From assembly GCF_003202035.1 (NCBI RefSeq), contig NZ_QJKC01000001.1:223406-287405 (forward strand): a DNA stretch of 64,000 nt, in the 5' to 3' direction. The notes beneath the pieces were generated by a model. The model had not been told where the DNA came from. It worked only from the letters and a program-made list of their open reading frames with translations, and ran no database searches. The translations under genes were made by a program, and so were the position numbers. The DNA is from Aquitalea magnusonii. GTDB lineage: Bacteria; Pseudomonadota; Gammaproteobacteria; Burkholderiales; Chromobacteriaceae. Below are positions 1 to 64,000 of this stretch, one piece after another. Positions within the stretch are counted from its first letter, which is position 1, and each line of letters starts with the position of its first letter.

Positions 1-299
1 CACATGCCATCCGGCATGGTGGCGGTGACAATGACCGGCACGCCCAGCGTGCGCGCGGCTTTGGCCAGTGCCACCACATTGTGTTTGAGATCGCCCACCG
101 TGGTGTCGCGCACACCGCTGATCAGGCCCACCTGGTGATCCACCAGCAGCAGCACGGCATTGTCACGTGACAGCATGCTGAGGTTGGCATTTTGCTGGGT
201 GGCTGCTGTGGTGGCAGCGGCGGCGGGCATGGAAACGCTGGCAGCAGACAGGGTGGCGAGGCCGAGCAGGCTGGCGGACAGCAGTTGACGAATTTTCAT
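1..299 (-). CDS. Isochorismatase-family cysteine hydrolase, exported (3' end outside window)
   Basis: Partial gene running off the left edge; the visible 99 codons begin at the ATG ending at 299. The first 27 or so residues form a signal peptide (MKIRQLL, hydrophobic core, A-A-A cleavage region). Next comes the start of an isochorismatase-like fold: AVLLLVDHQVGLI carries the Asp usually catalytic in this family, and VPVIVTATMPDGM follows a second beta strand. The Lys and Cys of the triad would lie outside the window. Family members hydrolyse amide or ester bonds of small molecules; the substrate is not predictable. It is divergent from the LysR gene at 493, which probably controls it. The signal peptide is less usual, since most family members are cytoplasmic. 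Confidence 0.8.
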   Translation of the reverse strand, partial: MKIRQLLSASLLGLATLSAASVSMPAAAATTAATQQNANLSMLSRDNAVLLLVDHQVGLISGVRDTTVGDLKHNVVALAKAARTLGVPVIVTATMPDGM

Positions 300-434
300 G
301 GCTTGGTCCTTTGCATTGTGGTGGGAGCAATTCCGCGTCGTCGGGCTGGTCTTGGGTTGAGACTGTACGAAAGGCTTAATTGCGTGGAACTATTATGAAG
401 AAGGCCGCCATGATTAAAATATAAGAAAAATCGT

Positions 435-464
435 ATTAATCGTTCCAGCAGTGGAACGATTAAT
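435..464. promoter_or_regulatory. Perfect 13-bp inverted repeat, candidate LysR operator
   Basis: ATTAATCGTTCCA (435-447), a 4-base loop, then TGGAACGATTAAT (452-464). Both arms are perfect. The repeat lies in the divergent intergenic region, 28 bp before the LysR start and 135 bp from the hydrolase start. LysR proteins commonly autoregulate from such sites, so this is the likely operator; binding is inferred. Confidence 0.65.
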
Positions 465-492
465 GACCGATTAGCCACAAGGAAAAACCACC

Positions 493-1434
493 ATGATTCC
501 GCTCGCACTCGATTTGAATGATCTGTTTCTGTTTTCCCAGGTGGTGCAGCGCCAGGGGTTCAGTGCGGCGGCCCGCAGCCTGGGCCTGCCCAAGTCACGT
601 TTGTCACGCCGGGTCAGCTTGCTGGAGGAAAGACTGGGCGCCCGCCTGCTGCAGCGCAATGCGCGCAATCTGCGGCTGACCGATGCCGGGGCGGCCTTGT
701 ATGCCCACTGCCTGGCCATGCTGGCTGAGGCGCAGGCGGGCGAGGCCGCGGTACGGCAGCGCCAGCAAGAGCCCAGCGGCCAGGTGCGGCTGAGCGTGCC
801 GATTGCCATTGCCGATGCGGTACTGTCGCGCCTGCTGCCCGATTTCATGCAGCGTTATCCCAAGGTGAAATTGTCGGTGCAGGCCAGTAATCGTCAGGTG
901 GATTTGCTGGAGGAGGGCGTGGATGTGGTGGTGCGTGGGGTCGGTTTCGAACAGGCTTCCTCCAGCCTGGTGCAGGTCAGCCTGTGTACTGCCCAGTGGG
1001 GTTTGCTGGCCACGCCGGCATGGCTGGCGCAGCTGGGCGATGTTCTGTCGCCGCAACAGCTGGAGGGATGTGGCTGCCTGCAGTTCGCTCCGCTGGACGG
1101 TGGCACGGATGTCTTGCTGCTGCGTCACGATTCTGGCAGCTATCAGGATGTGCGGGTGAATGTGCTGCTGCGCAGCGACAATGTGCAGACCTTGAAGCAG
1201 GCGGCGCTGGCTGGGCTGGGGCTGGCCGGGCTGCCGCTGTATAGCTGTGCGGAGGAGTTGGCGGCTGGGCGCTTGCAGCTGCTGCTGCCACAGTGGCGGC
1301 CCAAGGATGGCCGGCTGGTGATGCTGTATCCCACGCGCCGTGGCTTGTCGCCGGCAGTTCGGGTGTTGATCGACTTTTTCAAGCAGCACTTGCCGGATTT
1401 GCTGGAGTATCGCGCCTGTCCGGGGGAAGTGTGA
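493..1434 (+). CDS. LysR-family transcriptional regulator
   Basis: 313 aa, normal LTTR length. The N-terminal winged helix-turn-helix covers about residues 5-64 (LFLFSQVVQRQGFSAAARSL, then SRLSRRVSLLEERLGARLLQR, the usual LTTR pattern). The substrate-binding domain starts near residue 90 (GQVRLSVPIAIADAVL). The subgroup resembles LTTRs that control adjacent oxidoreductases or hydrolases. The start is supported by AAGGAAAA upstream of the ATG. It is divergently transcribed from the isochorismatase-like gene, with a perfect palindrome between them, so local divergent regulation is the natural reading. The effector is unknown. Confidence 0.93.
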   Translation: MIPLALDLNDLFLFSQVVQRQGFSAAARSLGLPKSRLSRRVSLLEERLGARLLQRNARNLRLTDAGAALYAHCLAMLAEAQAGEAAVRQRQQEPSGQVRLSVPIAIADAVLSRLLPDFMQRYPKVKLSVQASNRQVDLLEEGVDVVVRGVGFEQASSSLVQVSLCTAQWGLLATPAWLAQLGDVLSPQQLEGCGCLQFAPLDGGTDVLLLRHDSGSYQDVRVNVLLRSDNVQTLKQAALAGLGLAGLPLYSCAEELAAGRLQLLLPQWRPKDGRLVMLYPTRRGLSPAVRVLIDFFKQHLPDLLEYRACPGEV

Positions 1435-1561
1435 TATTAATATTTCTTATCGTAGATAAAAATTATTAGCTTAACTTCTATCCGGATTGACTCTAAGCTA
1501 GGCGCCTGTTCATGGCACTCCCAGCCACCCGCTGGGCTGCCGCTTGCATGGCGAGAAAATC

Positions 1562-2185
1562 ATGTTCAACTTGAATGTCTATCTGGCGGCCCTGGGCTTG
1601 TCCACCAGCCAGATCGTGGGCATCGGCCCGCAAAACGCTTTTATCATCCGCCAGGGGATAGGGCGCAGCCATATTCTGCCCATCGTGCTGATCTGCATCG
1701 TGGCCGATGTGTTGCTGATCAGCTGCGGGGTGCTGGGCATGGGCAAGATCATTGGCGCCATCCCTGGTTTTGTGCAAACAGTCGCCTGGCTGGGAGCCGG
1801 TTTTTTGCTCTGGTTGGGCTTCAAATCCTTCCGTGCGGCCATGCATCCCGGTGCGCTCAAGCTGGAGGGGTCGGTGGAGCGTGACCGCAAGCGCGCCATT
1901 CGCACCATCCTGCTGGTTACCCTGCTTAATCCCTATGTCTGGCTGGATACCGTCATCCTGATCGGCAGCGTGGCATCGGTGTATGGCAGCCTGGCGGCAC
2001 CATCCTTCATTCTGGGCAGCATCACTGCTTCGGTGCTGTGGTTTGCCGGCATCGGCTTCTTTGCCGGTAAACTGGCGCCCTTTTTCCAGAAGGAGAGCAG
2101 CTGGCGTGTGCTGGATTGTGCCATCGGCCTGATCATGCTGTTTACCAGCAGCCTGCTGCTCTGGAATTACGGCTTTAGCCATTAA
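1562..2185 (+). CDS. LysE/ArgO-family amino acid exporter
   Basis: 207 aa inner-membrane protein with about six predicted transmembrane segments. The N-terminus (ALGLSTSQIVGIGPQNAFIIRQG) carries the GPQNAF motif of LysE/ArgO arginine and lysine exporters, and LLNPYVWLDTVILIG matches the second conserved block. Family members pump basic amino acids out by proton exchange. The ATG at 1562 fits the family N-terminus; an in-frame ATG at 1544 would add six residues with no better ribosome site. It stands alone, convergent with prmB. Exact substrate (Lys, Arg or analogue) is not certain. Confidence 0.9.
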   Translation: MFNLNVYLAALGLSTSQIVGIGPQNAFIIRQGIGRSHILPIVLICIVADVLLISCGVLGMGKIIGAIPGFVQTVAWLGAGFLLWLGFKSFRAAMHPGALKLEGSVERDRKRAIRTILLVTLLNPYVWLDTVILIGSVASVYGSLAAPSFILGSITASVLWFAGIGFFAGKLAPFFQKESSWRVLDCAIGLIMLFTSSLLLWNYGFSH

Positions 2186-2207
2186 TCCATTCATCCCGGA
2201 ATGCAAA

Positions 2208-2230
2208 AAAGCCGGACGCTGTCCGGCTTT
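2208..2230 (-). terminator. Rho-independent terminator between lysE-like gene and prmB
   Basis: A GCCGGAC stem with a 3-base loop and GTCCGGC. On the minus strand six T residues follow, so it mainly ends prmB transcription; on the plus strand TTTG follows, allowing weaker use for the exporter. Confidence 0.8.
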
Positions 2231-2252
2231 GTTCATGGCGTTGGTGGCTGCC

Positions 2253-3173
2253 TTACTCGGCGGCCTCGTCCAGCTCCAGGCCCTTGATCAGGTCGTCACG
2301 GGTCAGCAGGAAGACAAAGCCATCACCGCTGGCGGTTTCCATCCACATGAAGGGCAGGTTGGGGAAACACTCTTCCAGCATCTCGCGGTTGTGGCCGATT
2401 TCCACCAGCAGCACGCCGTGTTCGGTCAGCAGGTCTGGCGCGCGGCGCAGGATTTCGCGGGTGGCATCCAGGCCGTCCTCGCCGGAGCCCAGGGCGATTT
2501 CCGGCTCGTGCAGGTATTCCTGCGGCAGGGCATCCACCGATTCGGCATCCACATACGGCGGGTTGGCGATGATCAGGTCGTACGGTTCTTCCAGTCCTTC
2601 GCACAGATCGCTGTGAATCAGCTGGATCTGCTCCTCCAGGCCGTAGTTCTGCACGTTGATGGCGGCGACTTCCAGCGCATCCAGCGAAATGTCGACGGCG
2701 TCGATTTCGGCATCCGGGTAGTGATGGGCCAGCTGGATGGCCAGGCAGCCGGAGCCGGTGCACAGGTCGAGGGCGCGGTGTACCAGTTCGGGGTGTTCGA
2801 TCCACGGTTGCAGCGGTTCGCCCAGCAGCTCGTAGATAAAGGAGCGCGGCACCAGCACGCGTTCGTCCACATAGAAGCTGAATTCACCTTGCCAGGCTTC
2901 GTGGGTGAGGTAGGCCACCGGTACTTTTTCTTCGGCCCGGCGTTCGATCAGGTCGACCACATCCTTGACTTCGGTGGGCAGCAGGCGTGCGTCCAGATAG
3001 GGTTCCAGCCGGTCGATCGGCAGCTTGAGCGTGGTCAGGATCAGGTAGGCCGCTTCATCGTGGGCATTGTCGGTGCCATGGCCATAGGTCAGGCCGGCCT
3101 GATTGAAACGCGATACCGCAAAACGCAGCAGATCGCGCACGGTGGTAAAGCTGCTGGCAGCCTGGGCGTACAT
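2253..3173 (-). CDS. prmB: 50S ribosomal protein L3 N(5)-glutamine methyltransferase
   Basis: 306 aa, the usual PrmB length. It methylates the side-chain amide of a glutamine in ribosomal protein L3 using S-adenosylmethionine. The SAM site is DLCTGSGCLAIQLA, and the catalytic NPPY motif is in LIIANPPYVDAES; the N-terminal helical part (TVRDLLRFAVSRFNQAGL) is PrmB-specific rather than PrmC-like. An ATG ending at 3179 is only two codons upstream, but GAAAGG sits directly against it and is well spaced from the ATG ending at 3173, so I chose the latter. Upstream reading frame is open to 3401 but has no family similarity. Confidence 0.95.
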   Translation of the reverse strand: MYAQAASSFTTVRDLLRFAVSRFNQAGLTYGHGTDNAHDEAAYLILTTLKLPIDRLEPYLDARLLPTEVKDVVDLIERRAEEKVPVAYLTHEAWQGEFSFYVDERVLVPRSFIYELLGEPLQPWIEHPELVHRALDLCTGSGCLAIQLAHHYPDAEIDAVDISLDALEVAAINVQNYGLEEQIQLIHSDLCEGLEEPYDLIIANPPYVDAESVDALPQEYLHEPEIALGSGEDGLDATREILRRAPDLLTEHGVLLVEIGHNREMLEECFPNLPFMWMETASGDGFVFLLTRDDLIKGLELDEAAE

Positions 3174-3309
3174 GCTCATCCTTTCGGGACAGGGGGCCGT
3201 AATGGGCCGTCCCTTGTCAATAATGACAGGGGACATGGCCGGCCATGTCCCCTGTGGTCTGGTTCGGCCGCCATTATAGGGCAAGCGGCCGCAGCTGCAC
3301 CATTTCCGT

Positions 3310-4686
3310 TCAGAACGGCAGGGCGGCATCCGTGGCGGTGGCCAGTACGCGGCGGAAATCCGCCTTGATGCGTTCCAGCGCTTCTGCATTATCAGCCTCA
3401 AAGCGCAGCACGATCACCGGCGTGGTGTTGGAGGCGCGCGCCAGGCCGAAACCATCGGCATATTCCACGCGCAGGCCGTCCAGGGTGTTGATTTCCTCGG
3501 CACCGTCAAAGCTGGCCGTCTGTTGCAGCTTGGCAATCAGCGCATGGTTTTCACCCTCGGCCTGCATCTTCAGGTTGAGCTCGGGCGTGGAAACGGCATT
3601 GGGCAGGGCGTTGAGCACGGCGCCGGGGTCTTCCACCCGCGACAGTACTTCCAGCAGGCGCACGCCGGCATACATGCCGTCGTCAAAGCCATACCAGCGT
3701 TCCTTGAAGAACACATGGCCGCTCATTTCGCCGGCCAGCAGCGCACCGGTTTCCTTGATCTTGGCCTTGATAAAGCTGTGGCCGGTACGTGCCATCACCG
3801 GCTCGCCACCGTTTTCCAGAATCCACGGCTTGAGCAGGCGGGTGGATTTCACGTCGTAAATGATCTTGGCCTTGGGGTTGCGTTCCAGCACGTCGGCCGC
3901 AAACAGCATCAGCTGGCGGTCCGGCCAGATGATATTGCCGTCCTTGGTGACTACGCCCAGGCGGTCGCCATCGCCATCAAAAGCCAGGCCCAGCTCGGAG
4001 TCGGTCTTGGCCAGCGCTTCGATCACGTCCTGCAGGTTTTCCGGTTTGGCCGGGTCCGGGTGGTGATTGGGGAAGGTGCCATCCACGGTGCAGAACAGTT
4101 CACGTACGCGGCAGCCCAGGCGACGGAACAGCACAGGGGCAAAGTCGCCGGCGATGCCATTGCCGCAATCCACCACGATGTTCATATTGCGCTCCAGCTT
4201 GATATCGCTGGTGATGCGCGTCAGATAGGCTTCGCTGATGTCATGAGTGCTGTAGCTGCCGGCACCTTCGGCCAGATCGCCGCTGGCAATGCGCTGATAC
4301 AGGGCCTGGATGTCGTCACCGGCCAGGGTGTCGCCGGCCAGCATCATCTTGAAGCCGTTGTAGTCCGGCGGATTATGGCTGCCGGTGACCATGACGCCGG
4401 ACAGCGTGCCCAGTTCATAAGCAGCAAAATACAGCATCGGGGTGGCCACGCGGCCGACATCGATGACATCGACACCGGCGGCACGGATGCCTTTGGCCAA
4501 GGCATCGCTCAGGTCGGGACCGGACAGGCGGCCGTCACGGCCAATGACGATGGCCTTGACCTTGCGCGCAACGGCTTCCGAGCCGATGGCATGGCCGATT
4601 TGCTGGGCGGCTTCAATGGTCAGCGTCTTGCCGACAATGCCGCGAATATCGTAAGCCTTGAAAATGTCTGGGGATGGTGTGCTCAT
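3310..4686 (-). CDS. algC: Phosphomannomutase/phosphoglucomutase (AlgC-like)
   Basis: 458 aa; interconverts mannose or glucose 6-phosphate and 1-phosphate for envelope polysaccharide precursors. The N-terminus FKAYDIRGIVG is typical of the AlgC/ManB group. The active-site phosphoserine loop is VTGSHNPPDYNGFK, the metal-binding loop is FDGDGDRLGVV, the sugar-binding loop includes GEMSGHVFF, and the C-terminal phosphate-binding loop is RASNTTPVIVLRFE. The length matches AlgC of Pseudomonas. The start is uncertain: the ATG ending at 4686 has no clear ribosome site, and a TTG four codons upstream (4698) has a GAG at short distance. It lies downstream of trpD with a terminator-like hairpin between. 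Confidence 0.93.
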   Translation of the reverse strand: MSTPSPDIFKAYDIRGIVGKTLTIEAAQQIGHAIGSEAVARKVKAIVIGRDGRLSGPDLSDALAKGIRAAGVDVIDVGRVATPMLYFAAYELGTLSGVMVTGSHNPPDYNGFKMMLAGDTLAGDDIQALYQRIASGDLAEGAGSYSTHDISEAYLTRITSDIKLERNMNIVVDCGNGIAGDFAPVLFRRLGCRVRELFCTVDGTFPNHHPDPAKPENLQDVIEALAKTDSELGLAFDGDGDRLGVVTKDGNIIWPDRQLMLFAADVLERNPKAKIIYDVKSTRLLKPWILENGGEPVMARTGHSFIKAKIKETGALLAGEMSGHVFFKERWYGFDDGMYAGVRLLEVLSRVEDPGAVLNALPNAVSTPELNLKMQAEGENHALIAKLQQTASFDGAEEINTLDGLRVEYADGFGLARASNTTPVIVLRFEADNAEALERIKADFRRVLATATDAALPF

Positions 4687-4731
4687 GATGGTAGGCAATA
4701 TCTCGAAAAGCAGGAATCAATAGTAAAACCA

Positions 4732-4754
4732 TCCGGCCACCACGGGTGGCCGGA
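4732..4754 (-). terminator. Hairpin terminator after trpD
   Basis: A perfect 10-bp stem (TCCGGCCACC / GGTGGCCGGA) with a 3-base loop, between the trpD stop and the phosphomannomutase start. On the minus strand it is followed by TGGTTTTAC, a short T-run. Confidence 0.65.
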
Positions 4755-4770
4755 CGTGCAAGAAAGGGGT

Positions 4771-5799
4771 TCAGGCGGCCAGTGACTGGCTGAGCTCGAT
4801 CAGTTGCTGCAGCTTGGCACGCGCCTGGCCACTGGCCAGGACTTCACGCGCCAGCGCAATGCCATCGGCCAGCGTGGCGCAAATGTCCGCAGTATAAATG
4901 GCCGCGCCGGCATTGAGCAGCACGATGTCGCGCGCCGGCCCAGGCTGGTTGTCCAGCACCGACAGCAGGATGTCGCGCGATGCGGTGGCACTGCTGGCCT
5001 GGATGTCCTTCAGTTCGAAGAAGCTGAAGCCCAGTTCGCGCGGGTCCAGCAGGTATTCTTCGATATGGCCGTCTTTCAGCTCGGCCACCATGGTACGGTC
5101 GCTGAGAGTGATTTCATCCAGTCCGTCCAGACCGTGCACGATCATCACATGCTTGCTGCCCAGTTGCTTGAGCACGCGCGACTGGATGCCGACCAGATCG
5201 GGGTGGAAGACGCCCATGATCTGGTGATCGGCATTGGCCGGGTTGGTCAGCGGCCCCAGGATGTTGAAGATGGTGCGGGCGCCCAGCTCCTTGCGGATGG
5301 GGGCAACATGCTTCATCGCGCTATGGTGATTGGGCGCGAACATGAAGCCGACGCCGATCTCATCGATACAGCGGGCTACTTGCTGCGGGCTGAGGTTGAG
5401 ATTGACGCCCAAGAGCTCCAGCACATCGGCACTGCCCGAGCTGGACGATACCGAACGCCCGCCATGCTTGGCTACGCGTGCGCCGGCCGCGGCTACCACA
5501 AAGGCTGATGTGGTGGAGATATTGAAGGTATGGCTCTTGTCACCACCGGTGCCGCAGGTGTCGATCAGATGCTCGCGCCGGCTGACCGGCACCGGGGTGG
5601 CGAACTCGCGCATCACCGTGGCGGCAGCGGCAATTTCCGACACGCTTTCCACCTTGGTGCGCAGGCCGATCAGAATGGCTGCGGTCTGCGCCGGGGTCAG
5701 TTCGCCGCGCATGATTTGGCGCATCAGATCCAGCATTTCGTCAAAAAACAGTTCGTTACCGTCAATCAGTCGGTTGAGGGCAGCCTGGGGGGTCAGCAT
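4771..5799 (-). CDS. trpD: Anthranilate phosphoribosyltransferase
   Basis: 342 aa; transfers phosphoribose from PRPP to anthranilate, the second committed step of tryptophan synthesis. The glycine-rich PRPP loop is [19 protein letters not shown], followed by [19 protein letters not shown]; the helical N-terminal domain ([22 protein letters not shown]) is complete. The start is set by AAGGA eight bases upstream; the open frame continues to 5931 but without similarity. It follows trpG with an 88-bp gap, presumably as an operon. trpC, which often follows trpD in related bacteria, is not here. Confidence 0.96.
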
Positions 5800-5887
5800 G
5801 ATGAGGGTCCTTGAATCGCGGGCGGGGCTGTCTGGGCAGCACGGCAAAGAGGCCCCGCCGGTGACGGTGGGGCCGTCGGGCATTCGC

Positions 5888-6457
5888 TCAGGCGAATTCC
5901 TTGAGGAAATTGTCCAGCATGCGGTGGCCATGCTCGGTCAGGATGGACTCGGGATGGAACTGCACGCCCTCGATGGGCAGAGTCTTGTGGCGCACGCCCA
6001 TGATTTCGCCGTCATCGGTCCAGGCGGTGATTTCCAGGCAGTCGGGCAAAGACTCGCGTTCGATCACCAGCGAGTGATAACGGGTGCAGCTCACCGGATT
6101 GGGCAGGTCACGGAACATGCCGACATTGTGATGGTGCACCGGCGACACCTTGCCATGCATCAGTTGCTTGGCGTGAATGATCTTGCCGCCAAAGGCCTGG
6201 CCAATACCCTGATGACCCAGGCACACCCCCATGATGGGCAGCTTGCCGGCAAAGTGCTTGATAGCGGCCACCGAAATACCGGCTTCGTTTGGCGTGCAGG
6301 GGCCGGGGGAAATCACCAGGTACTGCGGCTGCAAGGCCTCGATTTGTTCCAGGGTGATTTCATCATTGCGAAACACCTTTACCTCTTGTTGCAGCTCGCC
6401 AAAATACTGCACCAGGTTGTAGGTAAAGGAGTCGTAGTTATCGATCATTAGCAGCAT
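5888..6457 (-). CDS. trpG: Anthranilate synthase component II (glutamine amidotransferase)
   Basis: 189 aa class I glutamine amidotransferase that delivers ammonia to TrpE. It begins [21 protein letters not shown], with the oxyanion region [11 protein letters not shown] and nucleophile Cys79 in MGVCLGHQ; the His and Glu of the triad are in [14 protein letters not shown]. Because no pabB or trpE is adjacent, it may serve both anthranilate and aminodeoxychorismate synthases, as in several bacteria; that is inference. An AAAGG sits 12 bases before the chosen ATG, somewhat far; an internal ATG three codons in has no better site. Confidence 0.95.
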
Positions 6458-6855
6458 GATTAAGCTAAACCTTTGATTTTTATGGGCATGCCGTGGTGAC
6501 CTGTAGATTTTATCCGGTTGCTGGGCCGGGTTAAAAACTATTGGGTCGGTTGAGCAGCAATAATGCCCGTCAAGTAATGAGCAATACTATACCGGAAGGA
6601 GGGCAGCGATACAGCATGCACAAGCCGGGCTATTGCACGTCACAAAAGCAGCGGCGGTGGTTTTCCTGTGTCCAGGCTGATCCGCCATGCTGGCAATTCG
6701 AAGGCTACGCGGTGCTGTTTGCCATTGAGCCGTATCAACAGCTGGCCAGTGTCAAGCCCGAACCGGACAAGGCAGAAACCAGCCACCCGCTGGCGGTGAG
6801 CAACTGGCGGCTGGGAGAGGGGAGATACGCCCGGTACGGCAGGCAGGGCTCCGGC
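6458..6855. other. Intergenic region without a supportable gene
   Basis: About 400 bases between trpG and the dehydrogenase pair. The part next to trpG should hold its promoter. A plus-strand open frame from 6541 continues antisense through both dehydrogenase genes and has no recognisable similarity. I see no tRNA, repeat or convincing terminator. Confidence 0.5.
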
Positions 6856-7635
6856 TCAATACCCTGCGGTCAGGCCGAAATCCAGCATGACACTGGCGCC
6901 AGTCACCCCGGCACAGGCGGGAGACAGCAGCCAGAGCACATGGTCCGCCACTTCGGCGGGTGTCAGGAAACGGGCCTTGTCCTGTTGAGGATAGTGCGCC
7001 ATCAGCCGGCGGTAGTAGCTTTCCGGATCGCCCTCGCCGTAGCGCGCAGCCTGAAACTCCAGCATGGGAGAGAAAATATCGGACGGGCACAGCGCGTTGA
7101 CACGGATGCCACTGGGCGCCAATTCCCTGGCCAGCGCCTTGCTCATGACGGTGACGCCCCCTTTGCTGGCGCAGTAAATGGCGGCACCGGCATTGCCGAT
7201 CACGCCGGCATCGGAACTGATATTGACGATGGCCCCCTGCGTTTCACGCAAGGCCGGAATGGCGCGGCTGCAAAGAAAGAACACTGCTTTGAGATTGATG
7301 TCCATGCAATGCTGCCATTCGTCCTCGCTGGCCAGCTCGCTCGGTCCTTCCACCCATACCCCTGCGCAGTTGGCCAGCCCGTCCAGCCGGCCATATTGCT
7401 GCAGGCTGAAGTCAATCAGTGCTTGAGCGTTTTCCGCCTGGCGCAAGTCTACGGCAAGGGCGGCAGCGCCCAACTGGTCGGCGCGCACTTGCAGGCGCTC
7501 GCGCTGCACATCGGTCATGACCACCCTGGCGCCCAGCGACAGCAATTTCTCCGCAACGCTCCCGCCCACCCCGCCGGCGGCACCGGTTACCAGATAGACG
7601 CGTCCGGCAAACAGATTCTGGCTGAATGGTGTCAT
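6856..7635 (-). CDS. Short-chain dehydrogenase/reductase (SDR family)
   Basis: 259 aa NAD(P)-dependent oxidoreductase of the classical SDR type. The nucleotide-binding loop is VTGAAGGVGGSVAEKL, the structural motif is LANCAGVW (a variant of NNAG), and the active site is a Ser in NISSDAGV with YCASKGG (Tyr-x3-Lys). Asp after the second strand (VMTDVQRERL) suggests NAD rather than NADP. It overlaps the upstream SDR gene by four bases (ATGA), with AGGAG eight bases before its ATG, so the two are translationally coupled. The substrate is unknown. Confidence 0.92.
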   Translation of the reverse strand: MTPFSQNLFAGRVYLVTGAAGGVGGSVAEKLLSLGARVVMTDVQRERLQVRADQLGAAALAVDLRQAENAQALIDFSLQQYGRLDGLANCAGVWVEGPSELASEDEWQHCMDINLKAVFFLCSRAIPALRETQGAIVNISSDAGVIGNAGAAIYCASKGGVTVMSKALARELAPSGIRVNALCPSDIFSPMLEFQAARYGEGDPESYYRRLMAHYPQQDKARFLTPAEVADHVLWLLSPACAGVTGASVMLDFGLTAGY

Positions 7636-8441
7636 CCCTTACGCTCCTGCAGACAGTTGGCACCATCGACCACCAGCATTTCGCCATGGATGTAGCTGGC
7701 GACGGGCATGGCGAGGAATACGATGGCCGCTGCCATTTCTTCCGGGGTACCGGCGCGGCCCATGGGGGTATGCATTGCGGCCTGGTGCTCTGCCTCGGTC
7801 TGGGATGCCGTGGCCACCCAGCCTGGCGCGACACAGTTGACGGTAATGCCCTTGTGGCCCACTTCCAGCGCGAGTGCGCGGCTCATGCCCACCATGCCGG
7901 CCTTGGCCGCGCTGTATGCCACTTCGCCGGGGTTGGCCACCACCGGGCCGGTGACCGAAGCGACGTTGATGATGCGGCCATGGCCGCTTGCCAGCATGCC
8001 GGGCAGCACGCGCCGCGTCAGCAGATAGCAAGTATCGAGATTGCGCTGAAGGGTTTTTGTCCAGTCGCGATCTTCCAGCATGTCAAATGTTGTGAATGCT
8101 TCGGCTTGCCCTTCCTGCGTCATGCCGGCGTTATTCACCAGAATATCGATGCGCGCAAAGTCCTGGGCCACCTGCTTTAACAAATGGTCTGTTTCAGCAG
8201 CAACGGTAAGATCTGCGATATACCCCTGTGCCCTTATGCCTTGTTGGCGCAGTGCAGCCGCACGTTCGTGGATGCGCGGGCCTGTAGCGCACAGCGCAAC
8301 GCTACAGCCCAGCTCGCCAAGCAGCCTGGCGGTGGCAAAGCCGATACCTTCCGCACTGCCTGCGCCACTGATGAGCGCAGTCTTTCCCTGCAAGCTGAAC
8401 AGCGGGTGCGCTGCTACGGGTGGTGTCCTTGTTCTGGTCAT
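7632..8441 (-). CDS. Short-chain dehydrogenase/reductase (SDR family), first gene of the pair
   Basis: 269 aa. The dinucleotide loop is ISGAGSAEGIGFATARLLGE, the NNAG motif is ILVNNAGMTQEG, the catalytic Ser lies in INVASVTGPVV, and Tyr-x3-Lys is YSAAKAG; the C-terminus (HGEMLVVDGANCLQE) is typical of FabG-like enzymes. Start supported by AGGA five bases upstream of the ATG. It heads a two-gene operon whose members are distinct in sequence, so they may act on successive or alternative substrates. Two copies of TGATCAAA lie upstream as possible operator elements. Confidence 0.92.
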   Translation of the reverse strand: MTRTRTPPVAAHPLFSLQGKTALISGAGSAEGIGFATARLLGELGCSVALCATGPRIHERAAALRQQGIRAQGYIADLTVAAETDHLLKQVAQDFARIDILVNNAGMTQEGQAEAFTTFDMLEDRDWTKTLQRNLDTCYLLTRRVLPGMLASGHGRIINVASVTGPVVANPGEVAYSAAKAGMVGMSRALALEVGHKGITVNCVAPGWVATASQTEAEHQAAMHTPMGRAGTPEEMAAAIVFLAMPVASYIHGEMLVVDGANCLQERKG

Positions 8442-8453
8442 TCTCGTCCTTTG

Positions 8454-8529
8454 TGATCAAACTTTGTAAAATAATATCCATAAAATCGAAAACCATGTTT
8501 TATTTATTCATGTATATGATCAAATATTG
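8454..8529. promoter_or_regulatory. Direct repeats upstream of the SDR operon, possible operators
   Basis: TGATCAAACTTTG at 8454-8466 and TGATCAAATATTG at 8517-8529 share TGATCAAA, 63 bp apart, in an AT-rich upstream region (8442-8530) that contrasts with the GC-rich surroundings. It probably contains the SDR operon promoter. No regulator gene is adjacent, so this is a weak inference. Confidence 0.3.
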
Positions 8530-8643
8530 GTGAGCATTCATCATCCTGGCAACAGCGGTTCCGCCAGTTGCCCGCCATGCGCTCGCCTTCCTGCTAGCTG
8601 CGGGCAAGCGGCGCAGGGGCATGTCTTTGACCAGATGGCAGGT

Positions 8644-8976
8644 TTAGGAGGGGCTTAAATTGAGAGCGACGACGCCGCCAACGATTAAGGCAATGCCAAT
8701 CAGTCGAAGCGGTGCCGTTGACTCTCCGAAGCAGAGAATTCCCAGAAGGGCAATGAGTACCGTTCCGAATCCGGCCCATACCGCATATGCCAAGCCGACT
8801 TCAAGATGGCGAACGGATACGGACATGAGCCAAATGGCACTTGCATAACAAAGGGTGACGATGATGGAGGGCGCGGTGCGGGTGAATCCGTCGGAATAGC
8901 GTAGTGCAACGGTGCCTAAGACTTCTGCGATCACGCTGACGGCAAGGAAAAGCCAGGAAAATGCTTGTGAGCTCAT
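8644..8976 (-). CDS. Small multidrug resistance (SMR) family transporter
   Basis: 110 aa, four transmembrane helices, typical of EmrE/QacE/SugE proteins that exchange protons for cationic compounds or guanidinium. The conserved membrane glutamate is in VSVIAEVLGTVALRYSDG near residue 13, and the helix-3 signature is AYAVWAGFGTVLIALLG, which resembles the EmrE branch more than the SugE/Gdx branch. The ATG ending at 8976 has GGGGAG four bases upstream. It is a single gene; the drug range cannot be told from sequence. Confidence 0.93.
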   Translation of the reverse strand: MSSQAFSWLFLAVSVIAEVLGTVALRYSDGFTRTAPSIIVTLCYASAIWLMSVSVRHLEVGLAYAVWAGFGTVLIALLGILCFGESTAPLRLIGIALIVGGVVALNLSPS

Positions 8977-8988
8977 GATGCTCCCCAA

Positions 8989-9535
8989 AGCCTGCGCTTA
9001 TACCGAGCGCGGCTAGAGGGATGAGAGCGGTACCCCAAATTCAGTTGCCACTATACCAGTGTGGTGAACGGTTTGGTGAAGCGGGCCTCTTGTGCCAGAT
9101 GCCCCCCCACGCTGTGCAAGCGCTCTGCGTGTCTGTGCAGCTGAATATCCTGAATGGTGCATGTCTGCATGCGCCGGATCGCTACGAGGATGCCGCAGCC
9201 GTTAGCAGCCCCATCAATGATCGCGCCGGAACCGTATCGCTGGTCTGGCGGAGGGCCTGGTTTGGTAATATGATATTGGAATGTGCAGGGTTCGGTCGAT
9301 AATGCTGTTGCTGGCCAGCGCCACGGCTTCCGCACAGATTTGCAGCTGCGCAGACTCGCAAACCGGCTGGCCTGGCTATCGCAATGAACCTGACAGCGCG
9401 ATTCGGCATGGATGCGCAGCCGGGGGCGGCGGCGACTGTGAGCACGCCGCCATAGCACCCGTCATGGCTCCGGCCTGGCCTGGCCGGGCAGGGCGGTTCG
9501 ATGCATTTTCCAGGTCATTAGTCATAGAGAAGTCC
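8989..9535. other. Intergenic stretch, no gene supported
   Basis: About 550 bases between the SMR gene and the small membrane protein. Short open frames on both strands lack ribosome sites and similarity. The composition is that of the host. It may be decayed coding sequence, but I cannot align it to anything. Confidence 0.4.
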
Positions 9536-9898
9536 ATGCATATCCTACTTTCCGATCACGGCACCTTGCGTAAAGTCCGTTTCAGTCGGCCATCTTTGGT
9601 CACCATGCTGGCTGGCCATGTCGAGGCGATCACCCGTCAGCAGCCGCTGATTTTCCTGCAACTAGCGCTGCCCACCATGCTGGGCTTGTTCCTGGCCCGC
9701 GCACTGGGCGACTCCATCTTGCTGGCGGCGCTGGCGTATTTTCTGCCCTGCCTGTTTTGGTCACGCTACAGTGATGCCTTTTATATCCGCACATTGATGG
9801 ACAGGGAGTGGTCCTTTGCCGATAGCGCCGAGAACAACCGCCATGTGGCCGATGCCTTGGGCATTGAGCTGATGGCGGGAGAGAACGGGGCGGAGTAG
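9536..9898 (+). CDS. Hypothetical small membrane protein
   Basis: 120 aa. The start is placed at the ATG at 9536 (MHILLSDHGTLRKV), preceded by AGAGAAG; upstream open frame to 9281 looks non-coding. A charged N-terminal segment is followed by two hydrophobic segments at roughly residues 42-75, then a soluble tail containing AENNRHVADALGIELMAG. I do not recognise a family. Next to it lies another small membrane protein on the same strand. Confidence 0.5.
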   Translation: MHILLSDHGTLRKVRFSRPSLVTMLAGHVEAITRQQPLIFLQLALPTMLGLFLARALGDSILLAALAYFLPCLFWSRYSDAFYIRTLMDREWSFADSAENNRHVADALGIELMAGENGAE

Positions 9899-10048
9899 CT
9901 GAAGGGTGAATCGAATGACAATCATGCTGGTGGCAGCGCGCACCCTGCTGGCGGTGACTTGTAGCGCACCAGCCATGGATAAAAACATGCCTTCACGCCG
10001 CCATTTGCTGAAGGCCATCCACCTGTTTCCTGCAGAAAGCCCATCCAG

Positions 10049-10468
10049 ATGACCCACCAGTCTTCCACCACCCCATCCTCAGCAGGACTGGCCCGCTTCG
10101 ATATCTTGTTGCGGCTGTGGGCAGCGGCCGCAGTCTGTTCCGCACTGTCGCACATGATCCAGCCTGCGTGGACGGCCGCTGGCACCACCTGGGCGCTGTC
10201 CGCGCACTGGCAACGGGAAATTGCCTATTTCGACCTGTTTGTCGCCTTGATCTTTGCCTGGGCTGCCCATCAGCCAGAGCTGCGCATCAAGCGCAATGTC
10301 ACCTTGCTGCTGTGTGGCTTGTCATTACTACTGGGAGAAAATCACCTGGAAGGCTGGCTGGCAGCACCCAAGGTATTCCATGTGCTGTTTGCCCTGGGCA
10401 ATGCGCTGGCCGTGCTATGGGGCGCGCTGGCCTGCTGGAGCGTGCGCGCTGCCGTGTCGCCTGAATAA
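10049..10468 (+). CDS. Hypothetical four-helix membrane protein
   Basis: 139 aa with about four predicted transmembrane segments (around residues 20-35, 58-75, 84-96 and 108-130). The loop AHQPELRIKRN looks cytoplasmic. There is no catalytic motif and I do not recognise the family. An AGAAAG lies upstream of the ATG. Convergent with the binding-protein gene at 10517. Confidence 0.55.
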   Translation: MTHQSSTTPSSAGLARFDILLRLWAAAAVCSALSHMIQPAWTAAGTTWALSAHWQREIAYFDLFVALIFAWAAHQPELRIKRNVTLLLCGLSLLLGENHLEGWLAAPKVFHVLFALGNALAVLWGALACWSVRAAVSPE

Positions 10469-10516
10469 TGACCAGGCTCGGCCTTGGGCTGGCCGGAAAC
10501 CTGCTGGATGATGTGC

Positions 10517-11254
10517 TTACTTGCCGTATTTGCGCATGATCTGTTCGATAAAGCCGTCATCCTTCATGCGGGCGAGGGCATTGGCGATCCGGGCCGCGGT
10601 TTCCGGCGGAAAGCGCGGGCCGGAGGCTATCCAGTTTTCGCTGCTGTAGATCACATTGCCCTCGACCGGCATGGTGCCGATTTGTTGCTGGTAGCTTGGC
10701 CTGAAGGTGGCCGTACTGCCCAGAAAGCTGCCGATGCGGCCGGCCTTGAGCATCTTGGCCATGTCGGGCAGCTGGCTTTGTTCGATTTGCTGCTGGCTCA
10801 CGCCTTGTTGCGCCAGCCAGCTAAGCACGCTGGAGCCGGCGCGTACGCCGATGCGGCCTGCCGCAATGGCTTGCTGCAGGGTATGGCATGGCGCCGCCCC
10901 GTCGCGGGTGAAAAAGCGGAAATCAGTGCTGTTGATGATGGCAATCCAGTGAAACAAAGGCTCACGTTCCGGCGTGCGGGCAAAATAGATGATGATGGCG
11001 TTGCTGCTGTCGATCACCTCGCGCATGGCGCGGTTCCACGGGCGGATGCGGGTCTGTGGAATATAGCCGGCCCGGCGTATGGCTTCGCTGCCAATTTCCA
11101 TCATCATGCCCGGGGTGGGCTGGTCTGGCTGGTTGCAGATGCTGGGCAGGTAGTCGCATTCCAGCAAGATGGTCTGGCCTGCTTCTGCCGCCCAGGCCAG
11201 GCAGGGCATGAGCGACAGGCAGAGTGCCAGTAGTGTGCTAGGTAAGCCGGGCAT
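10517..11254 (-). CDS. Periplasmic substrate-binding protein (amino-acid type, PBP2 fold)
   Basis: 245 aa with a signal peptide ending near residue 23 (CLAWA-AEAG). The body resembles the small bacterial extracellular solute-binding family 3 proteins: RIRPWNRAMREVID in the first lobe and a C-terminal helix ARIANALARMKDDGFIEQIMRKYG. Start set by AAGGAG eight bases before the ATG ending at 11254. No permease or ATPase lies nearby, so it may work with a distant transporter or be a stand-alone sensor-like protein, as is common for this subgroup. Ligand unknown. Confidence 0.8.
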   Translation of the reverse strand: MPGLPSTLLALCLSLMPCLAWAAEAGQTILLECDYLPSICNQPDQPTPGMMMEIGSEAIRRAGYIPQTRIRPWNRAMREVIDSSNAIIIYFARTPEREPLFHWIAIINSTDFRFFTRDGAAPCHTLQQAIAAGRIGVRAGSSVLSWLAQQGVSQQQIEQSQLPDMAKMLKAGRIGSFLGSTATFRPSYQQQIGTMPVEGNVIYSSENWIASGPRFPPETAARIANALARMKDDGFIEQIMRKYGK

Positions 11255-11501
11255 GAAGCGCGCTCCTTTGCGAAGCAAATGTCTTTAGCATTATTTATAA
11301 ATGCCCGGCATCGATTTTGTTGGTTAATTGGCGCGGCAAATGCAAATTGAATGGACCGGGCGGCTGTGCGATGGAGCAGGGCGCGCAGGCGGCTGCGCAA
11401 TCCGGCTGGGTGATGCAGCCAGCCAAGCCATGCTAGTATTGCCACCTTGCATCCATGTTCATCAAGCCAGATGGCCAACCATTAAGGGCCCAGACTTCAC
11501 C

Positions 11502-11891
11502 ATGAATCATTCATTTATCCGCACCGCCCTGTTGCTGGGAGCGCTGCTGCTGGGTGGCTTTGCCCACGCAGAAACCGAGGACATCCCGCTGCCGGGCGAT
11601 GTGCAGAGCGCACCGCTCAAATCAGCCAAGAAGTCAGCGCATCATGCGCCAGCCAGCCAGGCCCATGCCGCCGGGGCGCAGCGCAAAGCCAGCAAACCGG
11701 CCAGCCGCAAGCATCACGCCGCGGGCAAGAAGCACCACCGCCAGCATGGCAAGCACGCTGCAGCCGCCAAGCACAAGCCTGCCAGCAAGATGACGGGCAA
11801 AAAAAATGCTGCCAAACCCGTTCATCACAAAACAAGCAAAAACAACAAGCTAGCGAAAAAGCCGGTCAGAAGGCATAAAAAAATGCACTGA
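11502..11891 (+). CDS. Secreted Lys/His/Ala-rich basic protein
   Basis: 129 aa. A clear signal peptide (MNHSFIRTALLLGALLLGGFAHA) is cleaved near residue 23. A short acidic stretch (ETEDIPLPGD) follows, and then about 90 residues made almost only of Lys, His, Ala, Ser, Pro and Arg (for example KKHHRQHGKHAAAAKHK). It resembles acid-shock (Asr-like) periplasmic proteins in composition, though such low-complexity sequence can also arise as histone H1-like or metal-binding proteins. AAGGG lies 13 bases before the ATG. No partner gene is evident; tRNA-Thr follows 44 bp downstream. Confidence 0.6.
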   Translation: MNHSFIRTALLLGALLLGGFAHAETEDIPLPGDVQSAPLKSAKKSAHHAPASQAHAAGAQRKASKPASRKHHAAGKKHHRQHGKHAAAAKHKPASKMTGKKNAAKPVHHKTSKNNKLAKKPVRRHKKMH

Positions 11892-11935
11892 CAGGCTTGC
11901 CAGCCAAGGGGCAAGACGCTATATTGCAGCCCTTC

Positions 11936-12011
11936 GCCGGTGTAGCTCAGTTGGTAGAGCACCTGACTTGTAATCAGGGGGTCGCGAGTTCGATTCCTGC
12001 CGCCGGCACCA
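11936..12011 (+). tRNA. tRNA-Thr (anticodon UGU)
   Basis: A 76-nt cloverleaf. The acceptor arm GCCGGTG pairs with CGCCGGC (one G-U pair). The D arm has GCTCAGTTGGTAGAGC, the anticodon loop CTTGTAA gives anticodon UGU, the T loop is GTTCGATTC, and CCA is encoded. It is followed at once by a terminator. Confidence 0.97.
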
Positions 12012-12017
12012 TATTCC

Positions 12018-12048
12018 ACGGGCCTTGTAGAAATACAAGGCCCGTTTT
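12018..12048 (+). terminator. Terminator after tRNA-Thr
   Basis: ACGGGCCTTGTA / TACAAGGCCCGT, a 12-bp stem with a GAAA tetraloop, followed by TTTT. Confidence 0.9.
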
Positions 12049-12206
12049 ACATTTTGCTGCCTTGTCGGCAAATTCCGACAAAGGCTCTCCCAACCCCACT
12101 CCGTGCTTGCGGTATCGTGCCGGCCGCATCCTGGCCGCGCGTCGTGAAGTCTTGCGGCTCGCTCAAGTGAACTTCACCTCACTCTCATGAATGCGCAATT
12201 GACCCA

Positions 12207-13874
12207 ATGATTATCCTGAAGAACGTGGCCTTGCGTCGCGGTAGTAAAGTGTTGCTCGACAATGCCTCGGTCACGCTCAATCCGGGCGAGAAAGTGGGGC
12301 TGGTTGGCCGCAATGGCGCGGGCAAGTCCTCCCTGTTTGCGGTGCTCAATGGCAGCCTGCATGAAGATGGCGGCGATGTGTCGATTCCGGCGCAATGGCG
12401 CATGGCGCAGGTGGCGCAGGACATGCCGGAGACCGAGCAAAGTGCCACCGATTTCGTGGTCGAGGGCGATACCACCTTGCTGGCGGCGCGGCTGGAAGTG
12501 GCCGAGGCCGAGGCGGGTGAAGACTATATGCGCATGGCGCATGCCTATACGGCGCTGAATGATGCCGGCGAACACGACGCGCCGGCGCGGGCGCAGTCGC
12601 TGATTCTGGGCTTGGGTTTTAGCGTGGCCGAGCTGAGTCAGCCGGTAAACAGTTTTTCCGGCGGCTGGCGCATGCGTCTGCAACTGGCCCGCGCGCTGAT
12701 GTGTCCGTCTGATTTGCTGCTGCTGGACGAACCGACCAACCACCTGGACCTGGACGCGCTGGTCTGGCTGGAAGCCTGGCTGAAAAACTATGGCGGCACC
12801 ATGGTGGTGATCAGTCATGACCGCGAATTCCTTGATGCAGTCACCAATGTCACCCTGCATGTCGACAATGCCAAGCTGGTGCGCTACGGCGGCAATTACA
12901 GCAAGTTTGAAGACATGCGTGCCGAGCAGATGATTCTGCAGCAGGCGGCGCAGGCCAAGCAGCAGGAGAAGATTGCCCATCTGCAAAGCTTTATCAATCG
13001 CTTCAAGGCCAAGGCCAGCAAGGCCAAGCAGGCACAAAGCCGGGTCAAGGCGCTGGAGCGGATGGAGAAGATTGCGCCGGTACTGGCCGAGGCGGATTTC
13101 CAGTTTGAATTCAAGGAGCCGCAAAGCCTGCCTAATCCGATGCTGACCATGTCGCAGGCCGAGTTTGGCTATCCGGCGGCAGAGGATGCGCCGGCGGGTA
13201 CGCCGCCCACCGTGATCGTGCGTGGTGTCAATCGCTCGGTACTGGCCGGGCAGCGCATCGGCATCCTGGGGGCAAACGGGCAGGGCAAGTCGACCCTGGT
13301 CAAGACTGTGGCCGAGGCCTTGCAGGCCACTGGCGGCGAGATCATTCGCGGCAAGGGGCTGAATATCGGCTACTTCTCGCAGCAGGAGCTGGACGTGCTG
13401 CGCCCGCAGGATAATCCGCTGGAGCACATGTTCCGCCTGGCGCGCGACATTCCGGCCGCCCTCCGTCCGCCGGCCAATGATTGCCGCGAGCAGGGGCTGC
13501 GCAATTTTCTCGGCACTTTCAATTTCAGTGGCGACATGGTCAAGCAGCAGGTGGGCAGCATGAGCGGTGGCGAAAAGGCGCGGCTGGTGCTGTGCATGAT
13601 CGTGTGGCAGCGCCCCAACCTGTTGCTGCTGGATGAGCCGACCAACCACCTGGACCTGGCCACCCGCGAAGCCTTGAGCGTGGCGCTGAACGAGTTTGAA
13701 GGTTCGGTGATGCTGGTGAGTCACGACCGCGCCTTGCTGCGGGCGGTGTGCGATGAGTTCTGGCTGGTTTCACGCGGCGGGGTGAAGGATTTCGACGGCG
13801 ACCTGGATGACTATCAGGTCTACCTGCTGGAAGAGGCGCGCCGCCGCCGCGAACAGGCAGCCGGCAAGCGCTGA
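12207..13874 (+). CDS. ABC-F family ATPase (YheS/Uup-like)
   Basis: 555 aa soluble protein with two ABC domains in tandem and no membrane domain. Domain 1 has Walker A GRNGAGKSS, signature FSGGWRMRLQLA and Walker B LLLLDEPTNHLDL; domain 2 has GANGQGKST, MSGGEKARL and LLLLDEPTNHLD. The linker (about residues 230-290) is rich in Lys and Gln and looks like the ABC-F interdomain arm that reaches into the ribosomal P/E region. Order and arm are YheS-like, but the C-terminal extension of E. coli YheS is absent. Role in ribosome rescue or translation is family inference. No clear ribosome site precedes the ATG. Confidence 0.92.
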   Translation: MIILKNVALRRGSKVLLDNASVTLNPGEKVGLVGRNGAGKSSLFAVLNGSLHEDGGDVSIPAQWRMAQVAQDMPETEQSATDFVVEGDTTLLAARLEVAEAEAGEDYMRMAHAYTALNDAGEHDAPARAQSLILGLGFSVAELSQPVNSFSGGWRMRLQLARALMCPSDLLLLDEPTNHLDLDALVWLEAWLKNYGGTMVVISHDREFLDAVTNVTLHVDNAKLVRYGGNYSKFEDMRAEQMILQQAAQAKQQEKIAHLQSFINRFKAKASKAKQAQSRVKALERMEKIAPVLAEADFQFEFKEPQSLPNPMLTMSQAEFGYPAAEDAPAGTPPTVIVRGVNRSVLAGQRIGILGANGQGKSTLVKTVAEALQATGGEIIRGKGLNIGYFSQQELDVLRPQDNPLEHMFRLARDIPAALRPPANDCREQGLRNFLGTFNFSGDMVKQQVGSMSGGEKARLVLCMIVWQRPNLLLLDEPTNHLDLATREALSVALNEFEGSVMLVSHDRALLRAVCDEFWLVSRGGVKDFDGDLDDYQVYLLEEARRRREQAAGKR

Positions 13875-13897
13875 GCGGCAGTTGCACTACTGCAGAG

Positions 13898-13919
13898 GGG
13901 TCGCCATGGGCGGCCCTTT
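13898..13919 (+). terminator. Possible terminator after the ABC-F gene
   Basis: GGGTCGCC, a 3-base loop and GGCGGCCC (one G-U pair), followed by TTT. The T-run is short, so confidence is moderate. The remaining bases to 14107 should hold the gyrA promoter. Confidence 0.45.
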
Positions 13920-14107
13920 GTCATGGCTGGCGGCTGGCGGCTGCGCTGGCTTTTGCCACGGGCGCACGGCTAAGTACCTGACGCAGCAGGCCGCCGCCGT
14001 GCTGGCAGCCATTGCGCCCGTCCCGCACGCGACAAGGCATGCGTAGGCGGGGTGGACGTGCTAGAATCTAGGCTATTTTTGATTCCTGAAAAGATAGCCA
14101 TTTACCC

Positions 14108-16807
14108 ATGACAGATCAGCTTTTCGCCAAGGAAACGATCCCAATCAGCCTCGAAGAGGAAATGCGCCGCTCCTACCTCGATTACGCCATGAGCGTGATC
14201 GTGGGCCGCGCGCTTCCCGATGTGCGTGATGGCCTCAAACCGGTACATCGTCGCGTGCTGTTTGCCATGCACGAACTTTCCAACGATTGGAACCGCGCCT
14301 ACAAGAAATCGGCGCGTATCGTGGGCGATGTCATCGGTAAATATCACCCGCACGGTGACTCGGCGGTATACGACACCATCGTGCGCATGGCGCAGGACTT
14401 CAGCCTGCGCTACCCGCTGGTGGATGGCCAGGGCAACTTCGGCTCGGTGGATGGCGACAGCGCCGCCGCCATGCGTTACACCGAAATCCGCATGGCGCGC
14501 ATTGCGCACGAACTGCTGGCGGACATCGACAAGGAAACCGTGGACTTCGGGCCGAACTATGACGGTTCGGAACACGAACCGCTGATCCTGCCGGCCAAGA
14601 TTCCCAATCTGCTGATCAATGGCTCCTCCGGCATTGCCGTGGGTATGGCCACCAATATCCCGCCGCACAACCTGACGGAAGTGGTGGATGCCTGTCTGGC
14701 GCTGCTGGCCAATCCGGAACTGACCATCGATGATCTGATCGACATCATTCCGGCACCCGACTTCCCCACCGCCGGCATCATCTATGGTACGGCCGGGGTT
14801 AAAGAGGGCTACCGCACCGGTCGTGGCCGCGTCATCATGCGCGCCCGCACCCATTTCGAAGACATCGGCAAGGGCGACCGCCAAGCCATCATCGTCGACG
14901 AGATTCCCTACCAGGTGAACAAGTCGCGCCTGCTGGAGCGCATTGCCGAACTGGTGCGTGACAAGCAGATCGAAGGCATTTCCGATCTGCGCGACGAGTC
15001 GGACAAGTCCGGCATGCGCATCGTGATCGAGCTCAAGCGCGGCGAAATGCCGGAAGTGGTGCTCAATCACCTGTTCAAGCTGACCCAGCTGCAAGACAGC
15101 TTCGGCATCAATATGGTGGCCCTGGTCGATGGCCAGCCGCGCCTGCTGAACCTGAAGCAGATCATTGACGAATTCCTGCGCCACCGCCGCGAAGTCGTCA
15201 CCCGTCGCACCATTTTCGAATTGCGCAAGGCACGTGAGCGTGGCCATATCCTGGAAGGTCTGGCCGTGGCGCTGTCCAATGTGGACGACATCATTGCCCT
15301 GATCAAGGCCTCGGAAACCCCGCCGGCCGCCAAGATCGCCCTGATGGCGCGCCCGTGGCGCTCCGAACTGGTGGAAGAAATGCTGTCGCGCGTGGACCAG
15401 AGCAAGGCCCGTCCGGATGGTCTGGACCCCGCCTTTGGCCTGCATGGCGATGGCTATCGTCTGTCCGATGCGCAAGCGCAAGCCATTCTGGAAATGCGTC
15501 TGCAACGCCTGACCGGCCTGGAGCAGGACAAGATCGTCGGCGAATATCGCGACATCATGGCCATCATCCTGGACTTGATCGATATTCTGGAACGTCCGGA
15601 GCGCATCAACCAGATCATCGGTGACGAGCTGTCCGCCATCAAGACCCAGTTCGGTGATGCACGCCGTTCGGAAATCGAGCCGTTTGGCGGCGACATCAAT
15701 ATCGAGGACCTGATCACCCCGCAAGACATGGTGGTGACCATCTCCCATACCGGCTACATCAAGACCCAGCCGATTGACGACTACCGCTCGCAACGCCGTG
15801 GCGGTCGTGGCAAGCAGGCTGCCGCCACCAAGGATGACGATTTCATCGACACCCTGTTCGTGGCCAATACCCACGACTACGTGCTGTGCTTCTCCAGCAA
15901 GGGTCGCTGCTACTGGATCAAGGTCTACGATCTGCCGCAAGGCGGTCGCAACAGCCGTGGCAAGCCCATGGTGAATGTGTTGCCGCTGGCCGATGGCGAG
16001 AAGATCAACGCGCTGTTGCCGATCAAGGCCTTCACCGATGCCGAAGCCGTGTGCGACGAAAATGAAGATGACGAAGCCGCCGCCCTCAAGGCCAAGGGTC
16101 CGTTCATCTTCATGTGCACCGCCAACGGCACGGTGAAGAAAACCCCGCTGGAAGCCTTCTCCCGTCCGCGTACCGCCGGCATCATCGCCGTGCGTCTGGA
16201 AGAAGGTGACAACCTGATTGGCGTGGCCCTGACTTCCGGCAACGAGCAGATCATGCTGTTCTCCGACGGCGGCAAGGCCGTACGCTTCAGCGAAACCGAC
16301 GTGCGCCCGATGGGTCGCACTGCCGCAGGCGTACGCGGCATGATGCTGGCCGAAGGCCAGCATGTGATTTCGCTGCTGGTCACCAATTCCGAAGAGCAGC
16401 AGGTGCTGACCGCCAGCGATGGCGGCTATGGCAAGCGCACTCGTACCGGCGAATTCCGCCATACCAGCCGCGGCACCCAGGGTGTGATTGCCATGGACCT
16501 GACCGACAAGACCGGCCTCAAGCTGGTGGCCGCCAGCCTGGTGGAAGACAGCGACGACGTGATGCTGATCACCACCGGTGGCGTGCTGATCCGCACCAAG
16601 GTATCGGAAGTGCGCGAAACCGGCCGCTCGGCCCAGGGTGTACGCCTGATCAACCTGGACGAGGGTGAAAAGCTGATCGGTCTGGAAAAAGTGGCCGAAG
16701 GCGAGTCGGACGAAGAGGCTGAAATTGTTGATGGTGATGTGGTCGACGGTGAAGACAACGCCGCCCCGGCTGCCGACGCCGCCAGCGCAGGGGAAGCCGA
16801 GGCATGA
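14108..16807 (+). CDS. gyrA: DNA gyrase subunit A
   Basis: 899 aa; breakage-reunion subunit of gyrase. The catalytic tyrosine is Tyr124 ([11 protein letters not shown]). The quinolone-resistance region reads [11 protein letters not shown], with Ser85 and Asp89 at the positions equivalent to E. coli Ser83 and Asp87, so no classical resistance substitution is present. The GyrA box of the C-terminal beta-pinwheel is QRRGGRGKQ. The tail after residue 860 is strongly acidic ([18 protein letters not shown]), as in other GyrA proteins. The stop overlaps the next start by four bases (ATGA), which couples gyrase to a thioesterase-like gene. Confidence 0.98.
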
Positions 16808-17268
16808 CGGCAACGCCTGCCAATGCGCAGGTGCTGGAGACGATGAGCGCGCTCTTCGTCTCCTTGCCGCACTGCGCCACCCTCGGTTTCCAGTACCTGG
16901 GCACCGAGGGCCGCAAGCCCACCCTGAAAGTGGAGTGGCGCGAAGACCTGGTGGGCAACCCGGCCAGCGGCACCATTCACGGCGGGGTGATCACCTCGCT
17001 GGTGGATACCACCAGTGCCGTTTCGGTCACCGCCTGCCTGCCGGACTTTGAAACCATTGCCACACTGGATCTGCGCATCGATTACCTCAAGGCAGCCACG
17101 CCGGGCAAGGCCATCTACTGCCGGGCGGAATGTTACCGTCTGGCCAGCCAGATCGCCTTTACCCGTGCCGTGTGCTACCACGACGATCCGGCCGACCCCA
17201 TCGCCCATGGCGTGGCCACCTTCATGCGTGAATCCAGCCGCGCCTCCATGCTGAAAGAGGGGACGTGA
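16804..17268 (+). CDS. PaaI-type hotdog-fold thioesterase
   Basis: 154 aa. The hotdog signature is [24 protein letters not shown], where HGG and the following Asp are the usual active-site region of PaaI-like thioesterases; [21 protein letters not shown] matches the next conserved strand. It probably hydrolyses an acyl-CoA; the substrate is unknown. Its ATG overlaps the gyrA stop by four bases, so it is translated with gyrA, and a second family member follows immediately. Confidence 0.88.
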
Positions 17269-17708
17269 TGAGCGAATTCATGCAGCAACTGGCTGCCCTG
17301 CGCGATGACAATAATGTCGCCGCGCTGTGCGAGGCCATTCCCTATGCCCGCCTGATGGGGGTGGAAGTCAGCACGGGTGACGATGGCGAATTGCTGTTCC
17401 AGCTGCCGTTTTATCCGCGCAATGTCGGCAACACTGTCTTGCCGGCGCTGCATGGCGGGCTGATCGGCGGTTTTCTGGAAAATGCCGCACTCTTGCACCT
17501 GATCTGGCACCGCGAATCGCTGGAAGCGCCGAAGATTGTCGATTTTTCGCTGGATTACCTGCGCTCCGGCCGTCCACAGACGCTATTCGCCCGCTGCGAG
17601 ATCACCAAGCAGGGCAAGCGCGTGGCCCATGTATTGATCGAAGCCTGGCAAGAAGACCGCCGCAAGCCGGTGGCTGTTGCCCGGGCCCACTTCCTGCTCA
17701 CGCAGTGA
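17268..17708 (+). CDS. PaaI-type hotdog-fold thioesterase, second copy
   Basis: 146 aa. The same fold with VLPALHGGLIGGFLENAALLHLI as active-site region and DFSLDYLRSGRPQTLFARCEI as the next strand; it is related to but clearly diverged from its neighbour. The ATG at 17268 shares a base with the previous stop and has GAGGGG upstream; a GTG three bases earlier is also possible. The pair may form a heteromeric enzyme, which is inference from the tandem, coupled arrangement. Confidence 0.85.
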   Translation: MSEFMQQLAALRDDNNVAALCEAIPYARLMGVEVSTGDDGELLFQLPFYPRNVGNTVLPALHGGLIGGFLENAALLHLIWHRESLEAPKIVDFSLDYLRSGRPQTLFARCEITKQGKRVAHVLIEAWQEDRRKPVAVARAHFLLTQ

Positions 17709-17769
17709 CACACACCGGCATGGCCTGCCGGGTCATGCCGCAACATTGAAGCAATGACTGAGGACAGAC

Positions 17770-18855
17770 ATGGCCAAGGTGTATAACTTTTCTGCCGGAC
17801 CGGCGGTATTGCCCCACGAAGTACTGGCTCAGGCCCAGAGCGAAATGCTGGACTGGCACGGCTCCGGCATGTCGGTGATGGAAATGAGCCATCGCGGCAA
17901 GGAATTCATGGAAATCATCCATGATGCCGAGCACGACCTGCGCGAGCTGATGCAGGTGCCGGCCGGTTACAAGGTGCTGTTCCTGCAGGGCGGCGCCTCC
18001 ATGCAGTTTTCCATGGTGCCGCTCAACCTGCTGGGCGACAAACAGTCGGTGGATATCGTCAATACCGGCCACTGGTCCAAGCTGGCCATCAAGGAAGCGC
18101 GCCGTTATTGCCATGTCAATGTGGTGGCCAGCAGCGAAGACCGCAACTTTGCCTATGTGCCGGCAGAAGAAAACTGGCAGCGCGACCCCAACGCCGCCTA
18201 TCTGCATTACACCTCCAACGAAACCATTGGCGGCCTGCAGTTCCCCTTTGTCCCGGCCGACCTGGGCGTGCCGCTGGTTTGTGACATGTCGTCCGACTTT
18301 CTGTCGCGCGAAGTCGATGTCAGCAAGTTCGGCCTGATTTATGCCGGCGCGCAGAAGAATATCGGCCCGTCCGGCCTGGTGGTATTGCTGGTGCGCGAAG
18401 ACCTGCTGGGCCGCGCCCGTGCCGATCTGCCGACCATGCTGAATTACCAGACCCACGCCGATGCCGATTCCATGTACAACACGCCGGCGACCTATCCCAT
18501 CTATATCGCCGGCCTGGTGTTCAAGTGGCTGAAGCAACTGGGCGGGATCAAGGGCATGGCAAGCCGCAATGCGGAAAAGGCCGGCCTGTTGTATCACGCC
18601 ATCGAGGCCAGCGAAGGCTTCTACCATACCCATATCGATGCACCGTACCGCTCGCGCATGAATGTGGTGTTCCGCCTGAAGGACGAGGCGCTGGAAGAAA
18701 GCTTCCTGATGGAAGCGCGCAAGAACGGGCTGATCCAGCTCAAGGGCCATCGCGTGGTCGGCGGCATGCGTGCCTCCATTTACAACGCCATGCCGATCGA
18801 AGGCGTCAAGGCGCTGGCCAATTTCATGCAGGACTTCGCCCGCCAGCACGGCTGA
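17770..18855 (+). CDS. serC: Phosphoserine aminotransferase
   Basis: 361 aa class V PLP enzyme. It converts 3-phosphohydroxypyruvate and glutamate to phosphoserine, and acts likewise in pyridoxal phosphate synthesis. The N-terminus KVYNFSAGPAVLP is diagnostic. The PLP lysine is Lys196 in YAGAQKNIGPSG, and FLQGGASMQFSMVPLNLL is the phosphate-binding region. GAGGA upstream fixes the ATG. A strong terminator follows, so gyrA, the thioesterases and serC could form one transcript ending there. Confidence 0.97.
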   Translation: MAKVYNFSAGPAVLPHEVLAQAQSEMLDWHGSGMSVMEMSHRGKEFMEIIHDAEHDLRELMQVPAGYKVLFLQGGASMQFSMVPLNLLGDKQSVDIVNTGHWSKLAIKEARRYCHVNVVASSEDRNFAYVPAEENWQRDPNAAYLHYTSNETIGGLQFPFVPADLGVPLVCDMSSDFLSREVDVSKFGLIYAGAQKNIGPSGLVVLLVREDLLGRARADLPTMLNYQTHADADSMYNTPATYPIYIAGLVFKWLKQLGGIKGMASRNAEKAGLLYHAIEASEGFYHTHIDAPYRSRMNVVFRLKDEALEESFLMEARKNGLIQLKGHRVVGGMRASIYNAMPIEGVKALANFMQDFARQHG

Positions 18856-18889
18856 GCAGTATTGTTCTGCTGTGGCGACAGTGTGTGCA

Positions 18890-18916
18890 AAAACCCGTGT
18901 TCTACACGGGTTTTTT
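18890..18916 (+). terminator. Terminator after serC
   Basis: AAACCCGTGT, a 3-base loop and ACACGGGTTT, with a T6 run on the plus strand. Confidence 0.92.
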
Positions 18917-18970
18917 CTTGTGCGCGGCAGTCTTATGATGGATGACCATAACAATAGCGGAAATCATTCC

Positions 18971-20194
18971 ATGGATCGCTCCCTCCAACGCTTGCTGCTC
19001 GCCGGCGGCCTGATCGTTTCGCTGGCCATGGGCGTGCGCCATGGCTTTGGCTTTTTCATGCCCCCCATGACCAGCGCCTTTGGCTGGAGCCGCGAAAGCT
19101 TCGCCTTTGCACTGGGCATGCAGAATCTGGTGTGGGGCATGGCCCAGCCCTTTGCCGGCGCGCTGGCTGATCGTCACGGCCCGGGCAAGGTGCTGCTGGG
19201 TGGCGGCCTGCTGTATGCCCTTGGCCTGCTATTGATGACCGTGTCCGCCACGCCCACCCTGTTCAGCCTGTCCGCCGGTGTGTTGCTGGGCCTGGCCTTG
19301 TCCGGCACCACCTATAGCGTGATTTTCGGCGTACTGGGCCGTACCGTACCTGCTGCTTACCGCACACGCGCCATGGGCCTGACCGCTGCGGCTGGCTCGT
19401 TCGGCCAGTTCGCCATGGTGCCGCTGGAGCGCTCGCTGATCGATGGCCTGGGCTGGCTGCCTGCCTTGCTGGTGCTGGGGGCTTGCGCCTTGCTGATGCT
19501 GCCGCTGGGGCGTTGGTTGACCCGCCAGGCCGCCGCGCTGCCGCAAACTGCGCAGTCGCACAGTCATCCCCACTTGCTGCAAGGCATGCTGCATACCTTT
19601 GGCCGCGCCTGGACCGAGCCAGGTTTCCGCCTGCTGATGGCCGGTTATTTCGTCTGTGGTTTCCAGGTGGTGTTTATCGGCGTGCATCTGCCGGCTTATC
19701 TGCGTGACCACGGCATGGGTGGCAATGTCGCCAGCCTGGCCTTGGCACTGATCGGCCTGTTCAATATTTTTGGCACCTTCCTGTTTGGCGAGGCGGGCAG
19801 CCGTTTTGCCAAGCCGCCACTGCTGGCGGGCATTTACCTGGCGCGCAGCATTGCCATCGGGCTGTTTCTGCTGCTGCCGCTATCCGTGCCATCGGTACTG
19901 GTGTTTGCCTCGGTCATGGGCTTTCTGTGGCTATCCACCGTGCCGCTGACCAATGGCGTGATTGCCAGCCAGTTTGGCGTACAGCATCTGGGCATGTTGT
20001 CCGGCGCAGTGTTTTTCTCGCACCAGGTAGGCAGCTTTCTTGGGGTGTGGCTGGGCGGCAAGCTGTACGACCTGAACGGCAATTACAATGTGGTGTGGGG
20101 CATTGCCATCGTGCTGGGAGTCATGGCCGCACTGGCCAACCTGCCGATCCGCGAGCGCGCTTCCGCCGCCTTTGCCGAACGGGCAGCCACATGA
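18971..20194 (+). CDS. Major facilitator superfamily transporter
   Basis: 407 aa with about 12 transmembrane segments. The loop 2-3 motif appears as GALADRHGPGKVLLGGG, the classical MFS signature A. The sequence resembles the oxalate/formate antiporter-like or monocarboxylate group (VSLAMGVRHGFGFFMPPMT at the N-terminus). Starts at 18935 and 18938 are in frame and would add 11-12 residues; the ATG at 18971 with GCGGAAA upstream fits the family better. The stop overlaps the following 38-aa gene by four bases. Substrate unknown. Confidence 0.87.
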   Translation: MDRSLQRLLLAGGLIVSLAMGVRHGFGFFMPPMTSAFGWSRESFAFALGMQNLVWGMAQPFAGALADRHGPGKVLLGGGLLYALGLLLMTVSATPTLFSLSAGVLLGLALSGTTYSVIFGVLGRTVPAAYRTRAMGLTAAAGSFGQFAMVPLERSLIDGLGWLPALLVLGACALLMLPLGRWLTRQAAALPQTAQSHSHPHLLQGMLHTFGRAWTEPGFRLLMAGYFVCGFQVVFIGVHLPAYLRDHGMGGNVASLALALIGLFNIFGTFLFGEAGSRFAKPPLLAGIYLARSIAIGLFLLLPLSVPSVLVFASVMGFLWLSTVPLTNGVIASQFGVQHLGMLSGAVFFSHQVGSFLGVWLGGKLYDLNGNYNVVWGIAIVLGVMAALANLPIRERASAAFAERAAT

Positions 20195-20307
20195 AAACGG
20201 CTGGCTGGCTGCTATTGGCTGCCATCATTCTATTGGCACTGCTGGCCATGTATCAGCAGCCACGCTTTATCCTGTCTTTTGCCGATCTGATTACCGCTTG
20301 CTTCTGA
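20191..20307 (+). CDS. 38-aa coupled small membrane protein
   Basis: The ATG overlaps the MFS stop (ATGA). The product is a single transmembrane helix (WLLLAAIILLALLAMY) followed by a short tail, SFADLITACF. I have a recollection of similar short proteins with a DLAxxIxACF-like end in related betaproteobacteria, but cannot verify it. A good ribosome site for the next gene begins just after its stop. Too short for most gene callers. Confidence 0.6.
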   Translation: MKTAGWLLLAAIILLALLAMYQQPRFILSFADLITACF

Positions 20308-20326
20308 CAATAAAAAGGAAAGTCTC

Positions 20327-20914
20327 ATGCTGACAAGTCAAGTGCTCTCCAGGCTGCAAGCCATCTGGGAGCAGGGCGAACGCCACGATGCCGCGACCGG
20401 CGAACGGGCACAGAAAAACCTGTTCATCACGCCGGATACCGGGCGTTTTCTCTACCAGCTGCTGCGCCATGCCAATCCGCAATGCGTGCTGGAGATTGGC
20501 ACCTCGAATGGCTATTCCACCCTGTGGCTGGCGCTGGCCCTGCGCGACCGCCCCGGCAGCATCACCAGCCTGGACATTCTGCCCGCCAAGCAGCAGCAGG
20601 CCGCCGCGCATCTGCAAGACTTTGCCCTGAGCGACAAGGTGACGCTGCGCTGTGAGGATGCTGGCGCTTATTTGTCGGCGCAGGCAGACAGTAGCGTGGA
20701 TATGGTGTTTCTTGATGCAGACCGTAGCTGTTACGCCGCATACTGGCCGGCTTTATGCCGGGTTTTGCGGCCGGGCGGGCTGATCGTGGTGGACAATGTG
20801 TTGTCGCACGCCGCGGAATGTGCCGATTTCATACGACTGGTGCTTGCGACGGAAGGCTATCTCGCGGAAACTTACCAGATTGGAAAAGGCCAGTTTGTCA
20901 TAGTGAAAGATTGA
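20327..20914 (+). CDS. O-methyltransferase (SAM-dependent, class I)
   Basis: 195 aa of the caffeoyl-CoA/catechol O-methyltransferase family 3. The SAM site is VLEIGTSNGYSTLWLA, the acidic second strand is SITSLDILP, and the metal-site-like Asp is in VDMVFLDADRSCYAAYWPAL, followed by LRPGGLIVVDNVL. AAGGAAAG lies upstream of the ATG. It precedes pheA by four bases, so both probably share a transcript. Substrate unknown. Confidence 0.9.
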   Translation: MLTSQVLSRLQAIWEQGERHDAATGERAQKNLFITPDTGRFLYQLLRHANPQCVLEIGTSNGYSTLWLALALRDRPGSITSLDILPAKQQQAAAHLQDFALSDKVTLRCEDAGAYLSAQADSSVDMVFLDADRSCYAAYWPALCRVLRPGGLIVVDNVLSHAAECADFIRLVLATEGYLAETYQIGKGQFVIVKD

Positions 20915-20918
20915 TTAC

Positions 20919-21992
20919 GTGTCAGAAGAACTGCTGAAGCAACACCGCGACGCCATCGATGCCATCGATGTGGAAATTCTCAATCTGCTGAATAGCCGCG
21001 CCAATCACGCCCGCGAGATCGGCGAAATCAAGGGCGGCGGCATCATCTACCGCCCGGAACGCGAAGCGCAGGTACTGCGCCGCATCCAGCAGCTCAACCC
21101 CGGCCCGTTGCCAAATGAAAGCGTGGCACGGCTGTTCCGTGAGGTGATGTCGGAATGTCTGGCGCTGGAAAAGCCGCTGTCCATTGCCTATCTCGGCCCG
21201 GAGGGTACGTTTACCCAGCTGGCCGCCACCAAACATTTTGGTCATGCCGCACATACCGTGGCTTGCGCCTCGGTGGACGAGGCTTTCCGTCTGGTGGAAT
21301 CGCGTGCGCTGGATTATGTGGTGGCCCCGGTGGAGAACAGCACCGAAGGCGCGGTAGGGCGCACGCTGGACTTGATGGTCAGCAGTCCCTTGCGCATCTG
21401 CGGTGAAGTGGTGCTGCGCATTCATCACCACCTGCTGCGCAAGCAGGAGGGGATGGCCGGCATTAGCCGCGTCTATGCCCATGCCCAGGCTTTGGCGCAG
21501 TGTCACGAATGGCTGAACAAGAACCTGCCGGACAGTGTGGAGCGCGTGTCGGTGGCCAGCAATGCCGAGGCAGCACGCCTGGCCAGCGAAGATGTCCAGG
21601 CGGCGGCGATTGCCGGTCAGGCGGCGGCCGAACGTTATGGCCTGGTCAAGCTGGCGGAAAACATCGAAGACGAGCCCAACAACACCACCCGCTTCCTGGT
21701 GCTGGGTCATCAGCAGGTGGGTGCCACCGGGCAGGACAAGACTTCCATCGTGGTGGCCGCCCCCAATCGTCCGGGCGCGGTGCACCAGTTGCTGGCACCG
21801 GTGGCCGATAATGGCGTCTCCATGACCAAGTTCGAATCGCGGCCATCGCGCGCCGGCCTGTGGGACTATGTGTTCTTTATCGACATGGAAGGGCATCACG
21901 ACGATGCCAATGTCGCTACTGCGCTGGCCGGGCTGGCGGAGCGCACATCCTTCGTCAAGGTATTGGGTTCCTATCCGCAAGCCGTTTTGTAA
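20919..21992 (+). CDS. pheA: Bifunctional chorismate mutase/prephenate dehydratase (P-protein)
   Basis: 357 aa; makes prephenate from chorismate and then phenylpyruvate for phenylalanine. The AroQ chorismate mutase domain covers residues 1-90 (QHRDAIDAIDVEILNLLNSR). The prephenate dehydratase domain follows (AYLGPEGTFTQLAA, then PVENSTEGAVGRTLDLM and NTTRFLVLG). The ACT regulatory domain is at about 270-357, with ESRPSRAGLWDYVFFID holding the Phe-binding ESRP motif, so feedback inhibition by phenylalanine is expected. It starts with GTG, five bases after the methyltransferase stop codon begins a short gap. Confidence 0.96.
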   Translation: MSEELLKQHRDAIDAIDVEILNLLNSRANHAREIGEIKGGGIIYRPEREAQVLRRIQQLNPGPLPNESVARLFREVMSECLALEKPLSIAYLGPEGTFTQLAATKHFGHAAHTVACASVDEAFRLVESRALDYVVAPVENSTEGAVGRTLDLMVSSPLRICGEVVLRIHHHLLRKQEGMAGISRVYAHAQALAQCHEWLNKNLPDSVERVSVASNAEAARLASEDVQAAAIAGQAAAERYGLVKLAENIEDEPNNTTRFLVLGHQQVGATGQDKTSIVVAAPNRPGAVHQLLAPVADNGVSMTKFESRPSRAGLWDYVFFIDMEGHHDDANVATALAGLAERTSFVKVLGSYPQAVL

Positions 21993-22011
21993 GCTGATCG
22001 ACATGCCATGC

Positions 22012-22050
22012 GCAGCCGGGCTGGAGCATCCACCCGGCTGCAGCTTTTTT
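22012..22050 (+). terminator. Terminator after pheA
   Basis: GCAGCCGGG and CCCGGCTGC enclose a 12-base loop, followed by AGC and six T residues. Confidence 0.8.
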
Positions 22051-22064
22051 GAGGAAGTGTAAAG

Positions 22065-22646
22065 ATGAAGTCCGTTTGTCTGTTTTGCGGTTCCAACAAG
22101 GGCCTGCGCCCGGAATACATCGCCGCCGCCGCTGATTTTGGCCGCACGCTGGCCGAGCAGGGCATTACCCTGGTGTATGGCGCAGGCAAGGTCGGCCTGA
22201 TGGGCGTGGCGGCCGATGCCGCACTGGCTGCCGGTGGCAAGGTCATCGGCGTGATTCCGGAATTTCTCAAGGCCAAGGAAGTGGCCCATCTGGGCCTGAC
22301 CGAGCTGCATGTCACTGACACCATGCACCAGCGCAAGGCCATGATGGCCGAGCTGGCGGATGGCTTTGTGGCACTGCCCGGTGGCTTTGGTACGTTTGAC
22401 GAGCTGTTTGAAATCCTCACCTGGGCCCAGTTATCGGTACATGACAAGCCGGTAGGGCTGCTGGATGTGGCCGGCTTTTACCAGCCGCTGCTGGCGCTGA
22501 CCCGGCATGCCGTGGCCGAAGGATTTGTCCCGGCCAGCAATATGGAATTGTTCAGCCACTCGCCCGACATCCTCACACTGCTGGATGCCATGCGCAGTTA
22601 TCAGCCGCGCCACACCGCCAAGTGGCTTGATCTGGCCCATACCTGA
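22065..22646 (+). CDS. LOG family protein (nucleoside monophosphate phosphoribohydrolase-like)
   Basis: 193 aa Rossmann-like protein. The defining motif is PGGFGTFDELFE, with the second motif ADGF and MHQRKAMM (Arg and Lys binding the nucleotide). Family members cleave N6-modified AMP (cytokinin nucleotides) or AMP to a free base and ribose 5-phosphate. The TIGR00730 type is common in bacteria and often annotated as a decarboxylase by mistake. GAGGAAG precedes the ATG. It is separated from pheA by a terminator. Confidence 0.92.
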   Translation: MKSVCLFCGSNKGLRPEYIAAAADFGRTLAEQGITLVYGAGKVGLMGVAADAALAAGGKVIGVIPEFLKAKEVAHLGLTELHVTDTMHQRKAMMAELADGFVALPGGFGTFDELFEILTWAQLSVHDKPVGLLDVAGFYQPLLALTRHAVAEGFVPASNMELFSHSPDILTLLDAMRSYQPRHTAKWLDLAHT

Positions 22647-22683
22647 CCCCACCTGCAAGGCATCGTCATTCATAAAGCCCACC

Positions 22684-23247
22684 ATGTGCGACAGTCGCAG
22701 TAAAACCATTGCCTGGCGCGTGAAGCGCATCGTGAGCGGCCCGCTGGTGCTGCTGGCAGCACTGCTTATCGCCTTTGAGGAATTCGCCTGGGACGAGCTG
22801 GCGGCGATAGTGGCCAGACTGGGCCGGCTGCCGCTGCTGCGCCAGGCCGAACGCTGGATTGCCAGTCGACGGCCAGCCATCGCCCTCAGCCTGTTTTTGC
22901 TGCCGGTGCTGGGCCTGTTGCCGGTGAAACTGATGGCGGTGTTGCTGATCGGCCGTGGCCATGCCTTGCTTGGCTTGCTGGTGATCCTGCTGGCCAAGGT
23001 AGTGGGCACCGCCATTGCGGCACGTCTGTTCGAGCTGACCCGTGACCAGCTGCTGCAGGTGGCGTGGTTTGCCCGCAGTTATCAGGCTTTCCTGCGCTTC
23101 AAGGCTTATGTGTTTGAACGACTGGCCGCCTCGCGCTACTGGCAGGCCGTGCAAGCCTTGCGCCAACAGCTGCGCAACAGACGACCGGCGGTATGGATGC
23201 GGCTGGGACGCCGCCTGTCGCGTCAATGGCAGCATTTGCGCAAATAG
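22684..23247 (+). CDS. Hypothetical membrane protein
   Basis: 187 aa, basic, with two or three hydrophobic segments (about residues 15-35 and 63-105) and a C-terminal amphipathic, Arg-rich region. I do not recognise a domain. The ATG at 22684 gives MCDSRSKTIAWRVKRI, a typical positively charged start before a membrane helix. It lies 37 bp after the LOG gene and is probably cotranscribed. Confidence 0.65.
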   Translation: MCDSRSKTIAWRVKRIVSGPLVLLAALLIAFEEFAWDELAAIVARLGRLPLLRQAERWIASRRPAIALSLFLLPVLGLLPVKLMAVLLIGRGHALLGLLVILLAKVVGTAIAARLFELTRDQLLQVAWFARSYQAFLRFKAYVFERLAASRYWQAVQALRQQLRNRRPAVWMRLGRRLSRQWQHLRK

Positions 23248-23354
23248 CCGGCCGCCGGCAGGCAGCAGCGTTCTGGTAGAATCGGGCAGTCAAACCGTCA
23301 GGTTCCGTCTGCGCCTGCAGTGACAGGCCGGATCTTCCCTTGCAGGAACTCAGC

Positions 23355-24374
23355 ATGATTATTGTGATGAAGCACCACGCCCCTGATGAATACATCCAGG
23401 CGGTAGTAGACAAGATTCGCGCCGCCGGATTGAGTGAACATGTTTCGCGCGGCACCGAGCGCACCATCATCGGCGCCGTCGGTGACGAGCGGGTGTTCAG
23501 CCCGGATGCCTTCGAGCTGATGCCCGGCGTGGAGCGCGCCATGCGGGTGGTGAAGGATTACCGCATTGTCTCGCGCGAGGTGCACCCGGCAGACAGCGTG
23601 GTGCAGGTGCGCGGCCAGGCTTTTGGCGGCCAGGCCATCCAGATCATCGCCGGACCAGCTGCCGTGGAAACTGCCGAACAGATGGCACAGTGCGCGGAAC
23701 TGGTGAAGGCTGGAGCCTGCCGCCTGCTGCGCGGTGGCGCCTTCAAGCCGCGTACCAGTCCCTATGCCTTCCCTGGCATCGGTGTGGCCGGGCTGGAGCA
23801 ATTGCGCCAGGAATCACGCCGCCATGGCCTGCCCATGGTGAGCGAGCTGCTGGACGTGCGCATGCTGGAAACCTTTCTCGAGCTGGATGTCGACATGATC
23901 GAGATCGGCGCACGCAATATGCAGAATGTCGGACTGCTCAAGGAAGTGGGGCGGATCAACAAGCCGGTGATTCTCAAGCGCGGCCCGGCCGCCACCCTCA
24001 CCGAGTGGCTGATGGCGGCCGAACATATCGCCGCAGGTGGCAACCACAACATCATTTTCTGCGAACGTGGCGTGCGCAGCTTTGAGCCGAGCTATCGCAA
24101 TATGCTGGATTTGTCATCCATCCCGGTATTGAAGCGTGAAACCCATTTGCCCGTCATCGTCGACCCCAGCCATGCCGGCGGCAAGGCATGGATGGTGCCC
24201 TCCCTGGCCAAGGCGGCCATCGCGGCAGGTGCGGATGGGCTGATGCTGGACATACACCCGGACCCGGCCAATGCCTGGTGCGATGGCGAACAGGCGCTCA
24301 ATCCGCAAGCCTTCCGGCAGTTGCTGGATGAGCTGGCGCCTCTGGCCGCTGCGCTGGGGCGCAGCCTGGCCTGA
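23355..24374 (+). CDS. 3-deoxy-7-phosphoheptulonate synthase (DAHP synthase, AroAI-beta type)
   Basis: 339 aa; condenses PEP and erythrose 4-phosphate, the first step to chorismate. The N-terminal 65 residues form the ferredoxin-like regulatory domain found in Thermotoga-type enzymes (MIIVMKHHAPDEYIQAVVDKI). The barrel carries GGAFKPRTSPYAFPG, ILKRGPAATLTEWLMAAEHI and the metal-binding Cys/His/Glu/Asp set in CERG and VDPSHAGGK. AGGA precedes the ATG at 23355. With pheA, trpGD and serC it concentrates aromatic and serine biosynthesis in this part of the chromosome. Confidence 0.95.
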   Translation: MIIVMKHHAPDEYIQAVVDKIRAAGLSEHVSRGTERTIIGAVGDERVFSPDAFELMPGVERAMRVVKDYRIVSREVHPADSVVQVRGQAFGGQAIQIIAGPAAVETAEQMAQCAELVKAGACRLLRGGAFKPRTSPYAFPGIGVAGLEQLRQESRRHGLPMVSELLDVRMLETFLELDVDMIEIGARNMQNVGLLKEVGRINKPVILKRGPAATLTEWLMAAEHIAAGGNHNIIFCERGVRSFEPSYRNMLDLSSIPVLKRETHLPVIVDPSHAGGKAWMVPSLAKAAIAAGADGLMLDIHPDPANAWCDGEQALNPQAFRQLLDELAPLAAALGRSLA

Positions 24375-24390
24375 GCGGCAGGCAGAAAGG

Positions 24391-24417
24391 AAAAACCGGC
24401 CATGGGCCGGTTTTTTT
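24391..24417 (+). terminator. Terminator after DAHP synthase
   Basis: AAAAACCGGCC, ATG loop, GGCCGGTTTTTTT; a strong bidirectional hairpin between convergent genes. Confidence 0.93.
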
Positions 24418-24436
24418 ATGAGCTTGCCGGCGTGTA

Positions 24437-25006
24437 TCAGGTCCAGCCCAGCAGATAGGGAGCCAGCCAGGCCCCCAGCAGCATGCTGAGCAGCGGCGAC
24501 AGCAAGGTGCTGGCCAGCAGCACGCCCCAGCTGAGCTGATTACCGCCATTACGCTGCAGCACAACGGCAAACAGCCGGTATAGCAGATAGCTGAGCACCA
24601 CCATCACCGGAGGCAGCATGACGTAGGCGGCCATCGGGCGCCAGTCCAGCAGCGGCGACAGCAGCAGGGTGCCCAGGCTCAGTGTCAGCTGCGAACAGAG
24701 CAGGGCGCTGATCAGCGGCGGCTCGCCGGGAAAACGCAGTCCGCGCCGCGAAGCCCTGGCCGTGGCCAGCAGCCAGATGGCGGCGCTGAAGGCCAGCCAG
24801 ACATAGCAGTAAATAAAGGGCAGCCAGACCGGCCGCAGCACGGGGTAGGGTTCAGCGTGACGGAACAGTGCGGCCAGCATGAAATAGCCCGCCACGAAGG
24901 CCGTGATGGCCACCGGGCTGCGTGCCGCGATCTGTCGCCAGAGAATGTGCAGGTAGTAACTTACCAGCAGGAGAATCAGGATCCAGCCGCCCAGCGTTGC
25001 CGTCAT
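24437..25006 (-). CDS. Hypothetical multi-pass membrane protein
   Basis: 189 aa with about five transmembrane segments and little soluble sequence. No family recognised. It overlaps the DUF484 gene by four bases (ATGA), so it is translated with it and with dapF. In many proteobacteria xerC takes this position after dapF and DUF484; here a membrane protein is found instead. Confidence 0.7.
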   Translation of the reverse strand: MTATLGGWILILLLVSYYLHILWRQIAARSPVAITAFVAGYFMLAALFRHAEPYPVLRPVWLPFIYCYVWLAFSAAIWLLATARASRRGLRFPGEPPLISALLCSQLTLSLGTLLLSPLLDWRPMAAYVMLPPVMVVLSYLLYRLFAVVLQRNGGNQLSWGVLLASTLLSPLLSMLLGAWLAPYLLGWT

Positions 25007-25653
25007 GCCTGTCCCAGTACCCGCAGCAATGCTGCTGAAATGAGCTCACCCATCTGGGCCAGGTAATGGGTGTGCATGTCGAAGGTAAAGCGCTGGGCGT
25101 CGTCACTGGCCAGCACCAGCAGGCCAAAGGCCGCGCCACTGGCATCGGTTAGCGGGATCTGGCTGAAGGACTGCAGCACCGGCGTGGCAGGGAACCAGCC
25201 CAGTACCTCGTCGTTGACATATGGCCCGCAGTAGGGGGCGGACAGATTGCGCGCCAAAGCCTGCACTTCATGGCGGGCATTGAACAACGGGGAAGCTTCG
25301 GCTGCCGGATGCCACAGGCGCAAGGCCATGCGCTCCAGTGCGAAATCCTGCTGAAAACAGCTGGCCAGCCCGTCGGCCACCTGTTGCAGGGTGAGGCAGC
25401 GCTGCAGCGTCAAGGACAGACGGTGTGCGCTGTGGATGATCTGGTCGTTGGCCTCGCCGTGGCGGATGAGTTGATGCAGGCGCGCTTCCAGCTGACGGTT
25501 GCGGTCTTTCAGCTCCAGCATCTGCCGGTCAGCCAGCGACACCACCACGCGGTCCTGCTGGGCGGCAGCAGCGCGCAGCCCGAAGCGGTCGGCATGATGT
25601 TGCAGGAAGTCCGGATGATTCTCCAGGTAAGCCAATACCTCGTCGCTATGCAT
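25003..25653 (-). CDS. DUF484 family protein
   Basis: 216 aa. The N-terminus (HSDEVLAYLENHPDFLQHHADRFGL) is the DUF484 hallmark, followed by a coiled coil (LADRQMLELKDRNRQLEARLHQLI) and a GAF-like domain to the end. It commonly lies between dapF and xerC; a function in signalling or recombination has been suggested for the family but is not established. The ATG ending at 25653 has AAAGGA upstream. Confidence 0.9.
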   Translation of the reverse strand: MHSDEVLAYLENHPDFLQHHADRFGLRAAAAQQDRVVVSLADRQMLELKDRNRQLEARLHQLIRHGEANDQIIHSAHRLSLTLQRCLTLQQVADGLASCFQQDFALERMALRLWHPAAEASPLFNARHEVQALARNLSAPYCGPYVNDEVLGWFPATPVLQSFSQIPLTDASGAAFGLLVLASDDAQRFTFDMHTHYLAQMGELISAALLRVLGQA

Positions 25654-25689
25654 CAATCACATCCTTTTCTTGGGGGGTGGTCCGGCAAC

Positions 25690-26520
25690 TCAGACTTCGA
25701 TTTCACCCTGGAAAACGGTCATGGCCGGGCCGGTCATGCGTACCGGCTGGCCTTCGCCATGCCATTCGATCTGCAGGTCGCCACCGCGGGTATGCACCAG
25801 CACTTTGGCATCCAGCAGGCCACGGCGAATGCCGGCGACCACGGCGGCACAGGCACCGGTGCCGCAGGCCAGGGTTTCGCCTGCGCCACGTTCAAACACG
25901 CGCAAGCGGATTTCCTGCCGTGACATGATCTGCATGAAGCCGGCGTTGACTCTTTCCGGGAAACGGTGGTGGGTTTCAATCAGGGCGCCCAGTTGCTGTA
26001 CCGGTGCAGTATCGACACTATCGACCACCTGAACGGCGTGCGGGTTCCCCATCGATACCACGCTGATGTCGCAGCTGTAATCGGCGATATCCAGCGGATA
26101 GGTAATGGCTTCGCCTTCGGCGACAAAGGGAATGTCTACCGGACGGAAGCGTGGCACGCCCATGTCGACCACTGCCTGGTTCTGGCCAAGGTATTCCGGG
26201 ATGATCACGCCCTTGGCGGTTTCCACCCGGATGGCCTTTTTGTTGGTCAGTTTCTGGTCGCAAACGAATTTGGCGAAACAGCGTGCGCCATTGCCGCATT
26301 GCTCCACTTCGCTGCCATCGTTATTGAAAATCCGGTAGCGGAAGTCGTTGTTTTCTGCGTGGGGGGACTCCACCAGCAGCAGCTGGTCGAAGCCGATGCC
26401 AAAGTGGCGGTTGCCGAGCTGGCGGATTCTGTCGGTATCCAGTGAGACGGTCTGTCTGACGCCGTCTATCACCATAAAATCATTGCCCAGGCCATGCATC
26501 TTGCTGAATTTGAGTCGCAT
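25690..26520 (-). CDS. dapF: Diaminopimelate epimerase
   Basis: 276 aa; converts LL- to meso-diaminopimelate for lysine and peptidoglycan. The two catalytic cysteines lie in [14 protein letters not shown] and [13 protein letters not shown]; the N-terminus [19 protein letters not shown] is diagnostic. It heads a dapF, DUF484, membrane-protein operon. The chosen ATG (ending 26520) matches homologues; a start ten codons upstream is possible. Confidence 0.97.
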
Positions 26521-26605
26521 CGGAAAAGGTCCGGTCTCAGGGTTGGCCAAATGCCTTCCATCATAACTGATACGCTAAGCCTGTCCAGCTTTCAGGGGTA
26601 TTCGA

Positions 26606-26634
26606 TTGACACCTTACTAACCAGTAAGTAGAGT
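26606..26634 (+). promoter_or_regulatory. Promoter with an embedded TetR operator
   Basis: TTGACA (26606-26611) and TAGAGT (26629-26634) are separated by exactly 17 bp. Within that spacer lies an inverted repeat, CTTACT-AACC-AGTAAG (26613-26628), typical of TetR-family sites. A repressor bound there would block RNA polymerase directly. The predicted start of transcription falls at or next to the TetR start codon (26641), so the mRNA may be almost leaderless. Confidence 0.6.
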
Positions 26635-26640
26635 TTCTGC

Positions 26641-27231
26641 ATGAAACCTGCCGCCGACGCCAAGAACGATACCAGCAAACGCATTCTCGACATTGCCGAG
26701 CAGCTGTTGCTGACGCGCGGCTTCAATGCTTTCAGCTACCAGCACATCAGCTCGGAACTGGGAGTGCGCAATGCCGCCATCCACTATCACTTCCCGAAAA
26801 AGACCGACCTGGGGGTGGCGCTGATCCAGCGCTATCGCCGTCGTTTCCAGCGCTTTGTCGATGCCCAGCACACGCTGGCTCCGCAGCAGCAACTGGAACG
26901 CTATTTCACCCTGACCGATGCCTATTTCGAGCAGGACCAGCAGATTTGCCCCAGCGGCATCCTGACCACCGAATACCAGACGCTGCCCGCCGAAATGCAG
27001 GCAGAGGCCAATGCCTTTGTCGACGAGATGCGCGACTGGGCGGTACGCATCGCCGCGGCGGGGAGGGACGATGGCAGCATGCACTACGCCGGCACGGCCG
27101 AGGCCATGGGCTTGCTGATGCTGGCCGCCCTGCAGGGCGGACTGCAGCTGGCGCGCACCGATCAGTCGGTATTGCCGGCACTGAAGCTTCAAATCCGGGC
27201 CTTGCTGGGCCTGGCCACACCACTTCCATGA
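26641..27231 (+). CDS. TetR-family transcriptional regulator
   Basis: 196 aa. The DNA-binding domain covers residues 10-58 (TSKRILDIAEQLLLTRGFNAFSYQ, then ISSELGVRNAAIHYHFPKKTDLG). The C-terminal domain is all-helical, ending in a TetR_C-like segment (EAMGLLMLAALQGGLQLARTD). It lies upstream of a DUF4442 protein and a dienoyl-CoA isomerase, so it may sense an acyl-CoA and control fatty acid degradation genes. An operator-like inverted repeat sits in its own promoter. Confidence 0.93.
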   Translation: MKPAADAKNDTSKRILDIAEQLLLTRGFNAFSYQHISSELGVRNAAIHYHFPKKTDLGVALIQRYRRRFQRFVDAQHTLAPQQQLERYFTLTDAYFEQDQQICPSGILTTEYQTLPAEMQAEANAFVDEMRDWAVRIAAAGRDDGSMHYAGTAEAMGLLMLAALQGGLQLARTDQSVLPALKLQIRALLGLATPLP

Positions 27232-27254
27232 CATAACAAAGAGGGCTAACACGC

Positions 27255-27755
27255 ATGGACTATCAGAAAAACAGCATGAGCCGCATCGCTGACAAGGTGG
27301 GAAAGCTACCGCCTGGCCTGCGCAGCAGGGTGCTTTCCCTGTTGTTTGGCCGCCTGGTGCCGTTTCTGGCCACTTCCGGCCTGCGCTTCGAACAAGTGGG
27401 GCATACCCGGCTGACAGTATCCATCCGCAATCAGCGCAAGGTGCAGAACCATATCAAGGGTGTTCATGCGGCTGCCATGGCCTTGCTGGCGGAAACCGCC
27501 AGTGGCTTTGTGGTGGGCATGAATGTGCCGGATGACAAGCTGATGCTGCTCAAGTCGATGAAAGTGAATTACACCAAGCGCTCCCAGGGTGATATGCGGG
27601 CCGTGGCCACCTTGAGCGATGCACAGATTCGCGACCTGTACCATATTGACAAGGGTGAAACCCTGGTTGAAGTGACGGTAACCGATGAGTCTGGCGAATC
27701 GCCCATTCAGTGCGAGATGGTCTGGGCATGGATTCCCAAGAAACGGCCGCAATAA
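27255..27755 (+). CDS. DUF4442 domain (hotdog-fold) protein
   Basis: 166 aa. The conserved block HTRLTVSIRNQRKVQNHIKGVHAAAMALLAE aligns with DUF4442, a hotdog thioesterase-like family. AGAGGG precedes the ATG. It stands between the TetR regulator and the dienoyl-CoA isomerase, consistent with an acyl-CoA thioesterase role; the activity is inferred. Confidence 0.85.
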   Translation: MDYQKNSMSRIADKVGKLPPGLRSRVLSLLFGRLVPFLATSGLRFEQVGHTRLTVSIRNQRKVQNHIKGVHAAAMALLAETASGFVVGMNVPDDKLMLLKSMKVNYTKRSQGDMRAVATLSDAQIRDLYHIDKGETLVEVTVTDESGESPIQCEMVWAWIPKKRPQ

Positions 27756-27765
27756 GGAGCAGGTG

Positions 27766-28578
27766 ATGCAATGGCAGACCTTTAGCGTCGAACAGCAGGA
27801 CAAGGTGGCACTGGTGCGCTTCAATCGCGCCGACAAGGCCAATGCGCTGAACCAGGCCATGTGGCTGGAATTGCAAGCGGTGATGGAGTGGGCGGATGCC
27901 GAGCCGACCGTGCGTGCGGTGGTGCTGGCCGGACAAGGCCGGCATTTTTGCTCCGGCATCGATCTGGCCATGCTGATGGGTATTCAGTCGGTGATCGCGG
28001 ATGATTGCGAAGGCCGCAAACGTGAAAAGCTGCGGCGGCTTATCCTGCAGCTGCAGGACACCGTCTCCAGCCTGGAGAACTGTCGCAAGCCGGTGGTGGC
28101 TGCCATTCATGGTGCTTGTCTGGGTGGCGGGCTGGATATTGCGCTGGCGGCTGATTTTCGCTTTGCCGCAGCCGATGCGGTATTTGGCGTGCGTGAAGTG
28201 GACATCGGCATGGTGGCCGATGTGGGGACGCTGCAGCGCTTGCCCGGTGTGGTCGGGCAGGGCGTGGCACGGGAAATGGCGCTGACCGGACGTGATGTGG
28301 GCGCCGAAGAGGCGCTGGCCATCCGCCTGGTCAACCGGGTGTTGCCGGATGCCGACAGCGTGCTGGCCGCAGCACTGGAAAGCGCACGGCTGATGGCGTC
28401 CAAGTCACCGCTGGCGGTGCGGGGCAGCAAGGAAATGCTCAACTACGCGCGTGACCACAGCGTGGCCGACAGCCTGAATCATGTGGCCACCTGGAATGCC
28501 GCCATGCTGCTGTCAGAAGACATCCAGCAGGCCGGCATGGCCATGATGACACGCCAGGCCGCCAGCTTTCGCGACTGA
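27766..28578 (+). CDS. Delta(3,5)-delta(2,4)-dienoyl-CoA isomerase (crotonase family)
   Basis: 270 aa crotonase-fold enzyme. The oxyanion-hole segments are FCSGIDLAML and HGACLGGGLDIALAADF. The segment REVDIGMVADVGTLQRLP matches, from memory, the region of mammalian ECH1 dienoyl-CoA isomerase that holds the catalytic Glu and Asp, so I prefer isomerase to plain enoyl-CoA hydratase. Such enzymes shift double bonds during oxidation of unsaturated fatty acids. AAGGAG is well placed before the ATG at 27766. Last gene of the TetR cluster. Confidence 0.85.
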   Translation: MQWQTFSVEQQDKVALVRFNRADKANALNQAMWLELQAVMEWADAEPTVRAVVLAGQGRHFCSGIDLAMLMGIQSVIADDCEGRKREKLRRLILQLQDTVSSLENCRKPVVAAIHGACLGGGLDIALAADFRFAAADAVFGVREVDIGMVADVGTLQRLPGVVGQGVAREMALTGRDVGAEEALAIRLVNRVLPDADSVLAAALESARLMASKSPLAVRGSKEMLNYARDHSVADSLNHVATWNAAMLLSEDIQQAGMAMMTRQAASFRD

Positions 28579-28595
28579 GCTGGTGCTCTGCATGA

Positions 28596-28623
28596 AAAAC
28601 GGCAGCTTGTGGCTGCCGTTTTT
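28596..28623 (+). terminator. Bidirectional terminator between isomerase and binding-protein genes
   Basis: ACGGCAGC, 5-base loop, GCTGCCGT with T5 on the plus strand and A5 at the left side, which acts as T5 for the minus strand. Confidence 0.9.
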
Positions 28624-28644
28624 CTTTGGCGATCACGCAAATGC

Positions 28645-29847
28645 TTATTGCGCTGCACTGGCTGCTGCTGCGGCCGGCTTGGCTACCGATTCCCACTTGC
28701 CATTCTTGAGCTGATACAGGGAAACCGTACCATTCATGATATTGCCCTTGGGGTCGAAGGCGATTTCACCGGTCACGCCTTGCAGCTTGGTCTTGGCCAC
28801 TTCCGGCAGGTACTTGGCCGGGTCGGCCGAGCCGGCACGCTTCATGGCTTCGATCATCACGCGGGTGGCATCGTAGGTGTACGGTGCGTAAGCCTGGATT
28901 TCGGCATTGAAGCGCTTCTTGAACTTGTCGTTGAAGGCAGCAAAGCCCGGCATGCTTTCCTTGGGGGCGCCAGCACTGGAAGCGTAGCTGCCATCGGCAT
29001 CCTTGCCGCCCAGCTTGCCGAATTCGGCAGTATTCACACCATCGGCACCCATGAAGTCAGCCGTGATGCCCAGTTTGCGCATCTGCTTCACCATCGGGCC
29101 AGCCTGGGCATCCATGCCGCCGTAGAACACCAGATCCGGCTTTTCGCCCTTGATCGAGGTGAGGATGGCCATGAAGTCGGTGGCGCTATTGGTGGTGAAT
29201 TCACGCTTGATCACCTTGCCACCTGCAGCTTCCACCGATTTGGCGAAGTCATCGGCCAGGCCCTGGCCGTAGGTGGTGCGGTCATCGATGATGGCAATGC
29301 GCGTACGCTTCAGGTCGCCCACGGCAAATTTGGCCAGCGCCTGTCCCTGCTGCTGGTCATTGGCAATGATGCGGAAGGTGTTCTTGAAGCCTTGCTCGGT
29401 GAACTTGGGGCTGGTCACCGAACCGGCAATCATCGGAATGCCAGCGTCGGAGTAGATTTTGGAGGCCGGAATCGCCGCGCCGGAGGTCAGGTGGCCGATT
29501 ACACCGGCAACCTTGTTGTCGACGAAACGCTGCGCTACCTGGGTGGCGGTTTTCGGGTCGGCCTGGTCGTCTTCGGACACGACTTCAAACTTGACCGGCT
29601 TGCCGTCCAGTTTGAGGTTTTCCGCCGTGGCTTCTTCGGCTGCCAGCTTTACGCCATTGTCGGCATCGCGGCCCCAGTGGGCGAACGGGCCGGTCAGCGG
29701 ATTGGCAGAGCCGATCTTGACGATGACTGCATCGCTGGCGGCTGCGCCGGCCGATGCGTTTTGTTGCGGAGCGGCTGCATCCTGCTTGCTGCAGGCGGCC
29801 AGTGCCAGTACCGCAGCGGTGATAAGGGTAATACGCGGGAGATACAT
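28645..29847 (-). CDS. Branched-chain amino acid-type solute-binding lipoprotein
   Basis: 400 aa. Signal peptide with lipobox LAAC, cysteine at residue 19, then a low-complexity linker (APQQNASAGAAAS) and a LivJ/LivK-type periplasmic-binding fold: IGSANPLTGPFAHWGRDADNG, VAGVIGHLTSGAAIPASKIY, IIDDRTTYGQGLADDF. It probably delivers a branched-chain or related amino acid to an ABC permease, but no permease or ATPase is here. It is a close paralogue of the next gene. The mature protein ends in an Ala-rich tail. Confidence 0.92.
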   Translation of the reverse strand: MYLPRITLITAAVLALAACSKQDAAAPQQNASAGAAASDAVIVKIGSANPLTGPFAHWGRDADNGVKLAAEEATAENLKLDGKPVKFEVVSEDDQADPKTATQVAQRFVDNKVAGVIGHLTSGAAIPASKIYSDAGIPMIAGSVTSPKFTEQGFKNTFRIIANDQQQGQALAKFAVGDLKRTRIAIIDDRTTYGQGLADDFAKSVEAAGGKVIKREFTTNSATDFMAILTSIKGEKPDLVFYGGMDAQAGPMVKQMRKLGITADFMGADGVNTAEFGKLGGKDADGSYASSAGAPKESMPGFAAFNDKFKKRFNAEIQAYAPYTYDATRVMIEAMKRAGSADPAKYLPEVAKTKLQGVTGEIAFDPKGNIMNGTVSLYQLKNGKWESVAKPAAAAASAAQ

Positions 29848-30082
29848 GGAAATGCCCTGGTCTAATTAGAATTGGATAAGGGTCATTCGCCACGAAAGCT
29901 TTTGGCATTTCATGTCAGCACACCCCGGGGGTGGTGGGGTCTGTTGATGGCATGGACTGGATACAATCGACGCCACTGACCCGGACATTTTTGTTGTTCT
30001 GCAGCATTTCGTCAACCTTTGCGGCTGATCCAGATCAGCTTGCCGTCAAAATGGAGGGCTAGTCTTTGGCGGCAGGCATAAA

Positions 30083-30108
30083 AAAAGCGCAGCCTGAGCT
30101 GCGCTTTT
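30083..30108 (-). terminator. Terminator between the two binding-protein genes
   Basis: AAAAGCGCAGC, CTGA loop, GCTGCGCTTTT. On the minus strand T6 follows, so the upstream paralogue ends here and the two genes are separately transcribed. The bases 29848-30082 should hold the promoter of the second one. Confidence 0.88.
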
Positions 30109-30126
30109 CCGGTAAGGCGAGAGGGC

Positions 30127-31344
30127 TTACTGTGCTGCGCTGGCAGCAGCAGGTGCGCCGCCGACAGTGGAAACCACTTCCCACTTGCCGCCCTTGACCT
30201 GGTACACGGTAACGGCACCATTCTTGATGTCGCCCTTGTCGTCAAAGGTGATCTTGCCGGTTACGCCGGTGTAGTCGGTCTTGCCCACTTCCGGCAGGTA
30301 TACCTTGGGATCGGTGGACTTGGCGCGCTTCATGGCGTCAACCAGTACGCGTACGGCATCGTACTCATACGGAGCGTAGATTTGCACTTCGGTGTTGAAC
30401 TTGGCCTTGAACTTGTCGTTGAAGGCAGCAAAACCTGGCATCTTGTCGCGCGGAACGCCGCAGCTGGAGGAGTACTGACCTTCGGAAGCCTCGCCAGCCA
30501 GCTTGATGAATTCCGGAGTCTGCCAGCCGTCGCCGCCCATTAGCTTGGCCTTGATGCCCAGGCGGTTCATCTGCTTGGCCAGCGGGCCGGCTTGCGCGTC
30601 CATGCCGCCGTAGAAGATGACATCCGGCTTGGTGGCCTTGATGGAGGTCAGAATGGCATTGAAGTCGGTTGCGGTGTTGGTGGTGAATTCACGCTTGACC
30701 ACATCCACACCCTTGGCCTTGACGGCTTTTTCAAACTCGTCTGCCAGACCCTGGCCGTAAGCGGTACGGTCGTCGATGATGGCGACCTTCTTGGCTTTCA
30801 GGCCGTCAGCAGCGAACTGACCCAGCGCCGTGCCTTGCTGCACGTCGTTGGCGATCACGCGGAAGGTGGTCTTGAAGCCTTGCTTGGTGTAGTCCGGGTT
30901 GGTGGCGGACGGGGAAATCTGCGGCAGGCCGGCGTCGGAGTAGATCTTGGAGGCCGGGATGGTGGTGCCGGAGTTCAGGTGGCCGACTACGCCGACCACG
31001 CCAGCATCAACCAGGCGCTGGGCAACCTGGGTGCCGATTTTCGGATCGCCCTGGTCATCCTCGGAAACCAGTTCGAACTTGACTTTCTTGCCGCCGATCT
31101 CAACGCCTTCGGCGTTCAGGTCTTCGATGGCCAGCTTGGCGCCAAATTCGTTGTCTTTGCCCAGATGCGAGATCGGGCCGGACATCGGGGATACCTGACC
31201 GATCTTCACGGTCACGTCGCCGCCGGTGCTGGCGGCAGCTGCGGGAGCGGAAGCAGCACCAGCAGCCGGTTGCTCTTGTTTGCCGCAGGCAGCCAGGGTC
31301 ATGGCGGCAGCAGCGATGAGGCTCAGACGAGCATACTTATTCAT
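30127..31344 (-). CDS. Branched-chain amino acid-type solute-binding lipoprotein, paralogue
   Basis: 405 aa with lipobox LAAC at residues 17-20 and an Ala/Pro linker. The binding fold parallels its neighbour almost block by block (IGQVSPMSGPISHLGKDNEF, VGVVGHLNSGTTIPASKIY, IIDDRTAYGQGLADEF). Ligand-pocket regions differ more than the framework, which suggests related but not identical ligands. Ends in the same Ala-rich tail. No transport partners in the window. Confidence 0.92.
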   Translation of the reverse strand: MNKYARLSLIAAAAMTLAACGKQEQPAAGAASAPAAAASTGGDVTVKIGQVSPMSGPISHLGKDNEFGAKLAIEDLNAEGVEIGGKKVKFELVSEDDQGDPKIGTQVAQRLVDAGVVGVVGHLNSGTTIPASKIYSDAGLPQISPSATNPDYTKQGFKTTFRVIANDVQQGTALGQFAADGLKAKKVAIIDDRTAYGQGLADEFEKAVKAKGVDVVKREFTTNTATDFNAILTSIKATKPDVIFYGGMDAQAGPLAKQMNRLGIKAKLMGGDGWQTPEFIKLAGEASEGQYSSSCGVPRDKMPGFAAFNDKFKAKFNTEVQIYAPYEYDAVRVLVDAMKRAKSTDPKVYLPEVGKTDYTGVTGKITFDDKGDIKNGAVTVYQVKGGKWEVVSTVGGAPAAASAAQ

Positions 31345-31537
31345 ATTTTATTTCCCCTGATCTTATCTATGTAGACTTGGCGATCTCTGCGGGCAGTCTG
31401 ATTGAAATTCAGACCTTGCCCATTACTGATTCAGGCCATTCTTTTGGAATGGCTACCAGCTGCGCTGATTATGGGGAGCAGTTTGCGCGAGTGTCAACGG
31501 GGTTTATTCGGCCGTTTAAAATTTATTTTTGCGCATG

Positions 31538-32626
31538 TCAACGGCTGGCCCCAAGCGACTGTGCGCGCTGCTGGCGCTGGGCAGTATCTTGTTCTATAAC
31601 TTCCTGCCAGCCTTGAAGATTTTTCCCCACGATGCCGGCCAGCGCAGCAATCCATTGCGGCTTGTCATTCAGGCAGGGAATGTAGCGAAATTCTCCGCCG
31701 CCGCTGCTCTGAAAGCTGTGTTTGCCTTCCATGGCAATTTCTTCCAGCGTTTCCAGGCAGTCGGATACGAAGCCGGGGCAAATCACATCCAGGCTCTTGG
31801 TGCCGGCCCGGCCCAATTGCTCCAGCGTGGCGCTGGTATAGGGTTGCAGCCATTCGGCCCGGCCAAAACGGCTCTGGAAGCTCACCACATAGTGCTCCTT
31901 GTCCAGGCCCAATCGTTCGGCCAGCAAGCGGCCGGTTTTCAGGCATTCGCAGTGATAGGGGTCGCCCTTTTCCAGGGTGAAGCGAGGCACGCCGTGAAAA
32001 CTCATCAGCAATTTTTCTGCTCGGCCATGCTGCCGCCAGTGCGCCTGCACTTGCTGTGCCAGGGCATCGATATAACCAGGATCATCATGAAAGTGGCGTA
32101 CCGTGCGCAGTTCGGGCATGTTGCGCAGCTTCATCAGCACGCGGAATACATCATCCAGCGCCGTGGCACTGGATGAGCCGGCATATTGCGGGTACAGCGG
32201 CAACACCAGCAGCTTGTCCACGCCCTGGACTCGCATGTTCTGAATGACGGTTTCGACCGAGGGCTGGCCATAGCGCATGGCGTAGTCGACCACGACATTG
32301 CGCATGCCTTGCTCGCCGAGTAAGCCCTTGAGCAGGCTGGTCTGTTTGCGGGTATTCACCAGCAGTGGCGAGCCATCCTTGCTCCAGATGCTGGCGTATT
32401 TTTCGGCAGATTTTTTCGGGCGCACATTCAGGATGATGCCATTCAGGATCAGCCACCACACGGCCTTGGGAATTTCGATGACCCGGGTATCCGACAGGAA
32501 TTGCTTGAGATAAGGGCGTACCGCCTGACCGGTGGGCGCTGTTGGCGTACCCAGGTTGATCAGCAAAACGCCGGTCTTGGCGGAGGAGTCGTGACTGAAG
32601 GGGGGCTCTGGAAGGTATCCGGACAT
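31538..32626 (-). CDS. hemH: Ferrochelatase
   Basis: 362 aa; inserts ferrous iron into protoporphyrin IX, the last step of heme synthesis. [22 protein letters not shown] is the typical N-terminus, the metal-coordinating His is in [19 protein letters not shown], and the C-terminal Glu region is [17 protein letters not shown]. The open frame extends upstream to 32782 over the ftsK 3' end, but the ATG ending at 32626 fits the family. It lies 85 bp after ftsK on the same strand, with a hairpin between. Confidence 0.96.
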
Positions 32627-32654
32627 GGGTTTCTCGCTACCGATGCTGGGTTGC

Positions 32655-32678
32655 GCCACCGGCAGGATAGCCGGTGGC
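32655..32678. repeat. Inverted repeat between ftsK and hemH
   Basis: GCCACCGGC and GCCGGTGGC, perfect 9-bp arms, 6-base loop. No T-run follows on the minus strand, so it is more likely an mRNA-stabilising or pausing hairpin than a full terminator. Confidence 0.5.
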
Positions 32679-32711
32679 CGAGTTGAACTGCTGCAGGGCT
32701 GGCGTGCCGGC

Positions 32712-35012
32712 TTAGTCCTCGCGTGCCGGCGCCAGTACCGTGCGGTTGCCATTGGTTTCCATGGCGGAAACCAGGCCTGCACTTTCCATTTGTTCGATCA
32801 GGCGGGCGGCGCGGTTGTAGCCTATGCGCAAATGCCGCTGCACCGAAGAAATCGACGCCTTGCGGGTTTTGACCACGATGGCAACCGCTTCATCGTACAG
32901 CGGGTCGGATTCGCCGCTGCCATCGACATCGCCACTGCTGGCGGCCGCACCCTCATCCGCCTCGCTCTGGCCGCTGAGTATGCCTTCAATGTAGTCGGGT
33001 TCGCCGGTGGTCTTGAGGAATTCCACCACATGGTGCACTTCGTCATCGGCGACAAAGGCGCCGTGCACCCGATTGGGGTAGCCGGAGCCAGGCGGCAGAT
33101 AGAGCATGTCACCCTGGCCCAGCAGGGCCTCGGCGCCCATCTGGTCGAGAATGGTGCGACTGTCGATCTTGCTGGAGACCTGGAAGGCAATCCGCGTTGG
33201 AATATTGGCCTTGATCAGGCCGGTAATCACGTCCACCGATGGCCGCTGGGTGGCCAGAATCAGATGAATGCCGGCGGCGCGGGCCTTCTGCGCCAGACGG
33301 GCGATGAGTTCTTCGATTTTCTTGCCGGCAACCATCATCAGGTCGGCCAGCTCGTCGATCACCACCACAATCAGGGGCAGGGTATCCAGCGGCTCAGGGG
33401 TTTCCGGGGTCAGGCTGAAGGGATTGGGGATTTTCTCGCCCGCCTTGTCGGCATCCTTGATCTTCTGGTTGTAACCGGCCAGATTGCGCACGCCCAGCTT
33501 GGACATCAGGCGATAGCGCCGCTCCATTTCGCCAACACACCAGTTAAGGGCATTGGCAGCCTGTTTCATGTCGGTGACCACCGGGGCCAGCAGATGCGGA
33601 ATGCCTTCATAAACCGACAGTTCCAGCATTTTCGGGTCGACCATGATCAGGCGCACTTCACGCGCGGTGGACTTGTACAGCAGCGACAGGATCATGGCAT
33701 TGATGGCCACCGACTTGCCGGAGCCGGTCGTACCGGCCACCAGCACATGCGGCATCTTGGCCAGATCCACCGTTACGGGCTGGCCGGCGATATCCTTGCC
33801 CACGGCAATGGCCAGGCGTGATGTCATGTTCTGATAGCCATCGGAGCCGATGATTTCCGACAGCCGCACGATCTGCCGTTTCGGATTGGGCAGCTCCAGA
33901 CCCATATAGGTCTTGCCGGGGATGGTTTCCACCACCCGCACCGAAACCAGCGACAGGGCGCGCGCCAGATCCTTCATCAGATTGACGATTTGCGCACCCT
34001 TGACGCCGACGGCTGGCTCGATTTCATAGCGGGTGATTACCGGGCCAGGGTAGGCGGCAATCACTTTGACATCCACGCCAAAGTCGGCCAGCTTGCGCTC
34101 GATCAGGCGCGAGGTGTATTCCACGGTTTCGGCGGATACCGGCTCGTGCTGGTCCTTGGGCGCTTCCAGCAGGCTCAGTCCGGGCAGCTCGCCACGGTCC
34201 GGATCGGCAAACAGCGACTGCTGTACCGGTTTTTGCACCTTGGGCGATAGCGGTACTTCAGCCAGCGTGGCCTCGATGCGAACCGGGGTCTTGTCTTCCT
34301 GTTTTTTCTTTTCGGTATTGACCTTGGCCTCGCGCTGCTGGGCAGTCTCGCGGCCGATTTCCCGGTCCTTGCGCGCCTGCCAGCCATGCCACAGCTTGAG
34401 CACGCCATCTTCCAGCGCGCCGCCGATTCTTTCCATGATGTCCAGCCAGGACAGGCCGGTGAACAGGGAAAAGCCAATGGCGCCGGTCACGGACAGCAGC
34501 AGGTAGGCGCCGGACTGGCCCAGGCCGTGCGCCAGTGCCTTGCCCAGCCAGTGTCCCAGCATGCCGCCGGCAGTCAGCGGCAGGTTCAGCTGTTTGCTGG
34601 CCAGCACAATGCCTTCCACGCTGGAACTGGACAGCAGCAGCAGGAAGAAACCGCCCATGGCGGCCAGGGTCATCGGATTGAGGCGAAAGCCCAGTGTTTC
34701 CATGCGGCGGTAGCCCCAGGCGATGGCGACCAGGCAGAACACCACCAGCCACCAGGCTGACAGGCCGAATACATACAGCAGCATGTCGGACAGCCATGCG
34801 CCAAAAGCACCGCCGTAGTTGCGCACGGTGGGATCGGAAGAGCTATGTGACCAGGAAGGGTCTTGTGCGGAATAGCTGGCCAGCACCAGCACCAGGTAGA
34901 CCGCAGCAACGGCCATCAGCAGCCACCAGGCTTCGCGCAGCAGGCTGGCAAGCTTGGGCGGTAATGGCGTTTGACTGTTCTTGACGACGGCCTTTCTTTT
35001 GAAAAGTCGCAT
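32712..35012 (-). CDS. ftsK: DNA translocase FtsK
   Basis: 766 aa, a short-linker FtsK/SpoIIIE. Four transmembrane helices lie within residues 28-190, then a charged linker ([13 protein letters not shown]). The motor holds Walker [13 protein letters not shown] and Walker [16 protein letters not shown]. The C-terminal winged-helix gamma domain ([21 protein letters not shown], then [20 protein letters not shown]) reads KOPS and activates XerCD at dif. A dif site is present about 12 kb away at 47239, so motor-protein gene and target are on the same part of the chromosome. Confidence 0.97.
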
Positions 35013-35106
35013 TTTTCTCGTTATGGGCTATGACAGTGGCTGATTATAGCCTGACAAGGCCATTCGGAGTGGCTGGCGTTGTCAGGCCGCCGGCCGGCGC
35101 GCCGGT

Positions 35107-36207
35107 TCAGCGCGGATAGAGTGCCCCCAGCACCCTTGGCCCGCTGGCACCGGTCACGTCTGGCAGATTGGCTGGCTGGCGCTGGCAGAAACTCCAGGCC
35201 AGCCAGGCAAAGGCAGCGGCTTCCACCTGATGCACCGGCAAACCCAGTGCGGCAGTGCTGCGGATCACCTGCTGCGGCAGTCGCTGCTGCAAGGCCCGCA
35301 TCAACGCACCATTCAGCGCGCCACCGCCGCAGACATAGACGCTGGCGGTGTCAGGGCAATGGCGGTCGATTGCATCGGCAATGCTGTGGGCGGTCAATTG
35401 CAGCAGGGTGTGCTGCACATCCGCTGCGGCAATGGCGGGCTGCAATGCCAGTTGGGTTTGCAGCCAGGCAAGATCGAACAGGTCGCGCCCGGTACTTTTC
35501 GGTGGCGGCAGCCGGAAAAATGGCTCATTCAGCAGCTGTTGCAACAGCGGTGCATGCAGCTTGCCACTGGCCGCCCATTCACCATTGGCGTCGAAGCTGG
35601 CGCCGGTATGATGCTGGCACCAGGCATCCAGCAGCATATTGCCAGGACCACAGTCGAAACCGATGACCGGCGCACCCCGGCTCAGGCGGGTCAGATTGCT
35701 GATGCCGCCGATATTCAGGATGACGCGGTTTTCCGCATCACTGGCAAAAACGTGCTGATGAAAGGCCGGCACCAGTGGCGCGCCATGACCGCCGGCGGCA
35801 AGGTCTCGGCTGCGAAAATCGCCGATGACATCAATGCCGGATAGCTCGGCCAGCAGCGCGTGATTGCCGATCTGCAGCGTGTAGCCGGCATGCGGGGCGT
35901 GGCGGATGGTCTGGCCATGGCAGCCGATGGCCGTAATGGCCGAAGGAGGGAGCTGCTGCCCGGACAAGAGCTGCGCCACCACTTCGGCATACAGCCGGGC
36001 CAGCTCATTGCCCAGGCGTGCGGCACGATCCAGCTCATTGTCGCCCACCGGCTGCAGTTGCAGCACCTGCTGGCGGATTTCCAGCGGAAAGGCAAGAAAG
36101 CTGTCGGCCTCGACGCAAGGACGGCCCTGCGCATCCATGCTCAGCAATACCGCGTCCACACCGTCAAGGCTGGTGCCGGACATCAGTCCGATATAGCGCT
36201 CCGTCAT
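35107..36207 (-). CDS. anmK: Anhydro-N-acetylmuramic acid kinase
   Basis: 366 aa; phosphorylates and opens 1,6-anhydro-MurNAc during cell-wall recycling. The N-terminal phosphate loop is IGLMSGTSLDGVDAVLLS, followed by GCHGQTIRHAP and ILNIGGISNLTRL; the sugar-binding Asp region is GFDCGPGNMLLD. Starts: the ATG ending at 36207 gives MTERYIGLMSGT like homologues; one ending at 36225 overlaps the stop of the upstream peptidase gene and would couple translation. Both are plausible. Confidence 0.95.
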   Translation of the reverse strand: MTERYIGLMSGTSLDGVDAVLLSMDAQGRPCVEADSFLAFPLEIRQQVLQLQPVGDNELDRAARLGNELARLYAEVVAQLLSGQQLPPSAITAIGCHGQTIRHAPHAGYTLQIGNHALLAELSGIDVIGDFRSRDLAAGGHGAPLVPAFHQHVFASDAENRVILNIGGISNLTRLSRGAPVIGFDCGPGNMLLDAWCQHHTGASFDANGEWAASGKLHAPLLQQLLNEPFFRLPPPKSTGRDLFDLAWLQTQLALQPAIAAADVQHTLLQLTAHSIADAIDRHCPDTASVYVCGGGALNGALMRALQQRLPQQVIRSTAALGLPVHQVEAAAFAWLAWSFCQRQPANLPDVTGASGPRVLGALYPR

Positions 36208-36224
36208 CTGCTTCGGTCTTTCCA

Positions 36225-37556
36225 TCAATCCAGTTGTGCAATCATTCCCGGCGTGTCGCGCAATAATGCCAGCTTGTCGCTCAGCTGGCGGCTGAGTTGG
36301 GCAAAAGCCACGCGCTGGGCATCAGTCAGGCCGGGGGCGGGCAGGGCAGCTGTGGCCGGATCGACAGCCTGGCCATTGAGTTTTACCTCGAAGTGCAGAT
36401 GCGGCCCGGTAACGCGCCCACTGCTGCCGACATAGCCCAGCACATCACCGGCCCTGACCGGCTTGCCCGTCTTTACGCCGGGGGCAAAACGCTGCATGTG
36501 CGCATACAGCGTGCTCAGCCTGGCATTATGTCTCAGGGTGATGACTTTGCCATAGCCATTCTGCGTTTCCGCCGCACTGATCACGCCATCGGCCGGCGCA
36601 ATAATGGGGGTCCCCGGCGCGGCAGCATAATCCACGCCCTGGTGCATGCGCAGGGAATGCAATACCGGGTGATAGCGGGTGCCAAAGCCCGAACTGATGC
36701 GGTAGTTCGCCACCGGCTGCTGGCTGAACCCCTTTTTGACCGGTCGGCCGGCCGCGTCGTAGTAGGCGCCACTTTCACTGTCATGGGCAAAATAAAAGGC
36801 GCGATGCCATTGACCGCCACGGCTGATTTCAGCCGCCAGGACATTGCCATTGGCAATGGGGCTGCCGTTATGGATCAGGCTTTCGAATACCAACTGGATG
36901 CGGTCGCCGGGTTGCAGGCTGTCCAGCGCAAACCGGTCGGCAAAAATGTCCGCCAGCTGCACCACCACCTCGCGCGGCACGCCCGCCGCCTGCAACTCAC
37001 GCGGGGCACTGCGGCGGATGGTGATGGAGCGCAAGCTGTCGATGCTTTCGGTGGCCAGCGGGTCGGCACTGGCCTGCCATTGATCACCCTGCTTGGCGAT
37101 GGCTACCAGCACTTTTTCGCCGTTTTCGTCATCATTCAGAAAACGCAGGGCGTACAACTCGCCCTCATCGCTGGTTTCCACCGCCAGCGTGGCGCCGGTG
37201 TTCAGCTTGAGCAGATCGCGTGACAAGGGGCTGGAATAAAGAAAACGCCGTGCCTCACTATCGCGCACGCCCAGCCGGTTCAGGACTCTGGCGATGGTGT
37301 CGCCACGATTCACCGTTTCACTACGCCAGTAGCGTGTTGCAGTGGCTGGCGGGGTAAAGGCTGGCAAGGCCAGCTTTTCGGTGACCATGCGCTGGCGCAG
37401 TGCGGCGGCCGCATGCGGATCACCCGGTGCCACGGCAAAGGCCGTGACCATGCCAAACAGGGGCAGGCTGGCGGCGAGGCCAAGCCAGCTCAAGTGGTGA
37501 TTGATCAGGCGGCGGGTACAATTTTGCGGTAACTGCAGCAGTTTGCGATAATTCAT
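36225..37556 (-). CDS. M23-family peptidoglycan endopeptidase (LytM domain)
   Basis: 443 aa envelope protein. The N-terminus has a signal anchor (LSWLGLAASLPLFGMVTAFAVA, about residues 23-44), then an OapA/LysM-like region (TVNRGDTIARVLNRLGV) and the C-terminal Zn peptidase: SGFGTRYHPVLHSLRMHQGVDYA, and the HLHFE motif in GPHLHFEVKLNG. All metal ligands (H and D of HQGVD, H of HLH) are present, so it should be active. It couples to anmK, linking glycan strand cleavage and recycling. The ATG ending at 37556 has only a weak ribosome site. Confidence 0.93.
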   Translation of the reverse strand: MNYRKLLQLPQNCTRRLINHHLSWLGLAASLPLFGMVTAFAVAPGDPHAAAALRQRMVTEKLALPAFTPPATATRYWRSETVNRGDTIARVLNRLGVRDSEARRFLYSSPLSRDLLKLNTGATLAVETSDEGELYALRFLNDDENGEKVLVAIAKQGDQWQASADPLATESIDSLRSITIRRSAPRELQAAGVPREVVVQLADIFADRFALDSLQPGDRIQLVFESLIHNGSPIANGNVLAAEISRGGQWHRAFYFAHDSESGAYYDAAGRPVKKGFSQQPVANYRISSGFGTRYHPVLHSLRMHQGVDYAAAPGTPIIAPADGVISAAETQNGYGKVITLRHNARLSTLYAHMQRFAPGVKTGKPVRAGDVLGYVGSSGRVTGPHLHFEVKLNGQAVDPATAALPAPGLTDAQRVAFAQLSRQLSDKLALLRDTPGMIAQLD

Positions 37557-37746
37557 GCTTTGGTGGACGCCATGCGTGCTTCCGGGAAAATACAGGGTTT
37601 GTGACAAGTGGCAGTGCGCCCGACCAACTTGGTTGGATCGGGCTGTCATAAGTTCCGAAAACCATCCATTCAATGAAGGACTTGGCCGTGCTGCCGAGTG
37701 CTGTGCGGGCAGAAAACCTGCCCGCCACCTGCCTGTACCTCAATCA

Positions 37747-38760
37747 ATGAAGCTGACACTGCTGATGCCCGGCCTGAGCTGGCTGGATGCCCATGACGGG
37801 GCCGAAGTTTGTCGCGGACTGGCGCTGCCTGCCTTGTCCATCCTGCTGGGACGCGGAAGCCGCCGCCCCCTGAGCAGTACCTTGAGCCAACTCTATCAAC
37901 AGCCGCTGGGCATGCCTGGCGCCAGCATCGCCAGCCAGCTGGCGCAACGCGCCGGACTGGGTGCAGGCCACTGGCTGCTGGCCGATCCGGTGCATGTGCG
38001 CATCGACCGTGACCGTGCCCTGCTGGCTGATGTCGGCGTGATGAGCATCTCCCAGCACGAAGCGGACGCCTTGCTGCTCAGCCTGAACCAGCATTTTGCC
38101 GAAGACGGCCTGCAATTCCATGCGCTGCAACCAGGCCGCTGGCTGCTGCAACTGCCAGAGGCCAGCCGCGCCAGCTTTACCCCACTGCCCGATGCCGTGG
38201 GCGAAAACGTCAACGAACATCTTCCCGCCGGTGAGCGTGGACTGCACTGGAACCGCCTGCTCAACGAGATGCAGATGCTGCTGTACATCCACCCACTGAA
38301 TGATGAGCGCGAGGCACGTGGTGAACTGGCGGTCAATAGCGTCTGGCTGTGGGGCGATGCCGTCGAGGCAGGGCGGGGTAGCGCCGTGGAGCGGCCGGAT
38401 CTTGTTCTGGCCGATGATGAGCTGCTGCAACTGCAGGCGACGGCAGCCGGACTGCCCTGCGACGCGGCCCCATACGCTTGCGAAGGCTTGCTGGCGGCTG
38501 CCGGCAAGAGCGAGCATGTGCTGCTGGTACAAGATGCCTTGCTGGCCGCGGCCCAGTACCGCGACGCCTGGGGCTGGCGCGAACAACTGCAACGCATGGA
38601 GCAGGACTGGTTCGCGCCCTTGCTGCAACTGCTCAAGCAGGGGCAGCTGCAGCAGCTGCGACTGCTGAGTCACGGCCCGGCCGGGTTCGAGTTAACCGTT
38701 TCCCGCCCTGCACTGTGGAAATTCTGGCAACGGCCGCAAGCGCCGGCAGCCCTGTACTGA
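37747..38760 (+). CDS. RpfE-type protein (phosphoglycerate mutase-like, unknown function)
   Basis: 337 aa. It begins MKLTLLMPGLSWLDAHDG and resembles proteins annotated as regulatory protein RpfE type or cofactor-independent phosphoglycerate mutase-like; in Xanthomonas rpfE also lies beside recJ, and here recJ follows seven bases later, which supports the assignment. Typical blocks are GENVNEHLPAGERGLHWNRLLNEMQMLLYIHPLNDEREARG. Its biochemical role is not known. Divergent from the M23 peptidase; the 190-bp gap must hold both promoters. Confidence 0.75.
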   Translation: MKLTLLMPGLSWLDAHDGAEVCRGLALPALSILLGRGSRRPLSSTLSQLYQQPLGMPGASIASQLAQRAGLGAGHWLLADPVHVRIDRDRALLADVGVMSISQHEADALLLSLNQHFAEDGLQFHALQPGRWLLQLPEASRASFTPLPDAVGENVNEHLPAGERGLHWNRLLNEMQMLLYIHPLNDEREARGELAVNSVWLWGDAVEAGRGSAVERPDLVLADDELLQLQATAAGLPCDAAPYACEGLLAAAGKSEHVLLVQDALLAAAQYRDAWGWREQLQRMEQDWFAPLLQLLKQGQLQQLRLLSHGPAGFELTVSRPALWKFWQRPQAPAALY

Positions 38761-38767
38761 GAACGCC

Positions 38768-40459
38768 ATGTCACGCATTGTTACCCGCAGTGTCTCTGCG
38801 CACGCCCATTCCGCCCTGGTCGCCCAGGGGCTGAGTCCACTGATGGCACGTCTGTATGCCGCCCGCGGCATTGCCGGCAGCGACGAGCTGGACTACACCC
38901 TCAAGGCCTTGCTGCCTTATCAGCAAATGAAAAACATCCAGGCCATGGCCCGACGGCTGGCCGACGCCATCGCCAGCGGCCAGCGCATGCTGGTGGTGGC
39001 CGATTACGATGCCGATGGTGCCACCGCCTGCTCGGTCGCGGTCAAGGGCCTGTCCATGCTGGGCGGCAAGGTGGACTTCATCGTGCCCAACCGCTTTGAG
39101 TACGGCTATGGCCTGACGCCGGAAATTGTCGAACTGGCCGCGCAAAGCCAGCCCGACATCATCGTCACCGTGGACAATGGCATTGCCAGCGTGGCCGGGG
39201 TAGAGCGGGCGCGTGCACTGGGCATCGAAGTATTGATTACCGACCATCACCTGCCGGGCGACACGCTGCCGCAGGCGCTGATCGTCAATCCCAACCAGCC
39301 CGGCTGCGAATTTCCCTCCAAGAATCTGGCCGGGGTGGGGGTGATGTTCTATGTCTTGATGGCCTTGCGTGCCGAGCAACGCCAGCGCGGCGTATACGCC
39401 GGCATGACCGAGCCGAATCTGGGTGAACTGCTCGACTATGTGGCGCTGGGCACGGTGGCTGATGTGGTCAGGCTGGACCAGAACAACCGCATCCTGGTGG
39501 AAAACGGCCTGCGTCGCATGCGCGCCGGCCGCATGGCACCGGGCATTGCCGCGCTATTTCGCATTGCCGGCCGCGCCCACTACAAGGCCAACACTTTTGA
39601 TTTGGGCTTTACCCTGGGGCCACGGCTGAATGCCGCCGGGCGGCTGGATGACATGAGTCTGGGCATTGCCTGCCTGCTGGCTGGCAATGAAAGCCAGGCC
39701 ATGACGCTGGCGCAGGAGCTGGACCGGCTTAACCGCGAGCGCCGTGTTATTGAACACGGCATGCAGGACGAAGCGCTGGCCGTGCTGGCCAGCATTGATC
39801 CGGCCGACCGCTACACGCTCACCTTGTACCGTGACGACTGGCATCAAGGGGTGGTGGGCATTGTGGCCTCGCGCCTGAAGGAACGCTTCCATCGCCCCTC
39901 CATTGTGTTCGCCCCCGGCGACGAAGGAGAAATCAAGGGTTCGGGCCGCTCCATTCCCGGCTTTCATCTGCGCGATGCGCTGGACCTGGTGTACAAGCGC
40001 CATCCCGGCCTGATCCTGAAATTTGGTGGCCATGCCATGGCAGCTGGCATGACGCTGGCAGAAGCACGTTTTGGCGAATTTCAGCAGGCCTTCGAACAGG
40101 TGGCGCGTGAACTGCTGGATGAAAACCAGCTGACCCGTACCATCGAGACCGATGGCGGACTGGATGCGCGCGAGCTGCATCTGCCCTTTGCCGAAGAACT
40201 GGCGGCCGAGGTCTGGGGACAGGGTTTTCCGGTTCCGTATTTTTACGACCGCTTTGCCGTGATGAGCCAGCGCGTGGTGGGAGACAAGCATCTGAAGCTG
40301 CGCATTGCCAAACAGGGGCAGGAATTCGACGCCATGCTGTTCAATCAGGTGGACTGGCTGCCGGACAATATCAATGCCGTCTACCAGCTGGTGGCGAATG
40401 AATGGCAGGGGCGCAAGGAGTTGCAGATTTATCTGCAGCACTGGGTGGCGGTGGAGTAA
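38768..40459 (+). CDS. recJ: Single-stranded-DNA-specific exonuclease RecJ
   Basis: 563 aa; 5'-3' ssDNA exonuclease for recombination and mismatch repair. DHH domain motifs: VVADYDADGATACSVAV, VTVDNGIAS, LITDHHLPGD and NPNQPGCEFPSKNLAGVGV. The DHHA1 motif is LKFGGHAMAAGMTLAE, preceded by GSGRSIPGFHLRDAL. A C-terminal OB-fold follows (residues about 455-560). It is close behind the RpfE-type gene, likely cotranscribed. Confidence 0.97.
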   Translation: MSRIVTRSVSAHAHSALVAQGLSPLMARLYAARGIAGSDELDYTLKALLPYQQMKNIQAMARRLADAIASGQRMLVVADYDADGATACSVAVKGLSMLGGKVDFIVPNRFEYGYGLTPEIVELAAQSQPDIIVTVDNGIASVAGVERARALGIEVLITDHHLPGDTLPQALIVNPNQPGCEFPSKNLAGVGVMFYVLMALRAEQRQRGVYAGMTEPNLGELLDYVALGTVADVVRLDQNNRILVENGLRRMRAGRMAPGIAALFRIAGRAHYKANTFDLGFTLGPRLNAAGRLDDMSLGIACLLAGNESQAMTLAQELDRLNRERRVIEHGMQDEALAVLASIDPADRYTLTLYRDDWHQGVVGIVASRLKERFHRPSIVFAPGDEGEIKGSGRSIPGFHLRDALDLVYKRHPGLILKFGGHAMAAGMTLAEARFGEFQQAFEQVARELLDENQLTRTIETDGGLDARELHLPFAEELAAEVWGQGFPVPYFYDRFAVMSQRVVGDKHLKLRIAKQGQEFDAMLFNQVDWLPDNINAVYQLVANEWQGRKELQIYLQHWVAVE

Positions 40460-40566
40460 GGCATCGTAATTAAGAAATTTCCTTGGGCATTCAAGGTCGT
40501 TGTTTGATTGAATTGCACGATAGCTACATTTATTGTTGAAATTTTTACAGTGAAAGAGGGTGCACT

Positions 40567-41547
40567 GTGTATAAAACAATAAAAATGCTATTGTATTTGC
40601 TGGCAATCTTTTTTACTGACTTTGCATATGCAGCCTGCACCACCAGTGCTGGCCCAGGAAAGATTCTGACTTTTACACTTTCCAATTACACCCCTCCCAG
40701 TTTTAATCCCACGGTAGCCATTGGCACCGTTCTTTACACTCAGACCCTGAATGTAAATGGTGCTGGAACCGTGAATTGTCCTGGCGGGGTGAGAAAATCC
40801 GTCTATCAAGGGGTGAGCACCTACGGCGCCTATAATGCGACCTACAACACCTATCCAACCAGCATTGACGGAATCGGCATCCGCATTGGCCCTGCTGGCA
40901 GTTTTTGGCCGGTGCTCCCTCCGGACAGAGGGAGTAATCCAACCATTACTTACTCCGCATTCAATATCCCCTTTGCCTTGATCAAGACCGGGCCCATCAC
41001 GGCCGGCGGCACCCTTAGCGGAGAAGTCGCTGGCATATGGGTTGAAAATTATGCCACTCAGGTTGTGACAATCAACTGGGCAGGTGCAGTGGTGGTACAG
41101 CCTGTGGTTCCGACTTGCACACCGGCCACTTCCTCAATGACGGTCAATTTTGGTAGTCACAGTGCCGCGTCTTTGGCGGGAATAGGTAGCACCACGCCAC
41201 CCTTGCCTTTTAATTTAACCTTGAACTGTGGCGGAGGGAGTGCCGGCTCCAATACCAGGGTTTACATTACACTGACCGACTTAAGCAACCCATCCAACAT
41301 CAGCAATACTCTTTCATTGAGCGCTGATTCCACCGCGAAGGGGCTGGGGATTCAGATTCAAAATAATGGGAAATTGATCAGTTACGGACCGGACTCCACT
41401 AGCGCCGGCAATACCGGTCAATGGTTTGCCGGATCGGCAATGAATGGCATTTTCAGCATTCCCCTTTCGGCAAATTATATAAGGACAGGCAGCATTGCCG
41501 CCGGGACAGCCAATGGCAAAGCAACATTCACGCTTAGTTATCGATAG
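40567..41547 (+). CDS. Fimbrial adhesin-like protein (two-domain, orphan)
   Basis: 326 aa, starting with GTG after a well-placed GAGGG. Signal peptide MYKTIKMLLYLLAIFFTDFAYA. The first half (residues 25-165) looks like a tip-adhesin lectin domain; the second half, starting at PTCTPATSSMTVNFGSHS, looks like a type 1 pilin domain with an Ig-like donor-strand fold, ending in the usual beta strand GKATFTLSYR. Such proteins need a chaperone and an usher, and neither is in the window. Base composition is more AT-rich than the neighbours, and it lies in an accessory patch, pointing to horizontal origin. Confidence 0.65.
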   Translation: MYKTIKMLLYLLAIFFTDFAYAACTTSAGPGKILTFTLSNYTPPSFNPTVAIGTVLYTQTLNVNGAGTVNCPGGVRKSVYQGVSTYGAYNATYNTYPTSIDGIGIRIGPAGSFWPVLPPDRGSNPTITYSAFNIPFALIKTGPITAGGTLSGEVAGIWVENYATQVVTINWAGAVVVQPVVPTCTPATSSMTVNFGSHSAASLAGIGSTTPPLPFNLTLNCGGGSAGSNTRVYITLTDLSNPSNISNTLSLSADSTAKGLGIQIQNNGKLISYGPDSTSAGNTGQWFAGSAMNGIFSIPLSANYIRTGSIAAGTANGKATFTLSYR

Positions 41548-41650
41548 GCTGATTGGTTTTGACATGGCTCCGGCTGAGGAATCAGCCTGAGGAATCTGCA
41601 GCAGCGATAGCTAGGCCATGGCGCAGCACGGTCGATGGTGGATGACGCAG

Positions 41651-41710
41651 CATTATTGGCAGCCCGCACATGGCGGTGGCGGCCATCCGGCCCACGGCGG
41701 AGAGTAAAGC
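41651..41710 (-). pseudogene. Relic of a gdhA 3'-end duplication
   Basis: These bases align without gaps to 42541-42600 inside gdhA (about 41 of the first 50 positions identical, including an 18-base identical block). In the gdhA frame it would read RGPDGRHRHVRAANNA against RGPDGRHSYVRGANIA in the intact gene. Similarity stops on both sides. The copy is in the same orientation, 890 bp away, and flanks the NlpC/P60-like gene. Confidence 0.6.
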
Positions 41711-41717
41711 GGCAAGG

Positions 41718-42425
41718 TTACTGGTAGCGTGGCTGCCCGATGGCCAGTTGGTCGTGATCGCGATAGTGGCTGCCCGGCCCCAGCGACCTGGCCCAGCCGG
41801 CCAGACTGCCATCCGGCAAGGTGTAGAGTCGGATGGTGCCGCGCCCAATACCGGTTTGCTGGCTGCCATCCTCGCGGTAGCGGGTGTCGCCTTTCCAATG
41901 GGGTCCCGACGAATCGATCACTTCCACAGCCCACTGCACAGTGCCATCGATTTGCGGCTTTTGTTGCGGGTTCAATAACTGTGGCAGGGCGTTGATGATC
42001 ATCACATGCCCGGTGTCTTTTTCATTCTGGTACTTGGCAGCAAAGATATCGCCCGGCTGCACCTGTCCGATTCCTGCGCGCCGGATAAATCCCTGACTGG
42101 CGGCGATGGCCTCGTAATAATTTTCTGCCTTGGGATAAGCCTTCCAGTGGCCATGCTGCACGGCAGTCAGTGCCTGACTGTTGAGGCGCTCGAACAGGGC
42201 ATCGATCAGGCCGCTGCAGTCGGTCTTGACTTCCGGCTCACTGACTCGGCCAAACAGTCCCCAATCACCCTTCCAGCGCACCCAGCCATTGTGCTGGTAA
42301 CTATTACGTGCCGGACTGACTTCCTCCAGCAGTTGACGGGCCAGCTGCAAATGAGGCGGGACTTCATCGGCAGCGGCCAGGGATGCATGCAGAATCAGCA
42401 ACAGGAACAGGAACAGGAAACGCAT
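41718..42425 (-). CDS. NlpC/P60-like secreted cysteine peptidase homologue
   Basis: 235 aa. Signal peptide MRFLFLFLLLILHASLAAA. The segment EVKTDCSGLIDALFERL carries the DCSG nucleophile motif, and GDIFAAKYQNEKDTGHVMIIN carries a GHV-type catalytic His, as in NlpC/P60 and related papain-like enzymes that cut cell-wall peptides. Length and motif order fit; the rest is not close to well-known members. No ribosome site is obvious. Direct repeats of gdhA coding sequence flank it, so it may have arrived by an insertion next to gdhA. Confidence 0.7.
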   Translation of the reverse strand: MRFLFLFLLLILHASLAAADEVPPHLQLARQLLEEVSPARNSYQHNGWVRWKGDWGLFGRVSEPEVKTDCSGLIDALFERLNSQALTAVQHGHWKAYPKAENYYEAIAASQGFIRRAGIGQVQPGDIFAAKYQNEKDTGHVMIINALPQLLNPQQKPQIDGTVQWAVEVIDSSGPHWKGDTRYREDGSQQTGIGRGTIRLYTLPDGSLAGWARSLGPGSHYRDHDQLAIGQPRYQ

Positions 42426-42490
42426 AAGGGGAATCGATGGAGCGGAATGCTGCATTATCACCGCAGGCGCTGCCACCGACCACCCCTGTG

Positions 42491-43828
42491 TTACAACACC
42501 CCTTGCGCCAGCATGGCATCCGCCACTTTGACAAAGCCGGCGATATTGGCACCGCGCACATAGCTGTGGCGGCCATCCGGCCCGCGGCCATGAGCCAGGC
42601 AAGCCTGGTGAATGCCCTGCATGATGGAGTGCAGGCGCGCATCCACCTCGCCATGACTCCAGTTCAACCGCGCGGCGTTCTGGCTCATCTCCAGGCCGGA
42701 GGTGGCCACGCCGCCGGCATTGCTGGCCTTGCCCGGGGCATACAGCACGCCAGCCTCCTCAAACAGCCGCACGGCTTCCAGCGTGGAAGGCATGTTTGCC
42801 CCCTCTGCCACGCAGCACACGCCATTGGCAATCAACTGGCGCGCATCAGCGGCATCCAGTTCATTCTGGGTGGCGCAGGGCAGGGCAACATCCACCGGCA
42901 CGGACCAGGGGCGGGTGCCAGCATGAAACGGTAGCCCCACGCGGGCCGCATAGTCGCTGACCCGACCATACAAATGGTTTTTCACCTCCATCAGCTCAGC
43001 CAGCTTTTCCGGGGTAAAACCGGCCTCGTCAATGACTGTGCCGCTGGAGTCGGACACCGTCAGTACCCTGGCGCCCAGCTCCATCGCCTTGGCCACCGCA
43101 TATTGCGCCACATTGCCGGAGCCAGACACGCTGATGCGCAAACCCTCCAGCGACAGGCCGCGCGTCTGCAGCATTTCCTGGGCGAAATACACCGTGCCAA
43201 AGCCGGTGGCTTCCGGGCGCATCAGCGAGCCGCCATAACTCAGCCCCTTGCCGGTAAACACGCAGTCCGCACGATTGTTCAGCTTCTTCACCATGCCGGC
43301 CATATAACCCACCTCGCGGCCACCGACACCGATATCACCCGCCGGCACATCGGTATCGGCACCGATATGACGTTGCAGTTCGCTGGCAAAGGCCTGACAG
43401 AAACGCATCACCTCGGCCGGGCTCTTGCCCTTGGGGTCGAAGTCGGCCCCACCCTTGGCCCCACCCATCGGCAGGGTGGTCAAGGCGTTTTTCAGGGTTT
43501 GCTCAAATGCCAGAAACTTCAGCACCGAGAGATTCACTGAAGGATGAAAGCGGATGCCACCCTTGTAAGGGCCAATGGCCATGCTGTGCTGGATCCGGTA
43601 GCCGCGATTCACTTGCACCCGCCCATGGTCGTCGCTCCAGCAGACCCGGAACATCACGATGCGCTCCGGTTCGACCAGTCGCTCCAGCAAAGAGTGCTCG
43701 GTATAACGCGGATGCTGCTGTAAAAAGGGCTCCAGGCTGGCGATGACCTCGCTTACCGCCTGCAAGTATTCCGGCTGGTCTGGGTTGCGGGCCTGGATGT
43801 GCTGTAAAAATGGCTGAAGACTGGGCAT
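42491..43828 (-). CDS. gdhA: NADP-specific glutamate dehydrogenase
   Basis: 445 aa, the usual length for the hexameric NADP-type enzyme; reductively aminates 2-oxoglutarate. The catalytic lysine is in LPMGGAKGGADFDPKGKS, the substrate-binding region GYRIQHSMAIGPYKGGIRFHPS, and the nucleotide-binding loop is VSGSGNVAQYAVAKAMELG. The N-terminus (MPSLQPFLQHIQARNPDQPEY) is complete. Divergent from rmuC, with a 265-bp AT-richer gap that should hold both promoters. Confidence 0.97.
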   Translation of the reverse strand: MPSLQPFLQHIQARNPDQPEYLQAVSEVIASLEPFLQQHPRYTEHSLLERLVEPERIVMFRVCWSDDHGRVQVNRGYRIQHSMAIGPYKGGIRFHPSVNLSVLKFLAFEQTLKNALTTLPMGGAKGGADFDPKGKSPAEVMRFCQAFASELQRHIGADTDVPAGDIGVGGREVGYMAGMVKKLNNRADCVFTGKGLSYGGSLMRPEATGFGTVYFAQEMLQTRGLSLEGLRISVSGSGNVAQYAVAKAMELGARVLTVSDSSGTVIDEAGFTPEKLAELMEVKNHLYGRVSDYAARVGLPFHAGTRPWSVPVDVALPCATQNELDAADARQLIANGVCCVAEGANMPSTLEAVRLFEEAGVLYAPGKASNAGGVATSGLEMSQNAARLNWSHGEVDARLHSIMQGIHQACLAHGRGPDGRHSYVRGANIAGFVKVADAMLAQGVL

Positions 43829-44093
43829 GATGAATGGCTTTGCAAGCAGTGGGTTTGAATGACGTTGCCGTGCAACGGCGGATGGCTATTTTGTCCCAGA
43901 ATTGCCGTGCGATTGCCTTGGCAGGCGACATTGGGAATATTCTGCGAGCGGAACGGAAATACAGCGTGCCTGATCAGAAATCCTCTGGCCGCGCATGCCC
44001 GGCCATGCAGCTTGCCGGCACGCCTCATGAATTGGTACGAAATCAAATAATCAGTTATGCTTGCCCGCAACCGACATGCTGCAGGAAGAACCG
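43829..44093. other. Divergent intergenic region between gdhA and rmuC
   Basis: No gene supported. Open frames here are short and overlap the start of rmuC. It presumably contains the gdhA and rmuC promoters; I could not pick a convincing -10/-35 pair. Confidence 0.4.
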
Positions 44094-45575
44094 ATGATTG
44101 AGTTGGCACTGGGTATATTGCTGGGCGCGACAAGCGGCCTGCTGCTGGCGCGTTACCAGCTACTACGCCGCCAGCAGCTGGAATACCAGCAATGGCTGCA
44201 GCGCGAAGCCACCTTGCAGGCACAGCTGCAGGCCGCGCAGGACAATTACGCACAGGCTGCACAACGCGAGGGCGCCTTGCAGCAAGAACTGGCCGGTTTG
44301 CGCCAGCAGTTGAACGAGGCGCAACAGCAAACCGCAGCACACTGGGCCAGCCGGCAGGAGCAGGCCAGGCAGCTGGAGCAACTGCGCAGCGAATGGCAGC
44401 AACAACAGCAGCAACTGCGCCAGTACGGCGAGGAAGTGGTGCGACTGGGCGGCCGGGAGCAGGAGCTGCAAACCCTGTTGCAACAGGAAAAACAGCAATC
44501 CGCTGAAAAACTGGCCTTGCTCAGCGAAGCGCGCGAAACGCTCGGCAACCAGTTCAAGGCATTGGCCAGCGACATCCTCGAAGAAAAGTCCAAACGGTTT
44601 ACCGAGCAGAACCAGCAAAACATCGGTGCCATGCTTGGCCCGCTGCACGAACGCATCCAGGGTTTTGGCAAGCTGGTGCAGGACACATATGACAAGGATT
44701 CCAAAGAGCGGCTGACGCTGGAGCATGAATTGCGTCGCCTGCAGGAGCTGAATACCCGGCTGAACCAGGACGCGGTGGCCCTGACCCAGGCACTGACCGG
44801 TGCCAGCAACAAGACCCAGGGCGGCTGGGGCGAAATGGTGCTGGAAAAGGTGCTGGAAACATCCGGCCTCAGCCGTGACCGCGAATACCGGGTACAGGTG
44901 TCGGATGTGGTGGAGACCGAAGATGGCCTCAAACGCTATCAGCCGGATGTGGTGATCGACCTGCCGGAAGGCAAGCAGCTGGTGGTTGATTCCAAGGTCA
45001 GCCTGAATGCCTATGTACGCTATGTGGCCAGCGATGACGCAGCCGTGCGCGAACAAGAGCTGAAGCTGCATGTGGCGGCCATCCGCCAGCATATCCGCAG
45101 CTTGTCGGAAAAGCGCTACCAGGACCTTTACCATCTCAATACCGTTGATTTCGTCTTCATGTTCATCCCGGTCGAGCCGGCTTACCTGCTGGCGGTACAG
45201 CATGACATGAGCCTGTTCAATGAGGCTTTCGAACGCCGCATCATGATCGTCGGCCCCAGCACCCTGCTGGCCACCCTGCGCACGGTGGCCAGCATCTGGC
45301 GCTACGAATACCAGAACCAGAATGCCCAGGAAATTGCCCGGCAGAGCGGTGCCATGTACGACAAGCTGGCTGGCTTTGTCGGCAATATGGAAAAGCTGGG
45401 CAAGCAGCTGGACAGCACTCGCGACACGTTTGGCGATGCAATGAGGCAACTCTCCAGCGGCCGCGGCAATTTGCTATCCAGTGCGGAAAGACTGCGCAAG
45501 ATGGGCATCAAACCCAACAAGCAGCTACCGGGGCACTTGCTGGACGCCGGCGCGGAAGAGGGGAGCGACGAGTGA
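44094..45575 (+). CDS. rmuC: DNA recombination protein RmuC
   Basis: 493 aa. A short membrane-like N-terminus (MIELALGILLGATSGLLLARY) is followed by a long Gln-rich coiled coil (about residues 25-160) and the PD-(D/E)XK-type RmuC nuclease-like domain: GGWGEMVLEKVLETSGL, YQPDVVIDLPEGKQLVVDSKVSL. RmuC limits DNA inversions at short inverted repeats in E. coli. AGGAAG precedes the ATG at 44094, which I prefer to the open frame start at 44061. Confidence 0.95.
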   Translation: MIELALGILLGATSGLLLARYQLLRRQQLEYQQWLQREATLQAQLQAAQDNYAQAAQREGALQQELAGLRQQLNEAQQQTAAHWASRQEQARQLEQLRSEWQQQQQQLRQYGEEVVRLGGREQELQTLLQQEKQQSAEKLALLSEARETLGNQFKALASDILEEKSKRFTEQNQQNIGAMLGPLHERIQGFGKLVQDTYDKDSKERLTLEHELRRLQELNTRLNQDAVALTQALTGASNKTQGGWGEMVLEKVLETSGLSRDREYRVQVSDVVETEDGLKRYQPDVVIDLPEGKQLVVDSKVSLNAYVRYVASDDAAVREQELKLHVAAIRQHIRSLSEKRYQDLYHLNTVDFVFMFIPVEPAYLLAVQHDMSLFNEAFERRIMIVGPSTLLATLRTVASIWRYEYQNQNAQEIARQSGAMYDKLAGFVGNMEKLGKQLDSTRDTFGDAMRQLSSGRGNLLSSAERLRKMGIKPNKQLPGHLLDAGAEEGSDE

Positions 45576-45728
45576 AGCGGCCGGCAGCAAAGAGCGAACA
45601 AACTCCGGGCCTGCCTGCTTGTCACAGACGGGGGATGAACAATGCCGCGCAAATGGTAAGATAGCGCCCGGCGAAACATGAAACAGGGTCGCCGCCTTGC
45701 GGCCCGCATTGATAACAGGAGTAACAGT

Positions 45729-45983
45729 ATGGTGTTCTTCAAGATCCCGATGCGCAATTCCAGCGAATGGGAAAAAATGTACGATTTCATCGTGGTGGAG
45801 ATGAAATCCGCCGACGAACTGGATGATGTGCTGTCCGCCACCCTGTACGACGTATTCGGCGAATTCGATGACGACCAGCCGGAACACTGGCAGCCGCAAC
45901 AGCTGACACTGGAACAAGCGCTGGCATCCGGCTGGCCGATTTTCAGCTACGCCATGTATCAGCGCGAAAAAGACATCGAATAA
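45729..45983 (+). CDS. Hypothetical 84-aa acidic protein
   Basis: An AGGAG seven bases before the ATG makes this a confident gene. The product is soluble and acidic (MYDFIVVEMKSADELDDVL, FGEFDDDQPEHWQPQQLT), with no recognised domain. It stands alone and ends at a strong terminator. Confidence 0.75.
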   Translation: MVFFKIPMRNSSEWEKMYDFIVVEMKSADELDDVLSATLYDVFGEFDDDQPEHWQPQQLTLEQALASGWPIFSYAMYQREKDIE

Positions 45984-46009
45984 GCCAGGCCCTTACGTCT
46001 GCCAAAGCA

Positions 46010-46036
46010 AAAGCCCTGATTGATCAGGGCTTTTTT
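46010..46036 (+). terminator. Bidirectional terminator
   Basis: AAGCCCTGAT / ATCAGGGCTT with a 2-base loop and T6; separates convergent genes. Confidence 0.93.
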
Positions 46037-46065
46037 GTTATTGCTCGGCACCGCAATGGCAGGTT

Positions 46066-47118
46066 TTAGGGGCAGGGATTGGGCATGCGGCTGTGAATGG
46101 CCTCCAGCTCCTGCAGCACGGTTTCATCCAGTGTCAGATGAATGCTGTCCAGGTTTTCCTGCAGCTGGGGCAGGGTGGTCGCACCAATGATATTGCTGGT
46201 GACGAAAGGACGGCTATTGACGAAGGCCAGCGCCATCTGGGCCGGGCTCAGGCCGTGGCGTTGCGCCAGTTCGACATAAGCCAGCGCCGCCAGCGCGGCA
46301 CCTTCACTGCTATAGCGGGTAAAGCGCTCGAACAGCGTCAGGCGCGCAGCGGCAGGGCGCGCGCCGTGCAGATACTTGCCGGACAGGACGCCAAAAGCCA
46401 GCGGCGAATACGCTAGCAGGCCAATGTTTTCGCGCCGGCTGAACTCGGACAAGCCGATCTCAAACAGCCGGTTGAGCAGGCTGTAAGGATTCTGGATGCT
46501 CACCACACGCGGCAAACCGAGATTTTCCGAGGCTTTCAGAAACTGGGCCAAGCCCCAGGGCGTTTCATTGGACAAGCCGATGGCACGGATTTTACCGGCA
46601 TCGATAAACTCCTTGAGAATGGCCAGTGTTTCCTCGATCGGCGTGCTGCCATCCGGATCGTCCTGCCAGGGGAAGCCAAGCGCACCAAAGTTATTGGCGG
46701 TGCGATCCGGCCAGTGCAGCTGATACAGATCCAGATAATCGGTTTGCAGGCGGCGCAGACTGTCATCCAGCGCCTGGGTCAGGTTCTTGCGGTCGAAGTG
46801 CGGCTTGCCATCCCGAAAGTGGCTTGGCCGCTTGGGGTCAGTCGCCGGACCCACAGCCTTGCTGGCCAGCACAATGCGCTCACGCAAACCGGATTTCTTC
46901 AGCCAGCTGCCGATATAGCTCTCGGTCAGTCCCTGGGTTTCCGGCCGTGGCGGTACCGGATACATCTCGGCAGCGTCGATCAGATTGACGCCGTGCGCCA
47001 GCGCCATATCGATCTGGCTGTGCGCTTCGGCTTCTGTATTTTGTTCACCCCAGGTCATGGTGCCCAGTGCGATTACACTGACCGAGACATCGGTATCGCC
47101 CAACTTGCGGTATTGCAT
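46066..47118 (-). CDS. Aldo/keto reductase (Tas-like)
   Basis: 350 aa NADPH-dependent TIM-barrel reductase. The catalytic tetrad is visible: Asp and Tyr in NLIDAAEMYPVPP, Lys in IVLASKAVGP and His in LYQLHWPDR. Long loop insertions place it near E. coli Tas (346 aa). The ATG ending at 47118 gives MQYRKLGDTDVSVSVIALGTMTWG, the typical start. It is the last chromosomal gene before the dif site and prophage. Confidence 0.93.
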   Translation of the reverse strand: MQYRKLGDTDVSVSVIALGTMTWGEQNTEAEAHSQIDMALAHGVNLIDAAEMYPVPPRPETQGLTESYIGSWLKKSGLRERIVLASKAVGPATDPKRPSHFRDGKPHFDRKNLTQALDDSLRRLQTDYLDLYQLHWPDRTANNFGALGFPWQDDPDGSTPIEETLAILKEFIDAGKIRAIGLSNETPWGLAQFLKASENLGLPRVVSIQNPYSLLNRLFEIGLSEFSRRENIGLLAYSPLAFGVLSGKYLHGARPAAARLTLFERFTRYSSEGAALAALAYVELAQRHGLSPAQMALAFVNSRPFVTSNIIGATTLPQLQENLDSIHLTLDETVLQELEAIHSRMPNPCP

Positions 47119-47238
47119 GATGCTTGTCTTTCTGTGCGGGTGGGTCAAGCCAGCTATGGTAGCGGGCCACAAGCCGGGTGAGAAGCCGGACATGACCACG
47201 GCAAGAACATGGTTTGGCTTTATGCCGTGGTTTACATG

Positions 47239-47266
47239 AGTTCGCATAATATATATTATGTCAAAT
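47239..47266 (+). other. dif: dif-like site and left attachment site of the prophage (attL)
   Basis: XerC arm AGTTCGCATAA (47239-47249), central TATATA (47250-47255), XerD arm TTATGTCAAAT (47256-47266). As I remember them, the XerC arm is identical to the neisserial dif and the XerD arm differs by one base, and both are close to E. coli dif. Both arms are intact, so this copy should still serve chromosome dimer resolution with FtsK. An 18-bp core (47250-47267) is repeated at 54456-54473. Confidence 0.85.
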
Positions 47267-47364
47267 ACGCTATCATGGCGTACATGGCCTTGCGACTGGC
47301 CTTGCTGAGCACCACAAAGCTGTTCGGCATACCGTAACGAGCCGATCAACGACATTGGCGTTAC

Positions 47365-47820
47365 ATGATGCGTCGTAAATTCCCCTGGTGCGAATTCTCC
47401 TGCAGCCCGACCGAACTGGTTCGGGCTGTTTGTTTTGGTGACCTCTACACGGTGGCCAGCGAATGCGGTCTGCAGCCCGACCAGCTAGGCCGCTGGCGAT
47501 CTGGCCGCGAACCTGTGCCGAAATGGGCATTCATCCTGCTGTCTGGCCGCAATAGCGTCACGCTGCCGGCTTCTGCCGGGCCATGGCGAGGCTTTCGCGT
47601 GTCCGATGATGGTTTGCTGCTGGAATGTCCCGCAACGCGTGTGCGGCTGCGCTATGAGGATGTGGCCATGATGCCCGAGTACCGCAAGGCGCACCGACTT
47701 GTCCAGGAACAAGCTGAGCTGATTGAACGGCTGATGATGGAACGCGATTTCTACCGCAGGAACTGCCACCACCAAGCGAAGTACGGGGCCCTACTCTACC
47801 GCCTGTTTCCTGACGAATAA
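47365..47820 (+). CDS. Phage regulatory-type protein (DUF3653-like)
   Basis: 151 aa. The N-terminal half (SPTELVRAVCFGDLYTVASE, then LQPDQLGRWRSGREPVPKWA) resembles helix-turn-helix-like proteins of Xanthomonas and Vibrio filamentous phages, as far as I can recall. The C-terminal half is a coiled coil (RLVQEQAELIERLMMERDFYRRNC). In the circular phage it follows the repressor gene by 27 bp on the same strand, so they would be one operon. A second ATG at 47368 is possible. Confidence 0.6.
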   Translation: MMRRKFPWCEFSCSPTELVRAVCFGDLYTVASECGLQPDQLGRWRSGREPVPKWAFILLSGRNSVTLPASAGPWRGFRVSDDGLLLECPATRVRLRYEDVAMMPEYRKAHRLVQEQAELIERLMMERDFYRRNCHHQAKYGALLYRLFPDE

Positions 47821-48380
47821 CGCCCTTGCTGCACGACGTTTTTTCGTCGGTTTCCTGCGGCAAAATTCTCAAAATGAGAAAAAAGACGGGTATTACATAG
47901 TCACCCGTCTACTTCGGGTGGCTTCGCCACCCCCGCTACGCGGCTTGCGCGGTGATGCTCGCCGCGGTGGGGCGTAGCCCCTTCCCGCGCTCGCATCTTC
48001 CCGCGCTTGCCTTGTTGTCGGTGATGTCATGGCCTGCACCTGCTAAATGCCCAGCAAGGGCGATAAATCCGCCCATGCCAGGCATTAAGCCCCCGTACCC
48101 TACCAACCGGAACGATAGATCTGTTCCGGCCGGCAGTGCCTACGGGTACGCCGTCCCGGCGAGGTTTGGTAATCAGGTTCAGAGGAGCAAGGTTCTGGAG
48201 TTGGCCGGAGGCCAACTCTGTCTGCAATGAAGTGAGGGGGTTTGGCTGCTGACGTGCAAGGCCGCGCATCCATGAAGGCAAATTAGTGCTGCAGCTTAGG
48301 ATAACGGCTTTGACACCCGAGCAACTGGCTACTAAAAAGTGTTGTATTTAATGCATTTTAAGACTGGCACGAAAATAGCA
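47821..48380. other. Phage intergenic region with hairpins: likely origin and packaging signal
   Basis: 560 bases without genes, with at least five inverted repeats: AGACGGGT/ACCCGTCT (47884-47910), GGGTGGC/GCCACCC (47916-47932), GGGGC/GCCCC (47969-47981), CCGGAAC/GTTCCGG (48107-48129) nested inside CGTACCC/GGGTACG (48094-48150), and GAGTTGGCC/GGCCAACTC (48198-48218). Filamentous phages keep their plus- and minus-strand origins, packaging hairpin and terminator in such a region between convergent gene blocks. Which hairpin does which job cannot be read from sequence alone. Confidence 0.65.
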
Positions 48381-48614
48381 TTATTGACATTTAGAGTTAC
48401 ATATCTTTTTGAATTGGCTTTTTAGCTCTGAATCGTAGTAACGGCGAACGACACGACGAGCTATACGCCACCAAATCGGATACATGACAAGGTAAAACCA
48501 CGGCTCAGCCCAGCGAAGCAGAATAGGCACAACAGAAGCAAGAAAGGCCCCAAAAAAGCCGGCAGCAATAGCAATCTGCAAAACAATAGACAGCGGTATA
48601 GAAATCAGGTCCAT
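48381..48614 (-). CDS. Small phage membrane protein, 77 aa
   Basis: Starts one base after the zot stop codon, so translation is coupled. One or two membrane segments (about residues 8-50: IVLQIAIAAGFFGAFLASVVPILL and WFYLVMYPIWW) are followed by a basic tail (RRVVRRYYDSELKSQFKK). No family recognised. As the last gene of the structural operon it may be an accessory assembly or host-interaction protein. Confidence 0.65.
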   Translation of the reverse strand: MDLISIPLSIVLQIAIAAGFFGAFLASVVPILLRWAEPWFYLVMYPIWWRIARRVVRRYYDSELKSQFKKICNSKCQ

Positions 48615-48615
48615 A

Positions 48616-49824
48616 TCAATTCGCGGCAGAAGCCGCTCTCCTCTTCATGGTCAAGCCGGGATGCTGGCGCAAATCATCAAAACGGTTACCTTGCGGGTCT
48701 GAATCGCCCATAACAGCAAACTGAGAATTAACAGGCGATTGCCGGCCTTGCAGCGGGGTTTGGCGCGGCTGCTGAGTCTCGGGCACTACATTGCGTGGCT
48801 CAGCATAGCGGTCGTCTCTGCGTCCCTGCTGCTCGTCAACATAGGGGTCAAACTCAGAACGCTCTACCCTCGCCTTGCACTTGTCCAGGGGAAGATCAAC
48901 AGGCGTACCCTGCTGAGTGAAGCACCCGCACTTCTTTGTGCTGGCAATGCAAGCAACAATACGGGGAAAGGTTCTAGGAACAGCAAGGTCGTCGTATCGA
49001 GGGGCAGTCTCAGGAGCCTCTGGAATACGGGGAATCCTCTCCTGAATGGCCATTAAAATGGTTTTCGGAGGTTTCCCCCCGGCGCTAACCGCCCCACCTT
49101 GCAAGGGGGAGCCAGCACCCGACTGTTGTGGGTTCGGAGCGCCGGGCGCAAGCTGCGCTTGCATCTGGTGAGGTGTCACCCAGAACATCTGGTAAAGCTT
49201 CCAGCCCAGAAAGCCCAAAGCAAATAAAACGAATACGGCGAGTATCAAAAGCTGTTTAAGCTTTTTGGGCATCTGGAATTTATGGGTGTGAGCTTCTGCA
49301 CTTTTGTACCAGCTATAAACTTCCTTCGGAAAAACGAATACCTTGTTGTCCAGGCATGACTTAGTCGCAGAACGAGAATTCGGGTTTTCTTGGCAACCCT
49401 CTTGCCAAGTGAGGAGCGTAGAACGCTGAGCGCCAAACTGACGAACCAAATGACGATGCGTCCCCACAAGTTTACGGATATGAGCATCCATAAGGCTTGG
49501 ATGCTGAGTAATAAGAACAACGTCGATACCGAGGTGGCGGTGTGTTTCGAACATTGATACATGCTTAGGAACAACGCCACCTGACCGCCTAACGCCAAAT
49601 ATTCTCTGGCACTCATCAATGACCACAATGGCCTCAGCAGGTAATTCAAACCACTTTTCAGGGTCTTCCAATTCAATCCAGCCGAGCAATTCTTTGCCTT
49701 TATCAGATAGTGGAATACCTGAGTAATAAACTTGACGATTTTCATTGTCGGCCTTTTCTTTTAGCCATTGAAGAGTAAATAGGGTTTTGCCACTGCCGGG
49801 TGTTGCGGTAATGAGGTAAATCAT
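48616..49824 (-). CDS. zot: Zot-like assembly ATPase (pI)
   Basis: 402 aa zonula occludens toxin-domain protein, the inovirus morphogenesis ATPase of the inner membrane. Walker A is ATPGSGKT (residues 7-14) at the N-terminus and Walker B is AIVVIDECQRIFG. A transmembrane helix lies near residues 188-212 (LLILAVFVLFALGFLGWKLY), with a Pro/Gln-rich periplasmic C-terminal part. Its ATG overlaps the 58-aa gene's stop by four bases. This is the marker gene that identifies the element. Confidence 0.93.
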   Translation of the reverse strand: MIYLITATPGSGKTLFTLQWLKEKADNENRQVYYSGIPLSDKGKELLGWIELEDPEKWFELPAEAIVVIDECQRIFGVRRSGGVVPKHVSMFETHRHLGIDVVLITQHPSLMDAHIRKLVGTHRHLVRQFGAQRSTLLTWQEGCQENPNSRSATKSCLDNKVFVFPKEVYSWYKSAEAHTHKFQMPKKLKQLLILAVFVLFALGFLGWKLYQMFWVTPHQMQAQLAPGAPNPQQSGAGSPLQGGAVSAGGKPPKTILMAIQERIPRIPEAPETAPRYDDLAVPRTFPRIVACIASTKKCGCFTQQGTPVDLPLDKCKARVERSEFDPYVDEQQGRRDDRYAEPRNVVPETQQPRQTPLQGRQSPVNSQFAVMGDSDPQGNRFDDLRQHPGLTMKRRAASAAN

Positions 49825-49997
49825 AAATGATCACCAATAAAAATAAGAAAAGCAAAAAAGAATGCATTAAAACAAGAAACACAAGACAGTTTTAAAAATA
49901 ATGCGTAGTGATGAAATGACTTTTCAGCGAAAAAAGCAAAGATAATCGACATAAAAAAGAAAAGAACAGGGAAAAAATAATGGGAAATAATTTCCAT
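49821..49997 (-). CDS. 58-aa phage membrane protein coupled to pVI and zot
   Basis: Below the usual length cutoff. It starts at the ATG ending at 49997, which shares a base with the DUF2523 stop (TGATG), and ends at a TGA that overlaps the zot start (ATGA). Overlap at both ends is strong evidence for a gene. The product is very hydrophobic with two membrane segments (MEIISHYFFPVLFFFMSIIF and CFNAFFFAFLIFIGDHL) and a short loop with two His and Tyr. No family is known to me. T-rich codons differ from the host. Confidence 0.7.
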   Translation of the reverse strand: MEIISHYFFPVLFFFMSIIFAFFAEKSFHHYALFLKLSCVSCFNAFFFAFLIFIGDHL

Positions 49998-50317
49998 CAC
50001 TTACCCCCAAATCCAGAAAACTTAATCTGAGAATAATTACCAGCCTTATCCATACCGGCCAATGTAAGGCGAATTGTATAAGCGCTAAATAATAACGAGA
50101 AACAAACACCAAGACCGGACATGCCAAGAATATTTACAGCATCAGAACCAAAGCCAGAAGTGAAACCCATAATCGCAGATTTCAACTTGCCGACAATCAA
50201 GTTGACGCCAATGAACGTCACAGAGCCGACGCCAATAGCAGTCAATATACGGGCAATAAGGGCGCTCAGAATAGAACTAATAACACCCCAAACAACAGGA
50301 ATCAACCAAGCGGGCAT
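49997..50317 (-). CDS. DUF2523-family phage protein (pVI-like minor coat)
   Basis: 106 aa with three hydrophobic segments (WLIPVVWGVISSILSALIARI, VTFIGVNLIVG and SGLGVCFSLLFSAYTIRL). The position between pIII-like and Zot genes is that of gene VI in other inoviruses, and DUF2523 proteins occur there. AGAGGT precedes the ATG. Likely caps the virion end together with pIII. Confidence 0.82.
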   Translation of the reverse strand: MPAWLIPVVWGVISSILSALIARILTAIGVGSVTFIGVNLIVGKLKSAIMGFTSGFGSDAVNILGMSGLGVCFSLLFSAYTIRLTLAGMDKAGNYSQIKFSGFGGK

Positions 50318-50322
50318 GGCAA

Positions 50323-51642
50323 TTACCTCTTGAGAATAATAGCGACAGCAACTAGAAAGCCGCAGGCAATAACAGCAGGACGGAGACGAGCGACAATGTC
50401 ACAGAATGGGCTGTAATCAATAGTCCAATTCCACTCAGTAATGTAAAGCGGAACAACAACAACCTTAGGAGCAGGACAAGAACCACCGCCGAAGAAATCG
50501 GACGTATCCAGCATGCTGGATATATCACCACCAGCAGAAGCAAGGGATGAAGGCGAACCACCATCGGGGCCGGAAAGGCCAGAGCCTAGATTACAGACCC
50601 AGTCAGGCAAGCCAGTGCATTTGCCGGGGTCTTGTGAGTCAGTGCCGGAAGCATTGGGAGAACCGCCATTTGAAGGGCTGGAAGCGCCAGTACCCGGATT
50701 ATTAGAGTTACCGCCAGAATTACCAGAACCACCAGAACCAGAACCAGAGCCTCCCGGTTTTGAATTAGGATCAACACAAACAGTTTGTTGACCCGTGGAA
50801 ATCTTATTCCAACCATCAGGGCAATTAGCATTAGAATCAGGCTGAGTATTCGGATAGCACTTGAAAGCGCCAGTTGAATCAATGGTTCCAATATAGTTAG
50901 CAGCGCAATTGCCATTAGCATCTTTACCAGTTGCAGGATCAGCAACAGGCGCATTAGACGAAGGAATTGGGCCAGCGCCAAAACAACCTTGAAGTGTTTT
51001 TCCATTAGCAGAGACAGTGCCCCAATACTCATCAGACTTACAATTTCCGGGAGATTGAGGCAAAGGCTGTGGAAGCGCAGGCATATTTCCGGAATTCGGA
51101 TTAGATGGGTCAGCTACTTGAGCAGTAGCAGTACAGGTAAAACCAGTGTAATCCATATACAACGGGGGACCGAGAGGATTAAAACGGGCAGTCATGCTAC
51201 AACCAACACCCGGCGGCGGGTCGCAATCATCTGGCATTGTGGCAGGCGCAGAAGGAATGCCACACATAGAAGAACTAGAAATATCACTCATAGCCAAGCC
51301 CCATCCTTTTTTTGCAGCACAACGGGCAGCAATATTAGACATTGAGCAAGTTGGACGAGTATTTTTACAAACACCATTAACATCAGACGTGCCAGAGGGG
51401 CAAGAATAAATAGCGTCGCCGTAAAAACGGGTAATCCGAGGTGATTCAGCATTGCAAGTATATGCGTTTTCATAAACATTAGTCCCCGGCACTTTCATAT
51501 AACCGAGAGAAGAACCACCACCATTAGGCGCAGACGGAGGAACACCCGTATAAGACCAGCATTTATTATCAATCACATCATCAGCGAAAGAGTATCCAGC
51601 CAGCCCCAACAAAAGCAATAATAACGAAATAACCCGCCACAT
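50323..51642 (-). CDS. pIII-like adsorption protein (TspB-like)
   Basis: 439 aa. Signal peptide MWRVISLLLLLLGLAGYSFA, then a Cys-rich N-terminal region that should contact the host pilus or receptor, a Gly/Ser/Asn-rich linker (about residues 293-330, GSGSGSGGSGNSGGNSN and on), and a C-terminal membrane anchor (LRPAVIACGFLVAVAIILKR). The end, TIDYSPFCDIVARLRPAVIA, resembles the meningococcal phage-encoded protein TspB, which binds immunoglobulin in Neisseria; that property cannot be assumed here. AGGGG precedes the ATG. Confidence 0.85.
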   Translation of the reverse strand: MWRVISLLLLLLGLAGYSFADDVIDNKCWSYTGVPPSAPNGGGSSLGYMKVPGTNVYENAYTCNAESPRITRFYGDAIYSCPSGTSDVNGVCKNTRPTCSMSNIAARCAAKKGWGLAMSDISSSSMCGIPSAPATMPDDCDPPPGVGCSMTARFNPLGPPLYMDYTGFTCTATAQVADPSNPNSGNMPALPQPLPQSPGNCKSDEYWGTVSANGKTLQGCFGAGPIPSSNAPVADPATGKDANGNCAANYIGTIDSTGAFKCYPNTQPDSNANCPDGWNKISTGQQTVCVDPNSKPGGSGSGSGGSGNSGGNSNNPGTGASSPSNGGSPNASGTDSQDPGKCTGLPDWVCNLGSGLSGPDGGSPSSLASAGGDISSMLDTSDFFGGGSCPAPKVVVVPLYITEWNWTIDYSPFCDIVARLRPAVIACGFLVAVAIILKR

Positions 51643-51663
51643 TACGCACCCCTGTCACAGAAT

Positions 51664-51688
51664 AAAAAAAGGGTGGCAGATGCCACCC
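51664..51688 (-). terminator. Terminator after the major coat protein gene
   Basis: GGGTGGCA, a 2-base loop, TGCCACCC, with T7 on the minus strand. Inoviruses usually have such a terminator after gene VIII so that coat protein is made in great excess over pIII. Confidence 0.9.
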
Positions 51689-51710
51689 CTGCCATTAACC
51701 CGGCGTTAAA

Positions 51711-51944
51711 TCAGGAGCGGGCAAGAGCGCCCTTGACCATGCCATACAGCTTGATCAGACCCTGTACACCCAGAACAGCAGCACCGATAGCGGAAACAGC
51801 AGCCAAGCCAGTGCCGATAAGGGTCACCAGACTGGAAACGTCAACACCGGCAGTATCAGCAAAAGCCGGAGTAGCAACAACCGAAGCAACGATGACAGCG
51901 AGTGCCAGACGCTGAACCGAGGAAACGCGAGAAGCGATAGTCAT
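51711..51944 (-). CDS. Major coat protein (pVIII)
   Basis: 77 aa precursor. Signal peptide residues 1-29 (ending ATPAFA), mature part of 48 aa beginning DTAGVDVSSLV. The layout is classic: acidic N-terminus, one long hydrophobic helix (VTLIGTGLAAVSAIGAAVLGV) and a basic C-terminus (KLYGMVKGALARS) facing the DNA. The mature length is close to that of M13 and Pf1 coat proteins. A strong terminator follows. Confidence 0.92.
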   Translation of the reverse strand: MTIASRVSSVQRLALAVIVASVVATPAFADTAGVDVSSLVTLIGTGLAAVSAIGAAVLGVQGLIKLYGMVKGALARS

Positions 51945-52186
51945 TAGTTTTCACCTTGAGATGAAGAAAGGAAATTGCCGATATTCCTGTAAAGCCAAGC
52001 AGACCCCCAAACGAGTAAGATAGCCCCGGAAATCAAAGAACCATCAGCGAGGGAAAGCGGCGGGAACATCGGCTGCAGAGTGGCTACCTCTTGCGGGGAA
52101 AGCAGGAGATAGCCTTGACACGACTGAGGGGAATCAGTCGTGGCAATGAAGGAGCCATCGGACTGTGCCTGGACGCAAAGGGACAT
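51944..52186 (-). CDS. Small phage membrane protein (pVII/pIX-like candidate)
   Basis: 80 aa. Its ATG overlaps the replication-gene stop (TAATG). It has an N-terminal Cys pair (SLCVQAQSDG and SPQSCQGY) and a C-terminal membrane helix (LISGAILLVWGSAWLYRNIG). It lies just upstream of pVIII, where small minor coat proteins lie in other inoviruses. The role is inferred from position and size. Confidence 0.7.
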   Translation of the reverse strand: MSLCVQAQSDGSFIATTDSPQSCQGYLLLSPQEVATLQPMFPPLSLADGSLISGAILLVWGSAWLYRNIGNFLSSSQGEN

Positions 52187-53331
52187 TAAGCAGCCTCTCG
52201 CGCAGGCTCAGCCGGAACAGCTGAAAGCGTCATACGGCGCTGGTGATTCCAATACCAATCAGGTGCGGAATCCAGCGGCTTGAGTTCAATAACCTTGATC
52301 ACAGAAGCGAACTTCTGCAGGGTGGGCAGAGGCTCAGAAATATCCAAGCCGTAGTCGCGCAGCACCTTTGAGTGCCGGTAAAAAGTGGGCGTGGAAAGAA
52401 GCGTTTTCACGTTCTCACCGCGCAGGAAAGCGGCGGCAGTCATGCGGACTTTGGCCGGGAGAGCGTCCAGCTCGAGACGGGTCACATCAGCCTTCACGCG
52501 GCCAATCAGCGGGTTTACTTCATCGTCAAAAAGCTCAGTCAGTTTTTCCATGGTGATATCCCCGAGGAAGCGCAAGCGGTTGTCGCGGAGGAGCAGGCGT
52601 CCCGCTTCCAATTCCAGACGGACAACACCCTCTTGCAGGCAATATTGATAAACGGGGTCAGCTTCGACCTGTTGGCGTTTGCGGCCATGACGATGCACGA
52701 GCATTTCAACGTGCTTGATGTAGGCCTTGAGAAGTTTGCGACCGCCTTTGCGGCCCCATTGGGTAGTTGACTCGCCAGCACGGCCACGGCGGACATTGCT
52801 CATCGACTGCGTAGCCAGCCAGTCAATGACAGCCTGTGCGTTAGCTGCAGAGCCTGCAGCGTAGTTGCGTGTCAGGTGAATGTTGCTGATAGAAGCGCCG
52901 GTCCAATACTCAAACAGACCATGCTTCACATCGTGTGCAGACGGGTTAGGGTTTATCACCTGCTCACCAGCGGTGAAAGGTGGCAAACCGTAACGCGCCA
53001 GCAGCTCGTTACAACGCTGCAGGGTGGCGTCAAAGTCCAAGTTAAAAAGGTTGTCGCACCGATCGAGACGGCCAATGTTGCCAGTAAGCTCAACGGTGAA
53101 GCCGTCAGACTTGATGATGACGAGGGAGTCAAACGAACCACGGATTTTCTTGCGTGACTGCATGGCCCATTCAGGGTCTTCGCAGTACTCCCCCGTATCA
53201 TCCGAGCGCGGAAACTTGCCAATGACGCCTTCATCGACCATGGGAATGGTCGGCACCAACTCGCCGGTTTCCAGATCGAGGCGACCCGGATGCCGTTGCT
53301 TGATGGTGATGGAGTCAATGAAAAGTGACAT
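52186..53331 (-). CDS. Phage replication initiation protein (gpII/X family)
   Basis: 381 aa. The N-terminal region (DSLVIIKSDGFTVELTGNIGRLDRCDNLFNLDF) resembles the Phage_CRI/Phage_X replication proteins of Ff- and Pf-type filamentous phages that nick the plus-strand origin with a tyrosine and start rolling-circle replication. Tyrosines are present in YIKHVEMLVHRHGRK and its surroundings, but I cannot assign the active one. It starts six bases after the preceding gene's stop. Confidence 0.85.
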   Translation of the reverse strand: MSLFIDSITIKQRHPGRLDLETGELVPTIPMVDEGVIGKFPRSDDTGEYCEDPEWAMQSRKKIRGSFDSLVIIKSDGFTVELTGNIGRLDRCDNLFNLDFDATLQRCNELLARYGLPPFTAGEQVINPNPSAHDVKHGLFEYWTGASISNIHLTRNYAAGSAANAQAVIDWLATQSMSNVRRGRAGESTTQWGRKGGRKLLKAYIKHVEMLVHRHGRKRQQVEADPVYQYCLQEGVVRLELEAGRLLLRDNRLRFLGDITMEKLTELFDDEVNPLIGRVKADVTRLELDALPAKVRMTAAAFLRGENVKTLLSTPTFYRHSKVLRDYGLDISEPLPTLQKFASVIKVIELKPLDSAPDWYWNHQRRMTLSAVPAEPAREAA

Positions 53332-53337
53332 GGCGCT

Positions 53338-53667
53338 TTACTGTTTTGCAGGCTGGGGAACGAGGGCCGCCCAACTGGTGACGTTCTCCACCACCAAGAC
53401 AACAATGTTTTTGCCGCCTTCACGGGTAAGACGGGAGCCGGTTACAACATCGGCCAAGCAGGGGTAAGTCATTTCCTTGAGCTTCGGAATAGCGCTCTCA
53501 GCCACCTCGACAGGGGCTTGCTCATAGCCTCTCACTTCTCGGGTGTAGCCTTCCTTTTTGAAGTCAGAGGCTTGGAAATGGGCAGACAGTGAAGCCATGC
53601 TGTAAGCCTTGCCGGACTTCTGGGAAACCCCGAAGGAGTGTTCGAACATCGTAAGAAGCATTTTCAT
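53338..53667 (-). CDS. Phage ssDNA-binding protein candidate (pV-like)
   Basis: 109 aa with GAGG eight bases before the ATG. Beta-rich, basic-to-neutral, with sequence such as KEGYTREVRGYEQAPVEVAE and GKNIVVLVVENVTSWAALVPQP. The length and position directly before the replication gene are those of gene V, whose product coats the phage single strand. Assignment rests on context; sequence similarity is not obvious to me. Confidence 0.6.
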   Translation of the reverse strand: MKMLLTMFEHSFGVSQKSGKAYSMASLSAHFQASDFKKEGYTREVRGYEQAPVEVAESAIPKLKEMTYPCLADVVTGSRLTREGGKNIVVLVVENVTSWAALVPQPAKQ

Positions 53668-53677
53668 GAAATAAACC

Positions 53678-53989
53678 TCAATGAATTGAAAGCAGGTGAG
53701 CGTGAGAAACGGGCTTGACGCGGTAATTAACGCTATGGTCATGGCCTACAAACCAAAACAAACCATGGCAATAACAAGACGGGCCAAAAAAGGGAGCTTT
53801 TTTGGAAGCAGGGTAATCACCAAAATGCTTGGCAGCCTCACATTGCCAACGGTAAGCAAGCTGCTTCACAACAGCAGGAATGCGGCGAATAACAAAGCCG
53901 GAGCCGGTCACGTAAAAACCACGGCTGCAAGACATCAGGATGTGCGAAAAAGACTTCCACATTCCGCAACGCTTTAGACGGTAGGTCAT
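53678..53989 (-). CDS. Hypothetical phage protein, first gene of the leftward operon
   Basis: 103 aa. A strong AGGAG lies six bases before the ATG and its stop is ten bases before the next gene's ATG. The protein is basic and rich in Cys, His and aromatic residues (SRGFYVTGSGFVIRRIPAVVK, SCYCHGLFWFVGHDHS). No domain recognised. It is downstream of the predicted leftward promoter and its two operators. Confidence 0.7.
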   Translation of the reverse strand: MTYRLKRCGMWKSFSHILMSCSRGFYVTGSGFVIRRIPAVVKQLAYRWQCEAAKHFGDYPASKKAPFFGPSCYCHGLFWFVGHDHSVNYRVKPVSHAHLLSIH

Positions 53990-54023
53990 GGCCAGCTCCT
54001 GCTAAAATTAGGAATACGGCTAG

Positions 54024-54078
54024 TGCACTCAGGCGAGTGCATGACAGAATGCTATTGCACTCATGTGAGTGCAGTCAA
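54024..54078 (-). promoter_or_regulatory. Leftward phage promoter with two identical repressor operators
   Basis: Two 18-bp sites, each TGCACTC-N4-GAGTGCA, at 54024-54041 and 54056-54073, 32 bp apart (three helical turns). On the minus strand TTGACT (54078-54073) and TAGCAT (54054-54049) form a promoter with an 18-bp spacer almost filled by the second operator. The first operator would lie just downstream of the predicted start. The arrangement allows tight repression of the replication and coat genes by the adjacent repressor. Confidence 0.7.
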
Positions 54079-54087
54079 GGGACGCAC

Positions 54088-54606
54088 ATGAAAAAAAGCA
54101 CGGAGTACCTGATCGAGGCGATTGAGAAGCTAGGCGAGAGCAGTAAAGCGAAAGCAGCTGAAAGGCTGAAAATCAGTCGAAACACAATCGTTCAGTACAT
54201 AAACGGTGAACGCATCATGGACGACTTCGCCTGCATCATGGTTGCAGACGTGCTTGGCATACAGGGCATGGAAATCATCGCGGCGGCCCAGATGGAGCGT
54301 GAGACCAGCGAGGACCGAAAGAGGGTGTGGGAGGATTTCAGAAGAAAGCTCGGCGTGATGGGAGTGGCCGGGCTGATGGCGGTGGCAATGATGGGACTCC
54401 CCCAACAGGCGAAGGCTAGCGAAGCGGGGAAGGAGGGCTTTAATAAGCAATCGCTTATATATTATGTCAAATATAGTATCGGGCATGATCCAGTACAACA
54501 GGCAAGGCATCATCAAGCCCAGCCTGCCGGATGGGAGCGCCTTGTACACATCAGCTTGCACACCAGACTGACTAAACACGGCTTGCTGACAGGAGGTTTT
54601 GCCTGA
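54088..54606 (+). CDS. Phage repressor-type protein (DUF3693-like), C-terminus altered by integration
   Basis: 172 aa in the integrated form. AAGGG lies six bases before the ATG. The N-terminal helix-turn-helix is AKAAERLKISRNTIVQYING (residues 19-38), followed by a charged helix (ERETSEDRKRVWEDFRRKL) and a hydrophobic segment (VMGVAGLMAVAMMGL). The dif-like core lies within the frame (KQSLIYYVKY), so codons after 54473 are host DNA. In the circular phage the same frame would go on from 47267 for 22 codons and stop at 47337. It is divergent from the leftward operon, as expected for an RstR-like repressor. Confidence 0.75.
   Translation: MKKSTEYLIEAIEKLGESSKAKAAERLKISRNTIVQYINGERIMDDFACIMVADVLGIQGMEIIAAAQMERETSEDRKRVWEDFRRKLGVMGVAGLMAVAMMGLPQQAKASEAGKEGFNKQSLIYYVKYSIGHDPVQQARHHQAQPAGWERLVHISLHTRLTKHGLLTGGFA
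54445..54472 (+). other. Right attachment site of the prophage (attR), degenerate XerC arm
   Basis: XerC-side arm AAGCAATCGCT (54445-54455), poorly conserved, then TATATA and an intact XerD arm TTATGTCAAAT (54462-54472). The 18-bp core equals that at attL. The poor XerC arm is phage-derived in this reading, so only the left copy should work as a normal dif. Confidence 0.8.
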
Positions 54607-55258
54607 GCACGCAGTTGATTGCATTGGATGACTGCTGCACGGCTGGCAAGGCAGACCACAATCACCTGTCCCTGCATGACGCGCACAGCCAACCATCGGA
54701 CCAGCAGGCTGTGCATTGCTTGCCAGTAGCTCGCCCAGCACTGTTTCAAGTCAGGTCGAACATAGGGCTGCAGGCATGGCAAGGCTGCTTGGCCATCATG
54801 CATCCGGCAGTCGCTGGTGGTCTGCAAGCACCAGACGCGACAAGCAGCAAGCCATGCAGCAAATACTGAGTACCAGTAGCAGCGCATCCGTTGCCAACAG
54901 CTGCGCATCGGGAGTTTCGCTGATGTGGTGTATGGCATGGCGGGCATGGATGGAAATGGGTGTCGTGGTCGATCGGCAACACCGGGAGTCGGCAGGATAC
55001 TGTCCATGCCCGCGCCCGGTTGCCTGCTGCGGGCTGGCAGGGCCACGCCTCCCCTGCGACCCTGGCTTGCCTGCATGCATGCAGACCCGGCCATGGCTAC
55101 GCTTGCGGCGAAATGAGCGTGTCGACAACAGCGGGCGAGTTGGCCAAAAGCTGGTTATAATTCACCATTATCCACATAATGTTGATATTTATTTCAATGA
55201 ATAATTACAAATCAACCAGCATCCGCATGGCGGATTTGGCTGCGGCCGGAGTGATTGA
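54607..55258. other. Chromosomal intergenic region right of the prophage
   Basis: About 650 bases in which I support no gene; open frames are short and overlap on both strands. Near its end an AT-rich stretch holds TATAAT (55156-55161) and a 21-codon open frame (55197-55262) that ends overlapping the recombinase start. This region is the host side of the dif site. Confidence 0.4.
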
Positions 55259-56443
55259 TTGAATTTCCCTGCCTTGATTATTGAGACGGATGCCGATACT
55301 GCCACAGCCAGTTCGGCCACATTGCAGCCTGCCGCGGCGCATGGCTGGAATCGCCAGCAAGGTGCCTGTCTGATCGATGCTGATTCCGATGTCGAGGCTG
55401 TGCGCACCTGGCTCAAGGAATATCGCCAGCGGCCGCGCACGCTGGACTCCTACCGCAAGGAAGCCGAGCGCTTCCTGTTATGGGCCTCGCTCAAACGTGG
55501 CAAGAACCTGTCGGACATCAATCGCGATGATGTGCTGGAATACAGCGAGTTTCTGCGCAATCCGGATATCAGCTGGTGCGGGCCAACCCGACCGCGCAGC
55601 CACCCGGACTGGAAGCCGTTTGCCAAGTGGTCGCCACACAAACACGGCCTGTCAGCGTCCTCCTGCCTGCAGGCCCAGGTGATTCTGGCCAATTTGTTCC
55701 GCTATCTGGTTGAAGCCGGCTATTTGCGCCACAACCCGTTCGCTCTCAAACGCGGGCGCACACCCGACGCACGGGTCATCCATGACGAACGTCTGCTGGA
55801 AAAAGAAACCATAGATTTCCTGTTCGACTGGCTGGAAACCTTGCCGGCGGAAACCGAGCGGGAAAAGCGCCATGCCGAGCGCGCCTTGTGGATCATCTCG
55901 CTGTACTACTACACAGCAGCCCGCTTGCGCGAAATTCCGACGGCACGCATGGCAGACATCCGGCTGATCCGGGGTAACTGGTGGTTCCGGGTGACCGGCA
56001 AGGGTGACAAGGAAGGGCTGGTGCCGGTGCCGGCGGCGCTGTTGACCGCCTTGCAGCGTTATCGCCGTTTCCTGGGGCTGACGCCCCTGCCCTCGCCGGC
56101 GGAAACCACGCCACTGGTGTGCAGCGTGTATGGCGAGATGGCCGCCATCAGCGCCGATTCGCTGTACAAAATCATCAAGTCCATCATGAAATCTGCTGCG
56201 GATGATGCACGCGCCAACGGCCACAGCCAGATTGCCGCCAATCTGGAACATGCCACCACCCACTGGCTGCGGCATAGTTCGGCCTCGCATCAGCTGGAGG
56301 CCGGCCTGCCCTTGCTGACCGTCAGCCAGAACCTGCGGCATGCGCAGATTGAAACCACCCGGCGCTATCTGCATACCGAAGATGATGACCGGCATCAGGC
56401 CACCGTCAACTGGAGCAAGCCCGGCAAGCGCAGCCGCGACTAG
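55259..56443 (+). CDS. Tyrosine recombinase/site-specific integrase
   Basis: 394 aa. An N-terminal SAM-like DNA-binding domain (about residues 40-165: VRTWLKEYRQRPRTLDSYRKE) precedes the catalytic domain. The first Arg is in YTAARLREIPTARM, the His-x-x-Arg pair in THWLRHSSASHQLE, the second His in LRHAQIETTRRYLHTE, and the Tyr in the same segment (RRYLH). Thus the R-H-R-H-Y set is complete. It starts with TTG, with GGAG seven bases upstream. It lies outside the prophage core and 0.8 kb from dif; XerC, XerD or a stand-alone phage-type integrase are all possible, but it is longer than XerC/D (about 300 aa). Confidence 0.9.
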   Translation: MNFPALIIETDADTATASSATLQPAAAHGWNRQQGACLIDADSDVEAVRTWLKEYRQRPRTLDSYRKEAERFLLWASLKRGKNLSDINRDDVLEYSEFLRNPDISWCGPTRPRSHPDWKPFAKWSPHKHGLSASSCLQAQVILANLFRYLVEAGYLRHNPFALKRGRTPDARVIHDERLLEKETIDFLFDWLETLPAETEREKRHAERALWIISLYYYTAARLREIPTARMADIRLIRGNWWFRVTGKGDKEGLVPVPAALLTALQRYRRFLGLTPLPSPAETTPLVCSVYGEMAAISADSLYKIIKSIMKSAADDARANGHSQIAANLEHATTHWLRHSSASHQLEAGLPLLTVSQNLRHAQIETTRRYLHTEDDDRHQATVNWSKPGKRSRD

Positions 56444-56473
56444 TGCGCCGGCAGGTGCCGGGCAACCGTGGCG

Positions 56474-57871
56474 CTACACCCCTTCCACATTGCTCTGCAC
56501 TTCGCTTTCGCTCAGCACCTCTTGCGCCCACACCACCGCTTCCATATATACGCTGCTCACCTGGTCAAGCTCGATCTCCAGTTGCCCGGCCAGCTCGGCA
56601 ATGCCTTCGCCATCGTCCTGCTCGCAAGCCATCGCCAACTGCAAGGGGGCGGCAAACAGCCCTTTGTGCTGCAGCAGGGCATCCGAAATCATAAAGGGCA
56701 GGTCGAGTGGCTCCAGCGCCTCGGCCAGCGGCAGATTGAGCAAATCACCCAGCAGGGAAAACATGCCGGTCAGAAACAGGTGCTCGGCTTCCAGCTTGTT
56801 GCCACGAATGATGCCCAGCTCCTCCATGAAATGGGCACGGATCAAGGACTTTTCCAGCAAGGACAGGGTTGCCCCGCTGTCGCCATCCGAGCTGAACAGC
56901 AGCAATGACAACCACTTGAACAAGGCGCTGCGTCCCAACAGCATCAGCCCCTCGTCGATGGTCTGGATCTTGCGCGACAGGCCGTTCACCGGCGAATTGA
57001 CAAAGCGCAGCAGCTTGAACAGCAGTAAGGAATCCAGCTTGAACTGGGCCTCTATCTCGGCCACCGGCGCATTGGCACGCAGCAGGCGCATGATTTCCAG
57101 CACCCTGCCCTGGCTGGCGGCTTCTTTCTGACTGACCCGGCTTTGCGCCACCGACAGATAAGAACCATGAAACAGTGCAAAACGGTCGCTATTGGGCGAG
57201 TGGCGGCATAGCGCCAGTTCTTCGGCCGTATTGATATTGCGCGCCAGCCAGCGCATTTGCGGATAACGTTGCGGCAATTGCTCCAGCAAGGGGAACAATG
57301 CCCGGGTATTGGGCGCGGCAAAGTCCAGCACCATGTAATCCACGCGCTGGTACAGCGCCAGCGCGACCGGAGCCGTGCCGTAGCGTGCCGGCTCCACGGC
57401 AAAGCGCAGGCCGGCGGCCCGCAGCGCATCCAGCTGTGGCATCAGGGTATCGGCCAGCTGTTCTCCATCCTGCAGCTCCAGCAGATAAATGGCGCTGGCG
57501 GCTGGCAGTTGCTGCTGCAGCAAATCATCCAGCGAGGCCAGTGACACATGAATGAATGCCCGCCGGTAAGCCAGCAGGCGGAAGATATTCATGTTTTTCA
57601 AGGTATTGAACAGCAACTGGTCGAAGCTGCGGCGACTGGCGGCCGGCCGGGACACCGCCACACTGTCCTTGACGGCAAATTCGTAGGCGACAATGCGTTG
57701 CGACTGATCCTGAATGGGCTGGTGCGAAACAAAGCCCAGTGTCTGTGGCAGGCTGAAGGGAGCGGCCTGGACGGCAACATCCTCTTCTACCACGGTTTGC
57801 GCCTGCGCTGGCAGGCTGTCTGCTGCCGTCTCTCCCCGCCCGAGCAAGCCACCGAATATTTTTTTGAACAT
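56474..57871 (-). CDS. EAL-HDOD domain signalling protein
   Basis: 465 aa. The N-terminal part (about residues 45-250) is an EAL-like fold in which the catalytic EAL motif is replaced (IVAYEFAVKD) and the expected metal-binding acidic residues are not clear, so phosphodiesterase activity is unlikely. The C-terminal part (from about 255) is an HDOD domain (LRFVNSPVNGLSRKIQTIDE, then LLGRSALFKWLSLLL). Such YuxH-like proteins act in signalling linked to motility or biofilm in other bacteria. Convergent with the recombinase gene, 30 bp apart. Confidence 0.88.
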   Translation of the reverse strand: MFKKIFGGLLGRGETAADSLPAQAQTVVEEDVAVQAAPFSLPQTLGFVSHQPIQDQSQRIVAYEFAVKDSVAVSRPAASRRSFDQLLFNTLKNMNIFRLLAYRRAFIHVSLASLDDLLQQQLPAASAIYLLELQDGEQLADTLMPQLDALRAAGLRFAVEPARYGTAPVALALYQRVDYMVLDFAAPNTRALFPLLEQLPQRYPQMRWLARNINTAEELALCRHSPNSDRFALFHGSYLSVAQSRVSQKEAASQGRVLEIMRLLRANAPVAEIEAQFKLDSLLLFKLLRFVNSPVNGLSRKIQTIDEGLMLLGRSALFKWLSLLLFSSDGDSGATLSLLEKSLIRAHFMEELGIIRGNKLEAEHLFLTGMFSLLGDLLNLPLAEALEPLDLPFMISDALLQHKGLFAAPLQLAMACEQDDGEGIAELAGQLEIELDQVSSVYMEAVVWAQEVLSESEVQSNVEGV

Positions 57872-58017
57872 GATTCACTCTCTGACTGAAACGACTGTCT
57901 GGCCGAGCCCCCGCTAATGATGGCCAGCATGCCGACAGCCTGGCTGACAAGACAGGCAGGGCATGACCATGACAGTGTAGCCAGTATTGCTGCAAAGGGA
58001 AAATCAGATACTGCGGC

Positions 58018-58668
58018 TTACCGTGCGGCCGGCAGCCAGCAATCGGCGACAAACACGCCGGCAAAAAATGGCGTCAGTAGCTGTTCGCAATGTCTTTCCA
58101 GATCGACCACTTGCGGGTTGATCATCCAGCTGTCGACCAGGCCGCAAATCATCGAATGCAGGCAGCCGGAGGCACAGGCAAGATCGATACCCGGCCTGAC
58201 CTGCCCTTTTTCCGCCGCCTGCGTCAGCATGGCGTGCAGATTGCCGACCTTGTCCCTCAGCCAGGTGCGATCGAGCAGATAGGAGTTTTGCATTTCGCCG
58301 ACAAATTCGCAGCGCAGGTTGATGATGCCCACCACGCGGGCAATGCGCGGACTGGTGGCCACCAGCTGCAGCACTTCACAGCAGTGTTGCCACAAACGCT
58401 GCGCCGGACTCAGCTCCGGGCAATAATCCTCGGCCAGCAGCGCCTGCATCATTTCCTCGAAGCGGGGAAAGGCCCGCTCGCACATGGCGTTGAACAGGTC
58501 GGACTTGTTATCAAAGTGCCAGTAGATGGCGCCACGGGTCAGCCCGGCGTGTTCGGCGATGCCGGCCAGTGTGGTCTTGCTGACGCCCTGCTCCCAGAAC
58601 AGCTGCTCGGCAGCATCCAGCAGCAGCTGCCGGGTCTTGTCTGCTTCTTCTTTGGTCTTGCGTGCCAT
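58018..58668 (-). CDS. TetR-family regulator (AcrR/TtgR-like)
   Basis: 216 aa. HTH region ADKTRQLLLDAAEQLFWEQG, then TTLAGIAEHAGLTRGAIYWHFDNKSDLFNAM, nearly the AcrR/TtgR/MexR-partner consensus. The C-terminal part matches TetR_C_2 regulators of RND pumps. It follows the RND operon on the same strand rather than being divergent, which is less usual, and a strong hairpin separates them. It probably represses the pump genes in response to pump substrates. Confidence 0.92.
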   Translation of the reverse strand: MARKTKEEADKTRQLLLDAAEQLFWEQGVSKTTLAGIAEHAGLTRGAIYWHFDNKSDLFNAMCERAFPRFEEMMQALLAEDYCPELSPAQRLWQHCCEVLQLVATSPRIARVVGIINLRCEFVGEMQNSYLLDRTWLRDKVGNLHAMLTQAAEKGQVRPGIDLACASGCLHSMICGLVDSWMINPQVVDLERHCEQLLTPFFAGVFVADCWLPAAR

Positions 58669-58728
58669 CTTGTCATCACCGGAATCATGGCCGGGTGCAT
58701 TGCCCGGCCTTTGGAATAGGATCTGCAA

Positions 58729-58752
58729 CCGCCATGCCGCAGGGCATGGCGG
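58729..58752 (-). terminator. Hairpin between the RND operon and the TetR gene
   Basis: CCGCCATGCC / GGCATGGCGG with a 4-base loop, a perfect 10-bp stem. The following T-run on the minus strand is weak, so it may be only a partial terminator, letting some transcription reach the regulator gene. A second stem, GGCCGGG/CCCGGCC, lies at 58689-58709. Confidence 0.55.
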
Positions 58753-58759
58753 TCTTGGC

Positions 58760-60199
58760 TTAGCCAGCCTGATCCGGCGCTTGCCAGCCACCACCCAGCA
58801 CCTTGTACAAGGTCACCAGGTTGGACGCCTGCGACAAACGGGTGCTGATCAGGTTTTGCTGCGCAGCATACAGGCTGCGCTGGGCCACCAGCAAGGTGAG
58901 GTAGCTATCCACCCCCACCTTGAAGCGGGCCTCGGACAGCTGCAGGCTGCGCTGGCTGGCCTGTACCAGCGCCTGCTGCGCGCGCAGCTGGGTACCCACC
59001 GTGCCACGCACCGCCAGCGCATCCGCCACCTCGCCAAAGGCGGTCTGAATGGCCTTTTCGTACTTGGCCACCGCGATGTCCCGCGCCACTTTGGCTGACT
59101 CGAGATTGGCGCTCAGGCTGCCGGCATTGAAGATGGGCAGATTGAGCGAGGGGCTGAACGACCAGCTGCCACTGCCGGCCTTGAACAGATCGGACAGATT
59201 GCTGGAGCTGGCACCGGCACTGGCGGTCAGGCTGATGCTGGGGAAAAACCTGGCGCGCGCCGCACCGATATTGGCATTGGCCGCTTTCAGGTCGTGCTCT
59301 GCCGCCAGAATATCCGGACGGCGCTGCAGCAGCGCGGATGGCAGGCCGGCCGGTACATCGGCAAGCCGGCCCTGGGTTTCCAGATCGCCACCTTGCAGGA
59401 TGTCCGCCGGAATGCTGCTGCCCACCAGCAGGGTCAGTGCGTTTTCATCCTGCGCCAGCTGTCGCTGATAGCTGGCCTGGTCGGCCAGTGCCGTCTGCAC
59501 GGTGGTGTCGGCATCGCTCAGGTCCAGCTCGGTTGCCGCGCCCACCTCCAGCTTGCGCCGGGTCAGCTCGTAGGAAGCCTGCTGCGACTTGAGCGTTTGC
59601 TGCGCCACTTGCAGGTGCTGCCGGTCGGCCAGCAGGGTCAGATAGGCATTGGCCACTTCGGCCACCAGCGAAATCTGCGTGCTGCGCCGGGTTTCCTCCA
59701 GCGAGAAATAGTTTTCCAGCGCCTGTTGTTTCAGGCTGGACAGGCGGCCGAACACATCCAGCTCGTAAGCGCTGAAGCCGATGCCAGCTGTGTAGCTATG
59801 GCTGATGTACTCCTGACCAGTACTGCTGATGCTGGCCGGCACACGCTGACTGGTGCCGCTGCCGCTGGCACTGACCGCAGGAAACAGATTGGCTTTTTCA
59901 ATCTGGTACTGCGCGCGCGCCGCTTCGATATTCAGTGCCGCCACGCGCAGGTCGCGGTTATTCTGCAGCGCCAGTGTGATCAGCTGCCGCATGGCCGGAT
60001 CGCTGAAAAACTGCTGCCAGGCCAGCTGATCAGCCGGGATGCTGCCCGCCGTGCTGGCCGGCACGCCCAGATAGGCCGGGCCGCTCGGCCATTGCGCCGC
60101 TACCGGCGACGCGGGCTGCTGATATTGCGGAATCAGCGAGCAGCCCGCCAGTGCAGTCGCCAACAGCGACAGGCTGCACAGTTTGATGAATCGGGACAT
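58760..60199 (-). CDS. Outer membrane channel lipoprotein of RND efflux system (OprM/NodT family)
   Basis: 479 aa. Lipobox LAGC near residue 19, followed by the TolC-like alpha-barrel repeats; typical segments are [43 protein letters not shown] and [31 protein letters not shown]. The long open frame is complete. The start overlaps the pump gene stop by one base. Works with the adaptor and pump to export compounds across both membranes. Confidence 0.95.
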
Positions 60200-63100
60200 T
60201 ACAGGCCCTCCTTGCTGATGCCATGCAGCTCATCCGCCCGTTTCTTGGGCGGGAAGCGCCGGCGGATGACCACGAAGAATACCGGAACCAGGAAAATCGC
60301 CAGCACGGTGGCGGAGATCATGCCGCCCATCACCCCGGTACCGATGGCGTTCTGACTGCCAGAGCCCGCGCCATGGCTGATCACCAGCGGCAAGATGCCG
60401 AGAATGAAGGCCAGCGAGGTCATCAGGATGGGGCGCAGGCGCATGCGTACCGCTTCCATGGTGGCGGCAATCAGCTCCTGGCCATGCTCCTGCTGCTCCT
60501 TGGCAAATTCCACGATCAGAATGGCATTCTTGGAAGCCAGGCCAATGGTGGTCAGCAGCCCCACCTGGAAATACACGTCATTGGACAGGCCACGCAGGCT
60601 GGCTGCCAGCAAGGCACCGATCACCCCCAGCGGCACCACCATCATCACCGAGAAGGGAATCGACCAGCTTTCATACAGTGCCGCCAGGCACAGGAAAACA
60701 ATCAGCAGCGAAATGGCGTACAGCGCCGGCGCTTGCGAGCCGGACAGGCGCTCTTCATAGGACAGGCCGGTCCATTCGTAGCCGATGCCGGCCGGCAGCT
60801 GCTTGATCATGTTTTCCATCTCGCTCATCGCGGTGCCGGTACTGACACCAGGTGCAGGAGAGCCCTGGATTTCCACCGACGACTGGCCGTTGTAACGCTC
60901 CAGTCGTGGCGAGCCAAAGCCCCAGTGCGAGCTGGCAAAGGCCGAGAATGGCACCATGCTGCCGCCGCTGTTGCGCACATACCAGTTGCCCAGGTCTTCC
61001 GGCGACATGCGGTAAGGCGCATCACCTTGCAGATAGACCTTCTTGATACGGCCACGGTCGATGAAATCGTTGACATAGGTGGAACCCACCGCCGTGCTGA
61101 GCGTGCTGTTGATGTCGGCCACCGACACCCCCAGCGCATTGGCCTTTTCGTGGTCGACATCCAGCAGGTATTGCGGGTTGTCGCTCAGGCCATTGGGACG
61201 CACTGCCATCAATAGCGGGTTCTTGGCCGCCATGCCCAGCAGCTGGTTACGCGCAGCCATCAGCTTGTCATGCCCCAGACCGGCACGGTCTTGCAGTTGC
61301 AGGTCGAAGCCGGAGGCATTGCCCAGTTCCATCACGGCCGGAGGCGCAAAGGCAAAAATCATCGCGTCGCGGATCTGGCTGAAGGCAGCCATGGCACGGC
61401 CGGACACCGCCTTCACGCTGAGGTCTGGCCGGTTGCGCTCATCCCAGGGCTTGAGCTGGACAAAGCCCAGGCCCATGTTCTGGCCGCTACCGGCAAAACC
61501 GAAGCCGGAGACAGTAAACAGCGAATTGACCGCCGGATCCGCCAGGAAATGCTTTTGCACCTGCAGCAAGACGGCATCGGTACGTTCCTGGGTGGCACCC
61601 GGTGGCAATTGCACCTGGGTAAACAGGATGCCCTGGTCTTCTTCCGGCAGGAAGGAAGTGGGCAAGCGCATGAACAACACCGCCATGGCGATGATGATGC
61701 CGATATAAATCACCATGTAGCGCAGCGATTTTTTCAGCATGCGGCCAACAATGCCTTGGTAACGCTCGCTATTGCGGTCGAAAGTGCGGTTGAACCAGCC
61801 AAACACGCCGGTGTATTCATGGCCGACACCATGGCCCTTCTCTACCGGCTTGAGCAGGGTGGCACACAGCGCCGGGGTCAGTACCAGTGCCACCAGCACC
61901 GACAGCGCCATCGACGACACCACGGTAATGGAGAACTGGCGGTAGATGACGCCAGTAGAACCGCCAAAGAAAGCCATCGGCACGAATACCGCCGCCAGCA
62001 CCAGGGCAATGCCGATCAGTGCGCCGGTAATCTGCCCCATGGATTTGCGCGTGGCTTCGCGCGGCGGCAAGCCCTCCTCGCTCATCACCCGTTCCACGTT
62101 TTCCACCACCACGATGGCATCATCCACCAGCAGGCCGATGGCCAGCACCAGGCCGAACATGGTCAGGGTATTGATGGAAAAGCCGGTGGCTGCCATCACG
62201 CCAAAAGTACCCAGCAGCACCACCGGCACGGCAATGGTGGGAATCAGCGTGGCGCGGAAGTTTTGCAGGAACACATACATCACCACAAACACCAGGGCGA
62301 TGGCTTCCACCAGGGTCTTGACCACTTCTTCGATGGAGATTTTTACAAACGGCGTCGTGTCATACGGATACACCGCCTTCACCCCCTTGGGGAAGTAGGC
62401 GGACAGCTCGGTTACCTTGTTGCGCACGGCCTGGGCGGTATCCAGCGCATTGGCACCGCTGGCCAGCTTGATGGCCACGCCGGTTGCCGGCTTGCCATTG
62501 AACAGGGCCTTGGTGCGATAGGTTTCGGCACCCAGCTCGATGCGCGCCACGTTTTTCAGCAGCACGCGCGAACCATCGGCATTCACCTTCAGCAGGATGT
62601 TGCCAAACTGCTCCGGGCTGGACAGCCGCGTCTGCGCCACGATGGTGGCGTTCAGCTGCTGGCCCGGCCTGGCCGGCAGGCCGCCCAGCTGGCCGGCCGA
62701 TACCTGGGCGTTTTGCGCGGTAATGGCGGTGGTGACATCGCCGGTGGTCAGCTGGTAGCTGTTGAGCTTGTTGGGGTCCAGCCAGATGCGCATCGAATAC
62801 TGCGAACCAAACAGCGACACTTCGCCCACGCCATTGACCCGGCTCAGGGTGTCCTGCAGATTGCTGGCCACATAGTCACCGAGGTCGGTGCCGTTCATAC
62901 TGCCGTCTTCCGAGACAAAACCCACCACCATCAGGAAGTTACGTGCCGACTTGGTGACGGTAATGCCCTGCTGCTGCACCACGGTGGGCAAGGCCGCCAT
63001 GGCAGACTGCAGCTTGTTTTGCACCTGGACCTGGGCGGTATCCGGATTGGTGCCGGCATCGAAGGTCATGGTGATGGTGACCGCACCGGTGTCGTCACTG

Positions 63101-63342
63101 GTGGAGTTCATATAACGCAGGTGGTCGATGCCCTGCATCTTCTGCTCGATCACCTGGGTCACGCTGTCTTCCACGGTTTTGGCCGAAGCACCGGGATAGG
63201 TGGCGTTGATGGCAATCTGCGGCGGCGCGATGGCCGGGTACTGTGACACCGGCAGGCTGCGAATCGACAGCAAGCCGGCCAGCATGATCACGATGGCGAT
63301 CACCCAGGCGAAGATCGGCCGGTCAATAAAAAATTTCGACAT
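60199..63342 (-). CDS. RND efflux pump inner-membrane transporter (AcrB/MexB/TtgB family)
   Basis: 1047 aa, HAE1-type. N-terminus [25 protein letters not shown]4 proton-relay aspartates in [19 protein letters not shown]; switch-loop Phe residues in [21 protein letters not shown]-terminal TM region [21 protein letters not shown]. All hallmark residues are present. Substrates probably include lipophilic antibiotics, detergents and solvents, by family. 15 bp separate it from the adaptor gene. Confidence 0.97.
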
Positions 63343-63357
63343 GACTCTTTTCCCGGT

Positions 63358-64000
63358 TTACTTGGCGGCAGAAGCAGTGGCAGCGAGGGGTTCCGCCTTG
63401 ACAACGGCGCCATCCTGCACCTTCATCAGGCCTTCCACCACGATGCGCTCGCCCCCTTGCAGGCCGCTGTCCACCAGCCATTTATTACCCACGGTCTGGC
63501 TGGTCTTGATGATGCGGGCGCTCACCTTGTTGTCCGGACCCACCACCATCACCACGGCCTCGCCCTTCTGGTTACGGGTAACGGCCTGCTGCGGCAGCAG
63601 CAAGGCACGCTGGCGTACACCCTGCTCCAGCCGCGCACGGACAAACATGCCCGGCAACAGCTCGCCATTCGGGTTATCAAAGGTGGCGCGCAAGGTCACC
63701 ATGCCGGTGCTGGCATCCACCGTGACATCGGAAAACTGCAGCTCACCTTCTTTGGCATATTCGCTGCCATCTTCCAGGATCAGCTTCACCTTGGCCTTGC
63801 CTGGCTGGCTGTGCAGTGCGCCCTTGGCAAAGTCACGGCGCAGGTGCAGCAGCTCGGTGCTGGACTGGGTCATGTCGACATAGGCAGTGGAGAGCTGCTG
63901 TACGGTAGCCAGCGCCGTAGTCTGGTTGGCCGTCACCAGTGCACCGGCGGTGACGCTGGACTTGCCGATACGGCCGCTGACCGGCGCGGTGATGCGGGTA
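63358..64000 (-). CDS. RND efflux periplasmic adaptor (membrane fusion protein), 5' end outside window
   Basis: C-terminal 213 codons visible; the gene continues beyond the right edge. The frame reads TRITAPVSGRIGKSSVTAGALVTANQT at the lipoyl/beta-barrel boundary, then LATVQQLSTAYVDMTQSSTELL and GELLPGMFVRARLEQGVRQRALLLPQQAVTRN, the usual AcrA/MexA pattern. It is the first gene of the adaptor-pump-channel operon; its promoter is not in the window. Confidence 0.95.
   Translation of the reverse strand, partial: TRITAPVSGRIGKSSVTAGALVTANQTTALATVQQLSTAYVDMTQSSTELLHLRRDFAKGALHSQPGKAKVKLILEDGSEYAKEGELQFSDVTVDASTGMVTLRATFDNPNGELLPGMFVRARLEQGVRQRALLLPQQAVTRNQKGEAVVMVVGPDNKVSARIIKTSQTVGNKWLVDSGLQGGERIVVEGLMKVQDGAVVKAEPLAATASAAK

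Follow-up and report, generated by a model that had tools for sequence, protein, structure and literature searches.

Attachment sites (attP) located inside the gene for a helix-turn-helix (HTH) regulator have been published for the inoviruses XacF1 (PMC5666396, PMC4076744) and phiRSS0 (PMC3816273, PMC4471427). According to PMC3816273, integration shortens the phiRSS0 regulator from 156 to 130 aa, the lysogen carrying the 26-aa-shorter form is immune to phiRSS0, and a switch between the two forms was proposed in 2013. Deletion of most of ORF12 of XacF1, which its authors equate with the primary immunity determinant of Cf, delayed integration and destabilised the prophage (PMC5666396). Integration-dependent immunity, with attP in the repressor gene and two C-terminal forms, is described in PMC4557955 for the mycobacteriophage BPs (gp33). 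The choice between production and lysogeny in filamentous phages that borrow the host Xer recombinases is poorly understood, and our search of the literature on integration-dependent immunity of filamentous phages and on inovirus attP, repressor, XerCD, and superinfection found no test of the two-form proposal for phiRSS0. Here we describe an inovirus prophage in which integration exchanges the C-terminus of the repressor, and compare its two repressor forms with those of related phages.

Results

Prophage and attachment sites

The window, a stretch of 64,000 nucleotides from the 4.4-Mb genome of Aquitalea magnusonii, contains an inovirus prophage of ~7.2 kb between the cores (47267..54472, no strand assigned), which was delimited by gene matches, a 17-bp direct repeat, and empty sites in relatives. 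Its proteins match a G2P-type replication protein, RstB, DUF2523, a TspB-like protein, and Zot, and no match to an integrase was found among the nine scanned prophage proteins. The 17-bp cores (47250–47266 and 54456–54472) are identical, TATATATTATGTCAAAT, and the identity extends further by 0 bases leftward and 1 base rightward. On the basis of the sequence and of the single dif per genome in the genus, attL (47239..47266, + strand) is a complete dif, AGTTCGCATAA-TATATA-TTATGTCAAAT; attR (54445..54472, + strand) consists of the dif central region and one arm (54456–54472) behind a degenerate arm. We take the XerC and XerD arms at this dif to be arranged as in the Escherichia coli site. In a scan tolerating up to 2 mismatches, the 24-base dif pattern gave a single match per genome in 9 of the 10 genomes of the genus, including the window's own, the tenth genome being 61% complete. 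At the dif sites of six relatives, the left flank of the window aligns in five and the right flank in three, with both flanks aligning in two (L109 and L110), and the DNA beyond 54472 is therefore of host origin.

The presence of dif suggests that recombination is carried out by the host XerC and XerD. A gene for a 394-aa tyrosine recombinase of the XerC/XerD-like type is located just outside the prophage, near dif (55259–56443), and its product scores well below the equivalog cut-offs. In another genome of the genus (G005), a pair of inovirus prophages in opposite orientations is arranged head to head across one dif (L045, about 975–18860); one has the TTATGTCAAAT arm in common with its attR, and the other the opposite arm, TTATGCGAACT.

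Two forms of the repressor

The repressor gene of the prophage (54088..54606, + strand) encodes 172 aa and was assigned by its frame, by a match to phrog_638 (transcriptional regulator; E 1.1e-20), and by a sub-cut-off match to HTH_3 (22 bits, just short of the cut-off of 23). The initial annotation had stated that this frame passes through the attR core and ends in host DNA at 54606, and the 172-aa frame is confirmed; host DNA (54473..54606, + strand; identified from the frame and the relatives' dif flanks) codes for the last 43 residues. Its second statement also holds in its coordinates: when the cores are joined, the frame continues for 22 codons past 47267 to a stop at 47337, 27 bp ahead of the ATG of the next phage gene at 47365, giving a repressor of 151 aa. 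The segment specific to the free form (47267..47337, + strand), recognised from the joined frame and from the protein P0016 described below, comprises a core-straddling codon, the 22 codons, and the stop. With 129 residues common to both forms, the free and the integrated phage do encode different tails, one of 22 phage-encoded and one of 43 host-encoded residues. The two frames, the host right flank, and the location of attP, after the repressor body and ahead of the next gene, can all be read directly from the DNA.

P0016, a metagenome protein of 151 aa, corresponds to the joined form of the repressor without interruption and ends KQSLIYYVKYAIMAYIAWKLALLGGTKLFGIP, differing from the free-form tail of the window by 5 substitutions over 23 residues; the uninterrupted joined frame thus exists in nature. 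It is encoded on a metagenome contig of 2,246 bases, which may represent a circle or a tandem array. In its structure model, residues 1–80 have pLDDT values above 90, and the tail is not confidently modelled. Foldseek searches against the PDB with this model and that of the product of the gene behind attP (see below) gave nothing at E ≤ 0.001, the matches being mostly HTH proteins. The window repressor itself has only three weak matches in the phage collection, all to records of one phage, and no match in the plasmid collection. The HTH is followed by a hydrophobic stretch (54350–54420, about residues 88–104; peak, 2.08). Behind this stretch, an A-x-A motif occurs in 55 of 80 relatives (34.3 expected from shuffling), which recalls a signal-peptidase site.

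Comparison of the tails

In Markov-resampled copies of the downstream DNA, at least 23 open codons are reached in 34%, and a length of 21–30 codons in 10%; because of this high chance level, the open frame alone proves nothing, and comparison has to decide. Tails of one family, recognisable by their FAYA ending, come after cores with the readings YYVK (P0083), LLCQI (P0067), and FIMSN (P0068 and P0082), so that one tail is found behind all three reading frames of the core. Similarly, the two prophages of L045 and the one of L047, from two genomes of the genus, have a ..NTMxP.. tail in common. The preceding core reads YYVK in one of the three, ILCQI in another, and HYAN in the third, where the reading runs through the opposite dif arm.

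The own-frame tails have 21–30 codons at 13 of 16 junctions, a range that was set after the data had been seen; when frames were chosen at random, this count was reached in 1e-5 of the trials and the spread in 3e-4. With kinship partly removed by leaving out close relatives, 9 of 12 junctions fall in the range (count, 3.4e-4; spread, 0.02), as do 6 of 9 in Chromobacteriaceae alone (count, 0.003; spread weak, p 0.09). For the phages of Xanthomonas and Stenotrophomonas, overlap with the following gene inflates the other-frame lengths used in this comparison. Their attP sites were taken from the annotation for phiXv2, phiLf (NC_073754), and Cf2, and deduced from dif-like sequence for SHP2, SMA6, and phiLF (MN263053). 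The three junctions outside the range (L035, 2 codons; L081, 12; L082, 40) are part of tandem arrays, whose left end could derive from another phage; L038 is also in a tandem array, yet its tail length lies inside the range. Outside the test of 16 junctions are L043 and L050 (stop in the core, both forms equal), L048 (a decayed repressor in a 4.5-kb element, with the free-side stop at +227), L094 (record ending at the core), and P0016 and other database proteins; L037/L098, L041/L099, and L044 were left unpaired.

The prophage-side tails of nine prophages span 0–44 codons, and lysogens therefore manage without a fixed tail. Recurrence of tails by host is seen as well, with SCQSNYGQDC(A/S)GKFLRD in two different repressors and NEYSSI in five. 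Among 31 related loci, which include some of the same places drawn from two collections, the repressor stops before the core in 7 and within it in 3, so the exchange of tails is not universal; in 6 of the 31, the core was not found by the script. Altogether, the tail of the free phage has the look of a protein segment that is maintained and kept in register, and those of the prophages look like whatever host DNA adjoins.

In author-chosen lists, all 16 free-form tails are basic (net charge, +2 to +8), and nine prophage-side tails range from −4 to +3. A degradation signal of the ssrA type was considered and rejected, the window tail (..TKLFGIP) being unlike the host tmRNA tag (ANDETYALAA). In a raw tally, alanine endings do occur among several other tails (e.g., ..FAYA, ..HGA, and ..QNA). 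A membrane helix was likewise rejected as the common function of the tails, because their hydropathy varies from −1.34 to 1.16.

Presumed operators and promoter-like sites

Two palindromes of the form TGCACTC-N4-GAGTGCA, presumed to be operators, are located upstream of the repressor gene at 54024..54041 (palindrome 1, noted for its rarity in the genome) and 54056..54073 (palindrome 2, lying between the two hexamers of a promoter-like site), neither having a strand. They are the sole exact matches in the 4.4-Mb genome, with one further match at 1 mismatch. Among 13 relatives from Chromobacteriaceae, palindromes are present near both −65 and −33 in five (L034, L036, L038, L039, and L040), a single one in five, and none in three (L044, L045, and L047), all as raw counts. 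The promoter-like site around palindrome 2, TTGACT-18-TAGCAT (54049..54078, − strand), is directed toward the replication genes and was identified by its consensus match, which is weak alone (1 site found vs 0.7 expected). From this arrangement, we infer that the repressor binds the paired palindromes.

Another promoter-like site, TTTACA-17-TATTAT (47231..47259, + strand; 10 of 12 positions matched), is composed of host DNA and dif at attL and faces the gene behind attP; two sites of this type were found in the region vs 0.4 expected. It could still drive that gene in the prophage, which counts against the reading that integration shuts the gene off.

The gene behind attP

The gene directly behind attP (47365..47820, + strand) encodes a protein of 151 aa, for which we found no family match of its own in Pfam, PHROG, or NF040522, and no match in the phage collection. 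Its distant likeness to XafT was noticed through its homologs, which match NF040522 (VC1465-family Xer recombination activation factor) below the cut-off: 4 of the 7 members of the alignment do so, and of 10 further homologs (drawn from 75), seven match at E ≤ 1 and four at E ≤ 1e-3. The best relative reaches 33.6 bits, under the curated cut-off of 70, and ORF11 of XacF1, which occupies the same position, 21 bits. Against the XafT reading, phrog_1668, labelled tail assembly, is matched by 6 of the 7 homologs at E ≤ 0.1. The family order of an HTH followed by W-x-G-F (DUF3653) was looked for by a profile comparison involving the ORF112 alignment and the Xanthomonas and Stenotrophomonas genes, which gave a probability of 49 and an E-value of 1.7e-4. 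Because the scores lie below the cut-off, a rival family is matched, and the profile probability is 49, we describe the product as distantly XafT-like and not as a member of NF040522. In the structure model of the protein (pTM, 0.41), helices resembling an HTH are accompanied by two short strands.

With the repressor on one side of attP and the XafT-like gene on the other, integration also parts the two. In three loci in which the repressor stops before the core (L040, L053, and L104), the XafT-like gene still comes right after the core, and this layout is hence independent of the tail. The family phrog_34897 (279 positions) holds XacF1 ORF12 (positions 1–110) and ORF11 (153–279) in one chain, as though the genes flanking attP were fused in some phage. 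At the far ends of four loci of the Vogesella type (L034, L040, L042, and L043), XafT-like genes are preceded by truncated repressor matches, possibly remnants of earlier integrations.

Discussion

With attP in the 3′ end of its gene, the repressor has a 151-aa joined form and a 172-aa prophage form, and we tentatively propose, as a real possibility, that the exchange makes full repression dependent on integration. The repressor would bind the paired palindromes and shut the leftward promoter, and the phage-encoded tail would restrain it as long as the phage is free; integration would strip the tail and lift the restraint, and excision would bring the tailed form back. That the tail acts as a restraint and not as an activator is our own choice. 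In favour of the proposal are P0016, the tails shared across core frames, the tail-length test, the immunity of the phiRSS0 lysogen with its shorter form, the effect of the ORF12 deletion in XacF1, and the confinement of the exact palindromes to this locus; the chance level of 0.34, the three exceptional junctions, the loci with a stop before or in the core, the absence of an ssrA-like end, the promoter-like site at attL, and the phrog_1668 matches weigh against it. Integration may further cut the XafT-like gene off the repressor promoter, so that less of a recombination helper would be made and the prophage would be stabler. A rather doubtful extension of this proposal is a double lock, in which a single Xer crossover would both strip the basic tail and split the helper from the operon, turning immunity on and excision off only after integration. 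Phages from Chromobacteriaceae, Xanthomonas, and Stenotrophomonas all show this layout, including cases in which attP is reversed, and such recurrence suggests repeated selection for it.

The basic charge of all 16 listed free tails, set against −4 to +3 in the nine prophage-side tails, would also be expected if the tail had a different role in the free phage, such as contact with membrane or DNA or control of host genes, while repression remained the same in both forms. The hydrophobic stretch of the repressor (about residues 88–104) fits this explanation as well, and Hypothesis 1 for phiRSS0 may be cited for it (PMC3816273); we consider it somewhat unlikely, as the hydropathy of the tails, from −1.34 to 1.16, offers no common membrane helix. 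Selection may instead have favoured an attP located where integration separates the repressor from the XafT-like gene and uncouples them, with the altered tail as a side effect. Such uncoupling would account for the XafT-like gene being kept after the core in L040, L053, and L104 despite the earlier repressor stop, and is in line with the joining of ORF12-like and ORF11-like parts in phrog_34897, but it leaves the in-register tail in three frames unexplained and sits poorly with the promoter-like site at attL; we regard it as unlikely.

That the open frame behind attP is meaningless and the tail mere noise appears very improbable. The frequency of 0.34 for at least 23 open codons, the exceptions L035, L081, and L082, and the tail-less relatives are what chance would give; the same tail behind all three frames of the core, P0016, and the tail-length test are not. 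Returning to integration-dependent repression, the in-register tail turns the 2013 suggestion for phiRSS0 into a precise test on a peptide of 22 residues, and the XafT-like gene may supply the other half of the switch.

Comparison with known systems

The initial annotation had likened the locus to the integration-dependent immunity of some temperate phages. The analogy is fair, though unproven for a mechanism of the BPs type, in that BPs also has attP in the repressor gene and a C-terminus changed by integration; it does not extend to the prophage form, which is the longer one in the window, or to the ssrA-like end, which the window tail lacks. According to PMC4557955, BPs encodes an integrase of its own, its prophage form is the shorter one, and its free form bears an ssrA-like tag; the window phage shows none of these three features. 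The gene behind attP bears a distant likeness to the VC1465 family, that of XafT of the Vibrio cholerae element TLCphi, whose role is given in PMC9765430.

The view that such an arrangement would be unusual for an inovirus is contradicted by the published attP sites of XacF1 and phiRSS0. Like the window phage, XacF1, Cf1c, phiXv2, phiLf, and Cf2 have attP in the 3′ end of the regulator gene with a small gene directly behind, and their own-frame tails are of 23–30 codons. The Cf1c cp8-like regulator of this group and the window repressor both match phrog_638 (E 4.9e-43 and 1.1e-20, respectively). PF12472, which has 4 matches across 369 genomes of the class, is matched by XacF1 ORF12 but not by the window protein, and P0016 reaches 15.5 bits (cut-off, 21); a literature search for DUF3693 found nothing. 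XacF1, phiXv2, and phiLf retain the other dif arm (TTATGCGAA..), unlike the window phage. In phiRSS0, as in the window, a dif attP is embedded near the end of the gene for an HTH regulator (ORF13 in phiRSS0), at its 3′ side, and the C-terminus is altered by integration, whereas the prophage form is shorter in phiRSS0 (156 to 130 aa) and longer in the window (151 to 172 aa), a likeness drawn from the published description. With a dif-like attP in the regulator frame, filamentous-phage genes, and no integrase match among its nine scanned proteins, the window phage is of the phiRSS0/XacF1 kind. The arrangement is already known from these two phages, and what is new here is the evidence for a maintained free tail and the XafT-like neighbour.
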